The translations under genes were made by a program, and so were the position numbers. This document shows, piece by piece, positions 1 through 51,418 of a stretch of DNA of 51,418 nucleotides. Every line of letters begins with the position of its first letter. The first letter of the stretch is position 1. This DNA is from Terasakiella brassicae. Lineage in GTDB: Bacteria; Pseudomonadota; Alphaproteobacteria; Rhodospirillales; Terasakiellaceae. Location: the NCBI RefSeq assembly GCF_014641495.1, contig NZ_BMHV01000023.1, forward strand, positions 1-51,418, read 5' to 3'. The notes under the pieces are model-generated. The model made no database searches. It had not been told where the DNA came from and saw only the letters and a list, made by a program, of their open reading frames with translations.

Positions 1-1
1 G

Positions 2-709
2 GTTCTGCCGATTATCGTCGGTGTGTTGTTGCTGGGTGGGGCTTTTGGCCTGAACCCTGTGGAAACCCACAAATGGGGCGGCTTGATGCTGACCTTGGTC
101 CTGTCCTATGTCGGGATCGTGGCGGCCTTGCCGTTCGGGGTCATTCTGGCCTTGGGCCGGCGTTCGGAAATGCCGATGGTCAAGATGGTTTGTGTGACCT
201 TTATCGAACTGTGGCGCGGTGTGCCGTTGATCTCGGTTCTGTTTATGGCGTCTGTGATGTTGCCTTTGTTCCTGCCGGAAGGCTGGGACTTTGAAAAACT
301 GATGCGTGCCTTGATCGGGATTATCCTGTTCCAGTCGGCCTATATGGCGGAAGTTATTCGTGGTGGCCTGCAAGCCATTCCGAAAGGCCAGTTCGAGGCG
401 GCGGCCTCGCTGGGGTTGGGCTATTGGCGTTCGATGGGGCTGATTATTCTGCCCCAAGCGTTGAAGCTGGTCATCCCCGGTATCGTCAACACGTTCATTG
501 CCCTGTTTAAAGATACGACCTTGGTTTTGATTATCGGTTTGCTGGATATTCTGGCAACGGTGCAAGCCATGATTACCGACCCGACATGGCGGGGCGTATC
601 GACTGAGGGGTACATTTTTGCAGCGTTCTGTTTCTGGGTTTTCTGTTTCGGGATGTCCCGTTACAGCCAAGCTTTGGAGCGCAAACTTCACACCGGACAC
701 AAACGCTAA
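2..709 (+). CDS. aapM: Amino-acid ABC transporter permease, 3' part (AapM-like)
   Basis: This is the C-terminal part of an inner-membrane permease of the polar amino-acid ABC family. The frame is open to the left edge, so the true start lies outside the window. The GTG at position 23 is probably internal, because AapM/BztC proteins are usually about 380 residues and only about 235 are present. The visible part has several hydrophobic membrane segments and the cytoplasmic EAA loop ([15 protein letters not shown]), which docks on the ATPase. The ATPase gene follows 9 nt downstream, so the two are co-transcribed. The substrate (general L-amino acids or glutamate/aspartate) is inferred from the family and cannot be fixed without the missing binding-protein gene. 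Confidence 0.88.
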
Positions 710-718
710 GAGGAAGAC

Positions 719-1540
719 ATGACAAGAGATCCCGATGCAATTACAGATACCGTGCCCGAAGCGCAATTGCGCGCCGGTCGCAATCTAGAGCATGAAGTCG
801 CACAGGAAGACGTTATCCAATTGATCAATATGAACAAATGGTATGGCGATTTCCATGTTTTGCGCGATATTAACCTGAACGTCCATAAGGGCGAACGGAT
901 CGTAATTTGTGGACCTTCCGGTTCCGGTAAATCCACGATGATCCGCTGTATCAACCGTTTGGAAGAACATCAACAGGGCCAGATCATCGTGGATGGTGTG
1001 GAACTGACCAACGATCTTAAAAATATCGACAAGATCCGCCGCGAGGTGGGGATGTGCTTCCAGCACTTCAACCTGTTTCCGCATTTGACCATTCTGGAAA
1101 ACTGTGTGCTGGCGCCGATGTGGGTGCGCAAAGAACCCCGCGCCGAAGCCGAAGCCCGTGCCATGCATTATCTGGAACGGGTTAAGATCCCGGAACAGGC
1201 CAATAAATATCCGGGCCAGCTTTCCGGTGGTCAACAGCAACGTGTGGCGATTGCCCGGTCTTTGTGCATGCAGCCGAAAATCATGCTGTTTGATGAACCG
1301 ACCTCGGCGCTTGATCCGGAAATGATCAAGGAAGTACTGGATACAATGGTACAACTGGCCGAAGAAGGCATGACCATGCTGTGTGTCACACACGAAATGG
1401 GCTTCGCCAAAACGGTCGCCGACCGCGTCATCTTCATGGCGGACGGACAGATCGTCGAAGAAAACGAACCCCACGCGTTCTTCAACAATCCACAGGAGCT
1501 AAGAACACAAGAGTTCCTAAGCCAGATTATCGGGCATTAA
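719..1540 (+). CDS. aapP: Amino-acid ABC transporter ATP-binding protein (AapP-like)
   Basis: This 273-residue ATPase energises the amino-acid transporter whose permease is encoded just upstream. It has Walker A (GPSGSGKS, about residues 65-72), the Q-loop region [10 protein letters not shown], the ABC signature LSGGQQQR, Walker B with DEPTSALDP, and the switch histidine in CVTHEMGF. These are typical of the GlnQ/AapP family. The N-terminal ~30 residues before the ATPase fold match the longer N-terminus of AapP/BztD. The ATG has an AGGAAG ribosome-binding site 5 nt upstream. It is the last gene of its operon and a hairpin terminator follows directly. Confidence 0.93.
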
Positions 1541-1550
1541 ATAAAGAAGG

Positions 1551-1580
1551 AGCCTCCGTCATTTTGACGGGGGCTTTTTT
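1551..1580 (+). terminator. Rho-independent terminator after aapP
   Basis: Arms 1551-1561 and 1565-1575 form an 11-bp stem with one G-T wobble and a 3-nt loop, followed by a run of six T ending at 1580. It lies 10 nt after the aapP stop codon and separates it from the convergent rnhB gene. Confidence 0.9.
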
Positions 1581-1588
1581 GTAACGCT

Positions 1589-2200
1589 TTATTCGATCCC
1601 CATAATCTTTTTTATGGGTTTGAAACTTTTGCGGTGATGGGGGCTGACTCCGTGACGGGCAAGGCCTGCCTGATGCAGCTTTACGCCGTAACCTGCGTTT
1701 TTTCCCCAACCATAATGGGGGTGTTCTTTTGCGAGTTCTGCCATTTGACGGTCTCGTGTCACTTTGGCGATGATGGAGGCCGCCGCGATTGAACAGGACA
1801 GACCATCGCCTTTGACAATAGCTTGGGCGGGAATATCAAGGGCTGGTGGGATTTTATTCCCGTCAATGAGGATGAAATCGGGTTTTTGGGGCAGGTTTTC
1901 CACTGCCCTCGTCATGGCGAGGTATGTGGCCTGAAGGATGTTGATCGTATCAATTTCTTCGACACTGGCCTCGCCAACGGCCCAGATGCTTTCCGCCTTG
2001 ATCCGATCAATCAGGCTTTCGCGTTTTTTTGGGGAGAGCTTTTTGGAATCGTTTAAGGCCTGTGCGAGATCGGGGGATAACGTCTCTTGATTAAAAAGAA
2101 CACAGGCGGCGGTGACCGGCCCGGCCCAAGGGCCACGTCCGGCTTCATCAACACCGCAGACAAGGCCGGGATGTTGGTTTTCGAGGCTGAAATCAGGCAT
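1589..2200 (-). CDS. rnhB: Ribonuclease HII
   Basis: RNase HII cuts the RNA strand of RNA-DNA hybrids and removes single misincorporated ribonucleotides. The family signature GVDEAGRGPWAGP near the N-terminus carries the first catalytic Asp-Glu pair. A further acidic residue is in LIDGNK, and the conserved SIIAKVTRDR and HYGWGKNAGYG blocks follow. I start it at the ATG at 2200 (MPDFSLEN), giving 203 residues, because TGAGAA lies just upstream. The ATG 33 nt further out (2233) has no ribosome-binding site. It is transcribed away from the glycosyltransferase gene at 2286. Confidence 0.95.
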   Translation of the reverse strand: MPDFSLENQHPGLVCGVDEAGRGPWAGPVTAACVLFNQETLSPDLAQALNDSKKLSPKKRESLIDRIKAESIWAVGEASVEEIDTINILQATYLAMTRAVENLPQKPDFILIDGNKIPPALDIPAQAIVKGDGLSCSIAAASIIAKVTRDRQMAELAKEHPHYGWGKNAGYGVKLHQAGLARHGVSPHHRKSFKPIKKIMGIE

Positions 2201-2274
2201 TTTTTTCTCAGGTGTGTTTAAGCTCACAGTCATTAAAATGTAATTTTGTAAACTACATTCATGTCAAACTGTCT

Positions 2275-2280
2275 TATGAT
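2275..2280 (+). promoter_or_regulatory. Possible -10 box of a leaderless transcript
   Basis: TATGAT lies 5 nt before the ATG at 2286, which has no Shine-Dalgarno sequence. Transcription from this -10 would begin at or next to the start codon. No good -35 element is seen at 16-18 nt spacing, so this is tentative. Confidence 0.25.
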
Positions 2281-2285
2281 GTAAC

Positions 2286-2957
2286 ATGCTTAGTATTGTC
2301 ATCCCAACCTATAACAGTGCAGCCGGTCTGGAAAAAACACTTCAAAGACTGGTACCGCCGCCTTATGCCCGTGAAATTATTGTGGTGGATGGCGGGTCGT
2401 GTGACGAAACGTTTGAGATTGCCAGACGTTATGCCGATCAGGTGGCCTCCTGCCCCAAAGGGCGCGGAACGCAGCTGCGTTTCGGGGCGGCACAAGCGTC
2501 CGGGGACTGGATGTTGTTTTTACATAGCGATACAGTGTTACAAGCGGGGTGGGGGGCTGATGTCTGTGCGTTTATTGCGCAATGTAACGCCAACCATCGG
2601 GCCGGATATTTTTCATTCGCTTTGGATGATGACACCATATGGGCCCGGCGTTTGGAAAAAATTGTGGCATGGCGCAGTCGTGTGTTGGGCCTGCCCTATG
2701 GGGATCAGGGCCTGTTGATTTCGCGTGATCATTATGACCGAATTGGCGGGTTTCGTGATATACCATTGATGGAAGATGTTGATCTTGCGCGCCGGATCGG
2801 GAAAAAGAATTTATATCCCTTGTCGAGTGTAGCCATAACATCGGCTGCGAAATATCAGCAAAATGGCTATGGGCGGCGTGTCTTGCGAAATGCTGCTTGT
2901 TTAAGCCTTTATTTCTTGGGATTATCGCCTCATACAATTGTGAAATTATATGAGTAA
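2286..2957 (+). CDS. TIGR04283-type glycosyltransferase (arsenosugar-associated)
   Basis: This family-2 glycosyltransferase of 223 residues starts with the typical nucleotide-sugar fold (LSIVIPTYNS). It has the DGGSCDET loop and an LHSDT metal/nucleotide motif. It belongs to the set labelled 'arsenosugar biosynthesis-associated glycosyltransferase' (TIGR04283), which usually sits beside a TIGR04282 protein, as here 9 nt downstream. The 'arsenosugar' label comes from genome context in other bacteria. No arsenic gene is visible in this window, so the substrate is unknown. The start is fixed by the conserved N-terminus although no ribosome-binding site precedes it. Confidence 0.85.
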   Translation: MLSIVIPTYNSAAGLEKTLQRLVPPPYAREIIVVDGGSCDETFEIARRYADQVASCPKGRGTQLRFGAAQASGDWMLFLHSDTVLQAGWGADVCAFIAQCNANHRAGYFSFALDDDTIWARRLEKIVAWRSRVLGLPYGDQGLLISRDHYDRIGGFRDIPLMEDVDLARRIGKKNLYPLSSVAITSAAKYQQNGYGRRVLRNAACLSLYFLGLSPHTIVKLYE

Positions 2958-2966
2958 GCGCGCCTC

Positions 2967-3569
2967 GTGCAGAAACATTTGATTATCTTTGCCAAGAACC
3001 CACGTATCGGGCGGGTGAAAACCCGGTTAGCGCGCGATATCGGCAGGGTGCCCGCATGGGTTTTTTATCGCCGTATGTTATCACTTATGACTAAAAGGTT
3101 GTCGGCGTGCAAAGGCTGGACAACCTGGTTGGCAATCAGCCCGGATGATGCGCCCAAACGATGCTTTCCGGTTCAACGTGTAAAATGGATGAAACAGGGG
3201 ACAGGTGATTTGGGCGCACGTCTGGGGCGCCCCACCCAAATATTACCACCGGGGCCATTTATTGTTGTGGGGACCGATATTCCCGATATTCGCCCGATCC
3301 ATATTCACAAGGCATTTCGCCTGTTAGGACATAAGGATGCGGTGTTCGGCCCATGTACAGATGGTGGGTTTTGGCTGGTCGGTTTGAAACGACATGGGGC
3401 AAAGGTTAATCCCTATCGCAAAAAGGTGCGCTGGTCCCATCCGGAAACATTGCAGGATTGTTTGGCAAATCTGAAAACAGCCAAGGTCGGTTTTATTGAT
3501 GTTTTAGATGATATTGATACCTTGAACGACCTTGAAAAATGGCAAGACAAAGAACGAGGAGCTTTTTAA
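2967..3569 (+). CDS. TIGR04282-type DUF2064 glycosyltransferase-like protein
   Basis: This 200-residue protein is of the DUF2064/TIGR04282 family, which has a nucleotidyltransferase-like GT-A fold. Family marks are IIFAKNPRIGRVKTRLA at the N-terminus, VGTDIPDI (usually GSDCP) in the middle, and the FGPCTDGGFWLVGL block. The start is a GTG. Its stop codon overlaps the next start as TAATG, giving translational coupling with the transporter gene. It works with, or is at least co-expressed with, the TIGR04283 protein upstream. The reaction is unproven. Confidence 0.83.
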   Translation: MQKHLIIFAKNPRIGRVKTRLARDIGRVPAWVFYRRMLSLMTKRLSACKGWTTWLAISPDDAPKRCFPVQRVKWMKQGTGDLGARLGRPTQILPPGPFIVVGTDIPDIRPIHIHKAFRLLGHKDAVFGPCTDGGFWLVGLKRHGAKVNPYRKKVRWSHPETLQDCLANLKTAKVGFIDVLDDIDTLNDLEKWQDKERGAF

Positions 3570-5401
3570 TGGCATCGGTCAGTTTACCGGATATGCATGG
3601 GATATTTGTTCTCATTCTGATGGTCTGCGCGCTCATTTTATTTACCCGTGAGAGGATTGCACTTGAAACATCAAGTCTGGCGATTTTGACAATCCTTCTG
3701 GTTGGTTTTGAAGTCTATCCCTATTATGTGGAAGGTGAGCGTTTACACGCGATTGAGTTTTTTAAGGGGTTTGGGCATGAGGCGTTGATCGCCGTATGTG
3801 CCCTGATGATTGTCGGTCAGGGGCTTGTGCGCACCGGTGCCTTGGAACCGATGGGCCGTTTCTTGGCAAAGGCGTGGAATGTCAGTCCGTCACTGTCGCT
3901 TTTGCTGACTTTGTTGATCAGTGCGGTTTTCAGTGCATTTGTGAACAATGTGCCGATCGTAGTTTTGTTATTGCCGATTTTAATCAGTATTGGGCACCGT
4001 ACAGGCAAGTCACCGTCCGGTATGTTGATGCCGATGGGGTTTGCCACGTTAATCGGCGGGATGAGTACGACAATCGGTACGTCAACCAACCTGTTGGTGG
4101 TTTCTGTTGCCAATGATGTGGGCAATATTCATTTTGGTATGTTCGATTTTGTTGTTCCGGCTGTTATTGCGGGCGGTGTTGCGATTTTGTTTTTGTGGTT
4201 GGTTGCCCCGCACATTTTACCGAAACGCGAAACGCCCTTGGGTGATTTCTCCCCACGTATTTTTGAAGCGCATTTACATGTCGAAGAAGGTGGCTTTGCC
4301 GAGGGAAAAACGTTTTCTGATGTGCGGGAGAAATCAGGCAATAAGTTACAGGTGTTGGAGATTTTGCGTGATGACGATAAAATTGTCCGCCCCTTACCGG
4401 ATGCAACGTTGCGCGCAGGGGATCGTTTGGCAGTGCGCGATACGCCGGAAAATCTGAAAGATTTTGAGGAAGCATTGGGGATGAGCCTTTATCGCGATGA
4501 TGATTCCCCCATTGATGAGGATAACCCTTTACGTGCGGAAGGCCAGCAAATTGCGGAAGTTGTTGTCACGCAAGGATCCTCGTTACAAGGCGCGGTCTTG
4601 TCCGATATCCGGTTTGCAGATCGCTATCAGTTGGTGATTTTGGCCCTGCATAGACCCGGTCATAAAACACAGGTTTTGCAAAAGGATATTGGCAATATGA
4701 TCCTGCGCACCGGGGATGTTCTGCTGGTTCAGGGGACACAGGAAAAATTAGCCGAACTTAAGAAAAGCGGGCATGTTTTGGTGCTGGATGCCACCAGTGA
4801 TTTACCGCGCACAAGTCGTGCACCGATTGCAACGGTGATTATGTTGGGGGTTGTGGCTGCTGCTGCTTTTGGTCTTATGCCAATTGCGATCAGTGCGGTT
4901 TGCGGTATTTTATTGATGTTGATAAGCCGCTGCATGACATGGCGGGATGCCGCACAAGCCCTGAATACACGAGTGATTTTGATTGTGGTGGCCAGTTTGG
5001 CTTTGGGCAGTGCCTTGTTGCAAACAGGCGGTGCGGATTTCATGGCGAGATTATTTTTGGCGGTTAGTGCAGGGAGTTCACCGCCCTTTATTTTGGCAGG
5101 GTTGATGCTGGTTATGGCGATCTTGACCAATATTGTGTCCAACAATGCGGCAGCGGTTATTGGAACGCCGATTGCGATTAATATCGCCCATCAGTTGGGG
5201 TTGCCCGCAGAACCCTTTATCCTTGCGGTTTTGTTCGGGGCAAATTTAAGTTTTGTAACCCCGATGGCCTATAAAACGAATTTGCTGGTGATGAGTGCCG
5301 GGGGATACGAGTTTAGCGATTTTGTGCGTGTCGGCTTGCCTTTGGCCGTTCTTTTATGGGCGGTTTTCAGCTTTCTGCTGCCTCAGATGTATGGGTTCTA
5401 G
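3569..5401 (+). CDS. SLC13/DASS-family transporter with two RCK_C (TrkA-C) domains
   Basis: This 610-residue inner-membrane transporter is of the divalent anion:Na+ symporter type. Two membrane blocks of about six helices each flank a soluble insert of about 180 residues. The insert carries two RCK_C modules, each ending in a phrase like LRAGDRLAV or LRTGDVLLV. Both re-entrant hairpin motifs are visible (FVNNVPIVV and SNNAAAVIGTP). The start is the ATG at 3569, with GAGGAG 6 nt upstream and a one-base overlap with the preceding stop. The substrate is not evident: sulfate, dicarboxylate and other oxyanions are all possible. The last 35 nt overlap the convergent DAG-kinase-like gene. Confidence 0.88.
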   Translation: MASVSLPDMHGIFVLILMVCALILFTRERIALETSSLAILTILLVGFEVYPYYVEGERLHAIEFFKGFGHEALIAVCALMIVGQGLVRTGALEPMGRFLAKAWNVSPSLSLLLTLLISAVFSAFVNNVPIVVLLLPILISIGHRTGKSPSGMLMPMGFATLIGGMSTTIGTSTNLLVVSVANDVGNIHFGMFDFVVPAVIAGGVAILFLWLVAPHILPKRETPLGDFSPRIFEAHLHVEEGGFAEGKTFSDVREKSGNKLQVLEILRDDDKIVRPLPDATLRAGDRLAVRDTPENLKDFEEALGMSLYRDDDSPIDEDNPLRAEGQQIAEVVVTQGSSLQGAVLSDIRFADRYQLVILALHRPGHKTQVLQKDIGNMILRTGDVLLVQGTQEKLAELKKSGHVLVLDATSDLPRTSRAPIATVIMLGVVAAAAFGLMPIAISAVCGILLMLISRCMTWRDAAQALNTRVILIVVASLALGSALLQTGGADFMARLFLAVSAGSSPPFILAGLMLVMAILTNIVSNNAAAVIGTPIAINIAHQLGLPAEPFILAVLFGANLSFVTPMAYKTNLLVMSAGGYEFSDFVRVGLPLAVLLWAVFSFLLPQMYGF

Positions 5402-6290
5402 GGGCCAGAACAGTTAAGGGAAAGCTGTCGATACGTACCTCGACGGGGAGCATACCGACATAATCCCCATCAGCCTGAACCGGCAGGGCGTTTTTGCTTT
5501 CAATGCGCACATGTGTCCCTTTGGTGATGGTGACGTCTTTTAAATAGGGCAGGCGTCCCATCGCCAAGGCCAACCCATAACGCAAAGCCGCCCAAAGCCC
5601 TTTTTGATGAAGCATGACCACATGAAAAACCGGTTCTTCCAACGCTGCATTCGGGGATATAGTGAAGGGCCCCCCATAAAAGCGCCCGTTTGTCACGATA
5701 ACGTTGGCTGTTTCATAACTTGCCCCATCGACGTTGACAGTCAGCTCCAGTTCTTTCATGCGTTTGATGGCCTTGAGGGCGGCGACGACATAAGCCGCCC
5801 CGCCGATCCGTCTTTTTAAACTGGTTTCCAGTGAGGCAACGGACAATGAGTCGATCCCGACCCCGACCATCATAATAAAGCGCTTATTCCCCATTAATCC
5901 GGGATAGACCTGTTTGGGGTGCAATGTTTCGACCATCGCGGCAATTTTGCGCATGGATGTACCAAGGCCCAGTTCCCGGGCAAAGACATTGGCCGTGCCC
6001 AATGGTAGGACAAGCAAGGGGCAATCACTTCCCCGCATCCCATTGGCGACTTCGGCAATGGTGCCGTCACCGCCTGCGGCACAAATAATGTCATAAGGGA
6101 TTTTATCCGGTTTTCGATTGATGGCTTTATCGGCGCGTTTAATGCCATGTCCGGCATATTTGGTCGGGCTGACCTTGACTTTAGAGGCATGTTTTCGCAG
6201 GGCTTGCAAGGCAATCCGCAATCTTTTGCGGTTGCGCCCACCGGCAACCGGATTATGGATGACTTTAATGCGTTGGTCGTGAATGGCCAT
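5367..6290 (-). CDS. Diacylglycerol kinase family lipid kinase (YegS/DgkB-like)
   Basis: This 307-residue lipid kinase of the DAGK catalytic family uses ATP to phosphorylate a diacylglycerol-like lipid. The nucleotide-binding motif GGDGT is at residues 73-77, preceded by the phosphate-binding HNPVAGG at 12-18 and followed by PLGTANVFA at 96-104. A C-terminal beta-sandwich (residues ~150-300) carries GGPFTISP. The gene is divergent from the PlcP-like phosphoesterase gene, 115 bp away. A DAG kinase would recycle diacylglycerol produced by such a phosphoesterase. The final ~11 codons overlap the 3' end of the transporter gene. Confidence 0.9.
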   Translation of the reverse strand: MAIHDQRIKVIHNPVAGGRNRKRLRIALQALRKHASKVKVSPTKYAGHGIKRADKAINRKPDKIPYDIICAAGGDGTIAEVANGMRGSDCPLLVLPLGTANVFARELGLGTSMRKIAAMVETLHPKQVYPGLMGNKRFIMMVGVGIDSLSVASLETSLKRRIGGAAYVVAALKAIKRMKELELTVNVDGASYETANVIVTNGRFYGGPFTISPNAALEEPVFHVVMLHQKGLWAALRYGLALAMGRLPYLKDVTITKGTHVRIESKNALPVQADGDYVGMLPVEVRIDSFPLTVLAPRTHTSEAAES

Positions 6291-6405
6291 AATGGAGCCT
6301 CCCCTTGCAATAAAAGATTCAAAATGTAGTCACAAAGCTGCAAGCCTTCGCGCGTAAAAAAGTGCCAATAAAGTATTTCGCTTTTAATGCGGTTTTGTTG
6401 CCGAA

Positions 6406-7323
6406 ATGGAAAATATGGCGGGACAGATGGATGTTGGCGTAAATCCGAAGAAATACAGATCGATTTTCATCTCCGATATACATTTGGGGACAGCCGGATG
6501 CAAGGCAGATTATTTGCTGGATTTCCTGAAGCAGACAGAATCTGAAAATTTGTATCTGGTCGGCGATATCGTCGATGGCTGGCGTTTGCGTCGATCCTGG
6601 TATTGGCCGCAAAGTCATAATGATGTCGTGCAAAAAATCCTGCGAAAAGCGCGCAAAGGGACAAATGTTGTTTTTATTCCCGGCAACCATGACGCCTTTG
6701 TCCGCCCTTATGTGGAACATGATTTCGGCGATATTCAGGTCCATGACGAAATGGTCCATGAAACCGCCGATGGTAAAAAGTTATTGGTTATTCACGGCGA
6801 TGAATTCGATGTTGTGGTGAAATATGCCAAATGGCTGGCTGTTCTGGGGGATGGTGCTTACGGCGTTGCCTTGAAGGTCAATGATTATTTCAATTGGGTG
6901 CGGGCGAAATTTGGATATGGCTATTGGTCGTTGTCCGCCTATTTGAAATTCAAAGTCAAAAATGCTGTGCAATTTATTGCCGATTTTGAAACGGCCTTGG
7001 CCGAGGTCGCCCGCAAACGTGATATCGACGGAATTGTGTGCGGGCATATTCACCATCCGGAAATCCGCGATATTGACGGTGTTTTATACTGTAATGATGG
7101 CGACTGGGTGGAGAGTTGTTCTGCCCTGGTTGAGCATGCTGACGGGCGTTTGGAAATTATCTACTGGATGGGTCCGCCATCTTATATCAAAAAAGAAATA
7201 GAGGATAAAATATGCGTCTCCTCATCGTCACAGATGCGTGGCTCCCGCAAATCAATGGCGTTGTTAGAACGCATCAGTCCCTTATTAAACATCTTCAAAT
7301 CCAAGGCATCGACGTCCGGCTGA
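6406..7323 (+). CDS. plcP: PlcP-like metallophosphoesterase (COG2908, LpxH-related)
   Basis: This calcineurin-fold phosphoesterase has the metal ligands D24-x-H26, D54, N94-H95, H130 and the GHIHHP block at 213-218. The phrase VDGWRLRRSWYWPQSHNDV is characteristic of the alphaproteobacterial PlcP branch, which cleaves phospholipids to diacylglycerol under phosphate limitation, rather than of true LpxH. The next gene is a GT4 glycosyltransferase, the usual Agt partner. Family homology ends near residue 255. The last ~37 residues are read from DNA that also encodes the start of the next gene. The start is uncertain between the Met codons at 6406, 6415 and 6427. UDP-diacylglucosamine hydrolysis remains an alternative role. 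Confidence 0.85.
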   Translation: MENMAGQMDVGVNPKKYRSIFISDIHLGTAGCKADYLLDFLKQTESENLYLVGDIVDGWRLRRSWYWPQSHNDVVQKILRKARKGTNVVFIPGNHDAFVRPYVEHDFGDIQVHDEMVHETADGKKLLVIHGDEFDVVVKYAKWLAVLGDGAYGVALKVNDYFNWVRAKFGYGYWSLSAYLKFKVKNAVQFIADFETALAEVARKRDIDGIVCGHIHHPEIRDIDGVLYCNDGDWVESCSALVEHADGRLEIIYWMGPPSYIKKEIEDKICVSSSSQMRGSRKSMALLERISPLLNIFKSKASTSG

Positions 7324-8273
7324 TTTCCCCGCAGGAATTTCGCACAATGGCGTGTCCGTCTTATCCGGAAATTCGTCTTGCGTTATTTCCTGCCCGAAAA
7401 ATGTCCCGTTTGATCCGGGAATTTCGACCCACTGCGATTCATATTTCGACGGAAGGTCCCTTGGGTATAGCGGCCCGTAAATTTTGTGTGCGATACAAAA
7501 TTCCTTTCACAACCGCGTTTCATACTCGCTTTCCTGAATATGTCGAGGCGCGAACAAATATTCCGGCGCGTTATACCAATCAGATTATGAAATGGTTTCA
7601 TCGACCCAGTCGGGCAATTATGACGGCAACCAAGTCCTTGCGTGATGAATTGCGCGAACAGGGGTTTGCAAATGTGGTGACATGGACGCGCGGGATTGAT
7701 ACCGACCTGTTTATACCACGTACAGACAAAATGTTTGCCCATTTGGCTGGTCCGATTTTTATGTATGTCGGACGGGTGGCGATTGAAAAGAATATCGAGG
7801 CCTTTCTCGACCTTGATCTACCGGGCAGCAAAGTTGTGGTTGGGGATGGGCCGCAACTGGATCAATTGAAAGCCCGTTATCGCGATGTCCATTTCACCGG
7901 TATGAAAGAGGGCGAAGAGCTGGCGCAACATTATGCTTCCGGTGATGTTTTTGTCTTTCCCAGTCTAACCGATACGTTCGGCCTTGTGATATTGGAAGCC
8001 TTGGCCTGCGGTGTGCCGGTGGCGGCGTACCCGGTAACCGGTCCGCTTGACGTTATCGGGCGTGCACCGGTGGGGTGTCTGGATTATGATTTGCAAAAAG
8101 CCTGTCTGGGGGCCTTGGAAATTGACGGGGAAGGTTGTCGTGAATATGCGCTGGATTTCTCGTGGGAAACCTGTACGGCGATGTTTTTACAAAATCTGGT
8201 GCCGTTTGAACCGAGAGACTTTCCCTGTTGGTCGAAAAATGTGCAGGATGCGGTGGCCTCAAACCCTTCTTAA
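7212..8273 (+). CDS. GT4-family glycosyltransferase (Agt-like)
   Basis: This 353-residue GT-B fold glycosyltransferase has the N-terminal acceptor domain starting LLIVTDAWLPQINGVVRT. Its C-terminal donor domain has MYVGRVAIEKN and the EX7E-type block PSLTDTFGLVILEALACG. Close families (plant SQD2, bacterial MgtA, marine Agt) transfer a hexose or hexuronate to diacylglycerol, which fits the PlcP-like gene upstream. The ATG has GAGG about 8 nt upstream, and the conserved N-terminus leaves no room for a later start. The 112-nt overlap with the upstream gene therefore appears genuine. Confidence 0.88.
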   Translation: MRLLIVTDAWLPQINGVVRTHQSLIKHLQIQGIDVRLISPQEFRTMACPSYPEIRLALFPARKMSRLIREFRPTAIHISTEGPLGIAARKFCVRYKIPFTTAFHTRFPEYVEARTNIPARYTNQIMKWFHRPSRAIMTATKSLRDELREQGFANVVTWTRGIDTDLFIPRTDKMFAHLAGPIFMYVGRVAIEKNIEAFLDLDLPGSKVVVGDGPQLDQLKARYRDVHFTGMKEGEELAQHYASGDVFVFPSLTDTFGLVILEALACGVPVAAYPVTGPLDVIGRAPVGCLDYDLQKACLGALEIDGEGCREYALDFSWETCTAMFLQNLVPFEPRDFPCWSKNVQDAVASNPS

Positions 8274-8337
8274 TTCCTACTTTGGATTAGTTTTGAGTTT
8301 CAATAAATTAAAAAACATGTCCTTTGGGTATGAGAAA

Positions 8338-8386
8338 TGCTTTCCTATACTATATGAGTAGTGCTAAATGTAGCGATAGGAAACCA
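8338..8386. repeat. Spaced inverted repeat in the leader of the response-regulator gene
   Basis: Arms 8338-8348 (TGCTTTCCTAT) and 8376-8386 (ATAGGAAACCA) match in 10 of 11 positions across a 27-nt spacer. It ends 25 nt before the GTG start at 8412. It may be an operator pair or a 5' leader hairpin. No function is shown. Confidence 0.45.
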
Positions 8387-8411
8387 CTTTACGCACAAAA
8401 AGGTACCTGTT

Positions 8412-9077
8412 GTGAAAGTACTATTGGCTGACGATCATTCCATCGTTCGTACGGCGTTGAAATATGTTCTATCCGAACTTACGCCCGATCTGGTTGTTGT
8501 GGAAGCCCGCAACAATAGTGATATTTTCGCTGCTTTGGACAGCAATTCGGATGGGTTTGATCTGGTAATGCTGGACTTGCGCATGCCGGGTATGGACGGC
8601 AGCGGACAGGCGATTGGTCGTGTGGTTGAACGGGTTGCCCCGACACCGGTTTGTGTCTTTACGGTTTCGGAAGACCCGGACGAAATGCGTGCCGTATTGG
8701 CTGCGGGTGTGCGCGCCTATATCCCCAAAACAACAGATGATGGTTTGATCGCCACAATCTTGAAACTTGTTTTATCCGGTGGGTCGTACGTGCCGCCGGT
8801 TTTAGGGGGATTGACAATGGAACGCCACAGCCATGAGGCTGAGGAGCAGGGCATAAAGGGACGTTTACTGACAAAGGAAATCTTCCCCGGTTTAACCCGA
8901 CGTCAGCGCGAAGTTCTCGCCCTGTTGGCAGAAGGTCTGTCCAATCAGGAAATTGGCGAACGGCTTGATTTGAACTTAAGTACCGTTAAAAGTCATGTCA
9001 CGGCGATTTTACGCGCCCTTGATGTGGAAAACCGTACGCAGGCGGTTTTGAAATTCCAAAGCGTTGTCGGTAAATAA
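8412..9077 (+). CDS. NarL/LuxR-type response regulator
   Basis: This 221-residue transcription regulator has a receiver domain (acidic pair D7-D8, phospho-acceptor D55 in MLDLRMPG, K106 in YIPKTT). It ends in a LuxR helix-turn-helix (residues ~155-215: LTRRQREVLALLAEGLSNQEIG). I start it at the GTG at 8412, which has AAAAAGG 8 nt upstream and begins KVLLADDHS exactly as the family does. The in-frame GTG at 8361 would add 17 residues foreign to the fold. Its 3' end faces the histidine kinase gene, and a short GCCAG-GAT-CTGGC hairpin lies between them. The two probably form a pair and may control the nap operon next door, which is inference from position. Confidence 0.9.
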   Translation: MKVLLADDHSIVRTALKYVLSELTPDLVVVEARNNSDIFAALDSNSDGFDLVMLDLRMPGMDGSGQAIGRVVERVAPTPVCVFTVSEDPDEMRAVLAAGVRAYIPKTTDDGLIATILKLVLSGGSYVPPVLGGLTMERHSHEAEEQGIKGRLLTKEIFPGLTRRQREVLALLAEGLSNQEIGERLDLNLSTVKSHVTAILRALDVENRTQAVLKFQSVVGK

Positions 9078-9098
9078 TACCAAAGCCAGGATCTGGCA

Positions 9099-10544
9099 TT
9101 AAAACGGTTTGGTTGGAAAAACAACTGCAAATTTAGACCCCTTGCCAACTATTGAACTGCATGAGATTTCAAGTTTCAATAAACTGGCCAGACGTTTAAC
9201 AATGGCGAGGCCTAGCCCAATGCCTTCGCTGCGATCTCGTTCCGGGTCGTCGAGTTGTGAAAATTCGGTGAAAATATTTTCCATGCCTTCGCTGGGTATC
9301 CCGGACCCGGTATCCCAGACTTCAATACTTAATCCTTTTGCCGTTGTGCGACAACCCAGAAGAATACGCCCTTCCTTGGTGTAGCGCACAGCGTTGGAAA
9401 GGAAATTGCGTAAAATTCGTTCCAGCAATAAGGGGTCCGTATAAAGGACCTTTTGCGAAGGGACCACGCGGAACTCCAGCCCTTTGTTTTGGGCAAGGGC
9501 GCGATATTGACGGGTGAGTTGATCCAGAAGGGGTTGCACTTCGAACGTACAGGGGTTGGGTTGAATGACCCCGGCTTCCAGTTTCGATAAGGACAGGATC
9601 GAGTCGAGCAGGCTGCGCATGGAGCGTTGTGCATCATGCATGTCTTTCATAATGGCAGCACTGCGTTCGTCCGGCATCCGGCGTTCCAACATGCCGGAAA
9701 ACATGCCGATGGCTTCCAATGGCTGTTTAAGGTCATGGCCGGCGGCTGCCAGAAACTTGGATTTTGCTTCGTTTGCCTGTTCGGCAGATTTACGGGCTTC
9801 TTCCAGTTGTCGCGTGCGCTGGGCAACGGTTTCTTCCAGATGAAGGGAAAAGGCCTTAATCCGTCTCATCTGTGTGGAAACATGGCGCACCATCGGGCGG
9901 AAGATGAAAAAGGCTTCGACACTCAGGATTAAAAGGGTCAGCGTCAGGAAAATGGCTTCCAGAAGTTTGAGGAAATCAAAAGCTTTCTCCCCTTCTTCCT
10001 GATAAAACTTCACCATTGAATCAAGGGCATGTACCAATTGACCCGGGGCGACTTCCAACACAAACTGGACGGATGGATGATCAGGCGTCAGCGTTTTCCC
10101 GTCCATTTCAAGAATATCATGCAGGACTTTGATGTAACCGCGCATTTGGGCGTTCAGGGGATAGGCCCCTTTAAAATAGCGCCGACGCGCTTCCGGTGTC
10201 ATATCGATCGACATATTAATGGCATTGGCGCGCCCGGTCAGGGCAAGATGAGCCTGTTCCAGTTGCATGGTGGACCGACGTAATTTTTTACGAAACTTTT
10301 CTTGCTGTTCGCTGTCGCGTGCCGAGGCCAACTGCGCCACAAAAAGGGCGGTGCGTTGTGACAGCATACGCTGGCGCCCTGAAATGTTGACGACAGAGAG
10401 TGTGCTTTTGTGTTCTGCAATCAATAAGCCAACGGTGCCAAAGGCGGATGTGGCGAGAATCGCGATGGCAACAAGCGCAAAAAGATAACGCTTTGTCATC
10501 CATAAACCGGGGTTTTCTTCGTCGGGTTTTGTCAATCTGTTCAT
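9099..10544 (-). CDS. Membrane histidine kinase with PilJ/NarX-type periplasmic P-box
   Basis: This 481-residue sensor kinase has TM1 at about 20-43 and a periplasmic four-helix domain of the PilJ/NarX type, with the P-box-like NISGRQRMLSQR at 53-64. TM2 is at about 195-215, followed by a coiled coil. HisKA carries H270 (GHDLKQP), and the ATPase has FLSNAVRY, DTGSGIP and GIGLGLAI. In NarX the P-box reads nitrate/nitrite, and this gene is divergent from napF, so a nitrate sensor is likely. NarX itself uses a HisKA_3 domain, however, while this kinase has the classical HisKA, so it is not an orthologue by architecture. There is no receiver domain. The facing NarL-like protein is the obvious partner. 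Confidence 0.88.
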   Translation of the reverse strand: MNRLTKPDEENPGLWMTKRYLFALVAIAILATSAFGTVGLLIAEHKSTLSVVNISGRQRMLSQRTALFVAQLASARDSEQQEKFRKKLRRSTMQLEQAHLALTGRANAINMSIDMTPEARRRYFKGAYPLNAQMRGYIKVLHDILEMDGKTLTPDHPSVQFVLEVAPGQLVHALDSMVKFYQEEGEKAFDFLKLLEAIFLTLTLLILSVEAFFIFRPMVRHVSTQMRRIKAFSLHLEETVAQRTRQLEEARKSAEQANEAKSKFLAAAGHDLKQPLEAIGMFSGMLERRMPDERSAAIMKDMHDAQRSMRSLLDSILSLSKLEAGVIQPNPCTFEVQPLLDQLTRQYRALAQNKGLEFRVVPSQKVLYTDPLLLERILRNFLSNAVRYTKEGRILLGCRTTAKGLSIEVWDTGSGIPSEGMENIFTEFSQLDDPERDRSEGIGLGLAIVKRLASLLKLEISCSSIVGKGSKFAVVFPTKPF

Positions 10545-10589
10545 GGAATTCTTATACGTTACGATTGGAATAATTCCTAGGTTTTTTGA

Positions 10590-10635
10590 AGGGTTATTAC
10601 CTTTAGGGTGTTATAAAACTTAATGTAATAACTCT
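10590..10635. promoter_or_regulatory. Spaced inverted repeat in the nap promoter region
   Basis: Arms 10590-10600 (AGGGTTATTAC) and 10625-10635 (GTAATAACTCT) match in 10 of 11 positions across 24 nt. Their centres lie 35 bp apart in the 195-bp gap between the kinase gene and napF. It could be a two-site operator for the adjacent NarL-type regulator. No FNR site (TTGAT-N4-ATCAA) and no convincing NarL 7-2-7 site were seen. Confidence 0.45.
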
Positions 10636-10739
10636 AATGAGCCACAACTTAAGTGCCTGATTCTCTTGCCTTTGAGTCTGAATTGTGGTACTACTTTTTA
10701 CATCCAAAGTATGAATTTTGGGTAATGGGAGGGGGTCCC

Positions 10740-11255
10740 ATGAAAGATGTAGTTTCGAGACGAACACTTTTGTTCGGACGGTCCGGCTTGACCGGTCGGG
10801 AGGATGTTATCCGCCCGCCTTGGTCTGTGTCGGGTGACGCGTTCGCAAAAAAATGCACTGGCTGCGGCGAGTGTGTGCGTGCTTGTCCGGAAGGTATATT
10901 GACAATCGACAAGACAAATCTCGCTGAAGTGGATTTCTCGAAAGGGGAATGCACTTTTTGTCGTGATTGTGTTGTTGTTTGTGCGGATGGGGCACTGGTT
11001 GTTTTGGACCCGCAAACCCCCTGGTCGCTGCATATTTCAATTGAGGGGAAATGTTTAGCGATGAAGGGGATTGAATGTCGGGCTTGCGACGATCAATGCG
11101 AACCCCGTGCCATTTTTTTCAGACCGACGCCGGGCAGTGTGGCGTCTTTGCATTTGGATAAAGATCTCTGTACGGGCTGTGGTGCCTGTATTGCGTCTTG
11201 TCCGGCCGATGCGATCACACTGATGCCTGCGTCTTATAAAGAGGGGGCAAATTGA
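10740..11255 (+). CDS. napF: NapF, ferredoxin-type accessory protein for periplasmic nitrate reductase
   Basis: This 171-residue cytoplasmic iron-sulfur protein helps assemble NapA. It has four cysteine clusters: C39-C49 (CTGCGECVRAC), C71-C81 (CTFCRDCVVVC), the irregular C113-C120 (CRACDDQC), and C144-C154 (CTGCGACIASC). The start at 10740 is supported by GGAGGGGG 4 nt upstream and by the typical NapF N-terminus with VSRRTLLFGR. An upstream in-frame start at 10653 would add a hydrophobic, unrelated stretch. It is the first gene of a seven-gene nap operon. Confidence 0.94.
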   Translation: MKDVVSRRTLLFGRSGLTGREDVIRPPWSVSGDAFAKKCTGCGECVRACPEGILTIDKTNLAEVDFSKGECTFCRDCVVVCADGALVVLDPQTPWSLHISIEGKCLAMKGIECRACDDQCEPRAIFFRPTPGSVASLHLDKDLCTGCGACIASCPADAITLMPASYKEGAN

Positions 11256-11256
11256 T

Positions 11257-11601
11257 TTGAAGGTAAACAGTCGTTTTTTATCTGAAGACCAAGAACTTGC
11301 CACGGTGCCGGGCGCTCTGCCTTCACCGGAAAAACCGTTTAATGTCTGCGGATTGCTCGCTCATGTGGCCGAAGGTCAAATGGCGGCAGTTCGTGCTGCA
11401 TTGGACGAACTGGACGGCGTGGAAGTTCATGCCGAAACAGAAGATGGCCGTTTGGTCATCACCATCGAAGATACCGACGATTGTTTGGCGGCGGAAATGA
11501 TCACGAAAGTGGATCGTACTCCCGGCGTTATGAACAGTTCGCTCGTTTATCACCAATTTGAATCACAAGACTCGCTTGAAACGGAGGAGGTTTCCTCATG
11601 A
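11257..11601 (+). CDS. napD: NapD, NapA-specific chaperone
   Basis: NapD binds the twin-arginine signal of NapA and delays export until the cofactor is loaded. The NapD core is visible: [10 protein letters not shown], then a two-strand ferredoxin-like fold ending in SSLVYHQFE. It begins with TTG, one base after the napF stop, with GAGGGGG 8 nt upstream. That makes it 114 residues with ~27 extra N-terminal residues compared with common NapD. A GTG at 11305 would give a shorter protein but has no ribosome-binding site. The last 4 nt overlap napA (ATGA). Confidence 0.92.
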
Positions 11602-14108
11602 AACTGACCAGGCGCGAATTTATGAAAGCCAATGCTGCTGCAGCGACTGCTGCCGTGGCCGGCATTTCTCTACCCGCCAAAACTGCCGAAGCCGCTATGC
11701 CGAACACAATTCGTTGGGACAAAGGGGCATGTCGTTTTTGTGGTACAGGCTGTGGTGTTCTGATCGGAACACGCGAAGGCCGTATCGTTGCGACACAGGG
11801 TGACCCGGATGCACCGGTGAACAAAGGTTTGAACTGTATTAAGGGCTATTTCCTGTCCAAAATTATGTACGGTAAAGACCGTCTGACCCAGCCTTTGCTG
11901 CGTAAGACAAATGGCAAATTTGACAAAAACGGCGACTTCGAACCTGTAAGCTGGGACGAAGCTTTCGACATCATGGCTGAAAAATGGAAAGAAGCCTTGA
12001 AAAAGAAAGGCCCGACGGCTGTCGGGATGTTCGGTTCCGGTCAATGGACGATCTTTGAAGGGTATGCCGCTTCTAAATTGATGAAAGCGGGTTTCCGTTC
12101 AAACAACCTTGACCCGAACGCGCGTCACTGTATGGCATCTGCCGTAGGGGCGTTTATGCGTCACTTCGGTATTGATGAGCCGATGGGCTGTTATGATGAT
12201 CTGGAACATGCCGACACCTTCGTCCTTTGGGGGGCGAATATGGCGGAAATGCACCCGATCCTGTGGTCACGTTTGACGAATACCCGTCTGACCAAACCGG
12301 GATGTGAAGTGCATGTCTTGTCCACTTACGAACACCGTTGTTTCGAACTGGCCGATAACGGTATGGTGTTTACACCGCAAACCGATTTGGCGATTTTGAA
12401 CTATATCGCAAACTATATCATTGAAAACAAAGCTTATAATGAAGATTTCATCAATAAGCATGTCAACTTCAATGCGACAACCGAAGATATCGGTTATGGT
12501 CTGCGCCCTGAACATCCGCTGGAAAAAGCGGCGGCCAATCCGGGTAAAGGTAAATTCAACAAAATTTCTTTTGAAGAGTATGCCGCATCCGTTTCCAAAT
12601 ATACTTTGGATTACGCATCTGAATTGTCCGGTGTTCCCAAAAACCAATTGGTGCAACTGGCGCAAGCCTATGCGGACCCGAACCGTAAAGTGGCGTCCTA
12701 TTGGACAATGGGCTTTAACCAGCACACGCGTGGTGTCTGGGTTAACGGTCTGCTTTATAACGTTCACTTGTTGATGGGTAAAATTTCAGAACCCGGCAAC
12801 AGCCCGTTCTCACTGACAGGTCAGCCGTCAGCCTGTGGGACAGCCCGTGAAGTCGGGACTTTCGCCCACCGTTTGCCCGCCGACTTGGTGGTTATGAACG
12901 AAAAGCACCGCGCTTTTTCCGAAAAAATCTGGAAACTGCCGGAAGGTACCATTCCGGGTAAACCGGGGTATCACGCTGTGTTGCAGCACCGTATGTTGAA
13001 AGATGGTAAGCTGAATGCTTACTGGGTACAATGTACCAACAACATGCAAGCCTCCCCGAACATGAACGAAGAAAGTTATCCGGGCTATCGTAACCCTGAA
13101 AACTTTATCGCCGTGTCCGATCCTTATCCGACCGTAACAGCGTTGGCGGCTGATTTGATCCTGCCGACAGCCATGTGGATGGAAAAAGAAGGGGCTTACG
13201 GGAATGCGGAACGCCGCACCCAGTTCTGGCGCCAACAGGTTGCTGCACCGGGTGAAGCCAAGTCCGATTTGTGGCAGGTGATGGAATTCGCCAAACGTTT
13301 CCAAATTGAAGAAGTCTGGCCGGAAGATCTGTTGGCAAAAATGCCGGAACACCGTGGCAAAACCATGTACGAAGTTCTGTACGAAAATGGTCAAGTCAAC
13401 CAGTTCCCGGTTGAAAAAGTCACCGATCATGCCGGGAATGTTTATGACAATGATGAGTCTGAACATTTTGGGTACTACGTGCAAAAAGGCCTGTTTGAGG
13501 AATACCGCCTGTTTAACTCTGCGGCGGGCATTCTTAAAAAAGGCCATGAAATGGCACCGTTTGAGATGTATCACCGTGCACGCGGAATCCGCTGGCCTGT
13601 GATCGACGGTAAAGAAACCTTGTGGCGTTTCCGTGAAGGGTACGACCCGCATGTGAAGGCTGGCGAAGGTGTGACGTTCTATGGTAAGCCGGACGGCAAA
13701 GCCAATATCATCTTTGCACCGTACGAGGCACCGGCAGAAAGCCCGGATCAAGAATTTGATCTTTGGCTCTGTACCGGGCGTGTTTTGGAACACTGGCATT
13801 CCGGTTCTATGACGCGTCGTGTGCCTGAATTGCACCGTGCGTTCCCGTCCGCCGTTGTATTTATGCACCCGGCAGATGCCAAAAAACGCGGTTTGCGCCG
13901 TGGTCAGGAAGTCAAAGTCTCCTCGCGTCGTGGTGAAATTCAGCTTCGTGTGGAAACACGTGGCCGCAACCGCGTGCCGGAAGGCCTCGTCTTCATTCCG
14001 TGGTTTGATGAAAGTGCACTTGTGAACAAGTTGACTTTGGATGCAACTGATCCGCTATCCAAAGAAACGGACTTCAAAAAATGCGCTTGTAAAATCGAGA
14101 AAGCTTAA
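11598..14108 (+). CDS. napA: NapA, periplasmic nitrate reductase catalytic subunit
   Basis: This 836-residue molybdoenzyme reduces nitrate to nitrite in the periplasm. A twin-arginine signal (RR at 5-6, TRREFMK, cleavage after about residue 32) sends it out folded. The [4Fe-4S] ligands C45, C48, C52 and C80 are followed by the K82 of CIKGYF, which carries electrons onward. C178 in NARHCMAS is the expected Mo ligand. Length and motifs are complete. NapB and NapC, encoded downstream, pass electrons from quinol. The start overlaps napD by 4 nt, as in many nap operons. Confidence 0.97.
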
Positions 14109-14143
14109 ACGTTAACTGTCCTCCTTTGAAGGGGGTGAGAGCC

Positions 14144-14965
14144 ATGGCAGAGAAAACACCTAATAAGAAAAATAAGGTCTCGAGAAGAGACTTCTTAGGG
14201 GATGCCGCCAAAGGGGTATGTGGCGCCGGACTGTTTGGTCTGGCCCTCGGCTCAGTGGTTGCAGAAGCCGAAGGTAAGCTTCCTGCCGACGCCATCCGGC
14301 CACCGGGTGCGACGGCAGAAGCGGACTTCCTGTCGGCTTGTGTTCGCTGTGGTTTGTGTGTGAGGGACTGCCCTTACGACACGTTGAGTTTGGCCGATAT
14401 GGGCAGTTCTGTGGTCAGTGGCACGCCGCTGTTTGTTGCGCGCACAATTCCGTGTGAAATGTGTGACGACATACCGTGCGTTGTTGCTTGTCCCACAGGG
14501 GCTCTGGACAAATCGCTGACCAATATCGACGATGCAAAAATGGGCATCGCCGTATTGGTCGGCCATGAGACTTGTCTCAACTTTCAGGGGTTGCGCTGTG
14601 ACGTATGTTACCGCGTCTGCCCCTTGATCGAAGAGGCAATTACACTGGAACGTTCCGCCAACGAACGAACCGGGAAACACGCAATTTTCATCCCGACCGT
14701 ACATAGTGATAAATGTACCGGTTGCGGCAAATGCGAACATGCGTGCGTATTGGAAAAGACGGCTATCCGTGTTTTACCCGAACGCATCGCATTGGGCGAA
14801 CTGGGTGCCCATTATCGCTGGGGCTGGGTTGAAAAAGGCAATAAGGGCGAGTCTCTCATTGAGGGACAAGGGATTATCGATCTACCGGATCGAGGCTACA
14901 ATCCCGAACCGTCCGGTTTCCCGGAGAAATCGGCAACCGGCGGCTATAAGGGGTTTAAGCCATGA
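14144..14965 (+). CDS. napG: NapG, periplasmic ferredoxin-type quinol-oxidation subunit
   Basis: This 273-residue iron-sulfur protein has a twin-arginine signal ([12 protein letters not shown]) and four [4Fe-4S] clusters, seen as [32 protein letters not shown] and [11 protein letters not shown]. With NapH it forms an alternative route from menaquinol or ubiquinol to NapC/NapA. The ATG at 14144 follows GGGGGTGA closely. A TTG at 14126 is in frame but sits inside the ribosome-binding site region and is rejected. The stop overlaps the napH start (ATGA). Confidence 0.94.
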
Positions 14966-15882
14966 GTAAAATGCAAAATCCCGGTGCAGCCGCCGTTGAA
15001 CAAAAAGGCTGGTTAGCCGCCCATAAGTGGCTGATCCTGAGACGGTTGTCTCAAATTCTGTTCATTGCCGCTTTCCTTGTCGGTCCGTTGACGGGCTTCT
15101 GGCTGGTGAAGGGAACTTTGGCGTCAAGCATGACTTTGGATGTCTTGCCGCTGACGGATCCGTTCATCTTCTTGCAGTCCCTTGTGACGGGGCATGTCAT
15201 GGAAACCAACGCCATTATTGGTGCTGTGATTGTTGCGGCTGCCTATTTTTTGCTGGGTGGTCGTGTCTTTTGTTCCTGGGTATGTCCTGTCAATATCATT
15301 TCCGATACGGCCAGTTGGTTGCGTCGGAAATTGGGATGGAAGAAAACAGGTGTCCGCTTGGACCGTTCAACGGCGCTATGGACGATGGGGGCTGTGTTTG
15401 TCACATCCGCCCTGACAGGTACCATTGCGTGGGAGTTCGTCAATCCGGTGACGATGTTACATCGTGCCATCGTGTTTGGGGCTTTCGCATCCGTTGGACT
15501 GGTTTCCGGGGCCTTGTTCTTGATCGAACTTGTCGGGGGGGACCGTATTTGGTGTTCTCGCTTATGTCCGGTCGGGGCTTTTTATGGATTGCTGGGGAAA
15601 GTCAGCGTCCTGAAAGTCAGTGCTTCCAAACGCAAGGCTTGTAACGACTGTATGGATTGTTATGCCGTCTGTCCGGAGTCTCATGTCATTTCGCCCGCGC
15701 TTAAAGGGGAAAAGGACAATCGGGGTCCGATTATCCTGTCCGGTGATTGCACAAATTGTGGTCGCTGTCTGGATGTCTGCTCTGAAGACGTTTTTGAATT
15801 TTCGCTTCGAACTAGAAATAAATTGGATGATGTCCGCCCGAATGAGGGGAGTGCCGAGGACGGCACCCAACGGGCGGCATGA
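14962..15882 (+). CDS. napH: NapH, membrane quinol dehydrogenase subunit
   Basis: This 306-residue inner-membrane protein has four to five hydrophobic helices. The cytoplasmic CxxxCP motifs CSWVCPVN and CSRLCPVG are followed by two C-terminal [4Fe-4S] clusters ([11 protein letters not shown] and [11 protein letters not shown]). It anchors NapG and feeds quinol electrons to it. It overlaps napG by 4 nt upstream and adjoins napB downstream. Confidence 0.95.
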
Positions 15883-15902
15883 GACTTGAAGGAGATATGA
15901 CT

Positions 15903-16331
15903 GTGAAACGAGTCCTAATTCCAGTAGTCGCCGTTTTTGCCGTTGCCATTCTACTTATGGCAAATGCAATTGCGGGGAACGTAACGAGCTTACGCGGACA
16001 GGTGGATTTGAAAGAAACCAACTCTGCTGCAACAATTAATCATGTGGTTGAAGACGGGCGGGTTCCGCAAAATTACCGTCAGCAACCGCCGCTGATCCCG
16101 CACAAGATTGAAAAATATCAAATCAATCTGAAGGTCAATCAGTGCATGCGTTGCCATAACTGGCAGTATGCCGCCAAAGAAGGCGCACCGAAAATCAGTG
16201 AAACCCATTATCAGGATCACCGTACCGGTCAGCCGTTGGATGATGTTGTTCCGGGTCGCTGGTTCTGCACACAATGTCACGTACCGCAAGTGGATGCGAA
16301 GCCGCTGGTGGAAAACACTTTCTCAGAATAA
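15903..16331 (+). CDS. napB: NapB, periplasmic dihaem cytochrome c subunit
   Basis: NapB passes electrons from NapC to NapA. Two haem-binding motifs are present, CMRCH and CTQCH, along with the NapB phrase VPQNYRQQPPLIPH containing an axial-ligand histidine. An N-terminal hydrophobic stretch (VLIPVVAVFAVAILLMA) is the export signal. The start is ambiguous. AAGGAG at 15889-15894 is 8 nt from the GTG at 15903 but only 2 nt from the ATG at 15897. An ATG at 15879 overlaps napH. I prefer the GTG on spacing. Confidence 0.93.
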   Translation: MKRVLIPVVAVFAVAILLMANAIAGNVTSLRGQVDLKETNSAATINHVVEDGRVPQNYRQQPPLIPHKIEKYQINLKVNQCMRCHNWQYAAKEGAPKISETHYQDHRTGQPLDDVVPGRWFCTQCHVPQVDAKPLVENTFSE

Positions 16332-16350
16332 AGCCTGAAGGGAACTTATT

Positions 16351-16971
16351 ATGAGTGAACTTGAAGAAAAAGGCGGCTTTTTCAACCGCATATGGGCTTT
16401 GTTGAGAAGGCCAAGCAAGACGACATCGGCGGGCATGCTGCTCTTTGTCGGCTTGATCCTCGGTGTTGCCTTTTGGGGGAGTTTCAACTGGGCCCTTGAG
16501 GTCACGAACACGGAAACGTTCTGTCTGTCTTGTCACGAGATGGAACAAAACGTCTATCGTGAATATAGCGGCACGGTTCACGACACCAATGCGTCCGGTG
16601 TCCGTGCAACCTGCCCGGATTGTCACGTTCCGCGTCCGTGGATCCATAAAATGAAACGCAAAATCCAGGCGTCAAATGAAGTCCTGCATAAAATTCTCGG
16701 AACCGTGGATACACGCGAGAAATTTGAAGCACATCGTTTGACGATGGCCAAGCGTGTCTGGCAAACCATGAAAGAAACCGATAGCCGCGAATGTCGCAAC
16801 TGTCACAACTTCATGGCTATGGATGTCATGGCTCAAAACTCCCGTGCGCGAAACCGTCACCTTGAGGCACAAGAGGCAGGGCAAACCTGTATCGATTGCC
16901 ACAAAGGGATCGCACACGAACTCCCGGCGAATGCTTTTAGCGCAGAAGAAGAGCTGAACCAAGCACACTAA
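16351..16971 (+). CDS. napC: NapC/NirT-type membrane tetrahaem cytochrome c
   Basis: This 206-residue quinol dehydrogenase has one N-terminal membrane anchor (~residues 25-50) and four CxxCH haem sites: CLSCH, CPDCH, CRNCH and CIDCH. It oxidises membrane quinol and reduces NapB. It is the last gene of the napFDAGHBC operon, and a strong terminator follows 77 nt downstream. Length and haem spacing are typical. Confidence 0.95.
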   Translation: MSELEEKGGFFNRIWALLRRPSKTTSAGMLLFVGLILGVAFWGSFNWALEVTNTETFCLSCHEMEQNVYREYSGTVHDTNASGVRATCPDCHVPRPWIHKMKRKIQASNEVLHKILGTVDTREKFEAHRLTMAKRVWQTMKETDSRECRNCHNFMAMDVMAQNSRARNRHLEAQEAGQTCIDCHKGIAHELPANAFSAEEELNQAH

Positions 16972-16992
16972 AGGCGTTGGCTGAAGGCGAAT

Positions 16993-17045
16993 AGATGGCG
17001 TCCTTTGACGTTATTCTTACCCCCTCAGCGTTAATGTCGCCATCT
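16993..17045 (+). ncRNA. Structured 3' UTR of nap, candidate small RNA
   Basis: AGATGGC (16993-16999) pairs with GCCATCT (17039-17045), and GACGTTA (17007-17013) pairs with TAATGTC (17032-17038) with one wobble. This makes a bulged hairpin whose apical loop is pyrimidine-rich. It stands directly before the terminator, the usual layout of a 3'UTR-derived small RNA ending near 17101. No promoter for an independent transcript was identified. Confidence 0.35.
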
Positions 17046-17048
17046 TAG

Positions 17049-17101
17049 TCGGCCCTCTCACAGGTTTTTCCATAAAAATCGAGAGGGCCGATGCTTTTTT
17101 T
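17049..17101 (+). terminator. Strong intrinsic terminator of the nap operon
   Basis: A perfect 11-bp stem (17049-17059 with 17081-17091) is extended, after a one-sided ACA bulge, by a 7-bp inner stem (GGTTTTT with AAAAATC). Seven T follow at 17095-17101. It isolates nap from the FAD oxidase gene. Confidence 0.95.
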
Positions 17102-17161
17102 ACTGTTTAAAAAAATACCCAATCGGCGTATATCCATAGGCAGACGACAAGGTTGTAACGC

Positions 17162-17193
17162 GATGTTATGTGCGATTTGTGCCAAATAACATC
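17162..17193. promoter_or_regulatory. Inverted repeat just upstream of the YdiJ-like gene
   Basis: GATGTTAT (17162-17169) and ATAACATC (17186-17193) are perfect 8-bp arms separated by 16 nt and end 8 nt before the start codon. This is either an operator or a hairpin near the translation start. Confidence 0.4.
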
Positions 17194-17201
17194 TGATTGA
17201 A

Positions 17202-20200
17202 ATGGTATTTATGATGCTTCCGGTTCTGACACCCGCCCGTGGTCTTGATGATGTAACATTGCGTTTTTTGAAGGCGCTGGAAAAAACGTCATTTAAGGGC
17301 GAAATCCATGCTGATTATCCGACCCGTCTGCTCAGTGCGACCGATAATTCCGTTTATCAGGTGATGCCGCAGGCCGTTGTCTATCCGGCATGTGAAGGCG
17401 ATTTGAACGTTATTGCCGAACTGGGTGCCCATGATGATTTTCGCGGCATTTCATTTGCTCCGCGCGGTGGCGGCACCGGAACCAACGGGCAATCGCTGAA
17501 TAAAGGTGTGGTTGTCGATATCTCCAAACATATGAACAATATCATCGCGTTTGATGAGGAAAAGAAACTGGTGACAGTGCAGCCGGGTGTGGTGCTGGAT
17601 CAGTTAAACGCGTTTCTTAAAGAAAAAGGCTATTTCTTTCCGCCAGCCGTTTCGACCTCGTCACGCGCCACCTTGGCCGGGATGACCGGGACGGATGCGT
17701 CGGGAAAAGGGTCACGCATTTATGGCAAAACATCTGATTATATCGAGGAAATGGACGTTGTTCTCAGTGGCGGGCAAAGCTGGACATCACGCCCCCTAAA
17801 TGCCGATGAGATGACAGAAGTGATGGCGCGTCACGATATCGTCGGCCATATCCATCGCCAAGCTTATGAAAGTATTATCGAAAACGAAGAACTGATCGAA
17901 CAGACTTTCCCGAAAATGAACAGGGGTTTGACCGGGTATAACCTGCAACATGCGTTGGATAATAACGGGACGTTTAACTTGTCTTATCTGCTGGCCGGTT
18001 CGGAAGGATCATTGTGTTTTACGCAAAAATTGACTTTCCGTGTCATTCCTTTGCCCAAAAACAAAGGGCTGGTCACCGTTCGCTATAAAACCTTTAACGA
18101 GGCGTTGGAAGGCGTGCAGTTGATCCTGAAGGCGGACCCGGCTGCGGTTGAGGTCGTTGATGACAAGATTATGATGCTGGCCCAAGATGATATCATCTGG
18201 ACACAAGTGGGCGATATGCTGGGCGGTGTTGCGGGGGAACCCCCGGTCATGGGGATGAACTTTGTCGAATTTGTAGGCAATTCCCAAGGCGAAGTCGATG
18301 CCCAAATCGCCAAGCTTGAAAAAATTCTGGATGAAGCATCGGAGCTGGAAGGGCAAGCAACCGGTTGGCGCGCAACATCGGATGGCGCACAGATTTCCGC
18401 CCTTTGGGAAATGCGCAAAAAATCTGTTGGGTTGCTGGGGGCATTACAGGGTAAACGCCGTGCAATCCCGTTTGTTGAAGATACCGCCGTGCCCCCGGAA
18501 AATCTTGCGCCTTATATTCGGGAGTTTCGCAGTCTGCTGGACAGCCACGGGGTTGATTACGGCATGTTTGGTCATGCCGATGTTGGTTGTTTACATGTGC
18601 GACCAACGCTGGATCTGACCGATCTCATGGACGAACCCAAACTGCGCGAAATCTCCGACGGTGTGGCGGATCTGACCAAAAAATATGGCGGTCTGTTGTG
18701 GGGGGAACATGGCAAAGGGTTTCGCGGGGAATATTCTCCGAAATTCTTTGGCCCCAAACTGTATGACGAGCTGCGCAAGATCAAAGCGGCGTTCGATCCC
18801 TATAACCTGTTTAATCCGGGTAAAATCGCAACACCCTATACAATGGCAGATGTGGCATTGACGGCGATTGATGAGGCGGTCTTGCGCGGCCAAATCGACC
18901 GTACATTAGATGAAAAACTGAAAGAAGCTTATCCCAAAGCCACGTTATGTAATGGGAATGGGGCCTGTTTTACATGGGATGCCTTTGATCCCATGTGCCC
19001 AAGCTATAAGGCAACGCGTGATCGTGTCCAATCGCCGAAAGGGCGGGCCGGATTGTTGCGTGAATGGTTGCGTTTACGCACAGAAGCGGACAAATCAGAT
19101 ACCCCCAATGCGTTGGCAGAAGGCAAGGATTTCAATATTGATGTCTATGAGGCCATGAAGACATGCCTGTCGTGCAAGACATGCGCGACCCAGTGTCCGG
19201 TCAAAGTCGATATCCCGGAAATGAAGGCCCAGTTCTTACAAGCCTACCATGAACGTTACAGCCGCCCTAAGCGGGATTGGCTGGTGGCCCGACTTGAAAA
19301 ACTTGCGCCGATCACCCAGAAATTTGCAACCCTGACCAATCTGGGGCAATCCTTACCACCGGTAAAAGCCTTTATGCGTCACGGGTTCGGCTTGATTGAT
19401 TTACCAAAGGTCTGTCGCAATACCGTACAGGCAGGTCTGAAACAACGCGGTGCGCCTGCCTTTGATCTGGACGCAATGCGCGCCTTGTCGACAAAAGAAA
19501 AGGCCCGTTCGGTTGTTTTGTTACAGGATACGTTTACCACGCATTATGATGTGGATGTTGTGCTGGCGCATTATGATTTGTTGGCCAAGCTTGGATATAG
19601 CGTCTATGTGGCGCCTTACCGCCCCAATGGTAAGCCCCTGCATGTCAAAGGGTTCCTGAAGGAATTTGACCAACTGGCAGCGGATAATGATGATTATTAC
19701 CTGCATATTGCCACGTGCGGGATTGATATGGTCGGGATTGAAGCCGCCGTCACCCTGATGTTCCGCCAAGAATATAATCAACGTCTTGCCAATCGACCGG
19801 ATTATACGGTCTTTCAGTTCCATGAATGGCTGCATGCACAAATGATTGCGGGCCATTGGCAGGTGCCTGCACATATGCCAGAAGGGGAATTTGCCTTGTT
19901 TGCCCATTGTACGGAAAAGACATCCCTGCCGGAAACACCGAAGCAATGGAACGAGATTTTTAAAACGTTCAATCAGTCTTTGCAGATTGAAAGCACAGGC
20001 TGTTGCGGAATGTCGGGCATGTTTGGCCATGAAGCCGATAATGAAGAGATGTCGAAAAAGCTTTATGATATGAGTTGGAAAGACAAGGCGGCGAAAGCCG
20101 GACCGGGTCAAATGCTTGCCACCGGTTTTTCCTGTCGATGTCAGACCAAACGTTATGGGGACTTCAAACCGAAACACCCGGTTGAGGCGCTGGTTCAGTT

Positions 20201-20213
20201 GTTAAAGGGTTAA
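17202..20213 (+). CDS. ydiJ: YdiJ-type FAD/Fe-S D-2-hydroxyacid dehydrogenase (D-2-hydroxyglutarate dehydrogenase family)
   Basis: This 1003-residue fusion is close in length and order to E. coli YdiJ (~1018). An FAD_binding_4 domain (residues ~50-190, PRGGGTGTNGQSLN) is followed by an FAD-oxidase C domain (YGMFGHADVGCLHVRP, WGEHGKGFRGEYSP). Then come cysteine motifs CNGNGACFTWDAFDPMCPS and CLSCKTCATQC for Fe-S clusters, and a C-terminal CCG-type half (CCGMSGMFGHEA). YdiJ oxidises D-2-hydroxyglutarate and related hydroxyacids and passes electrons to the respiratory chain. The start is uncertain between Met codons at 17202, 17211 and 17214, with no strong ribosome-binding site. Its stop overlaps the stop of the convergent gene by 4 nt. 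Confidence 0.9.
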   Translation: MVFMMLPVLTPARGLDDVTLRFLKALEKTSFKGEIHADYPTRLLSATDNSVYQVMPQAVVYPACEGDLNVIAELGAHDDFRGISFAPRGGGTGTNGQSLNKGVVVDISKHMNNIIAFDEEKKLVTVQPGVVLDQLNAFLKEKGYFFPPAVSTSSRATLAGMTGTDASGKGSRIYGKTSDYIEEMDVVLSGGQSWTSRPLNADEMTEVMARHDIVGHIHRQAYESIIENEELIEQTFPKMNRGLTGYNLQHALDNNGTFNLSYLLAGSEGSLCFTQKLTFRVIPLPKNKGLVTVRYKTFNEALEGVQLILKADPAAVEVVDDKIMMLAQDDIIWTQVGDMLGGVAGEPPVMGMNFVEFVGNSQGEVDAQIAKLEKILDEASELEGQATGWRATSDGAQISALWEMRKKSVGLLGALQGKRRAIPFVEDTAVPPENLAPYIREFRSLLDSHGVDYGMFGHADVGCLHVRPTLDLTDLMDEPKLREISDGVADLTKKYGGLLWGEHGKGFRGEYSPKFFGPKLYDELRKIKAAFDPYNLFNPGKIATPYTMADVALTAIDEAVLRGQIDRTLDEKLKEAYPKATLCNGNGACFTWDAFDPMCPSYKATRDRVQSPKGRAGLLREWLRLRTEADKSDTPNALAEGKDFNIDVYEAMKTCLSCKTCATQCPVKVDIPEMKAQFLQAYHERYSRPKRDWLVARLEKLAPITQKFATLTNLGQSLPPVKAFMRHGFGLIDLPKVCRNTVQAGLKQRGAPAFDLDAMRALSTKEKARSVVLLQDTFTTHYDVDVVLAHYDLLAKLGYSVYVAPYRPNGKPLHVKGFLKEFDQLAADNDDYYLHIATCGIDMVGIEAAVTLMFRQEYNQRLANRPDYTVFQFHEWLHAQMIAGHWQVPAHMPEGEFALFAHCTEKTSLPETPKQWNEIFKTFNQSLQIESTGCCGMSGMFGHEADNEEMSKKLYDMSWKDKAAKAGPGQMLATGFSCRCQTKRYGDFKPKHPVEALVQLLKG

Positions 20214-21235
20214 ATATCGTCATCCATATGGCGTTTGGCTTCGCCGTACAGGTTGACATATCCGGCATCCAGTACGGGAACGGCGCGAAATGTGATGATA
20301 TGGTCTTTGCTGCGGATATCGCCGAATACCTCTTTGGACTCGTAAAACGCCTTGCGCACCAACTCAGAAAGGGCCGGGGCGACAAATTCCTTACTGTCAT
20401 CGCCAAACAGCGCCTGTTGGGCGCGTGCGGCACTGTTGGCATAAAGAACTTTACGGTTTACCGAACACCGCAGGAGTGCATAAGGCGTTTCGTGTAAAAA
20501 ACGCGCCTGAAAATCTGATTTTGCCTTTGCTTCGCTAACTTCAACGCGCATGGCTTCAATCTGGCGGGCCAATAAGGAGGTCAGGTCTTTGCCTTTTGTT
20601 AATTCTTGGGGAAGCGGCGTGCTGGCCAGTTTGCCGCTATGTTCTTGCAAATGGTTTTGAATAGCCTGCATCGGGCGCAGGTGCATTTTACCCCACAGCC
20701 ATAAATTCAGGACAGCCAGCAGGCCTGCCATAAGGGGGGCCGCAACCCAGTTTACAAGAGTTCCCCAATGTGGGGCAGGGCTCAGGCGGGCACCGTCCAG
20801 TCTAAGGATAAGCCAGTCATAAGGCAGGTTTTCATCTAAACGCAAGGCGATATCGGCTTTTTCAAACAGATCATCCCATTGTACCAAAACGTTTTGGGAT
20901 GCGCTTTGTGGCGGGAAATCATTTTGCGTTTCACCAACGCTTAAGGGGCTATCACCACCTTGTAACAATTTAACGCCTAAGACACTGTCCACATTCAACA
21001 AATCATTCACGCGGAGCAAAATATCGTCACTTTCCCCGCCAGTACTGAGAACGGTTGAGGCAAGCATCCGCGCCGTTTGTACAATGGTATTTTGTCGCAG
21101 GTCCTGTTCCTGAAGGCGCAGGTAGCTGCCCAGACAGAGTAAAAGAGCATAGGTACAGAGTGCCAGTGCCCATGTGCCTTGGCGTGCACGCTTTGATCGC
21201 CAAGCCTGTTTGATCGTGCCTGCATTTTCTGTCAT
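20210..21235 (-). CDS. Two-TM periplasmic sensor with C-terminal PAS domain and no output domain
   Basis: No named family recognised. This 341-residue membrane protein has TM1 at ~22-38, a periplasmic region of ~120 residues, TM2 at ~164-182, a HAMP-like linker and helix (~185-240), and a PAS-like fold at ~245-335 (ALLRCSVNRKVLYANSAA). It ends right after the PAS domain, with no kinase, GGDEF or methyl-accepting region. I see no downstream remnant of one, because the convergent dehydrogenase gene abuts it. It is divergent from the LuxP-like gene, sharing a 160-bp intergenic region, and could signal through protein contact with the LuxQ-like kinase. That is speculation. Confidence 0.7.
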   Translation of the reverse strand: MTENAGTIKQAWRSKRARQGTWALALCTYALLLCLGSYLRLQEQDLRQNTIVQTARMLASTVLSTGGESDDILLRVNDLLNVDSVLGVKLLQGGDSPLSVGETQNDFPPQSASQNVLVQWDDLFEKADIALRLDENLPYDWLILRLDGARLSPAPHWGTLVNWVAAPLMAGLLAVLNLWLWGKMHLRPMQAIQNHLQEHSGKLASTPLPQELTKGKDLTSLLARQIEAMRVEVSEAKAKSDFQARFLHETPYALLRCSVNRKVLYANSAARAQQALFGDDSKEFVAPALSELVRKAFYESKEVFGDIRSKDHIITFRAVPVLDAGYVNLYGEAKRHMDDDI

Positions 21236-21395
21236 TTGAACATCCGGCGTTACGGCTTCAACAAGTTATTGTAACATTTTAATAAAAAAGTGCCTGCCTG
21301 CAATGATATTTACAGTTATACTGCGTTCCGGATTATAAAATTCCAAGGGGAAGGAATAACGCAACTCGTATTCGCAATGTGAGGGGAGCGGAGAA

Positions 21396-22538
21396 ATGAG
21401 GCGTGTTTTATGGTTGGTTGCCATTCTGTTTTTCAGTGGCGACCTGTCTGCACAGACAGAAGGAACCGGTTACTGGACCTATAACGAATATATGTCTTTG
21501 CACCCGGAACAGCGACAAAAGGCAGCAACGTTTTCTGCAATGGTACGGGCGGACGCTGTGCCTGAACAGGGAATAAAAAAACCGGTTAAAGTCGCGGTTG
21601 TTTACCCCGGTAAACAGGTCAGCGATTATTGGTGGCGCAGTGTTTCTTCGATGGAAGCGCGCTTGCGCGAACATAATTTACCTTATGAAATCCACCCCAA
21701 TTTTACCGAACCGGGTGTGGATATCCGTTTACAGGAAAAACAAATTGCGCAAGCCTTGGAAACAGATCCCGATTATCTGATTTTTACACTGGATGCCTTT
21801 CGCCACCGTTCCATCATTGAACGGATTATGGTACGCGGACGTCCCAAGCTGATCTTGCAAAATATCACAACCCCTGTTCGGGCATGGGGGGATCAACAAC
21901 CGTTTCTGTATGTCGGTTTTGATCATGCCTTGGGCAGCAGCTTGTTAAGCAAAAAATTTGTAAAAATATTTCCGCCCAAGACGCAATACGCGATGTTTTA
22001 TGGCACGCAAGGCTATGTGAGTGCGATGCGCGGCGGAACATTTCAGATAGAAAGTGAAAGGCATGCTCAGGCGAAAATCGTTGATTCCTTTTATCTGGAT
22101 TTCAATCGGGAAAAATCGAAACAGGCAGCCCTGAAGACCTTGCAAAAGCATAAAAACCTTCCGTATATTTTTGCCTGCTCGACCGATATTGCCCTTGGCA
22201 TTATTGACGCAGCCAAGGAATTGGGGCGATTGGATCGACTTGTGGTCAACGGCTGGGGCGGTGGTGAAGCCGAATTACAGGCGATCCTGAAAGGAGAACT
22301 TGATTTTACGGTCATGCGTATGAACGATGATAACGGGGTTGCTATGGCAGACGCGATTTCCTTGGATCAAAATGGAAAATCAGGTCTGGTGCCGACAATT
22401 TATTCCGGGGATATGGTTTTGATTGAGAAAGGGGTGGAAGCGCACTATCTGCAAGAACTGAGAAACCGCGCTTTTCGATATTCGGATCATTGGCGTACAA
22501 AAAACGATCAAGTCGTTACCTTCGACGGGCAAAAATAA
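21396..22538 (+). CDS. luxP: LuxP-like periplasmic autoinducer-2-binding protein
   Basis: This 380-residue periplasmic binding protein has a signal peptide (cleavage near SAQ, ~residue 20) and the two-lobed sugar-binding fold. It is a close relative of Vibrio LuxP: YPGKQVSDYW, DYLIFTLDAFRHR, LILQNITTP, FLYVGFDHA, NGWGGG and VMRMNDD are shared. The LuxP residues that I recall as contacting borated AI-2 (Gln77, Ser79, Trp82, Asn159, Arg215, Thr266, Trp289, Arg310) correspond to Q74, S76, W79, N156, R212, T263, W287 and R308, a steady offset of 3 then 2. The ribosome-binding site is GGAG, ahead of the ATG. It is followed after 3 nt by the LuxQ-like kinase. No luxS lies in the window. Another furanose-like ligand cannot be excluded. 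Confidence 0.88.
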   Translation: MRRVLWLVAILFFSGDLSAQTEGTGYWTYNEYMSLHPEQRQKAATFSAMVRADAVPEQGIKKPVKVAVVYPGKQVSDYWWRSVSSMEARLREHNLPYEIHPNFTEPGVDIRLQEKQIAQALETDPDYLIFTLDAFRHRSIIERIMVRGRPKLILQNITTPVRAWGDQQPFLYVGFDHALGSSLLSKKFVKIFPPKTQYAMFYGTQGYVSAMRGGTFQIESERHAQAKIVDSFYLDFNREKSKQAALKTLQKHKNLPYIFACSTDIALGIIDAAKELGRLDRLVVNGWGGGEAELQAILKGELDFTVMRMNDDNGVAMADAISLDQNGKSGLVPTIYSGDMVLIEKGVEAHYLQELRNRAFRYSDHWRTKNDQVVTFDGQK

Positions 22539-22541
22539 AGA

Positions 22542-25500
22542 ATGAATAATAATAAAGGTTTTCGGCTGAGCACATTTATTCTTGCACTCTCCTTTGGCGG
22601 AGTGTTGAGTGTTTCAGCCCTCTTTGGCATTTCAAGTTATATGTCGGCACAGCGTCTGATTGACCATGAGATTCGCCAGTCATTTGATTATCGCCATCGG
22701 ATTGTCCAGTTGAACCTGAATGAGAAACTCTCTCAAATTGCGGCGCGTGTCTCGTTTTTATCAGATTTGCAGCCTCTCATTCAGGCGGTTGGCAATGGTG
22801 GAAAACCGGATGTCGAAAATTTTCTGTTTGATGTGATGCAATCGGATGAAATGCGCGATCTGGATGTTCTGATTGTTACCAATCAACAAGGCGAGATCGT
22901 CGGGGATGCCAGTTCCTTTCTCAGCCCTCTCAGTAAATTCACAGATAAAATCTATCAAAGTACACCGCGTGTTTTTCAAAAATGGTCCTTGGTGGAATTG
23001 GATGCGGCGTCACAGACAATGGCACTGGTTTACAGTGTTCCCTTGATTGAGGGGCAATATGGGCAGGTGATCGGGTCCGCGTTTGTGGCCTTGGCCCTGA
23101 CGGAGAATATCCAGTTCTCAAAACGTTTGATGGCGGCTGCGGATGTTGCCCGACTGTATCTGACAACTGGGAAACGCATTCTGACAAAGGCCGGCAGCGA
23201 TTCCTTAGGTCAACATCTGGATGACGCGCAAGTTCTGGCCCTCGCGCAGGAAGCCAATAAAGATATTATGAAAGTTGGCGATTATGTCGGGGCATCTCAG
23301 GATATTCAGATCGGTGTAAATGGCGGTGTGAAGTTGAACGTTATTACGTTCATGCGACGTGATACGGCAATTGACCTGATGCAGGAATATCGCATGAGCG
23401 GTATTTTGCTGGTCGTCGGGGCGTTGATTACGGCGTTATGCATTGCTTATATGATCCGGCGCTTGATGCGCAATAGCACTTTGCGATTAACGGCCTATGT
23501 TGATCAGGTCAACAAAGGGGATCGGACCGTGCGCTTTCAGGCGGGACCCGTACGGGAATTTAACCGTTTGGGCGATGTGGTTGGCAACATGGTTGCGACC
23601 ATCCATGAAAATGAACGTTATTTGACCAATTTAATCGATTTAGCCCCCTCTCCGATTATCGTGTGGGATGAGCAGGGAAGAATGACCAAATTCAATCGGG
23701 CCGCCGAACGGATGATGGGATTTGTCATAGATGCGGGCCAAACGCCGCATATTCAGGATATTATGGGGGCGATTGTGCAACCTGATGAGTCTGAACGCAA
23801 GATAAGCGTTCTTGAACGTTCTTTGAATGGCGAAGTGATCGACGGTTGGGAAATGGCGCATCGCAATTTCAAAACTGCCCAAATTAATTATATCACCTGG
23901 AGCATTTCACCGGTTGCCTTTCATCGGGATGGATCTGTTGCGACCGTATTGGCGCAAGGTCTGGATATTACCCAACGCAAACATGCGGAAAAAGAATTGC
24001 ACCGCATAAATGAGGAGCTGGAACGCCGCGTTGCCAATCGCACACGGGCCTTGGAAGATGAAATTGTCGAACGTCGTCAGATCGAAGCAGAGTTACGCAA
24101 CAGCGAAGAACGTTTCCGCGATATTGCCGAAGCTTCGTCCGATTGGTTCTGGGAAATGGGTCCGGATTTACGGTTCAGCTATATGTCGGATAAAGCGATG
24201 ATGGTTTCGGGCTTTCTGGAAGACGAAATCATGGGCAAGACGCGTGAAGAATTGATCGGTTTGACGCCGCAAGACTGCGAGCAACCAAAATGGCGCGCGC
24301 ATCTGGGCACCTTGGCGCGGCGTGAACCCTTCCGGGCATTTGAATATACGTTAAAGAACCGTCACGGGGAGAAACGCGTTTTCCGGATCAGCGGCAAACC
24401 GGTTTTCAATTCGTTGACGGGTGATTTTCTGGGGTATCGCGGGTCCGGGCGTGATGTGACGGAAGAATATTTGCGTGCACAGGAATTGCAAACCGCCAAG
24501 GAAGAAGCGGAAAATGCAAGTCAGGCAAAAACGGAATTTCTCTCTTCCATGAGCCATGAACTCAGAACACCGTTGAATGGTATTCTGGGGTTTGCGCAGC
24601 TTCTTTTGATGCCCAAAGGCAGCCAGCTACAGGACAGTCAGAAAGAGTTTATCAATCAGATTTTGAAAGCAGGCAATCACTTGCTTAATCTGATTAATGA
24701 AATTCTGGATTTAGCAAAGATCGAAGCCCGCAAAGTCGAAATTTCACTTGAGCCGGTTCATCCATATAATGTGATGGAAGATGTCATCGACCTGTTGGAG
24801 GGTCTGGCACATGATCGTGGTATTCAATTGATAAATGAGATTACCGAAGACAATACCACGTTGATTTATGCGGATTTCACCCGTTTAAAACAGGTGTTGG
24901 TCAATTTGGGTGGAAATGCGATCAAGTATAATAAAGATCAGGGCATTGTTCGTTTTACATGCGCATATGATGCTGGTCTGGATATGGTGCAATTTAATGT
25001 TATCGACACCGGGCCGGGGATTGACCTGAAGAAAAAGGAAGAACTGTTTGTTCCTTTCAATCGCTTAAATGCAGAATTTAGCGAGATTGAGGGAACCGGG
25101 ATCGGTTTGGCGATTACGGATAAACTTGTCGGTCTGATGGGGGGCGAGCTGGGCGTGGACAGTACCCCGGGTGAAGGCAGCTGTTTTTGGTTTCGTCTGC
25201 CTGTTTATAAGCAGAAATTAATTGACGGGCGCAAGGGGTTGACGGCTTTTCACGGGATTGAAACCATCAATCCCGTTTTAAAACGTACGTTGAGTATTTT
25301 ATATGTCGAAGACAATCCCAGCAACAGCACCCTCATGCAGGATGCATTGGCGCAATCCCCGAATATTGAATTGATTATCAAACGCACGGCAGAAGAGGGC
25401 TTGGCTTATATTGAAACACATGATGTGGATTTGTTGTTTTTAGATATGAACCTGCCGAGGATGAGCGGCTGGGATATGATGGAAATCTTACGCCAGAAAC

Positions 25501-25658
25501 AACAAATTGGTGATTTCCCGATTATTGCGGTGACGGCGCAGGCGATGCGCGCCGATATTGCCCGTGCGCAGACCGTTGGGTTTACGGATTATCTATCCAA
25601 GCCGATTAATTTGAAGGATGTCTTCGGTCTTATTCGCAAGCATACACAGGTAAACTGA
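22542..25658 (+). CDS. luxQ: LuxQ-like hybrid sensor histidine kinase
   Basis: This 1038-residue inner-membrane hybrid kinase has TM1 ~11-33, a ~250-residue periplasmic sensor (34-285) and TM2 ~286-306. A HAMP domain follows at ~307-355 and PAS1 at ~362-478 (LAPSPIIVWDEQGRMTKFN, close in wording to the LuxQ cytoplasmic PAS). Then come a coiled coil, PAS2 at ~522-645, HisKA with H672 (SHELRTPLNG), HATPase with N792, DTGPGI and GTGIGLAI, and a receiver with D968 and K1020. In Vibrio, LuxP bound to LuxQ toggles kinase and phosphatase activity. The coupling here is inferred from the gene pair. PAS2 and the coiled coil are additional to LuxQ. No LuxU/LuxO partner is in the window. The end overlaps hupT by 29 nt. 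Confidence 0.86.
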   Translation: MNNNKGFRLSTFILALSFGGVLSVSALFGISSYMSAQRLIDHEIRQSFDYRHRIVQLNLNEKLSQIAARVSFLSDLQPLIQAVGNGGKPDVENFLFDVMQSDEMRDLDVLIVTNQQGEIVGDASSFLSPLSKFTDKIYQSTPRVFQKWSLVELDAASQTMALVYSVPLIEGQYGQVIGSAFVALALTENIQFSKRLMAAADVARLYLTTGKRILTKAGSDSLGQHLDDAQVLALAQEANKDIMKVGDYVGASQDIQIGVNGGVKLNVITFMRRDTAIDLMQEYRMSGILLVVGALITALCIAYMIRRLMRNSTLRLTAYVDQVNKGDRTVRFQAGPVREFNRLGDVVGNMVATIHENERYLTNLIDLAPSPIIVWDEQGRMTKFNRAAERMMGFVIDAGQTPHIQDIMGAIVQPDESERKISVLERSLNGEVIDGWEMAHRNFKTAQINYITWSISPVAFHRDGSVATVLAQGLDITQRKHAEKELHRINEELERRVANRTRALEDEIVERRQIEAELRNSEERFRDIAEASSDWFWEMGPDLRFSYMSDKAMMVSGFLEDEIMGKTREELIGLTPQDCEQPKWRAHLGTLARREPFRAFEYTLKNRHGEKRVFRISGKPVFNSLTGDFLGYRGSGRDVTEEYLRAQELQTAKEEAENASQAKTEFLSSMSHELRTPLNGILGFAQLLLMPKGSQLQDSQKEFINQILKAGNHLLNLINEILDLAKIEARKVEISLEPVHPYNVMEDVIDLLEGLAHDRGIQLINEITEDNTTLIYADFTRLKQVLVNLGGNAIKYNKDQGIVRFTCAYDAGLDMVQFNVIDTGPGIDLKKKEELFVPFNRLNAEFSEIEGTGIGLAITDKLVGLMGGELGVDSTPGEGSCFWFRLPVYKQKLIDGRKGLTAFHGIETINPVLKRTLSILYVEDNPSNSTLMQDALAQSPNIELIIKRTAEEGLAYIETHDVDLLFLDMNLPRMSGWDMMEILRQKQQIGDFPIIAVTAQAMRADIARAQTVGFTDYLSKPINLKDVFGLIRKHTQVN

Positions 25659-26964
25659 CTTTAAATTCCGCCCCGCCGGTTGCGTGGTTGTGGACAGAAA
25701 TATGCCCCTTATGGTCCTGCACAATTTCATATGAAATCCAGAGACCCAATCCCGTCCCCTGACCAACGGGTTTGGTGGTGAAAAACGGGTCAAAGATGCG
25801 GTGAAGATCGTCATCTGAAACACCGTTGCCGCAATCACGTACGTAAATATTTACGTTTGTGTTATGTTTTTCAGCACGGACAATAATCGGGGTGTCTGGT
25901 TGTGCGCTGGAGGCATCAAGGGCATTTTCAACTAAGTTCAGAATGACCTGATGCAGTCTGTTTGCTGATCCTTCGACATATAAATCATTACTGAGGTCAA
26001 GCTCGATCGGATGGTTGCTTGCACGCCCCTTGCTGGCAAAAAGAACAGCCGTTTTAATGACATCACAGATATCGACGCAGTCCTTCGTTTTGCCCTCGCG
26101 AAACGACAGGCGGCGCAGATTATTGACAATTTCACTGACCCGTTCGGCCCCTTCGCGTGTCCCCGCCAACAAATTGGGAAGATCATCCAGAAGGCGTTTG
26201 ATTTTTAAGTCTTCATCCAGTTTTTGACGCACAGGAACGGGTAGTTCTTCGCGTAATGTTTCAATATAGGTCCGCATTTTCTGGCTGTAACGTTCCATGC
26301 TGTGTACATTGCCGTACAGAAAACTGATCGGATTGTTCAATTCATGGGCGACACCGGCAACCAGACGACCAATAGAGGCCATTTTTTCAGATTGCAAAAG
26401 ATGATGTTGTGCGGTTTTCAGTTCAACATGGGCTTTATTTAAATCGTCATAGGCTTGGCGCAATTCCCCGATGGGGCGCCCGACAATGACCAGCCCGTCA
26501 ACTTGCCCTCTGGCGGTTTTATGCAAACTGCAATTCACCGATACATATTCGGAAATATCCGGGGTTTTATGTTGAAGTTTGGTTTCATAATCCTGCAGGT
26601 TTTTAGTTTTGGTTGGCGGGATCAGTTTGCGAAAACGTTCTTCAAACTGTTGGCCCAGAAGAACGGAAATCGGTCGTCCGAACAATTCGGCTTCTTCAAA
26701 GCCTGTGCGTTCCAGCAAGGGGCCATTGACTTTGACGATCCGCCCGACCCGGTCACAGACAATGACGACATCGGACATGGCCTCCAAAATACTGTCGATG
26801 AAGTCATGGGCTTCTTCGAGTTCTGCATTTTTGTTTTCCAAATCGACTTCGCGTTCCAGCAGGTCAGAATAGACTTCGTCCATTTTCTGAATGACTTCGA
26901 CCCAGGCATGTTCCTGCCCATCGTTCAGTTCCAGTGGATTATGCGGCGGCTGGTTTTGTCCCAT
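25630..26964 (-). CDS. hupT: HupT/HoxJ-like histidine kinase of the hydrogen-sensing system
   Basis: This 444-residue soluble kinase has an N-terminal coiled coil, a PAS domain (~55-165), HisKA with the active His in GVAHELNNPISFLYGNVH, and an ATPase domain with NLVENALDA, DCGNGV and GTGLGLWIS. The HELNNPISF sequence and the PAS-HisKA layout match HupT/HoxJ, the kinase that receives the H2 signal from the regulatory hydrogenase HupUV/HoxBC. It is the last gene of the hydrogenase operon, 24 nt after hoxX, and hupUV are in the same operon. The cognate HupR/HoxA regulator is absent from the window. Confidence 0.85.
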   Translation of the reverse strand: MGQNQPPHNPLELNDGQEHAWVEVIQKMDEVYSDLLEREVDLENKNAELEEAHDFIDSILEAMSDVVIVCDRVGRIVKVNGPLLERTGFEEAELFGRPISVLLGQQFEERFRKLIPPTKTKNLQDYETKLQHKTPDISEYVSVNCSLHKTARGQVDGLVIVGRPIGELRQAYDDLNKAHVELKTAQHHLLQSEKMASIGRLVAGVAHELNNPISFLYGNVHSMERYSQKMRTYIETLREELPVPVRQKLDEDLKIKRLLDDLPNLLAGTREGAERVSEIVNNLRRLSFREGKTKDCVDICDVIKTAVLFASKGRASNHPIELDLSNDLYVEGSANRLHQVILNLVENALDASSAQPDTPIIVRAEKHNTNVNIYVRDCGNGVSDDDLHRIFDPFFTTKPVGQGTGLGLWISYEIVQDHKGHISVHNHATGGAEFKVSLPVYACE

Positions 26965-26988
26965 GATTTTTCCGTTTATGACACTGCG

Positions 26989-28629
26989 CTACATCCTATT
27001 CTTGACCCGTTGGCGGTGTTTGGCAAGATAAAGTGGGGTGTGGGATTTGGGTTCGCGCAAAACAAATTTATATCGCGCCACATGATAACTGGGATCAAAG
27101 CCGAAAAAATTCAGCTTCATATGTTCCAGTTCTTCGCGGCGATACTCATTCAGGGGCTTTTTCGCTTCGTCTTTTTCCCGCACAACAGGCTTGTCGGCAA
27201 GAATGGCGTGATGGTCCAGTTCGTGTACTTTTTTGCGCAAAATCTCTCTGAACTGGGCAACCGTTTCGCCAAAACAACTGGTGAGAAGCCCCATCTCCAC
27301 GCCGTTAATAGCAGAGATTGGAAGACGGTGCTCCATAACAAGGGACTCATTGCCAGTACCGACCCGTTTGGGTAACAGATAGGTCCAATATTCAGATCCG
27401 AACAGATTGCCCATATTTTTATAATGCGGGTTTAAGACAACACCGTTGCGGGCATAAATTTTATCGCAAGTCAGCGCAAAGAACACACCGCCGGCACCTG
27501 CATTGCCACTGAGGGCAGCAACGGTGACTTTATCCGTGGTGCGGATGATGGCTTCGCATAAATCATCCATCGCGTTGATATTATGCCAGCTTTCTTCGGC
27601 AGGACGCGGTGCGGCTTCAATCGCATTCAGGTGAATCCCGTTGGAAAAGAAATCTTCCCCGCCCATCAAGACGATGGTGTGAATGTCTTTGTCCGTACGT
27701 GCGTTTTCATACGCGTGCAACAGGCGTTGGCACTGGTCTGTGTTCATGGCCCCGTTATGAAAAGGAAAATGCAGGTAACCGATTTCGCCTTCTTTTTCGA
27801 AGGTGATATCGCGTTCGCCCTCCCCATAAGGCAGGCCCAGAATTTCGGTCGCAGGCAGTTTGAAGGTGTCTTTGCCTTTTTTGCGTAAATGTCCGATCCA
27901 GATAGCCCCATCGGTTGTGGCCCGGCAAATGGCCCCGTTTCGGGTTGCCAGAATGTCACCGGGCGTTCCCTTTAGGCTTGGTTCAAGACACGCGTTATGC
28001 AGATAAACTTCGCTATCATTAATGATATCTAAAACGCCGGGATTACCATCTCCGCATTGAATTTTACGCAAGACGGTTGCGCTGTCATCAGTGCCCCAAT
28101 CAATGTGTCGATCGGTTTGTTTCATCAGACCGTTCCAGTTTCCATCGCCTTGTAACGGTTCGGGGATGAAATTCCGATCTTGAAATTTGGCCAAGGCTTC
28201 CAGTACACATTCCACCGCCCCGTCTGAAACTTCGTTGCGATAAATACTGCTTTTCGGGGCGGTGCGCATGGCAAAACGGCGGCTTGCCCAAATGGGGCCG
28301 GCATCCATGTCGGCAACGGCTTGCAACAAAGTAACACCCCATTGTTTTTCCCCCCGTAAAATGGCCCAGTCCAACGAGGATGGCCCCCGGTCCCCTTTCG
28401 GGCCGGGATGCACGATTAAACAGGTTAACTTGGACCAAACCGATTCAGGAATAGCGCGTTTTAAAAAAGGCGCGATCAGGATATCGGGTTGAAAAAGATC
28501 AACGGCTTCTTCGGTAACATGATCGTTGATGTCAAATTCAACGCTGACCTCATGGCCGAGGCGTTCAATTTCCACATATAAACGCTGGGTCAAGCTGTTG
28601 AAGCTGTGGGTAAGCAGCAGGATTTTCAT
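26989..28629 (-). CDS. hoxX: HoxX/HypX hydrogenase maturation protein
   Basis: This 546-residue fusion has an N-terminal formyl-tetrahydrofolate-binding half (residues ~1-230, VHPGPKGDRGPSSLDWAIL) and a C-terminal enoyl-CoA hydratase-like half (~255-480, SGNAGAGGVFFALTCD). HypX makes carbon monoxide for the active site of [NiFe] hydrogenases from a formyl group. It is found mainly in bacteria that mature hydrogenases in air, so its presence suggests aerobic or microaerobic maturation here. The start directly follows the hypE stop codon. Confidence 0.93.
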   Translation of the reverse strand: MKILLLTHSFNSLTQRLYVEIERLGHEVSVEFDINDHVTEEAVDLFQPDILIAPFLKRAIPESVWSKLTCLIVHPGPKGDRGPSSLDWAILRGEKQWGVTLLQAVADMDAGPIWASRRFAMRTAPKSSIYRNEVSDGAVECVLEALAKFQDRNFIPEPLQGDGNWNGLMKQTDRHIDWGTDDSATVLRKIQCGDGNPGVLDIINDSEVYLHNACLEPSLKGTPGDILATRNGAICRATTDGAIWIGHLRKKGKDTFKLPATEILGLPYGEGERDITFEKEGEIGYLHFPFHNGAMNTDQCQRLLHAYENARTDKDIHTIVLMGGEDFFSNGIHLNAIEAAPRPAEESWHNINAMDDLCEAIIRTTDKVTVAALSGNAGAGGVFFALTCDKIYARNGVVLNPHYKNMGNLFGSEYWTYLLPKRVGTGNESLVMEHRLPISAINGVEMGLLTSCFGETVAQFREILRKKVHELDHHAILADKPVVREKDEAKKPLNEYRREELEHMKLNFFGFDPSYHVARYKFVLREPKSHTPLYLAKHRQRVKNRM

Positions 28630-29676
28630 TTAACAAATCCTCGGTAATTGTTCACCGGCAATCCAATCGACAACGCGGGTGCCACCAAATCCGGTTTTAA
28701 GCTGGACAAAACTGTTGGCATCTTCAATGACGCTTCCGATGATGGCGGCCTGTTTTCCCAGTGGATGAGCCTGCATGGCGTGCAATAAGGTTTCAGCCTG
28801 ATCTTCAGGGCAGATGGCAAGAAGCTTGCCTTCATTGGCGACATACAGGGGATCAAGGCCGAGGATTTCGCAAGCCCCGCGCACTTGATCACGAATGGGG
28901 ATATCGGGTTCGTTTAACATCATGCCGACCCCGCTTTGACGGGCAATTTCGTTTAAAGTTGCGGCCAGTCCGCCCCGTGTCGGGTCGCGCATGACATGGA
29001 TGTCGGGAACCGCCTTGACCATATCGCCAATCAGACCGTTCAGGCTGGCACAATCAGATTGCACGGATGCTTCAAACCCCAATCCTTCGCGCAAGGACAT
29101 GATGGCAACGCCATGATCACCGACATATCCGTTTATCAGGATTTTATCGCCCGGTCTGGCGCGTTCACCAGAAATATGGATGTCATCTGTGATAACGCCA
29201 ATGCCTGTTGTGTTGATATAGACCCCGTCGCCGTGACCGCGTTCCACAACCTTGGTATCGCCGGTGACGATATAGACCCCGGCCTCGTGGGCGGCGTGGG
29301 CCATGCTATCGACAATGGTTTTTAAATCTTTTAAGGGAAAGCCTTCTTCCAGAATAAATCCGGCAGTGAGGTAAAGCGGTTGACCACCGGACAAAGCCAC
29401 ATCGTTGACGGTGCCGTGGACCGCCAGATTACCGATATTGCCACCGGGGAAAAACAGCGGGGAAATAACGAAACTGTCTGTGCTCATAACCACCTTGCCA
29501 CGCGGCAGTTCAAAGGCAGCCTGATCATTGCCTTGGGCAAGGATATCATTGGCAAATGCGTCCCCGAACAATTGTTCGATCAGTTGTGACATGGCCCGAC
29601 CGCCGCCGCCGTGGCTCATTTCAACGACACCGTTTTTTAAATCAAGACTACGGGTATAGGCTGTACGTGTGGACAT
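28630..29676 (-). CDS. hypE: HypE, carbamoyl dehydratase for hydrogenase cyanide ligands
   Basis: This 348-residue protein of the PurM/AIR-synthase-like fold starts with MSHGGGGRAMSQLI and ends in the obligatory PRIC. The C-terminal cysteine accepts the carbamoyl group from HypF and dehydrates it to thiocyanate. Internal DPTRGGLAATLNEIA is typical. The gene is 27 nt after hypD and abuts hoxX. Confidence 0.96.
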   Translation of the reverse strand: MSTRTAYTRSLDLKNGVVEMSHGGGGRAMSQLIEQLFGDAFANDILAQGNDQAAFELPRGKVVMSTDSFVISPLFFPGGNIGNLAVHGTVNDVALSGGQPLYLTAGFILEEGFPLKDLKTIVDSMAHAAHEAGVYIVTGDTKVVERGHGDGVYINTTGIGVITDDIHISGERARPGDKILINGYVGDHGVAIMSLREGLGFEASVQSDCASLNGLIGDMVKAVPDIHVMRDPTRGGLAATLNEIARQSGVGMMLNEPDIPIRDQVRGACEILGLDPLYVANEGKLLAICPEDQAETLLHAMQAHPLGKQAAIIGSVIEDANSFVQLKTGFGGTRVVDWIAGEQLPRIC

Positions 29677-29703
29677 TGATTTGTTCTCTTTTTATGTAAG
29701 ACG

Positions 29704-30831
29704 TTAAACGGCTTCGCGGAAACGACCGTAGGAATAATAAGCCGCGCACGCCCCTTCGGCGGAAACCATGCAAGACCCCATCGGGTTTTCCGGTGTGCAA
29801 TGGGTACCAAACAGTTTGCAATCGGTCGGTTTTTTCATACCGCGCAGGATAGCAGGGCATTCACAGGCTTTGTTTTCGCGCGCAGGCGGCGTTTCCACCG
29901 GGATTTGAACTTCAGCGTCAAAGGCGGCATATTCTTCTTTAATGCGCAGGCCGGAATAGGGGACCTCGCCTAATCCACGCCATTCAAAGACACGGCGCAG
30001 TTCGAAAATTTCCGCAACCAGTTTCTTGGCTTTGGTATTGCCCATGTGGGTGACGGCGCGCAGATATTGGTTTTCGACTTCGGCGCGGCCTTCGTTTAAT
30101 TGGCGCACCAGCATCAGGATGGACTGCATCACGTCCAGTGGTTCAAACCCGGAAATAACGACGGGGCGCTGGAATTCTTCTACAAAATATTCATAAGGTT
30201 GCGAGCCGATAACCACACTGACATGGGCCGGACCAAGAAACCCATCCAGCGGCACACTGCCCAAGGCACGCACATCCGGGCTTTCCAGAATGTTTTGAAT
30301 GGCCGATGGGGTCAGAACGTGGTTGGACAGAATAAAGAAATTTTTAAGCCCCATCGTCTCGGCCTGTTTAATCGCCATTGCGGTTGGTGGTGTGGTGGTT
30401 TCAAACCCGATGGCAAAGAAAACGATCTTTTTATCGGGGTTGTTCTGCGCCAGTTCCAAGGCATCCAATGTGGAATAGACCATACGCACATCGCAACCTT
30501 CGGCCTTGGCTTTCATTAGACTGGTGAATTTGGACCCCGGGACACGCAACATATCACCATAGGAACATAAAATAACATCCGAACGGCGCGCATAAGCAAT
30601 CGCCTGATCAATGCGTGATATGGGCAAAACGCAGACCGGACAACCCGGCCCGTGGATCATTTTGACGTTACCGGGCAAAAGGTCCTGTACACCGTAACGA
30701 AAAATGGCGTGGGTATGCCCGCCACAAAATTCCATCAGGCGGTAATCACGTGCCGGATCTACTTCGCGCGCAAGGGTCGCGGCCAGTTTTTGCGCGGTGT
30801 CCCCGTTGCGATATTCATCCACATGTTTCAT
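29704..30831 (-). CDS. hypD: HypD, Fe(CN)2CO cofactor assembly protein
   Basis: This 375-residue Fe-S scaffold protein carries the iron moiety with HypC. Diagnostic motifs are EFCGGHTH with C36, GPGCPVC with C64 and C67, and C-terminal cysteines for a [4Fe-4S] cluster (EFELR region, then CECPAILRG and CKLFGTHC). It overlaps hypC by 4 nt (ATGA), so the two partners are translationally coupled. Confidence 0.96.
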   Translation of the reverse strand: MKHVDEYRNGDTAQKLAATLAREVDPARDYRLMEFCGGHTHAIFRYGVQDLLPGNVKMIHGPGCPVCVLPISRIDQAIAYARRSDVILCSYGDMLRVPGSKFTSLMKAKAEGCDVRMVYSTLDALELAQNNPDKKIVFFAIGFETTTPPTAMAIKQAETMGLKNFFILSNHVLTPSAIQNILESPDVRALGSVPLDGFLGPAHVSVVIGSQPYEYFVEEFQRPVVISGFEPLDVMQSILMLVRQLNEGRAEVENQYLRAVTHMGNTKAKKLVAEIFELRRVFEWRGLGEVPYSGLRIKEEYAAFDAEVQIPVETPPARENKACECPAILRGMKKPTDCKLFGTHCTPENPMGSCMVSAEGACAAYYSYGRFREAV

Positions 30832-31061
30832 GGGGCGACACTTTCGTTTTTGGTCATTTCTTCAAACAAGGCGATGGTCTTCAGGGCTTCGTCCTCGTCA
30901 ATTTTGGACAGGGCATAACCGACATGAACGATGACGTAATCCCCGGGGGTGACATCTTCCACTAAACCAAGCGAGATGGTTTTCTTTACCCCACCCAGTT
31001 CAATGATGGCCATATCGTCGTTCAAGACGTCAACGACTTTGGATGGCATGGCAAGACACAT
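30828..31061 (-). CDS. hypC: HypC, hydrogenase assembly chaperone
   Basis: This 77-residue chaperone binds HypD and the immature large subunit through its N-terminal cysteine. The ATG at 31061 gives the required MCLAMPSKV with Cys2. GGGAG about 10 nt upstream, within the last codons of hypF, is its ribosome-binding site. Longer readings would bury Cys2 and are rejected. PGDYVIVHVGYALSKID is the usual HypC C-terminal block. Confidence 0.95.
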   Translation of the reverse strand: MCLAMPSKVVDVLNDDMAIIELGGVKKTISLGLVEDVTPGDYVIVHVGYALSKIDEDEALKTIALFEEMTKNESVAP

Positions 31062-31065
31062 TAGA

Positions 31066-33270
31066 TTAGCTCCCGTCCCGTAGTAGTTTTTGTTGTCCCA
31101 GCCAGACTTGGCCCAGTGATAGGCCCGCATCGCTTAAGGGGACATGTTGATTAAGATAAACCTCAAGACCGGCTTGTTGCAATTTACGCTTTAAGCCTTG
31201 ACTGAGAATTTCATTCAGGAAACATCCCCCCGATAAGGCAACACGGGAAATATTATGTTTTGTGCAGGCCTGTTCCACCCAGTCGGCAAGGGCGAAAACC
31301 AAGGTGCCATGAAACAGGTTGGCCCCGCTTTGTGCGGTGCGCTCACACAATGTATTCAGCAGGGAAAGCAGGTTTAACACCCCGTTTTCTTCCAGATGCC
31401 AGCCTTGTGGGTCAACCTCGATCCGGCTGACAAGGCTTTCCAGCATCATCGGCGCATGACCTTCATATTGTGCGATTTCACAAACACCTAATAGGCCGCA
31501 AGCCGCATCAAACAATCGGCCCATTGAAGATGTTTGTGGGGAATTTAGGCCTTTATCCAGCATTAATTTTAAGGTTTGTGTGTCGTGGCCTGCAAAACGG
31601 CTGTCGATTTCATCACGGCGACCCAAGGCATGCAGGGCGCTGGCCCCCATACGCCACGGTTCAACAGCCGCTTTGTCGCCACCCGGTTGAGCCAAGGGGC
31701 GTAGATGCCCGATACGGGTACAGTTTAATCCATCCACTTTGAATAATTCACCACCCCAGCTTTTGCCATTGTCTCCAAGGCCGAATCCGTCAAGCGCAAG
31801 ACCGATCACTGGCCCGTCAATTTGATGTTCTGCCAGAACCGAGGCAATATGGGCATGATGATGTTGGACGGCAAAGGTCTCAATTCCCAGACTATGAGCA
31901 AAGCGTGTGCTGGCAAAATCGGGATGCAGATCATGTACGGCGAGGACGGGATCGACGTGCAGAATTTTGCGCAAATGATCAAACGTTTCTTCCTGAAAGC
32001 ACAAGGTTGCCACGTTGTCCAAGTCCCCGATATGTTGGGACAGATAAGCATGGTTTGCCCGTGTCAGACAGATTGTGTTTTTCAGAAAAGCCCCCAATCC
32101 CAATATGCTGGAGGTATCCTGTGTTAAGGCGATGGGGCGCGGTGTAAATCCACGGGCCGAACGCAGGACGGTCGGACCGCTGAGGTCATGGCGCACCACG
32201 CTGTCATCCACACGGATGAGGATATCCCGGTTATGGGTGACAATAGCATCTGCGATGTTTGATAAACGGTGTTCGGCCTCGTCATTTGCAATGACCAAAG
32301 GTTCCCCACCGGGGTTTGCGCTGGTCATAACAAGGGGCCGTCCCCGCAAGGCATCCATAATCAGGTAATGCAAGGGGGTGTAAGGCAGCATAACCCCGAT
32401 GCGGTTTAAGTTTGGGGCAATCGTGTCTGGTAGATTACTCTTTTTTTTGCGCAGTAAAACGATGGGGCGTTCAGGGCTTTCCAGCAGGGCTTGTTCATCT
32501 TTATCCAGCTTGGCAAAACTATTTATTCCCTTGCAATCGGCAACCATGACAGCAAAGGGTTTGGCGGCGCGGTTTTTGCGTTTGCGCAACTTTTCAATGG
32601 CTGTTTCGTTATGGGCATCACAAACCAGATGGAACCCACCTAATCCCTTAATGGCGAGGATTTGACCTTGGCGGATACGGTTGGCAATTTCACTGATATC
32701 CATAGAAAGACGAGGACCGCAGTTGGGACAGCAGGTTGGCTGGGCATGAAAACGCCGATTGGTTGGATCACGGTATTCAGCTTCGCAGGCCGGGCACATT
32801 TCAAATGCAGCCATAGACGTTTGCGCCCGATCATAAGGCAGGCTGTGGGTGATGGTATAGCGTGGTCCGCAATGGGTGCAGTTTAAAAAAGGATAGCCAT
32901 AACGTCGATCGTTTGGGTCGCGCATTTCCGACAGACAATCCGGGCAAATGGCGGCATCAGGAATGATATCTGTTTGAACGTCCCCACATTCACTTTCGCG
33001 GATCAGAAAAACAGCTTCATTTTCCTTTTTCTCAATTTCTTTTTCTTCGATGCTTTGAATGCGTGACAGGGCAGGCGCCTGTTTATGTAACGCATCGAGG
33101 AAAGCGTTTGTGGTGCTGCCTTGAACCTCGATCAACACACCTTCTTGGTCATTTAAGACCCAACCGGTCAGCCCCAAATCCCAGGCGAGTTGATAGACAA
33201 AGGGGCGAAAGCCGACCCCTTGTACCTGACCGCGCACGCGATATTGAATTCGTTTAAGATTGGGCTGCAT
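31066..33270 (-). CDS. hypF: HypF, carbamoyltransferase
   Basis: This 734-residue enzyme makes the carbamoyl group for the cyanide ligands from carbamoyl phosphate. Domains in order are acylphosphatase ([13 protein letters not shown]), two zinc-finger pairs (CPDC...CTHC and CPAC...CPNC), a YrdC-like domain ([14 protein letters not shown]), and a Kae1-like domain ([23 protein letters not shown]). I use the ATG at 33270, just before the acylphosphatase domain. It overlaps hypB by 17 nt, and a start at 33312 would overlap by 59 nt and add 14 unrelated residues. Confidence 0.95.
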
Positions 33271-34111
33271 CAACACCGGCTTTGATCCAGTCATACCATT
33301 GATCCAGCCCATCCCCGTTTTTGGAGGACAATTGGAAGATTTTCAGGTCGGGGTTGACGCATCGCGCGTACTCAAGGCAGGCCGCTACATCAAAATCCAG
33401 ATAAGGCAGCAGGTCGGTTTTGGTCAGGATCATAATATCGGCGGCGGCAAACATATCGGGATATTTGATCGGTTTATCTTCGCCTTCTGTCACTGACAGG
33501 ATAGCGATTTTATGGGCTTCCCCCAAATCAAAACCGGCAGGGCAAACAAGATTGCCGACATTTTCAATAAACAGGACACCTTGTTTGGGCATATCCAGAC
33601 GGGATCTGGCTTGGGCAACCATGTCGGCATCCAGATGGCAACCTTTGCCGGTATTGACCTGCAAGGCAGGTACGCCGGTTTCACGGATACGATCTGCATC
33701 ATTTGCGGTTTGCTGGTCCCCTTCGATGACGGCAATGGGCAATTGATCTTTTAAATCCGTCAAGGTGCGGGTCAACAGGGTGGTTTTACCCGATCCCGGT
33801 GAGGAAACGAGATTAAGCACGAAAATACCATCTTCCTTGAAATGGACGCGGTTGTGGGCAGCGATATGGTCGTTTTTACTCAGGATATCCTGCTCAATAG
33901 AAATCAGGCGTTTGGTTTCCATACCGGGGACAGATACGCCTGCCTCGTTTTCACCGAAATGCATATCATGGTTATGATGGTGGTGGTCATGGTCATGTGA
34001 ATGATCGTGATGGTGATGGCTGCACCCGCATCCCTCATCATGGCTGTGGCTGTGATCGTGTTTATGGCTACCTTCGATTTTGGCGGTGCCGCATCCGCAA
34101 ACTGTACACAT
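33254..34111 (-). CDS. hypB: HypB, nickel-binding GTPase
   Basis: This 285-residue GTPase inserts nickel into hydrogenase with HypA. The N-terminus has MCTVCGCG, then a histidine-rich tract (18 His in residues 16-51) that can store nickel. The P-loop SSPGSGKTT is at 103-111, followed by IEGDQQT, the metal-site region [14 protein letters not shown], and LTKTDLLP for guanine recognition. It abuts hypA upstream and overlaps hypF downstream. Confidence 0.96.
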
Positions 34112-34453
34112 TTATTCGACCTCCAGTTCTTTGACCCGCATTTCATCGCCACCTGATATATGGAGCTTGTAGCTGCCACATTTGGGACATTGGGCAATGC
34201 GCGAGGCAATTTCCAATTCTTCGGCGCAGTCCACACAAATGGCTTTGCCCGGTGTTTCAACGATTTCAAGTTTGGCCCCATCGGCGATTGTGCCTTTCAT
34301 AACGGCATCAAAGCAAAAGGCCATAGCTTCGGGCTCCACATGGGAAAGCTGTCCGATTTCCAACCAGACTGTTTTGACTTTGGCAAACCCGTTTGTCTTT
34401 GCATAATCTTCCAGAATATTCAGCACACCCTGTGTCAATGACATTTCATGCAT
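34112..34453 (-). CDS. hypA: HypA, nickel metallochaperone
   Basis: This 113-residue protein has the nickel-binding N-terminus MHEMSLTQGV (His2) and a zinc site of two CxxC pairs (C73/C76 and C89/C92). The ATG at 34453 is fixed by the need for His at position 2. GAGGAAC lies ~12 nt upstream inside the end of hupK. It delivers nickel with HypB, encoded directly after it. Confidence 0.95.
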   Translation of the reverse strand: MHEMSLTQGVLNILEDYAKTNGFAKVKTVWLEIGQLSHVEPEAMAFCFDAVMKGTIADGAKLEIVETPGKAICVDCAEELEIASRIAQCPKCGSYKLHISGGDEMRVKELEVE

Positions 34454-34454
34454 T

Positions 34455-35633
34455 TTAATTTTGTTCCTCAATCTCTACCCGGCAGGCGACACAGGGGTCC
34501 AATGCAAGGACACTGGTTTGTGCGATTTGTTTGAGTTTATTTTCATTTGCGGCCTTCACCCCGATCAGGGCTTGTTTCAAAATTCCATTGGGGTGGAAAT
34601 TCCATTCGGTCGGGGCAAGGATACGGTAACGCGCAATTGTGTCATTTTGCGGATTAATCCAGACCCGGTGGCTAAGTTGTCCGCGTACGGCTTCGATTTG
34701 TGCGTATCCTTTATAGGTGGCCTTGGTGTGATAAAGCTCATTGCCCTGTTTCAACCCGCTGATATTTTTTTCAAAGTCTTCGATCATAACGGCAAGGTCG
34801 ATTAATTTCGCACAAAAATAGGAAAGCGCACTATGGTCAAACTGACGCAAAAACGGGTGACTGAGGTGGCGCATCAAGGCCCCGGTCTGACAGGGCTGCC
34901 CATCCCAAGTGGGGTAGGTGATGAATGGGGCGGCATTTTCTGCGTCCATATGCCGGGCGATTTCTTCGGGGGCGAAATCCATTAATCCTTGGGTGATGGG
35001 CCAGATGATGTCGGATAAGCCTTCTTGTTGCCAGTGTTTTAAACAGCGCGCCGGAAGGCTGTCGGTTGTGGTAATCCAGTTTTCCAAAGCTTCCTTGTTT
35101 GGCAGGTCTGCAAATTCACGTGGCGTGATTTGGAAGATTTCGGATTGAATAACCGTGCGCAGTCGAGAAAATTCACTGCTGAGCTTTGTCATGTCAGGGG
35201 CCAGTGTACCGCCGCCGATTTTGTCATGCCCACTTTCTGTAAAAATCAGTTTTTTGAAAGAGGAGAGGGTTTGGCGGATATCGCGGATTTGTTCGATATT
35301 TTTATCCTGTCCGGCCAATTCGGCCCAATCAATTAACAGGCGGGTGGTATGTTCCGCGATCCCTTCCGCCAATAGCAGGAGGTGGCGTGCCGTTTTATGT
35401 GCGGGACTGGGGATATAACCCAAGGCCTGTTCCATCGCGCTGAGGGCAGCTTGATGCTGTGCGGTGCCACATAGGCTGAACAGCAAGGGAACGAAAGCGC
35501 AAGCTTCATGCGGAGATTTCCCTTCCAGTATCCGGGCCGCCATTGTGGTCCGATTGGAGGCAATGTGAACATCCTCAACCCGGTTTTGCTGTGTGACCAG
35601 TTTCAGAACAATATGGTCTGCGCCCACATTCAT
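34455..35633 (-). CDS. hupK: HupK/HoxV-like hydrogenase assembly scaffold
   Basis: This 392-residue protein resembles a shrunken hydrogenase large subunit. It keeps the second cysteine pair near the C-terminus (DPCVAC, C381 and C384) but has only one cysteine (C55, LFSLCGTAQH) where the catalytic subunit has CxxC, and it lacks the final histidine. This is the pattern of HupK/HoxV, thought to hold the Fe(CN)2CO group before transfer to the real large subunit. It lies 157 nt after hupV, the only sizeable gap in the operon. I see no gene in that gap. Confidence 0.87.
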   Translation of the reverse strand: MNVGADHIVLKLVTQQNRVEDVHIASNRTTMAARILEGKSPHEACAFVPLLFSLCGTAQHQAALSAMEQALGYIPSPAHKTARHLLLLAEGIAEHTTRLLIDWAELAGQDKNIEQIRDIRQTLSSFKKLIFTESGHDKIGGGTLAPDMTKLSSEFSRLRTVIQSEIFQITPREFADLPNKEALENWITTTDSLPARCLKHWQQEGLSDIIWPITQGLMDFAPEEIARHMDAENAAPFITYPTWDGQPCQTGALMRHLSHPFLRQFDHSALSYFCAKLIDLAVMIEDFEKNISGLKQGNELYHTKATYKGYAQIEAVRGQLSHRVWINPQNDTIARYRILAPTEWNFHPNGILKQALIGVKAANENKLKQIAQTSVLALDPCVACRVEIEEQN

Positions 35634-35790
35634 TTGCTTCTTTACCCCTTGTCATGCCTTCAGTCATAGACAGCAAAAGGCGTGCCATCTTTATTTCATA
35701 CTTAAGTCTAGGCTTTGCAAGGTTTTGATCGGGGTGTTGAAGATGTATGTGGAAGGAAGGAGTCCGGTATATGGAAACCATTCTTCCACT

Positions 35791-37227
35791 TTAATGGACG
35801 GTACAGGCCATGCAAGGGTCGAACGAACGCACAATATGTTGCACGGAAACCGGATCGTCTTCCCCGGATAGGATGGGGGCACCTTCCAAGGCGCTTTCCA
35901 GTGGACCGGGTTGCCCGGCTTGATCACGGGGGGAGAAGTTCCACGTGGTCGGGGCAATGATTTGATAGTTGGTAATCTTGTTGTCCTCTACGCCGATCCA
36001 ATGGCCCAAAGTCCCGCGTGCCGCTTCGATAAAGGCGAAGGCCTGTCCGTTCTGTGCCGGGGTAAAGGGTGTATAAAAGGGCGCATTGGGGTCGATTTGA
36101 TCAATCCAGTTTTCCATCGCATCAACCAGAAAGGCCATTTCCCATGCGCGGGCAAAAATGCGGCTTTTTACCGTACTGCCTTCCTGCGCATAAAGATCAC
36201 AAAACAGAGGATGGCCATTGATGACGTGACGGGCCAAGGCACCGACCTCGCAGCGGTCTGACCCTAAACGCGGGGCTTTGCACCAGCTATAGGCGTTGTT
36301 TTGATCAAGGTCCGGGTCATTTTTGGCATTTTGCGGGAATTGCATGGTCGCGCCTGCCATAAAACTGTGGGAAATATCTTCATTGATTTTATCGACGGGC
36401 AAGGGGGCGAAATGTTGCTCCTTAAAGATCCCTTGTTTGAACAATTTTTTGTTTTCAAGAGGCAACCCACCACCTGCCAGCAAAACCGATTGGCTTTTGC
36501 CCATTTTATCCAAGGACAAGGCTTCAGATAAATGTATGAAAAAGCTGAGGTCGCCCCGTCCTTCTTTGGCCCAAGTGTGAAGGTCGGATCTGGATTTCAG
36601 GGCAAGCATGTCGTTGAGGGGGCAACCAAACAAGGTGGTTTCCAGAAAACGGCGCATCCCTGTCAGGATGGTTTTGAGTTTTCGTTTTTGTGCGGCATGA
36701 ACAGTCGATGTGGTGCCACTGGGGCGCAAGGCAAGGGTATGGGGCCATTTGCCGGCCAGTTCCCCCATCATGTGCAAAAAACGGTTGCGTGCGTCCAAGA
36801 CTTCTGCTTGTGCGTTTCCGCGTTGCGCCTGAAACCGCAGGGCATTGTTATACCAGCGGCGGTTTGCATAAATATCGCGGGCAAAATCGGGCATAAAAAA
36901 CAAATAAAAGTGCGTCAGATGATTGGATAGCATTTCACAGGCCAAGACCAGATTGGTGACCAGTTGCCCGTTTTTAGGGGGGCTAACGTCTGATAATTTC
37001 GCCAGTGCTTGCGCAGCAGCAACGGACTGAGAAACCGAACAAATACCGCAAATACGTGGCACAATCGTCAGGGCATCCATCGGGGCACGATCCAGCAGGA
37101 TGGTTTCCATGCCACGATACATCGGTGAATTGACCTGTGCGTCCACAACGCTGGGTCCGTTGCGGTTCAGGTCGATTTCCAAATGGCCTTCGACGCGGGA
37201 AAAAGGGCCGATGATCTTGCGTGACAT
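35791..37227 (-). CDS. hupV: HupV/HoxC, large subunit of the regulatory [NiFe] hydrogenase
   Basis: This 478-residue large subunit has nickel ligands C60/C63 (RICGICSVSQ) and C472/C475 (DPCMACTVH) and the RVEGH motif near the N-terminus. The protein stops directly at the histidine of CTVH, with no C-terminal peptide. Catalytic uptake hydrogenases carry such a peptide and need a protease to remove it. Its lack is a hallmark of the H2-sensing HupV/HoxC class (group 2b). It pairs with HupU, encoded 17 nt upstream, and should signal to HupT in the same operon. Confidence 0.93.
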   Translation of the reverse strand: MSRKIIGPFSRVEGHLEIDLNRNGPSVVDAQVNSPMYRGMETILLDRAPMDALTIVPRICGICSVSQSVAAAQALAKLSDVSPPKNGQLVTNLVLACEMLSNHLTHFYLFFMPDFARDIYANRRWYNNALRFQAQRGNAQAEVLDARNRFLHMMGELAGKWPHTLALRPSGTTSTVHAAQKRKLKTILTGMRRFLETTLFGCPLNDMLALKSRSDLHTWAKEGRGDLSFFIHLSEALSLDKMGKSQSVLLAGGGLPLENKKLFKQGIFKEQHFAPLPVDKINEDISHSFMAGATMQFPQNAKNDPDLDQNNAYSWCKAPRLGSDRCEVGALARHVINGHPLFCDLYAQEGSTVKSRIFARAWEMAFLVDAMENWIDQIDPNAPFYTPFTPAQNGQAFAFIEAARGTLGHWIGVEDNKITNYQIIAPTTWNFSPRDQAGQPGPLESALEGAPILSGEDDPVSVQHIVRSFDPCMACTVH

Positions 37228-37244
37228 AAGTATGCTCTTTGGTT

Positions 37245-38246
37245 TTAATTCGTGGCTTTTTTTCGGGTCGGTTGATGGACGATTTTATCGGAATGGGCGT
37301 TTTCACGTACCCGTTGCGGTGTTGCGGATTTTGAAAGGGCCGCCAGTGCGACAAACCATGCCTTTGGCATATCACTGGGCAAGCCAACCGGAATACCGGC
37401 AATTTTGGCGGTTTCCAAAAAGGGGGAACCCGGATCTTCAAATCCCGGCATGGTGCAGGCGATACAGGAATATCCCCCTTGCAGACAGGACCCGGACCCG
37501 TTCCACGGGCGGATATTACAATCGCCAAGGGCTTGGGTGCCTTTGCAGCCTAAATTTTCCATCAGGCATCCCTGATCGGAATCTTCTGCGGCGCTGGCTT
37601 TGAATTCATAATATTCGTTGCGCGGACAGCCGTGGTGGGCAAGGTGACCAAAATAGGCCAGTGGCCGTCCTTCCGGGTCAAAATCTTGTGCGGATAAGCT
37701 TTCATCGGCAAGGCAGGATAAGGTTTCGACAATCCAGTCGGGGTGAGGGGCGCAACCGGGAATGTTAATCACCGCCAGACCGGAACCGGATCGATAATCT
37801 TCCCCTAAAAGCCCGCCGATCTGACGGGACTGATATTGCAGGCCGGTGGCTTCCAGCCGTTCGTCCCCGGCCATCGGGATGCCGCCGTATGCCGCGCAAC
37901 TGCCCACCGCCACACAGTATTTTGCCTTGTGGGCCAATTCGATCAACCATGTGATCATGGGTTTTTCCGACCCGCCCATCATTTGATAGCGCCCGGTGCC
38001 ATTGGGGCCAAGCAAGGGCGTGCCTTCGACAATCAACAAATCCAGTTTGGTTTTGCCGGAGACAATATCAATCATCAGGTCAATGACGGGCCGTCCGGAG
38101 GTTTCGCTCAGGGCCGGATGCCATAAAAAATGAATGCCTGCACTGTCGAATGCATCTAGCAGATTGGTTCCTTCATAGCCCAGTAAGGACATGGAACACC
38201 CCCCGCAAGCACCGCATTGAAGCCAGAGCGCATTTGTGTGTGACAT
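37245..38246 (-). CDS. hupU: HupU/HoxB, small subunit of the regulatory [NiFe] hydrogenase
   Basis: This 333-residue Fe-S subunit has no twin-arginine signal: it starts directly with NALWLQCGACGGCSMSLL, so the complex is cytoplasmic as in H2 sensors. Ligands for the three clusters are seen in CGGC (C14/C17), GSCAAYGG, IPGCAPHPDW, HHGCPR, CLMENLGCKG and GGYSCIACTMPGF. C11 is an additional cysteine where relatives usually have Ser or Gly. A ~30-residue charged tail follows the fold. It is the first gene of the operon, divergent from the DUF3775 gene, with AGGT close to the ATG as a weak ribosome-binding site. Confidence 0.92.
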   Translation of the reverse strand: MSHTNALWLQCGACGGCSMSLLGYEGTNLLDAFDSAGIHFLWHPALSETSGRPVIDLMIDIVSGKTKLDLLIVEGTPLLGPNGTGRYQMMGGSEKPMITWLIELAHKAKYCVAVGSCAAYGGIPMAGDERLEATGLQYQSRQIGGLLGEDYRSGSGLAVINIPGCAPHPDWIVETLSCLADESLSAQDFDPEGRPLAYFGHLAHHGCPRNEYYEFKASAAEDSDQGCLMENLGCKGTQALGDCNIRPWNGSGSCLQGGYSCIACTMPGFEDPGSPFLETAKIAGIPVGLPSDMPKAWFVALAALSKSATPQRVRENAHSDKIVHQPTRKKATN

Positions 38247-38296
38247 GGTGACCTAAATCAACTTTGTTACCCGATAGACGTGGTATCTTACTTCAG

Positions 38297-38317
38297 ACAT
38301 AGAGAAAATGTCTATGT
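38297..38317. promoter_or_regulatory. Perfect inverted repeat between hupU and the DUF3775 gene
   Basis: ACATAGA (38297-38303), a 7-nt spacer, then TCTATGT (38311-38317). The 21-bp size and position in the only divergent promoter region of the hydrogenase operon fit a dimeric regulator site. Which gene it controls is not visible. Confidence 0.45.
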
Positions 38318-38341
38318 GTCTCTTCAAACGGGGAGGACGTG

Positions 38342-38752
38342 ATGAGGTATCTCAGTGCAGACAGCGTCTTTTATATCATTATGAAAGCACGCGAATTCGA
38401 CGTGAAGGTGGACCCGGAAGGCCGTGATCGGGAATCCGATGCAATTGACGATGGTTGTGTGGAAATCTTGCAAGATTATGCAGATGATGCCACCGAAGCT
38501 GAATTGCATGAAGCTCTGGCAAACTTGAATGTGGATCAGTTACATGAACTGGTTGCGCTTGTGTGGCTGGGGCGGGGCAGTTATTCCAAGGACGAATTTG
38601 GGGAGGCTTATGCGCAAGCTGTTGAAGCCGACCCGAGTGGCAAAAGCACGCCGGAATATTTAATGGGAACGCCTTTGCTATCGGACTATTTGGAAGAAGG
38701 TCTGTCCGAAATGGGTGTTTCTATCGAAGAATTTGAAATTGGACGGTTATAG
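38342..38752 (+). CDS. DUF3775 domain protein
   Basis: This 136-residue acidic soluble protein of unknown function has the DUF3775 hallmarks: LSADSVFYIIMKAREFDVKV, the central DQLHELVALVWLGRG, and EYLMGTPLLSDYLEEGL near the end. GGGGAGG lies 5 nt before the ATG at 38342. The GTG at 38339 is in frame but less well spaced. It stands alone, divergent from the hydrogenase operon and convergent with the chemoreceptor gene. No role can be assigned from context. Confidence 0.88.
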   Translation: MRYLSADSVFYIIMKAREFDVKVDPEGRDRESDAIDDGCVEILQDYADDATEAELHEALANLNVDQLHELVALVWLGRGSYSKDEFGEAYAQAVEADPSGKSTPEYLMGTPLLSDYLEEGLSEMGVSIEEFEIGRL

Positions 38753-38776
38753 TCCCCCACCGTTTAGCAGGGGACT
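38751..38776. terminator. Hairpin between convergent DUF3775 and chemoreceptor genes
   Basis: AGTCCCC (38751-38757) pairs with GGGGACT (38770-38776), partly overlapping the DUF3775 stop codon. The T-rich tail on the plus strand is weak. It probably serves as a terminator for one or both genes. Confidence 0.55.
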
Positions 38777-38785
38777 GTATCGTTC

Positions 38786-40471
38786 TTAAGCAGATTTCAC
38801 CCCTTTCAGGAAATCTTCAACGATTGAACGCAGGGATGTGGATTGGTCGTTTAATTGTGATGACGCATGCAGGACTTCTTTGGAGGCTGCGCCCGTATCG
38901 TTGGCGGCATCATTGACATGTAAAATGTTTTGATTGACCTCCTGCGTACCGAGGGAAGCTTGTTCGATATTGCGGGCAATCTCGGATGTTGCGGCATCCT
39001 GTTCTTCGACGGCGGCGGCAACAGCGGCGGCAATTTCATTCATTTCGGTGATGATATGGTTGATTTCTGAAATCGCTTCCACCGTATCGCGGCTGACCTT
39101 CTGGATGGCGCTGACATGGGCGGCGATTTCTTCGGTTGCCCGCCCGGTCTGGGTTGCAAGAGTTTTGACTTCGGAAGCCACAACCGCAAACCCTTTGCCT
39201 GCTTCGCCTGCGCGGGCGGCTTCAATGGTTGCGTTCAGGGCCAGCATATTGGTTTGATCGGCAATATCACCAATCAATTGGGAGGCTTCTGAAATCCGGC
39301 TTGCCGTTTCTGACAAGGTGCGAACGGTACCCTGACTTTCCGTCACCTTACGGGCCGCCTGTTGTGCGATTTGCGACGATTGCGCGACCTGTTGACCGAC
39401 TTCGTGAATGGAGGCAGTAAGTTCTTCAGAAGCCGCTGCAACGGTTTCCACATTGGTTGCCGTTTGTTGAGAGGCACTGGCAACAGCGGAGGCTTGTGTA
39501 CTGGTTTGCGTGGCAGTTGCGCTCATGCCGTTGGCGGTCATATCCAGTTGCTGTGCGGCAGAGGCCACTTGTTGAAGGGCGATATTGACACCCATGTCAA
39601 ATTCGCTGGCGAGTTTTTGAATGGTGCGCGCACGTTGACGTTGGGCTTCTTCTTCCTCACGTTGGCGGGTGGCCAGTTGTGCGTTTTCAATCATTTGTGC
39701 GCGGAAATATTCGACGCTATGGGCCATTTCCCCGACTTCATCACGCCGTCCCTGCAGTGGCGTTACCTCTTCTGTATGGCCTTCTGCCAGACGTTTCATG
39801 GCGATGGACAGTTGATCCACGCTGGTGCTGATATCTTTTGCAACGACAAAAGCCCCCAATGCAATCACAAGGGTTGCAGCCAGAAAGATAAGGGCCTCTT
39901 TGGTGGCTTCTGCCCAGAAAGTTGCCTGAACCTCATCTAGATAAACACCTGTTCCAATTACCCACCCCCAAGGTTCAAACAGTTTGATATAGGAGATTTT
40001 ATCCACAGGGTCATTAAAGCCGGGTTTGGGCCAACGATATTCGACGCTGCCTTCCTTTGAGGATTTCGCAAGCTTCACAATATCCTGAAACAGCATTTTT
40101 CCATCAGGGTCTTTAAAGCCACTTACATCCTGTCCGTTTAATTTGGGATTGGTTGGATGCACGACCATGATATGCTGTAAATCGTTGACCCAGATATAGT
40201 CTTCTTCCCCATAACGAATGGCGTTGATGGCATGGGTTGCTTCATTTTTTGCTGTTTCAAGCGAGATTTCGTTGGTGACAACGCGTTTTTGTAATCCATC
40301 AAGCAAGGTGTAGGTTGCTTCGACCATATTTTTGGCTTGTCGTTCACGTTCTGCAAGTAGATTATCGTCGAGGGCCTTAAGGCCAAAGACTGTGATTAAG
40401 ATCAAGCCGGATAATGAAATTGCCATTATCACACCCAGCTTGCGGCCTAAGCGAATATTTCCAAGTTTCAT
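38786..40471 (-). CDS. Methyl-accepting chemotaxis protein with Cache sensor
   Basis: This 561-residue chemoreceptor has TM1 near residues 10-30, a periplasmic single-Cache domain (~35-185, [32 protein letters not shown]), TM2, a HAMP domain, and a long methyl-accepting helical hairpin. The tip contains the strongly conserved [20 protein letters not shown]. The ligand is unknown: small organic acids are common for this Cache type. The ATG at 40471 is preferred because AGAGGT lies ~9 nt upstream, and an ATG at 40489 would precede that ribosome-binding site. It is monocistronic. Confidence 0.93.
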
Positions 40472-40630
40472 AGCTTGGCACCTCTGCAACTGATTGAATT
40501 TAGGGGGTATATTATTTTTTCTTTTTTCAGTCTGAGATTGTAGGCGGCAAAGGTTAATTTTTCAATTGCGGAAAACAAGTAAAAATAATAAAAAGCATAA
40601 TTAATTGAATTTTTAGGATAGGTTTGAATA

Positions 40631-40657
40631 GCCAATAAACGCGGTTGGTTTATTGGC
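40631..40657 (-). terminator. Hairpin at the end of the TolC-SPOR gene
   Basis: A perfect 10-bp stem (40631-40640 with 40648-40657) with a 7-nt loop includes the stop codon of the leftward tolC-like gene. There is no clear T-run after it, so it may stabilise the 3' end rather than terminate by itself. The remaining ~140 nt up to the chemoreceptor gene start are AT-rich with no gene. Confidence 0.5.
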
Positions 40658-42461
40658 GTAAAATCCAGCTATCCGGGATACCGCGTGATTTGGCTTGATC
40701 GCGCGCGGCTTCGGCTTCGAGTTGACTCATGGGACCTGCCAGCACGCGCTGGTATGTTGATCCGTTGACGTTAATGGCTTTCATAAAGGCGCTATCCATT
40801 CCCGCCAGTGCAATTCGGTCCTGTGCATAAGCGGGCTCGGAAAAACTGCCTAAAACCACATAATATCCCATCGCATCATTGGCAGCCGGTCCCAGTTCAA
40901 TCGGTCCTGTCGGCCCCGTTTCCGGGGCCAGTTCCGGGCTGTAAGGGGCACCGTGTGCGGCTTCAAAGGCAGCCATATCATTATAGCCTGAGGTGTCGTT
41001 TGCCAATTGCATGGGGGCCATATCGTCGTATGAGGCTTGCAATAGGTCCGGTGTAGATGGGGGGCTCAGGGTATCCTGTGGGGCGGGAATGGCTTCCCCA
41101 TCCAGCAATTTTTGCAAGAGGTGTGTGTCATCGGCGACAGCAGGCTGCAATTTACCTTCCACAACCAGTTGCGCAATGGAGGTTTGGTTTAACTGTCCGG
41201 TCGCCAATAATAACTGATAATTTGCCAAACGGTATGTGTAGTCTGACGAGGTAACGGCAATGCGGACATTCAGTAATTCCAGTGCTGTATCCAAGACTGT
41301 AATAATGGTTTCTTTACCGCTTGCCATCATGTCATAACGCGCCTGAAAGGCTTCATGTGCGATAGCCTCTGCATCCTGAAGGGTGCGAAAGCGTTGGCGC
41401 TGGGTTTCAATGGTGGAAAAGGCATTGCGGACCTGTTCCTCAATTTCCATATGTTTGCTGCGCAAATCCATCATCGCGGCATTATGGCGCAGGGCGGCCG
41501 CTTGAGTTTGGGATTTCACCCGACCGCCATCAAAGAGGTTCCAGTTCAGTTTCAGAAGCAAGGTTGCCTCGTTTTCAGAACCATCCACGCCGTCGACGTT
41601 ATATTTTGCATCGCCTGCGGCCTCAAGGTCTACGCGGGGATAAAGCGCAGATTCAACCGACCCCACCCGCGCAGAAGAGGCTTCGGCCAACAAAGCGGCA
41701 CTTTGCAGAACCGGATTGTGTTTGCGGGCAAGGCGAATGGCTTCTTCAAGGTTTTCCGGTACCACTTCGGATGGGGTCAAAGGATCCATCATTTTTTCTG
41801 CGGGTGGGACACGTTGAAACAGATGGTAATATCGGTTTTGGCCTTGGCGTTGCGCACCCTGATAGGCAGCGAGGGCTTCATGTGCCTGTGCAAGACGGGC
41901 GCGCGCCTGTAACAAATCGGCTTGTGACATACGCCCGACATTGGACTCAGACTCAATGAACGTTTTGATCTGTTCAACCAGCTTGACGTTGGTTTGTGAA
42001 ATTTCAACCAGTTTGTTTTGCAGGACCAAATTCAGGTACGCCTGTATCCCCTGAAATAAGATGCGCTGGCGGGTATTGTCCAAATCGGCTGCGCTGCTTT
42101 TATGGGTGATTTCGGCGGATTGCTGTTCAAAGGCACTATATTGCCCGTCAAATAAATTATAGGTTGCTGTGACATTGGCACGGGTGCGTAAATCGTTATT
42201 GCCCGGCTGGTCGGTATGTTGATATCCGGCATCGCCACTGACAGCCAGGACAGGGGCGGACAGGGCATAGGCCGCTTTGATATCTTCACGTGCTGCATCG
42301 GTGAGCGAGGCTTTGGACTGAATGGCAGGGTAGTTTTCCAGTAGATATTGCAGCTCACTCGCCAACGGGTTTGCCTGTAGTTCGGTACTGAACCCGATTG
42401 CGCTTAACATAACCAGTGCACTGGTGGTATTGCGCCAAAACTTTTTAAGACCCGGTCCCAT
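40650..42461 (-). CDS. TolC-family outer-membrane protein fused to a C-terminal SPOR domain
   Basis: This 603-residue protein has a signal peptide (~residues 1-31, ending LQA) and two TolC/OEP repeat regions (~35-430) that form the outer-membrane channel and periplasmic helical barrel. A ~90-residue Pro/Asp-rich linker leads to a SPOR domain at ~530-603 (YYVVLGSFSEPAYAQD...YQRVLAGPM). SPOR domains bind denuded peptidoglycan, so this exit duct may be tethered to the wall. It is the third gene of the secretion operon, 74 nt after the HlyD-like gene, with AAGGGC upstream of the ATG. Confidence 0.88.
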   Translation of the reverse strand: MGPGLKKFWRNTTSALVMLSAIGFSTELQANPLASELQYLLENYPAIQSKASLTDAAREDIKAAYALSAPVLAVSGDAGYQHTDQPGNNDLRTRANVTATYNLFDGQYSAFEQQSAEITHKSSAADLDNTRQRILFQGIQAYLNLVLQNKLVEISQTNVKLVEQIKTFIESESNVGRMSQADLLQARARLAQAHEALAAYQGAQRQGQNRYYHLFQRVPPAEKMMDPLTPSEVVPENLEEAIRLARKHNPVLQSAALLAEASSARVGSVESALYPRVDLEAAGDAKYNVDGVDGSENEATLLLKLNWNLFDGGRVKSQTQAAALRHNAAMMDLRSKHMEIEEQVRNAFSTIETQRQRFRTLQDAEAIAHEAFQARYDMMASGKETIITVLDTALELLNVRIAVTSSDYTYRLANYQLLLATGQLNQTSIAQLVVEGKLQPAVADDTHLLQKLLDGEAIPAPQDTLSPPSTPDLLQASYDDMAPMQLANDTSGYNDMAAFEAAHGAPYSPELAPETGPTGPIELGPAANDAMGYYVVLGSFSEPAYAQDRIALAGMDSAFMKAINVNGSTYQRVLAGPMSQLEAEAARDQAKSRGIPDSWILRQ

Positions 42462-42535
42462 ATTTTGCCCTTATGGATGATTCAGATTCCCACTTGAACC
42501 CAAATTAAACGACAAGGTTTAAAATACCCTTAACA

Positions 42536-43831
42536 TCAACGCTCGCGAAATGCCTCATCTTTCAACCGTAACAAAGGACGCAAAAAGAAATCCAGCACAC
42601 TGCGTTTACCGGTTACAATATCAACCTGTGTTTCCATCCCGGTTGTAATGGGCAGGTATAATTTTTGACCATCGCCCAAGTGCGTGCGTTCGGTTGCAAT
42701 AATCACACGATAAAAAGGAAGGCCGTTTTCGGTTTTATCCGTATCCGGGGCAATCTGGATGACTTGGCCGGGCAAAGCCCCATAGCGCACAAAATCATAG
42801 GCGGATACTTTTATATTTGCAGGCAGGCCGACCTGGACATATCCCCGGTCTGTCGGGCTGAGGCGGGCTTCGATCACAAGGCTGTCGCGCAAGGGAACCA
42901 GTTCCATGATGGGTTCACCGGGGCGCACAACCGCACCTGTGTTGGTGTATTTCAGGTTCTTGACGGTCCCATCGATAGGGGCGCGAATGACGGTGCGTTT
43001 TTCCTGTTCTGTCGCTTCGCCAAGGACTTTTTCAATCAGGGAAATTTCGCGCGAAACTTTGCCGAGTTCTTCGGAGGCTTTGCGTCTATATTTCAGACGG
43101 GTTTCGCTTAGGCGGGCGCGCGCTTCTTCGATGTCGGCACGGGCGGCGGGGATTTCAGCATCAATGGTGCGGATCTCGCCCAGCAGGCTTTCAACTTGGG
43201 AACTCAGGCTCAGATATTCCGCGCGCATGCCCATGCCTTTGTTCATGGCATCTTCGGTCAGACTTTGACTTTCCCGTGTGATCGCCAGCTTATTGGTGGC
43301 GGCGGCCCGTTTGGTGCGAAAGGATTCAATCGCCAGTTCTTTTTGTTTGATTTGTTTGCGAATAACGCTGATCTGACCGGAAAGTTCAGATCGCTTGGCC
43401 TCAAAAGTAGTTTGTTCACGCCGCACGATTTGCGGGCGTTGCTCCGCGATTTCGGCCGGAAAGGATATGGTGTTTTTATCCGCACTTTCCGCCATGAGGC
43501 GGGCTTCCAGCAGGCGTAAACCTTCCAGTTCTGTCAGCAGTTCCTGCCGGTTCAGTTTACCCACTCCAAGAGTAAGCACCATGAGGGGGTCGTCTTTTTT
43601 AACGGCACTGCCTTCACGAATGTTCAATTCCTTGATAATACCGCCTTCCAGATGTTGTACGGTCTTGACCTTGCTTTGCGGGACAACCTTGCCCGGTGCA
43701 ATGGCAACTTCGTCGATCATGGTGGTGTTCATCCAGTATCCAAGGCCAACCAGCAAGATCAGGATGAAGCGGGACGGATACAACCAAGGTGATTTTTTAC
43801 GTTTGGTGACGATATCGTTGAGGCGGCTCAT
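42536..43831 (-). CDS. Type I secretion membrane fusion protein (HlyD family)
   Basis: This 431-residue adaptor joins the ABC exporter to the TolC duct. One N-terminal TM (~20-36) is followed by a lipoyl half-domain (VQHLEGGIIKELNIREGSAV), a long periplasmic coiled coil (~95-265), the second lipoyl half (VIRAPIDGTVKNLKYTNTGAVV) and a beta-barrel. The GGII/NTGAVV motifs are those of the HlyD/LapC/PrtE type I group rather than drug-efflux adaptors. The first 4 nt overlap the exporter gene. Confidence 0.93.
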   Translation of the reverse strand: MSRLNDIVTKRKKSPWLYPSRFILILLVGLGYWMNTTMIDEVAIAPGKVVPQSKVKTVQHLEGGIIKELNIREGSAVKKDDPLMVLTLGVGKLNRQELLTELEGLRLLEARLMAESADKNTISFPAEIAEQRPQIVRREQTTFEAKRSELSGQISVIRKQIKQKELAIESFRTKRAAATNKLAITRESQSLTEDAMNKGMGMRAEYLSLSSQVESLLGEIRTIDAEIPAARADIEEARARLSETRLKYRRKASEELGKVSREISLIEKVLGEATEQEKRTVIRAPIDGTVKNLKYTNTGAVVRPGEPIMELVPLRDSLVIEARLSPTDRGYVQVGLPANIKVSAYDFVRYGALPGQVIQIAPDTDKTENGLPFYRVIIATERTHLGDGQKLYLPITTGMETQVDIVTGKRSVLDFFLRPLLRLKDEAFRER

Positions 43832-45531
43832 GGTCGTGCTCCTCTCAGGCGGGAGAGAACATCGCGCGCCTTGCCGCCGGCGCGAATTTGCCCACGTTCC
43901 AGAACCATGATGCTGTCGGCGGCTTCCAGCAATGTCATGCTATGGGTTACCATAATAACGGTGCGTGATTTAGACAGTTTTTTCAAAAGGCGTGCGAGTG
44001 CCATTTCCGCATGGCTATCCAGATTATTTGACGGTTCATCCAGCAACAGAACAACCGGATCATTGACCAATGTCCGTGCCAGTGCAAGGCGTTGACGCAA
44101 ACCGCCGGACAGGTTTTCCCCATGTTCGCCAACCTGTGTGGAATAACCGTTTTTCATAGCCATGATTTCATCGTGCAGGCCGATGGTTTTTGTGGCTTTC
44201 GCGATGGTTTCGTCACTGGGGACGGTTATTCCCATTGATAGGTTGTCTTTGATCGTACCGCTGAGCAGGCGGGTATCTTGTGGCAGATAGCCAAACCAGT
44301 TGAGCTTTTCGGCTTCGCTGAACTGGATCATATCGCCCTCATCCAGCAAAATGCGCCCGGCCTGTGGAGTGTATAAGCCGCGCATCAGTTTTAATAACGT
44401 GCTTTTCCCGCTGCCGTTCGGGCCGACAATTGCGTGTAATCCACTGGCACCAAGGCTGGCCGTGACCCCTTTCAGAACCGGGGCATTTTCCTGATCGCCA
44501 AAACTGTAGGAAACGCCTTCCAGTATGATTTTTCCTTGCGGACGGGGCAGGTCTAATGTGGCGTTTTGACTATCTTCAGGGTAATCCAGTACTTTTTTAA
44601 CACGGTGAAAAGATTGCCGCGCCGCGCTTAGGGCTTTCCATTGCAAGACAAGCTGGTTAAGCGGTTGCAAGATGCGTGAAACCAGCATATTGGCGGCAAT
44701 CAAGGCCCCGACAGTCAGTTCTTGATTGATAATGGCAATGGCCCCAAACCCGGTTAAGGTCACGGTAGAAGACAGCAGTAATGTTTTGGCCAGATTATGA
44801 TAACGATCAGCCCGTGCGGCCTTTTGGATGGAGCTGTCAATGGTACGGGCCTGCCGCTCTTCCCAGATGGTCCCCAGGTAAGACCCAAGCCCGAGAGCCT
44901 TGACCGTGGTGCGATTGGCAATCATTTCCGAGACGAGGGCATCCCGGCGCATGGTTGCGCTGCGTTCTTCAGTCGTGGAACTGCGTGCAGATAGGCTGGA
45001 AACAAACGCCAGCAAAATGAACAGAGGCACGATGATTAACAACGCCCATGCCAATGGTTTTGCCAAGGCAACAATTAAGACAATCCCGATCACGCTGAAA
45101 GGTAAATCAGCCAGCAAAATGGCGGCAATACCGGACAGGGCCGTTCGTATATTATCGACATCGTGAAAAAGCGATTGCCAGAAGGCACTGGGGCGATGTT
45201 CCAGAATACGCAAAGGAATACGGGTGAATTTTTCAAACAGGCGTTTGGCAAGGGTGGCATCAATACGCATGGCCGCATGTTGCAGCAGGCCGGAACGGGC
45301 TTGGCGTAAGACAAAATCAAAAATGATGACCCCGGCCATCCCGATGACGAGGCCTTGCAGGGTGGAAAGGCCCGCTTGGGCAATCACACGGTCATAGACC
45401 TGTAAGACAAAAACGGGAATGGCAAAGGCCAATATATTGATGACGAGGGTTGCGGCGAAAATCTCGCCTAACAAGGGGAAAAGGGGGGCGAAGATACTGC
45501 GAAACAGCCCTTTTTCACCATCTTGTTCCAT
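43828..45531 (-). CDS. Type I secretion ABC exporter (permease-ATPase)
   Basis: This 567-residue half-transporter has a six-helix membrane domain (residues ~15-300) and an ATPase with Walker A GPNGSGKST (370-378), the Q-loop FGYLPQDTRLLSGT, signature LSGGLRQR and DEPSNNLD. It lacks an N-terminal C39 peptidase or C39-like domain, so it resembles PrtD-type exporters that take a C-terminal, uncleaved signal. That fits the RTX protein encoded divergently 210 bp away. It is the first gene of the exporter-HlyD-TolC operon. Confidence 0.93.
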   Translation of the reverse strand: MEQDGEKGLFRSIFAPLFPLLGEIFAATLVINILAFAIPVFVLQVYDRVIAQAGLSTLQGLVIGMAGVIIFDFVLRQARSGLLQHAAMRIDATLAKRLFEKFTRIPLRILEHRPSAFWQSLFHDVDNIRTALSGIAAILLADLPFSVIGIVLIVALAKPLAWALLIIVPLFILLAFVSSLSARSSTTEERSATMRRDALVSEMIANRTTVKALGLGSYLGTIWEERQARTIDSSIQKAARADRYHNLAKTLLLSSTVTLTGFGAIAIINQELTVGALIAANMLVSRILQPLNQLVLQWKALSAARQSFHRVKKVLDYPEDSQNATLDLPRPQGKIILEGVSYSFGDQENAPVLKGVTASLGASGLHAIVGPNGSGKSTLLKLMRGLYTPQAGRILLDEGDMIQFSEAEKLNWFGYLPQDTRLLSGTIKDNLSMGITVPSDETIAKATKTIGLHDEIMAMKNGYSTQVGEHGENLSGGLRQRLALARTLVNDPVVLLLDEPSNNLDSHAEMALARLLKKLSKSRTVIMVTHSMTLLEAADSIMVLERGQIRAGGKARDVLSRLRGARP

Positions 45532-45659
45532 GTGCTTTTATCCTTGATGTTCACCTGTTGCAACCTGCAATAACTGACAGAAAAGAATTTAAAATCGGTT
45601 AATCAAGATCGGCGGCATGCCAATAAGGTGATGTTTGGAAACCTTCACGTAACCGATAA

Positions 45660-45688
45660 TTGATGGGCGGAGGAGAACAGGATATACT
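45660..45688 (+). promoter_or_regulatory. Sigma70-like promoter for the RTX gene
   Basis: TTGATG (45660-45665), an exact 17-nt spacer and TATACT (45683-45688). A start near 45695 would give a 5' leader of about 47 nt before the RTX gene ATG. Confidence 0.55.
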
Positions 45689-45741
45689 TGCAGTCTATTG
45701 TTTGTAAAAAATCCGATTGCGCTACCGAGATGGGATAGGCC

Positions 45742-48633
45742 ATGCCTGAAGAGATATTATTTGACCTGAATGCATTTGGGGAAAAAGGCGTACAGTTGGC
45801 ACAGCTCGCCGGGGCCAGTGAGCCCGCCGGGCAAGTCGAAACCCTGAACGGCAGCCTGAGTGTGCGTCGCATGGACGGGGAAACTGTGACCTTGTCGGAA
45901 GGCGATCATGTTTTTATGGGGGACACACTGGAAGTTTCCGATGAAGGCAGTGTTGGTCTTATTTTTGTCGATGATACAACCATCGCGTTGGGGGGCGGTG
46001 CGCAACTGGTTGTTGACGAAATGGTCTATGATCCGGCCGGGGAAAGCGGTTCAATGGCCCTGAGTATTGCCGATGGGGTTTTCTCGTTTGTCAGTGGTCA
46101 AATCGCCAAAACACAAGATGAGGCGATGGTTTTAAACACACCGGTGGCGACCATTGGTATTCGCGGGACCAAGGGGGCCGGTGTGGCAGCACCGGAAGGG
46201 CAGGAAAACCAAATCACTCTGATGCCCGAGGCCGATGGTCAAATCGGCGAAATCGTGGTGCGCAATGAAGCGGGTGTTCAGGTTTTGAACCAACCCGGTC
46301 AGTCCATTGCGATGACCAGTGGGTTTGCCCCGCCACCGCCACCGATTGTGTTGAATATGGCACAGATTGAACGAATGTACGGTACGGCCTTGTCCGTTAT
46401 GCCGCCCCCGCCGCATAGAGGGCGTGAAGAAAAAGGCGACAAAGACGCTGGCGAGGATGTCGATGGCGAAGAGATCAAAGCAGATGGAGACGCCTCACAA
46501 GATGGCGGCGAAGACCCCGGTGAGCAAGAGGACAGAAATGGCGAAGACCTTGCCCCACAGGACGACAAGGTCGATATTTTTTCCAATATGGATGAACCGA
46601 TTGTTGGTGAAGAAGGTGACTTTGACCTGATCGGTGGTGAAGAGGGGGATATATTTAGACCTGCGGATCATACCGGTGATATTGGTGTTGAACCGACAGA
46701 TCCTTTCAATTTACTGAAGCAGACCCTTGATCCGGTTGTGCCGCAAACAACGACAGACACAACCAATCCTAAAACAACGACCACACCCACAAATACATCG
46801 CCCCCGAATGAGGTTTCCGGCACCAGTGCGCCAGAACAGGTTGTCGGCACGGATAGTGCGGATTCAATCTTGGCCGGGGATGGTAACGACTGGATCATTG
46901 GGGAACAAGGGAACGATACCATTTTGGGGGAAGGCGGCGACGATATCATTTATGGCGATGGGCCGATCATCGGGCGGGTTTCCACAAATGATCAAGGTCA
47001 GGAAACAGCCAGCGGTGGTGATATGGATATCGGCAATTACCGGATTACCAGCCAGAATGAAGACCAGATTGCCTATACGACGATTGAAGCACTGGATGCA
47101 AACGACACCAATGGATATGGCGATGTCTATCTACGTGATTTGAATAAAGTGGGTGATGCCGGTGGTTCGTACACATTGGTGTCCAAAAAAGTAGACGGGA
47201 CGACCTCAACCACAGGCGGGTCATATAATGCACAAATGTCCGGGGACGGGCGCTATGTGTTTTTTACCAGCAACGCAACTGATTTGGCGGTTTCCTCCAG
47301 TGATACCAACGCACAGATTTATCGTTACGAGATCGCGACCGAAACATTGGTGAAAGTGTCGGTTGATGAGGATGGTGTAACGGAAGCAAGCAGTTGGGTG
47401 GATCAATATTCTGTGTCCGATGACGGCAATCTGGTTGCCTTTTCAACGGCGGCGACAAACCTTGACCCCAATGATGCAACAGGCGGTATTGATGTTTATT
47501 TAAAGAATTTGACAACAGGAGCCTTGACCCTTGTCAGTAAAGAAACAAGCAACAGTGCAGATGGCACCCTTGATTCTTTTCAGCCGGCGATTACCGGGGA
47601 TGGGCAATATGTGATTTATTCCAGCTGGGCGGATGAACTGGTCGCCAGTGACGGGAATGGCAATCAGGATATCTTTATTTATAAAATTTCAGATGGCACC
47701 ACAACGCGGGCCTCTCTCAACACAGGCGGCGGCGAGGCCACAGGCGGGAATTCCTATGAACCGGGAGTGTCTTCTGACGGGCGTTTTATTGTTTTTCAAA
47801 GCGATGCGACAAATCTGGACGGGGGCGCGGATAGCGGCGCGTTCAGCGATGTATTTTTACGCGACACATTGAGCGACACAACGGTGAAAGTGACCGAAAA
47901 AGCCGGCGGGGGTGAATCCGATAATGGCAGTTATTCCCCATCGGTATCCGATGACGGGCGCTATGTTGTCTTTCATTCCAATGCAACGGACCTGCTAGGC
48001 TTTAGTGACCCGGACGGGATAAATGGTGATATCTTTATTAAGGACATGCTGACAGGGGATGTTCGTTCAGTTAGTAAAGCATTGGGGAGTGATCCAACGG
48101 GGTTTGATACCCATAATGCGCATATTTCCGGGGATGGAAAAATGATTATGTTTATCTCTGGTGACAGTGGATTGCTGAACACCAAGACGACTTCAGTACA
48201 TGATGTCTTTATTGCCTCCAATCCTTTTTTAACAGATAGCAACGGCGGGGCGGATTTGATTGACGGCGGAGCCGGGAACGATACCATTTGGGGCGGCGCG
48301 GGGGCCGACACCCTGACAGGCGGGGCTGGCAACGATATTTTCTATTTCCGTTTTGGGGACGGGAATGATGTCATTACTGATTTCACCAGCGGAGAGGATA
48401 AAATCGCCTTGGACACCGCAACATTTCAGATTGCACCGGGGACCATGACGTTTGAACAAATCACGGGCACCTATGACGGGACAAATGCGGCCAGCGGTGC
48501 CAATGTGGTGGTTGATGACACAGGTAATCTGTATGTTGACACCAATGGCACCGCCAGTGGCGGCTATTCTGTTGTTGCCAATATCGGTGCCGGGACAGCC
48601 ATCAACGCCAGCGATATTGACGAGGCAAATTAG
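45742..48633 (+). CDS. Secreted RTX protein: FecR-like domain, seven-bladed beta-propeller, two RTX blocks
   Basis: This 963-residue probable substrate of the adjacent type I secretion system has no Sec signal. Order: a FecR-like domain at ~30-190 (GDHVFMGDTLEVSDEGSVGL, TPVATIGIRGTKG); a Pro stretch and a very acidic linker at ~225-310; a Thr-rich linker at 334-350; a first calcium-binding block at ~368-405 (GDGNDWIIGEQGNDTI); seven propeller repeats at ~415-828, mostly with SxDGRYVxFxSxAT; a second calcium block at ~836-880 (GGAGNDTIWGGAGADTL); and a C-terminal secretion region to 963. The function is unknown; surface binding or adhesion is plausible. The stop is 1 nt from that of bioA. Confidence 0.87.
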   Translation: MPEEILFDLNAFGEKGVQLAQLAGASEPAGQVETLNGSLSVRRMDGETVTLSEGDHVFMGDTLEVSDEGSVGLIFVDDTTIALGGGAQLVVDEMVYDPAGESGSMALSIADGVFSFVSGQIAKTQDEAMVLNTPVATIGIRGTKGAGVAAPEGQENQITLMPEADGQIGEIVVRNEAGVQVLNQPGQSIAMTSGFAPPPPPIVLNMAQIERMYGTALSVMPPPPHRGREEKGDKDAGEDVDGEEIKADGDASQDGGEDPGEQEDRNGEDLAPQDDKVDIFSNMDEPIVGEEGDFDLIGGEEGDIFRPADHTGDIGVEPTDPFNLLKQTLDPVVPQTTTDTTNPKTTTTPTNTSPPNEVSGTSAPEQVVGTDSADSILAGDGNDWIIGEQGNDTILGEGGDDIIYGDGPIIGRVSTNDQGQETASGGDMDIGNYRITSQNEDQIAYTTIEALDANDTNGYGDVYLRDLNKVGDAGGSYTLVSKKVDGTTSTTGGSYNAQMSGDGRYVFFTSNATDLAVSSSDTNAQIYRYEIATETLVKVSVDEDGVTEASSWVDQYSVSDDGNLVAFSTAATNLDPNDATGGIDVYLKNLTTGALTLVSKETSNSADGTLDSFQPAITGDGQYVIYSSWADELVASDGNGNQDIFIYKISDGTTTRASLNTGGGEATGGNSYEPGVSSDGRFIVFQSDATNLDGGADSGAFSDVFLRDTLSDTTVKVTEKAGGGESDNGSYSPSVSDDGRYVVFHSNATDLLGFSDPDGINGDIFIKDMLTGDVRSVSKALGSDPTGFDTHNAHISGDGKMIMFISGDSGLLNTKTTSVHDVFIASNPFLTDSNGGADLIDGGAGNDTIWGGAGADTLTGGAGNDIFYFRFGDGNDVITDFTSGEDKIALDTATFQIAPGTMTFEQITGTYDGTNAASGANVVVDDTGNLYVDTNGTASGGYSVVANIGAGTAINASDIDEAN
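46843..46956 (+). repeat. RTX calcium-binding block A
   Basis: It encodes GGxGxDxxx-like nonapeptides (residues ~368-405 of the RTX protein), about four imperfect units ahead of the propeller. Confidence 0.8.
46972..48225 (+). repeat. Seven tandem beta-propeller repeats in the RTX protein
   Basis: Seven units of ~55-60 residues fall within residues 411-828. Units 2-7 contain a motif near S-x-D-G-R-Y-V-x-F-x-S-x-A-T-x-L, then D-V-F/Y-L-x-D/N, then a threonine/valine-rich strand ending VS. Unit 1 is diverged. The pattern resembles PD40/TolB-type blades. Confidence 0.75.
48247..48381 (+). repeat. RTX calcium-binding block B
   Basis: It encodes residues ~836-880: consecutive GGAGNDTIW, GGAGADTLT and GGAGNDIFY units, then FGDGNDVITDF, the usual end of an RTX domain. 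Confidence 0.88.
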
Positions 48634-48634
48634 T

Positions 48635-49906
48635 TTAAAGTTTGGACCATTGGGTCAGGACGCGTGCCATTGCCCCGGTCAGTTTATCCAGTTCATCATC
48701 ACTGATGGTAAAGGCGGGTGTCATATAGATGATGTCACGAAACGGGCGTAACCAGACGCCTTCTTCGATGAAGCGTTCTTTCAACCAATTGCTATCCTTG
48801 ATATCCCAGACTTGAACAACTCCGATTGCGCCGAGAATGCGAATGTCGCGCACCCCTTTGATGGATTGCATGGGGGTAAGGGCATTGCGTAGTTTGCGAT
48901 TGATCTGTTGAACCTGTTCCAGACGGGGTTCCTTGTCGAACAGGTCGAGACTTGCGTTGGCGGCGGCACAGGCCAGCGGGTTGGCCATATAAGTTGGACC
49001 ATGTTGCAAGGCATCATCAAAACTGTCACTGAGGAAAGCCTCGAAAATATGATCGCGGGCAACGGCACAGGCCAGTGGCAACATACCGGCGCTTAAGGCT
49101 TTGGACAGGCAAATGATATCGGGCACAATATCGGCCTGATCAATGGCAAACATGGTGCCGGTGCGTCCGAACCCGGTGAAAATTTCATCAACAATAAACA
49201 GGATATCGTGTTTTCGTGCCGTATCGCACATGCTTTTTAAGACATCCGGGCTGAACATTTTCATGCCGCCTGCGCCCTGAACCAATGGTTCGGTAATGAC
49301 AGCGGCAATCTCGCCTTTGTGCTTGGCAAGAAAGGTATCAAATTCTTTAAGCTGATTTTGGCTGCGCGGTACATCGACGACAAATTGGTCAAACAGAACA
49401 TCATTAAAGACGTGATGCATGCCTTCTTCCGGGTCGGCAATGGACATGCAACCCAATGTGTCCCCGTGATAGCCGTCTTTGAAAGAGACGAACTTGGAAC
49501 GTCCCTTTTGCCCTTTATTAATCCAGTATTGAATGGACATTTTCATGGCGACTTCAACCGAAACAGAACCGGAGTCGACATAAAAGACACGGTTTAAATC
49601 ACCGGGTAGCATATCGGACAGACGTTTTGCCAGTTTCAAGGCCGGTTCGTGGTTGAGGCCGCCAAACATCACATGGGGCATGACATCAACCTGATCCTTG
49701 ATCGCTTGTGATACATGGGGATGGTTATACCCATGACAAGCCGTCCACCACGAGGCGATACCGTCCACCAGTTCACGCCCGTCTGCAAGGGTAATGGTGC
49801 AGCCTTGTGTGGATTTTGCCGCCAAGGGGGGCAAGGCCGTTTTCATTTGACTGTATGGAAGCCAAATGTGGGGAAAGCCGTCTGTGAACCATTTGGGCTG
49901 TGTCAT
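48635..49906 (-). CDS. bioA: Adenosylmethionine-8-amino-7-oxononanoate aminotransferase
   Basis: This 423-residue PLP enzyme of biotin synthesis transfers the amino group of S-adenosylmethionine to KAPA to give DAPA. Marks include HIWLPYSQMKT, DGIASWWTACHGYNHP, GYHGDTLGCMS, the cofactor aspartate in IVDEIFTGFGRTG, and the PLP lysine in LSKALSAGMLPL. The last differs slightly from the more common GKALTGG. No other bio gene is nearby. It is a single leftward gene, with a weak ribosome-binding site (AGGA ~10 nt upstream). Confidence 0.93.
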   Translation of the reverse strand: MTQPKWFTDGFPHIWLPYSQMKTALPPLAAKSTQGCTITLADGRELVDGIASWWTACHGYNHPHVSQAIKDQVDVMPHVMFGGLNHEPALKLAKRLSDMLPGDLNRVFYVDSGSVSVEVAMKMSIQYWINKGQKGRSKFVSFKDGYHGDTLGCMSIADPEEGMHHVFNDVLFDQFVVDVPRSQNQLKEFDTFLAKHKGEIAAVITEPLVQGAGGMKMFSPDVLKSMCDTARKHDILFIVDEIFTGFGRTGTMFAIDQADIVPDIICLSKALSAGMLPLACAVARDHIFEAFLSDSFDDALQHGPTYMANPLACAAANASLDLFDKEPRLEQVQQINRKLRNALTPMQSIKGVRDIRILGAIGVVQVWDIKDSNWLKERFIEEGVWLRPFRDIIYMTPAFTISDDELDKLTGAMARVLTQWSKL

Positions 49907-50002
49907 ATTAATGCGCGTCCTGTTTTCGAAGGAATGTGAAAAAGCCTATGGTGTTGGTAACGTAAAAAAGCGGTGCGATGCAAGGTCTGTCTTTGATAGA
50001 AT

Positions 50003-50028
50003 AAACCCCGCGCAGACAGGCGGGGTTT
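50003..50028 (-). terminator. Hairpin terminator after the zeta-like gene
   Basis: A perfect 9-bp stem (50003-50011 with 50020-50028) with an 8-nt loop and a GC-rich centre lies 32 nt after the stop of the leftward DUF1476 gene and before bioA. Read leftward it is followed by TTTATTCTAT-like sequence. The T-run is stronger on the plus strand immediately after the stem. Confidence 0.65.
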
Positions 50029-50059
50029 TGATTTGCAAAAGATATTTACGATCCATTTG

Positions 50060-50425
50060 TTATAGATGGTGATCCTGATCCAGTGCGTTGGGATATTCGC
50101 TGGCAAAGGATTTTTGTGCATCGCTTAAGGCGGAGGTCAGGGCCGTCAGAATTTCGTCACTGGAAACATTCCGTCCGGCAAGGGATAGATCAGAGATGAC
50201 TTTTTCGATTAAGTTACCATCACCGGCTTCTTCCAAATCAAGTTGTGCGGCTTCAATGGCATAGTTTTGAGCTTCTTCCCCTTGCAGGCCAAGTTTTTCT
50301 GCAACCCATGTTCCGAAAAGATGGTCGCGTCGTGCGCGGATTTTAAAATTTTGTTCTTCATCCAGTTTATACTGGGCTTCAAACGCCTGTTCGCGTTCCC
50401 GGATTGTGCGTGCAATGTCACTCAT
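50060..50425 (-). CDS. DUF1476 / ATP synthase inhibitor subunit zeta-like protein
   Basis: This 121-residue helical protein has family marks REREQAFEAQYKLDEEQNFKIRARR and LFGTWVAEKLGL, then a LEEAGDGNLIEKVISDL block. In Paracoccus the zeta subunit blocks reverse rotation of the F1 ATPase by inserting its N-terminus. This family is largely alphaproteobacterial. The inhibitory N-terminal segment looks short here, so an inhibitory role is not certain. The start at 50425 has GGGGA 7 nt upstream, while an ATG at 50443 lies before that site. Confidence 0.87.
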   Translation of the reverse strand: MSDIARTIREREQAFEAQYKLDEEQNFKIRARRDHLFGTWVAEKLGLQGEEAQNYAIEAAQLDLEEAGDGNLIEKVISDLSLAGRNVSSDEILTALTSALSDAQKSFASEYPNALDQDHHL

Positions 50426-50542
50426 TGATGGTCCCCATTTCATATTGTGATTATAGTCTTATAAAAAATATATGCATTTTGCTGGTCAACACAAGGGACT
50501 ATGCGATAATGAAAGACAAATTTAACGAAAAGATTGAATGAC

Positions 50543-51292
50543 ATGTGTACAGTTGTCCTGTTACGCCGCCCCGACCATGACTGGCCCCTTTTATTAGGGG
50601 CAAACCGGGATGAAATGAAAGATCGCCCGTGGTCGCCACCGGATCGTCATTGGCCGGAATATCCCCACGTCATTGCGGGGTGTGATGAACTGGCGGGCGG
50701 CACCTGGATGGGCATCAATGACGATGGTGTTGTGGCCTGTGTCTTGAACCGGGTGGGGACGCTGGGCGCACACCCTGATTTTCGATCCCGGGGGGAATTG
50801 CCGTTAGAAGCTCTGGATCATGCCGAAGCCGATTTAGCGGCAGAATCATTGGAAGATTTAAACCCTGAAGCCTACCGTCCGTTCAATATGATTATTGCCG
50901 ACCATGAAAGCGCGTGGTGGATTAAAAGTGATGGTTTGCAAATCCAGACGGATGAAATCCCGGATGGTCTGTCGATGTTGTCGGCACATGATTTAAACGA
51001 TACCAAACATTCAGACCGTTTGAAACTGCATCTGCCGCGTTTTCGAAGCGCCCCGGCCCCAGAACCGGAAAACGATGACTGGATGGCATGGCAAGCGCTG
51101 TTAGGCAGCCGTAAAAGTTTGGAAAATCCGCGCAGCGCCATGCAAATTGAAACGGATTTCGGTTTTCAAACCGTTTCGTCTTCCTTGCTGGCCTTGCCAA
51201 AACCGTGGCAAAAAGATCGTAAACCCATTTGGAAGTTTTGCGGCGGCAAGCCATCGGAGGTGGAGTTTACGATCGTCGATTTGGAAAAATAG
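50543..51292 (+). CDS. NRDE/TANGO2-family protein
   Basis: This 249-residue protein starts MCTVVLLRRP, with the conserved Cys2 found at the N-terminus of the TANGO2 (Ntn-hydrolase-like) family. It then has GANRDE, the NRDE signature, and AGGTWMGINDDG. In eukaryotes the family is linked to haem and lipid handling; the bacterial role is unsettled. The ATG at 50543 is preferred over the TTG at 50534 because it places Cys at position 2. The ribosome-binding site is poor. The gene stands alone between the zeta-like gene and the right edge. Confidence 0.88.
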   Translation: MCTVVLLRRPDHDWPLLLGANRDEMKDRPWSPPDRHWPEYPHVIAGCDELAGGTWMGINDDGVVACVLNRVGTLGAHPDFRSRGELPLEALDHAEADLAAESLEDLNPEAYRPFNMIIADHESAWWIKSDGLQIQTDEIPDGLSMLSAHDLNDTKHSDRLKLHLPRFRSAPAPEPENDDWMAWQALLGSRKSLENPRSAMQIETDFGFQTVSSSLLALPKPWQKDRKPIWKFCGGKPSEVEFTIVDLEK

Positions 51293-51368
51293 GGATTTAA
51301 TCTAGAGCAGCTCCCATAGCTTTTGAATCGTAAGGGATTCCCTTTCTGGATGATTTGTGATTCAATTC

Positions 51369-51395
51369 AAGGGCTGGATAAGGAGGCCAGCCCTT
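51369..51395 (+). promoter_or_regulatory. Perfect hairpin presenting a ribosome-binding site in its loop
   Basis: AAGGGCTGG (51369-51377) and CCAGCCCTT (51387-51395) form a 9-bp perfect stem. The 9-nt loop contains AGGAGG, and the ATG follows directly at 51396. It is probably a translation-control element of the edge gene. Confidence 0.55.
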
Positions 51396-51418
51396 ATGGC
51401 AAAAACTCTATCAAACGA
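51396..51418 (+). CDS. 5' end of a probable IS630-type transposase
   Basis: Only seven complete codons are present: M-A-K-T-L-S-N, with the next codon starting GA. This opening is like many IS630-family transposases (MAKxxSxDLR...). A strong AGGAGG lies 9 nt upstream. The identification is tentative because so little is visible. Confidence 0.35.

Follow-up and report, generated by a model that had tools for sequence, protein, structure and literature searches.

The window, the whole 51,418-nucleotide stretch of Terasakiella brassicae DNA analysed here, carries a luxP-type gene followed directly by a gene for a luxQ-like hybrid kinase. We believe with reasonable confidence that this pair is a receptor for AI-2, most likely used for eavesdropping by a cell that probably does not produce the signal itself. 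Judged from sequence, an alphaproteobacterium is probably listening to the AI-2 of other species. The status of AI-2 as an interspecies signal has long been disputed, and an unchanged LuxP pocket in a branch of bacteria without luxS would represent a clean natural receiver without a sender. The features of this part of the window are as follows:

20210-21235, minus strand: 341-aa protein with no family match, divergent from luxP
21396-22538, plus strand: luxP-type open reading frame, 380 aa; periplasmic binding protein, LuxP homologue
22542-25658, plus strand: luxQ-like hybrid histidine kinase, 1038 aa; starts 3 bases past the luxP-type open reading frame
22650-23192, plus strand: LuxQ-periplasm domain (PF09308), model positions 2-183 of 239; 60.8 bits in the genome search
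25630-26964, minus strand: PAS-containing histidine kinase, convergent, with a 29-base overlap at the end of the luxQ-like gene

The open reading frame at 21396-22538 encodes a full-length LuxP homologue that stands above other periplasmic sugar-binding proteins. Its N-terminus is hydrophobic and resembles a Sec signal peptide by eye, and its sole Pfam match at E 0.01 is Peripla_BP_4. In a phmmer search against PDB sequences, V. harveyi LuxP (1zhh, 4yp9, 1jx6, 2hj9) scored 354-356 bits (E of about 1e-105 to 7e-105) over window residues 24 or 25 to 365, with 48% identity, and the best non-LuxP chain scored 41 bits. At 355 versus 41 bits, this bears out an earlier note on this DNA, which had described the 380-residue protein as LuxP-like along its whole length. 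In addition, an AlphaFold2 model of the protein built from 50 sequences (mean pLDDT 91.0) had as its top PDB match 1jx6, the structure of LuxP with bound AI-2 (TM 0.83/0.92, rmsd 2.1, 48% identity), the complex to which the earlier note had pointed. The eight top matches were all LuxP, with other sugar-type binding proteins about 22 orders of magnitude worse in E-value.

Alignment with V. campbellii LuxP (L097) pairs window residues Q74, S76, W79, N156, R212, T263, W287 and R308 with Q77, S79, W82, N159, R215, T266, W289 and R310, respectively. W289 of Vibrio LuxP, the partner of window W287, we take to be an AI-2 contact. Seven residues of 1JX6 hydrogen-bond AI-2 (S79, R310, R215, T266, N159, W82 and Q77; PMC9687752), and the window protein is identical at 7/7 of them. 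The earlier note had held that eight window residues coincide with AI-2 contacts of LuxP at a steady numbering offset; all eight do align, seven of them with residues on the PMC9687752 list, and the numbering differs by 3 in the first six residues but by 2 in the last two (W287 and R308), which makes the offset nearly but not fully steady.

The seven contact columns agree with Vibrio in 82-84 of 84 non-Vibrio homologues at each column, compared to a mean column identity to Vibrio LuxP of 0.476 in the same 84 sequences, and equal conservation was reached by none of 100000 random draws of seven columns. This count of 84 rows leaves aside the four Vibrio rows, L050, L094, L096, L090, L091, L095, L101 and L102, the last three being distant; L094, L096, L090 and L091 were dropped from the trees as well as from the residue counts, the latter two as the same genes as L002 and L108. 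Most homologue loci had been found via the peptide VMRMNDDN (78 of the 79 rows checked), which contains R308 and none of the other six contacts. Because R308 lay in the search pattern, the six columns without it were counted separately, and equal conservation occurred in 2 of 100000 random draws. Among homologues from genomes that were searched without VMRMNDDN, all seven contacts were kept in 10/10 proteins with at least 42% identity, whereas 4/4 more distant homologues (25-35% identity) had lost at least one contact. The conservation of the pocket is therefore a property of this branch and not of every relative.

The partner protein has the sequence features expected of a LuxQ-like receptor kinase. 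Pfam recognises LuxQ-periplasm (57 bits, cut-off 25.7), two PAS stretches, HisKA, HATPase_c and a receiver, hydropathy places membrane segments at residues ~9-32 and 283-309, and the expected motif residues, His672 and Asp968, are present. The periplasmic part is about 20% identical to Vibrio LuxQ, the kinase-receiver half 29-33%. As the whole protein reaches 378 of the 1200 bits of the NCBIfam LuxQ_Vibrio equivalog cut-off, it is LuxQ-like and not an equivalog of the Vibrio protein. A model of residues 1-340 (pLDDT 88.5) had the periplasmic domains of V. cholerae or V. harveyi LuxQ as its six top PDB matches (E 1e-13 to 1e-10), followed by a modelled chemoreceptor pair (3e-9) and other double-Cache domains (1e-7). 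The match to the LuxQ domains is a loose one at an rmsd of 6.3-7.1, with TM scores of 0.66-0.72 by target and 0.42-0.48 by query, the latter including the long membrane helices. The LuxP/LuxQ-type pair claimed in the earlier note is supported by sequence, tree and fold. Its further description of a hybrid kinase of LuxQ layout 3 nt downstream is right in the spacing, the LuxQ-periplasm domain and the HisKA-HATPase-receiver order, but the two PAS stretches and the length (1038 aa versus 855-860 in the four Vibrio loci) depart from that layout.

The genome was also searched for the AI-2 synthase gene. A search for luxS (PF02664) that matched 5/14 control genomes, E. coli included, did not find the gene in the window's genome, which is 99.7% complete. 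SahH is present, and Alphaproteobacteria use SahH in place of LuxS (PMC524169). With SahH found and luxS not found, the cell probably makes no AI-2 by the LuxS route and would listen to its neighbours. Across 48 of 79 LuxP-bearing genomes (completeness unstated, classes assigned by record title; L079, Neptuniibacter (L066) and Marinomonas (L052) lie outside the count), luxS was found in 19, comprising 12/12 gammaproteobacterial genomes, 5/5 Campylobacterota, 2/6 Desulfobacterota, 0/5 others and 0/20 Alphaproteobacteria. No luxS was found either in a further 20 alphaproteobacterial genomes, of which 18 were at least 90% complete; 15 of the 20 carry a LuxP of at least 42% identity, four carry a distant relative and one (G050) carries none, and G052, at least, belongs to both alphaproteobacterial sets. 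The receptor is kept in genomes where the synthase gene luxS was not found.

On the proposed mechanism, the periplasmic LuxP would bind an AI-2-type furanosyl borate via the same pocket as Vibrio LuxP and would dock on the periplasmic half of the LuxQ-like hybrid kinase encoded next to it. Ligand binding would then switch that enzyme from kinase to phosphatase activity or back, in a direction that we copy from Vibrio, and phosphate would pass from His672 to Asp968 and on to a histidine phosphotransfer protein and a regulator. Family-level searches of the window's genome gave six HPt and eight sigma54-activator matches, none of them side by side, with two HPt frames of stand-alone size (L084 and L086), and yielded no clear candidate for LuxU or LuxO. 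This result speaks against the AI-2 receptor reading, as do the low periplasmic identity, the sub-cut-off NCBIfam score and the loose fold match of the kinase.

A different ligand is the alternative that has to be weighed most carefully. The LuxP pocket may have been kept for a similar compound from the cell itself or from its hosts, such as an L-ketopentose, an alpha-dicarbonyl sugar or MHF, borated or not, in which case the pair would be a sensor of nutrients or host metabolites. In V. harveyi, LuxP reacts to L-xylosone and L-xylulose, with micromolar EC50 values, and to yeast MHF (PMC12921845), so a conserved pocket is no proof that AI-2 is the ligand. That luxS was found in none of the LuxP-bearing alphaproteobacterial genomes examined also fits this explanation, as does the observation that distant relatives with changed contacts (L101 and L102) adjoin sugar-type ABC transporter genes. 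Against it, luxS-bearing gammaproteobacteria and luxS-less Alphaproteobacteria have the seven hydrogen-bond contacts in common, apart from isolated departures such as that in L024, as would be expected if both groups bound one ligand. We regard another ligand as unlikely and continue to favour AI-2.

The genomic surroundings raise a second alternative, in which the pair would work in the manner of TorT/TorS, sensing anaerobic respiration and regulating the neighbouring nap or hydrogenase genes. The pair is flanked by a nap-type cluster (10653-16971) on one side and a [NiFe] hydrogenase cluster (26989-38246) on the other, to the latter of which the convergent PAS-containing kinase at 25630-26964 probably belongs, and in one congener (G053) luxP is divergent from apparent hydrogenase subunit genes, the subunits being read by eye. 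However, the window LuxP is far from TorT in both alignment and tree, and in two other congeners (G051 and G052) luxP stands in other genomic surroundings. Judged within the genus, a functional link to the hydrogenase or nap genes was left as weak because of these two genomes, and we consider a TorT/TorS-like role very unlikely. On the other side of the pair, the divergently encoded 341-aa protein matches nothing in Pfam or NCBIfam at E 0.01, and a look-alike was seen by eye at the same locus end in three congeners (L106, L141 and L142).

LuxP is carried by 5/6 genomes of the genus, the window's own included, and the linked pair occurs in the window's genome and in G049 (L106). G050 and G052 have a kinase of this type, 43-44% identical along its full length, in the same surroundings with no LuxP beside it, and in G050 (98% complete) there is no LuxP match anywhere in the genome. 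In G051, G052 and G053, LuxP is located elsewhere without this kinase beside it, and the window-type kinase was not found in G051 (90% complete) or G053. The pairing of luxP and kinase is loose within the genus, which counts against reading the pair as an AI-2 receptor. The window's genome also encodes a second, weakly LuxQ-like protein with GGDEF and an EAL motif (L144, 4398-7433; 19 bits, under the cut-off), and as a guess this protein could take LuxP in trans. With genomes that hold the linked pair, LuxP alone or the kinase alone, the genus offers a direct test of the AI-2 receptor that we propose.

Phylogenetic analysis supports the placement of the window LuxP in an alphaproteobacterial branch of the LuxP family. 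In a careful tree it groups with four congeners (support 100/99), and the genus falls inside a clade of Alphaproteobacteria and Magnetococcales (98/95), outside of which the four Vibrio rows form a clade of their own (100/100). A topology forcing the genus together with Vibrio was 25.5 log units worse (AU p 0.02), and a clade of Alphaproteobacteria without Magnetococcales was not rejected (AU p 0.17). A quick tree of 92 rows, in which 29 of 89 inner branches are weak, also puts Vibrio elsewhere; its alphaproteobacterial clade takes in a MAG titled Oceanospirillaceae (L079). A recent acquisition from Vibrio would account for the Vibrio-like gene linkage and pocket, but the grouping with congeners, the cost of the forced topology and the presence of LuxP in most of the genus disfavour it, and we consider it very unlikely, the least probable of these explanations. 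Of the two origins offered in the earlier note, lateral transfer or an undescribed branch, it is the alphaproteobacterial branch that these trees support.

The LuxP-like rows are separated from E. coli TorT, LsrB and RbsB by a 100/99 branch, and the clustering with TorT or sugar-binding proteins that the earlier note had weighed against a LuxP identity was not seen. Since these three outgroup rows sit on very long branches that reach the length limit, the LuxP tree is rooted with little certainty and says little about the three proteins beyond their being far away. TorT or sugar-transport protein identity for the window protein was rejected on the phmmer scores together with the tree.

LuxP homologues occur in many proteobacteria. 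A scan of one genome per species confirmed 86 LuxP loci, and the titles among the best 80 of the 86, which were kept, cover Alpha- and Gammaproteobacteria, Desulfobacterota-type and Campylobacterota-type genera, one Magnetococcales, one Denitrovibrio and a Bacteriovorax MAG. Even sampling gave LuxP in 10/385 Alphaproteobacteria at E 1e-30, including two with 28% identity, and in 13/398 genomes of the phylum at E 1e-60, the window's own genome included in both counts.

Additional support for the AI-2 receptor reading comes from the proteins encoded next to LuxP, although their output halves differ. A downstream open reading frame was present at 88 loci, with four further LuxP loci lacking one; 21 of the 88 were too short, open-ended or not adjacent, and the remaining 67 were sorted by output. 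These comprise 33 histidine kinases, six kinases with a receiver (four of them Vibrio), 20 GGDEF+EAL proteins, one GGDEF protein, one SpoIIE protein and six without a recognised output. The two non-Vibrio kinases with a receiver are those of the window and its congener L106, and a looser rule adds a receiver in L009 and L012. When the first 400 residues of 67 LuxP-linked partners (the window, 62 other non-Vibrio and four Vibrio proteins) were searched, LuxQ-periplasm matched 65/67 at E 0.01 or better, a threshold looser than the Pfam cut-off. This 67-protein test included 18 of 20 GGDEF+EAL proteins, and one such partner (L076) stands 605 bases from LuxP. A Pfam scan of ten partners placed LuxQ-periplasm above the cut-off in nine and below it in L079, and confirmed GGDEF and EAL in L026 and SpoIIE in L004.

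Whether LuxP and the LuxQ periplasmic domain form, rather than a Vibrio quorum-sensing receptor, an old, portable AI-2 module of mostly marine proteobacteria, mounted on kinases, hybrid kinases, GGDEF-EAL and SpoIIE proteins, with the alphaproteobacterial branch, in whose examined LuxP-bearing genomes luxS was not found, as dedicated eavesdroppers, is in our view evenly balanced. If the GGDEF-EAL partners act as their domains suggest, AI-2 would feed directly into c-di-GMP in Stappia, Labrenzia/Roseibium and several gammaproteobacteria. A literature search that included portions of PMC12268683, PMC11796354, PMC13220807 and PMC9540692 found no published description of LuxP coupled to c-di-GMP or SpoIIE. 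Different outputs are not entirely without precedent, since Rezzonico and Duffy (2008, PMC2561040) had noted, next to the LuxP of Marinomonas, a LuxQ-like PAS regulator that carries AAA ATPase and DNA-binding domains. The points of greatest interest are family-wide, namely LuxP-bearing Alphaproteobacteria without luxS and the swapping of output domains behind one sensing module.

LuxP outside Vibrionales is already in print, and the window pair is less unheard-of than the earlier note held; its restriction of LuxP to Vibrionales, a description still found in PMC9540692 and PMC3386761, is outdated. In 2008 Rezzonico and Duffy (PMC2561040) reported LuxP homologues from four genera that they called luxS-negative, Neptuniibacter, Marinomonas, Desulfuromonas and Desulfovibrio; three of the four adjoin a PAS-containing regulator, and sensing of the AI-2 of others was held conceivable for such carriers. 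Those homologues are gammaproteobacterial, from Oceanospirillales, and deltaproteobacterial, and the window's is alphaproteobacterial, with luxP in the absence of luxS and suggested eavesdropping common to both. The gammaproteobacterial carriers were called luxS-negative in that report, in contrast to the 12/12 luxS-positive gammaproteobacterial genomes found here, a sample that the Neptuniibacter and Marinomonas records stand outside. A 2024 survey has LuxP references from alpha- and gammaproteobacteria and speaks of an AI-2 listener group and of two LuxP candidates from Alphaproteobacteria (data not shown; PMC11069264). A 2025 survey lists 267 LuxP proteins, mainly from Proteobacteria, and reports AI-2 binding by the three LuxP sensory domains picked from these for testing, which come from Proteobacteria and Deferribacterota (PMC12268683). 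A literature search for Terasakiella together with quorum sensing or autoinducer found no paper. The LuxP receptor family is wider than textbooks say.

Finally, the pair can be compared with three known systems. LsrB, which serves AI-2 import, likewise binds AI-2 in the periplasm and shares its general class of fold with LuxP. It differs from the window LuxP at all ten compared columns, in an alignment that is unsure at such distance, and the window gene has no adjoining transporter gene and no lsr-type linkage. TorT-TorS resembles the window pair in combining a periplasmic binding protein with a hybrid kinase, but TorT shares 2/10 compared columns with the window LuxP, again in an unsure alignment, and is distant in the tree. 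Vibrio LuxP-LuxQ (1jx6, 1zhh, 2hj9) differs from the window pair in several respects: no luxS was found and no LuxU or LuxO assigned in the window's genome, and the window kinase is longer, contains two PAS stretches, has a weakly identical periplasmic domain and is unstably paired with LuxP in its genus. The window nevertheless shares with the Vibrio system a full-length LuxP with its fold and all seven hydrogen-bonding contacts, and an adjacent kinase with a LuxQ-type periplasmic domain and the HisKA-HATPase-receiver order.

Downstream of LuxP, a protein with both GGDEF and EAL domains was found at 20 loci from other genomes (L010, L013, L014, L017, L018, L020, L023, L025, L026, L031, L032, L035, L037, L038, L040, L064, L066, L068, L069 and L076), with a gap of 605 bases between the two at L076. 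The partner at L026 carries a LuxQ-periplasm domain in a Pfam scan. This arrangement suggests that AI-2 input is passed straight into c-di-GMP. In a Desulfococcaceae genome, the gene after LuxP (L004:9236-11473) instead encodes a SpoIIE phosphatase, which has LuxQ-periplasm and PAS domains ahead of its output domain in the Pfam scan.

The window's own genome encodes, on contig 1, a second LuxQ-like protein, which is a candidate trans partner of LuxP, and three further features lie in the window itself.

L144:4398-7433 (own genome, contig 1): membrane protein, weakly LuxQ-like, carrying an EAL motif besides PAS and GGDEF
Window 20210-21235, minus strand: protein without a family match
Window 26989-38246, minus strand: hydrogenase cluster, comprising a formyltransferase and enoyl-CoA hydratase fusion, hypE, hypF, hypD and [NiFe] hydrogenase subunit genes
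Window 40650-48633: RTX protein beside a type I secretion set

Look-alikes of the protein without a family match stand at the same locus end in three congeners (L106, L141 and L142), both with and without LuxP, and the protein may be part of the kinase system. The hydrogenase cluster adjoins luxPQ; hypE and hypF were assigned through family models and hypD by eye, and the fusion protein is presumably HoxX-like. An orphan luxP in congener G053 (L107) is divergent from apparent [NiFe] hydrogenase subunit genes, the subunits being judged by eye. The RTX protein (963 aa) contains RTX repeats with PD40 and FecR matches, and the neighbouring secretion set consists of ABC, HlyD and an outer membrane efflux protein with a SPOR domain.

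Finally, plasmid pRA01 of Roseicitreum antarcticum (L101) encodes a distant LuxP relative, 33% identical, surrounded by genes for an ABC transporter, a sugar-binding regulator, RbsD/FucU and an ABM-domain protein that we take to be LsrG-like, with a gene annotated lsrK close by on the opposite strand. This is a LuxP-type binding protein within an Lsr-like import cluster.
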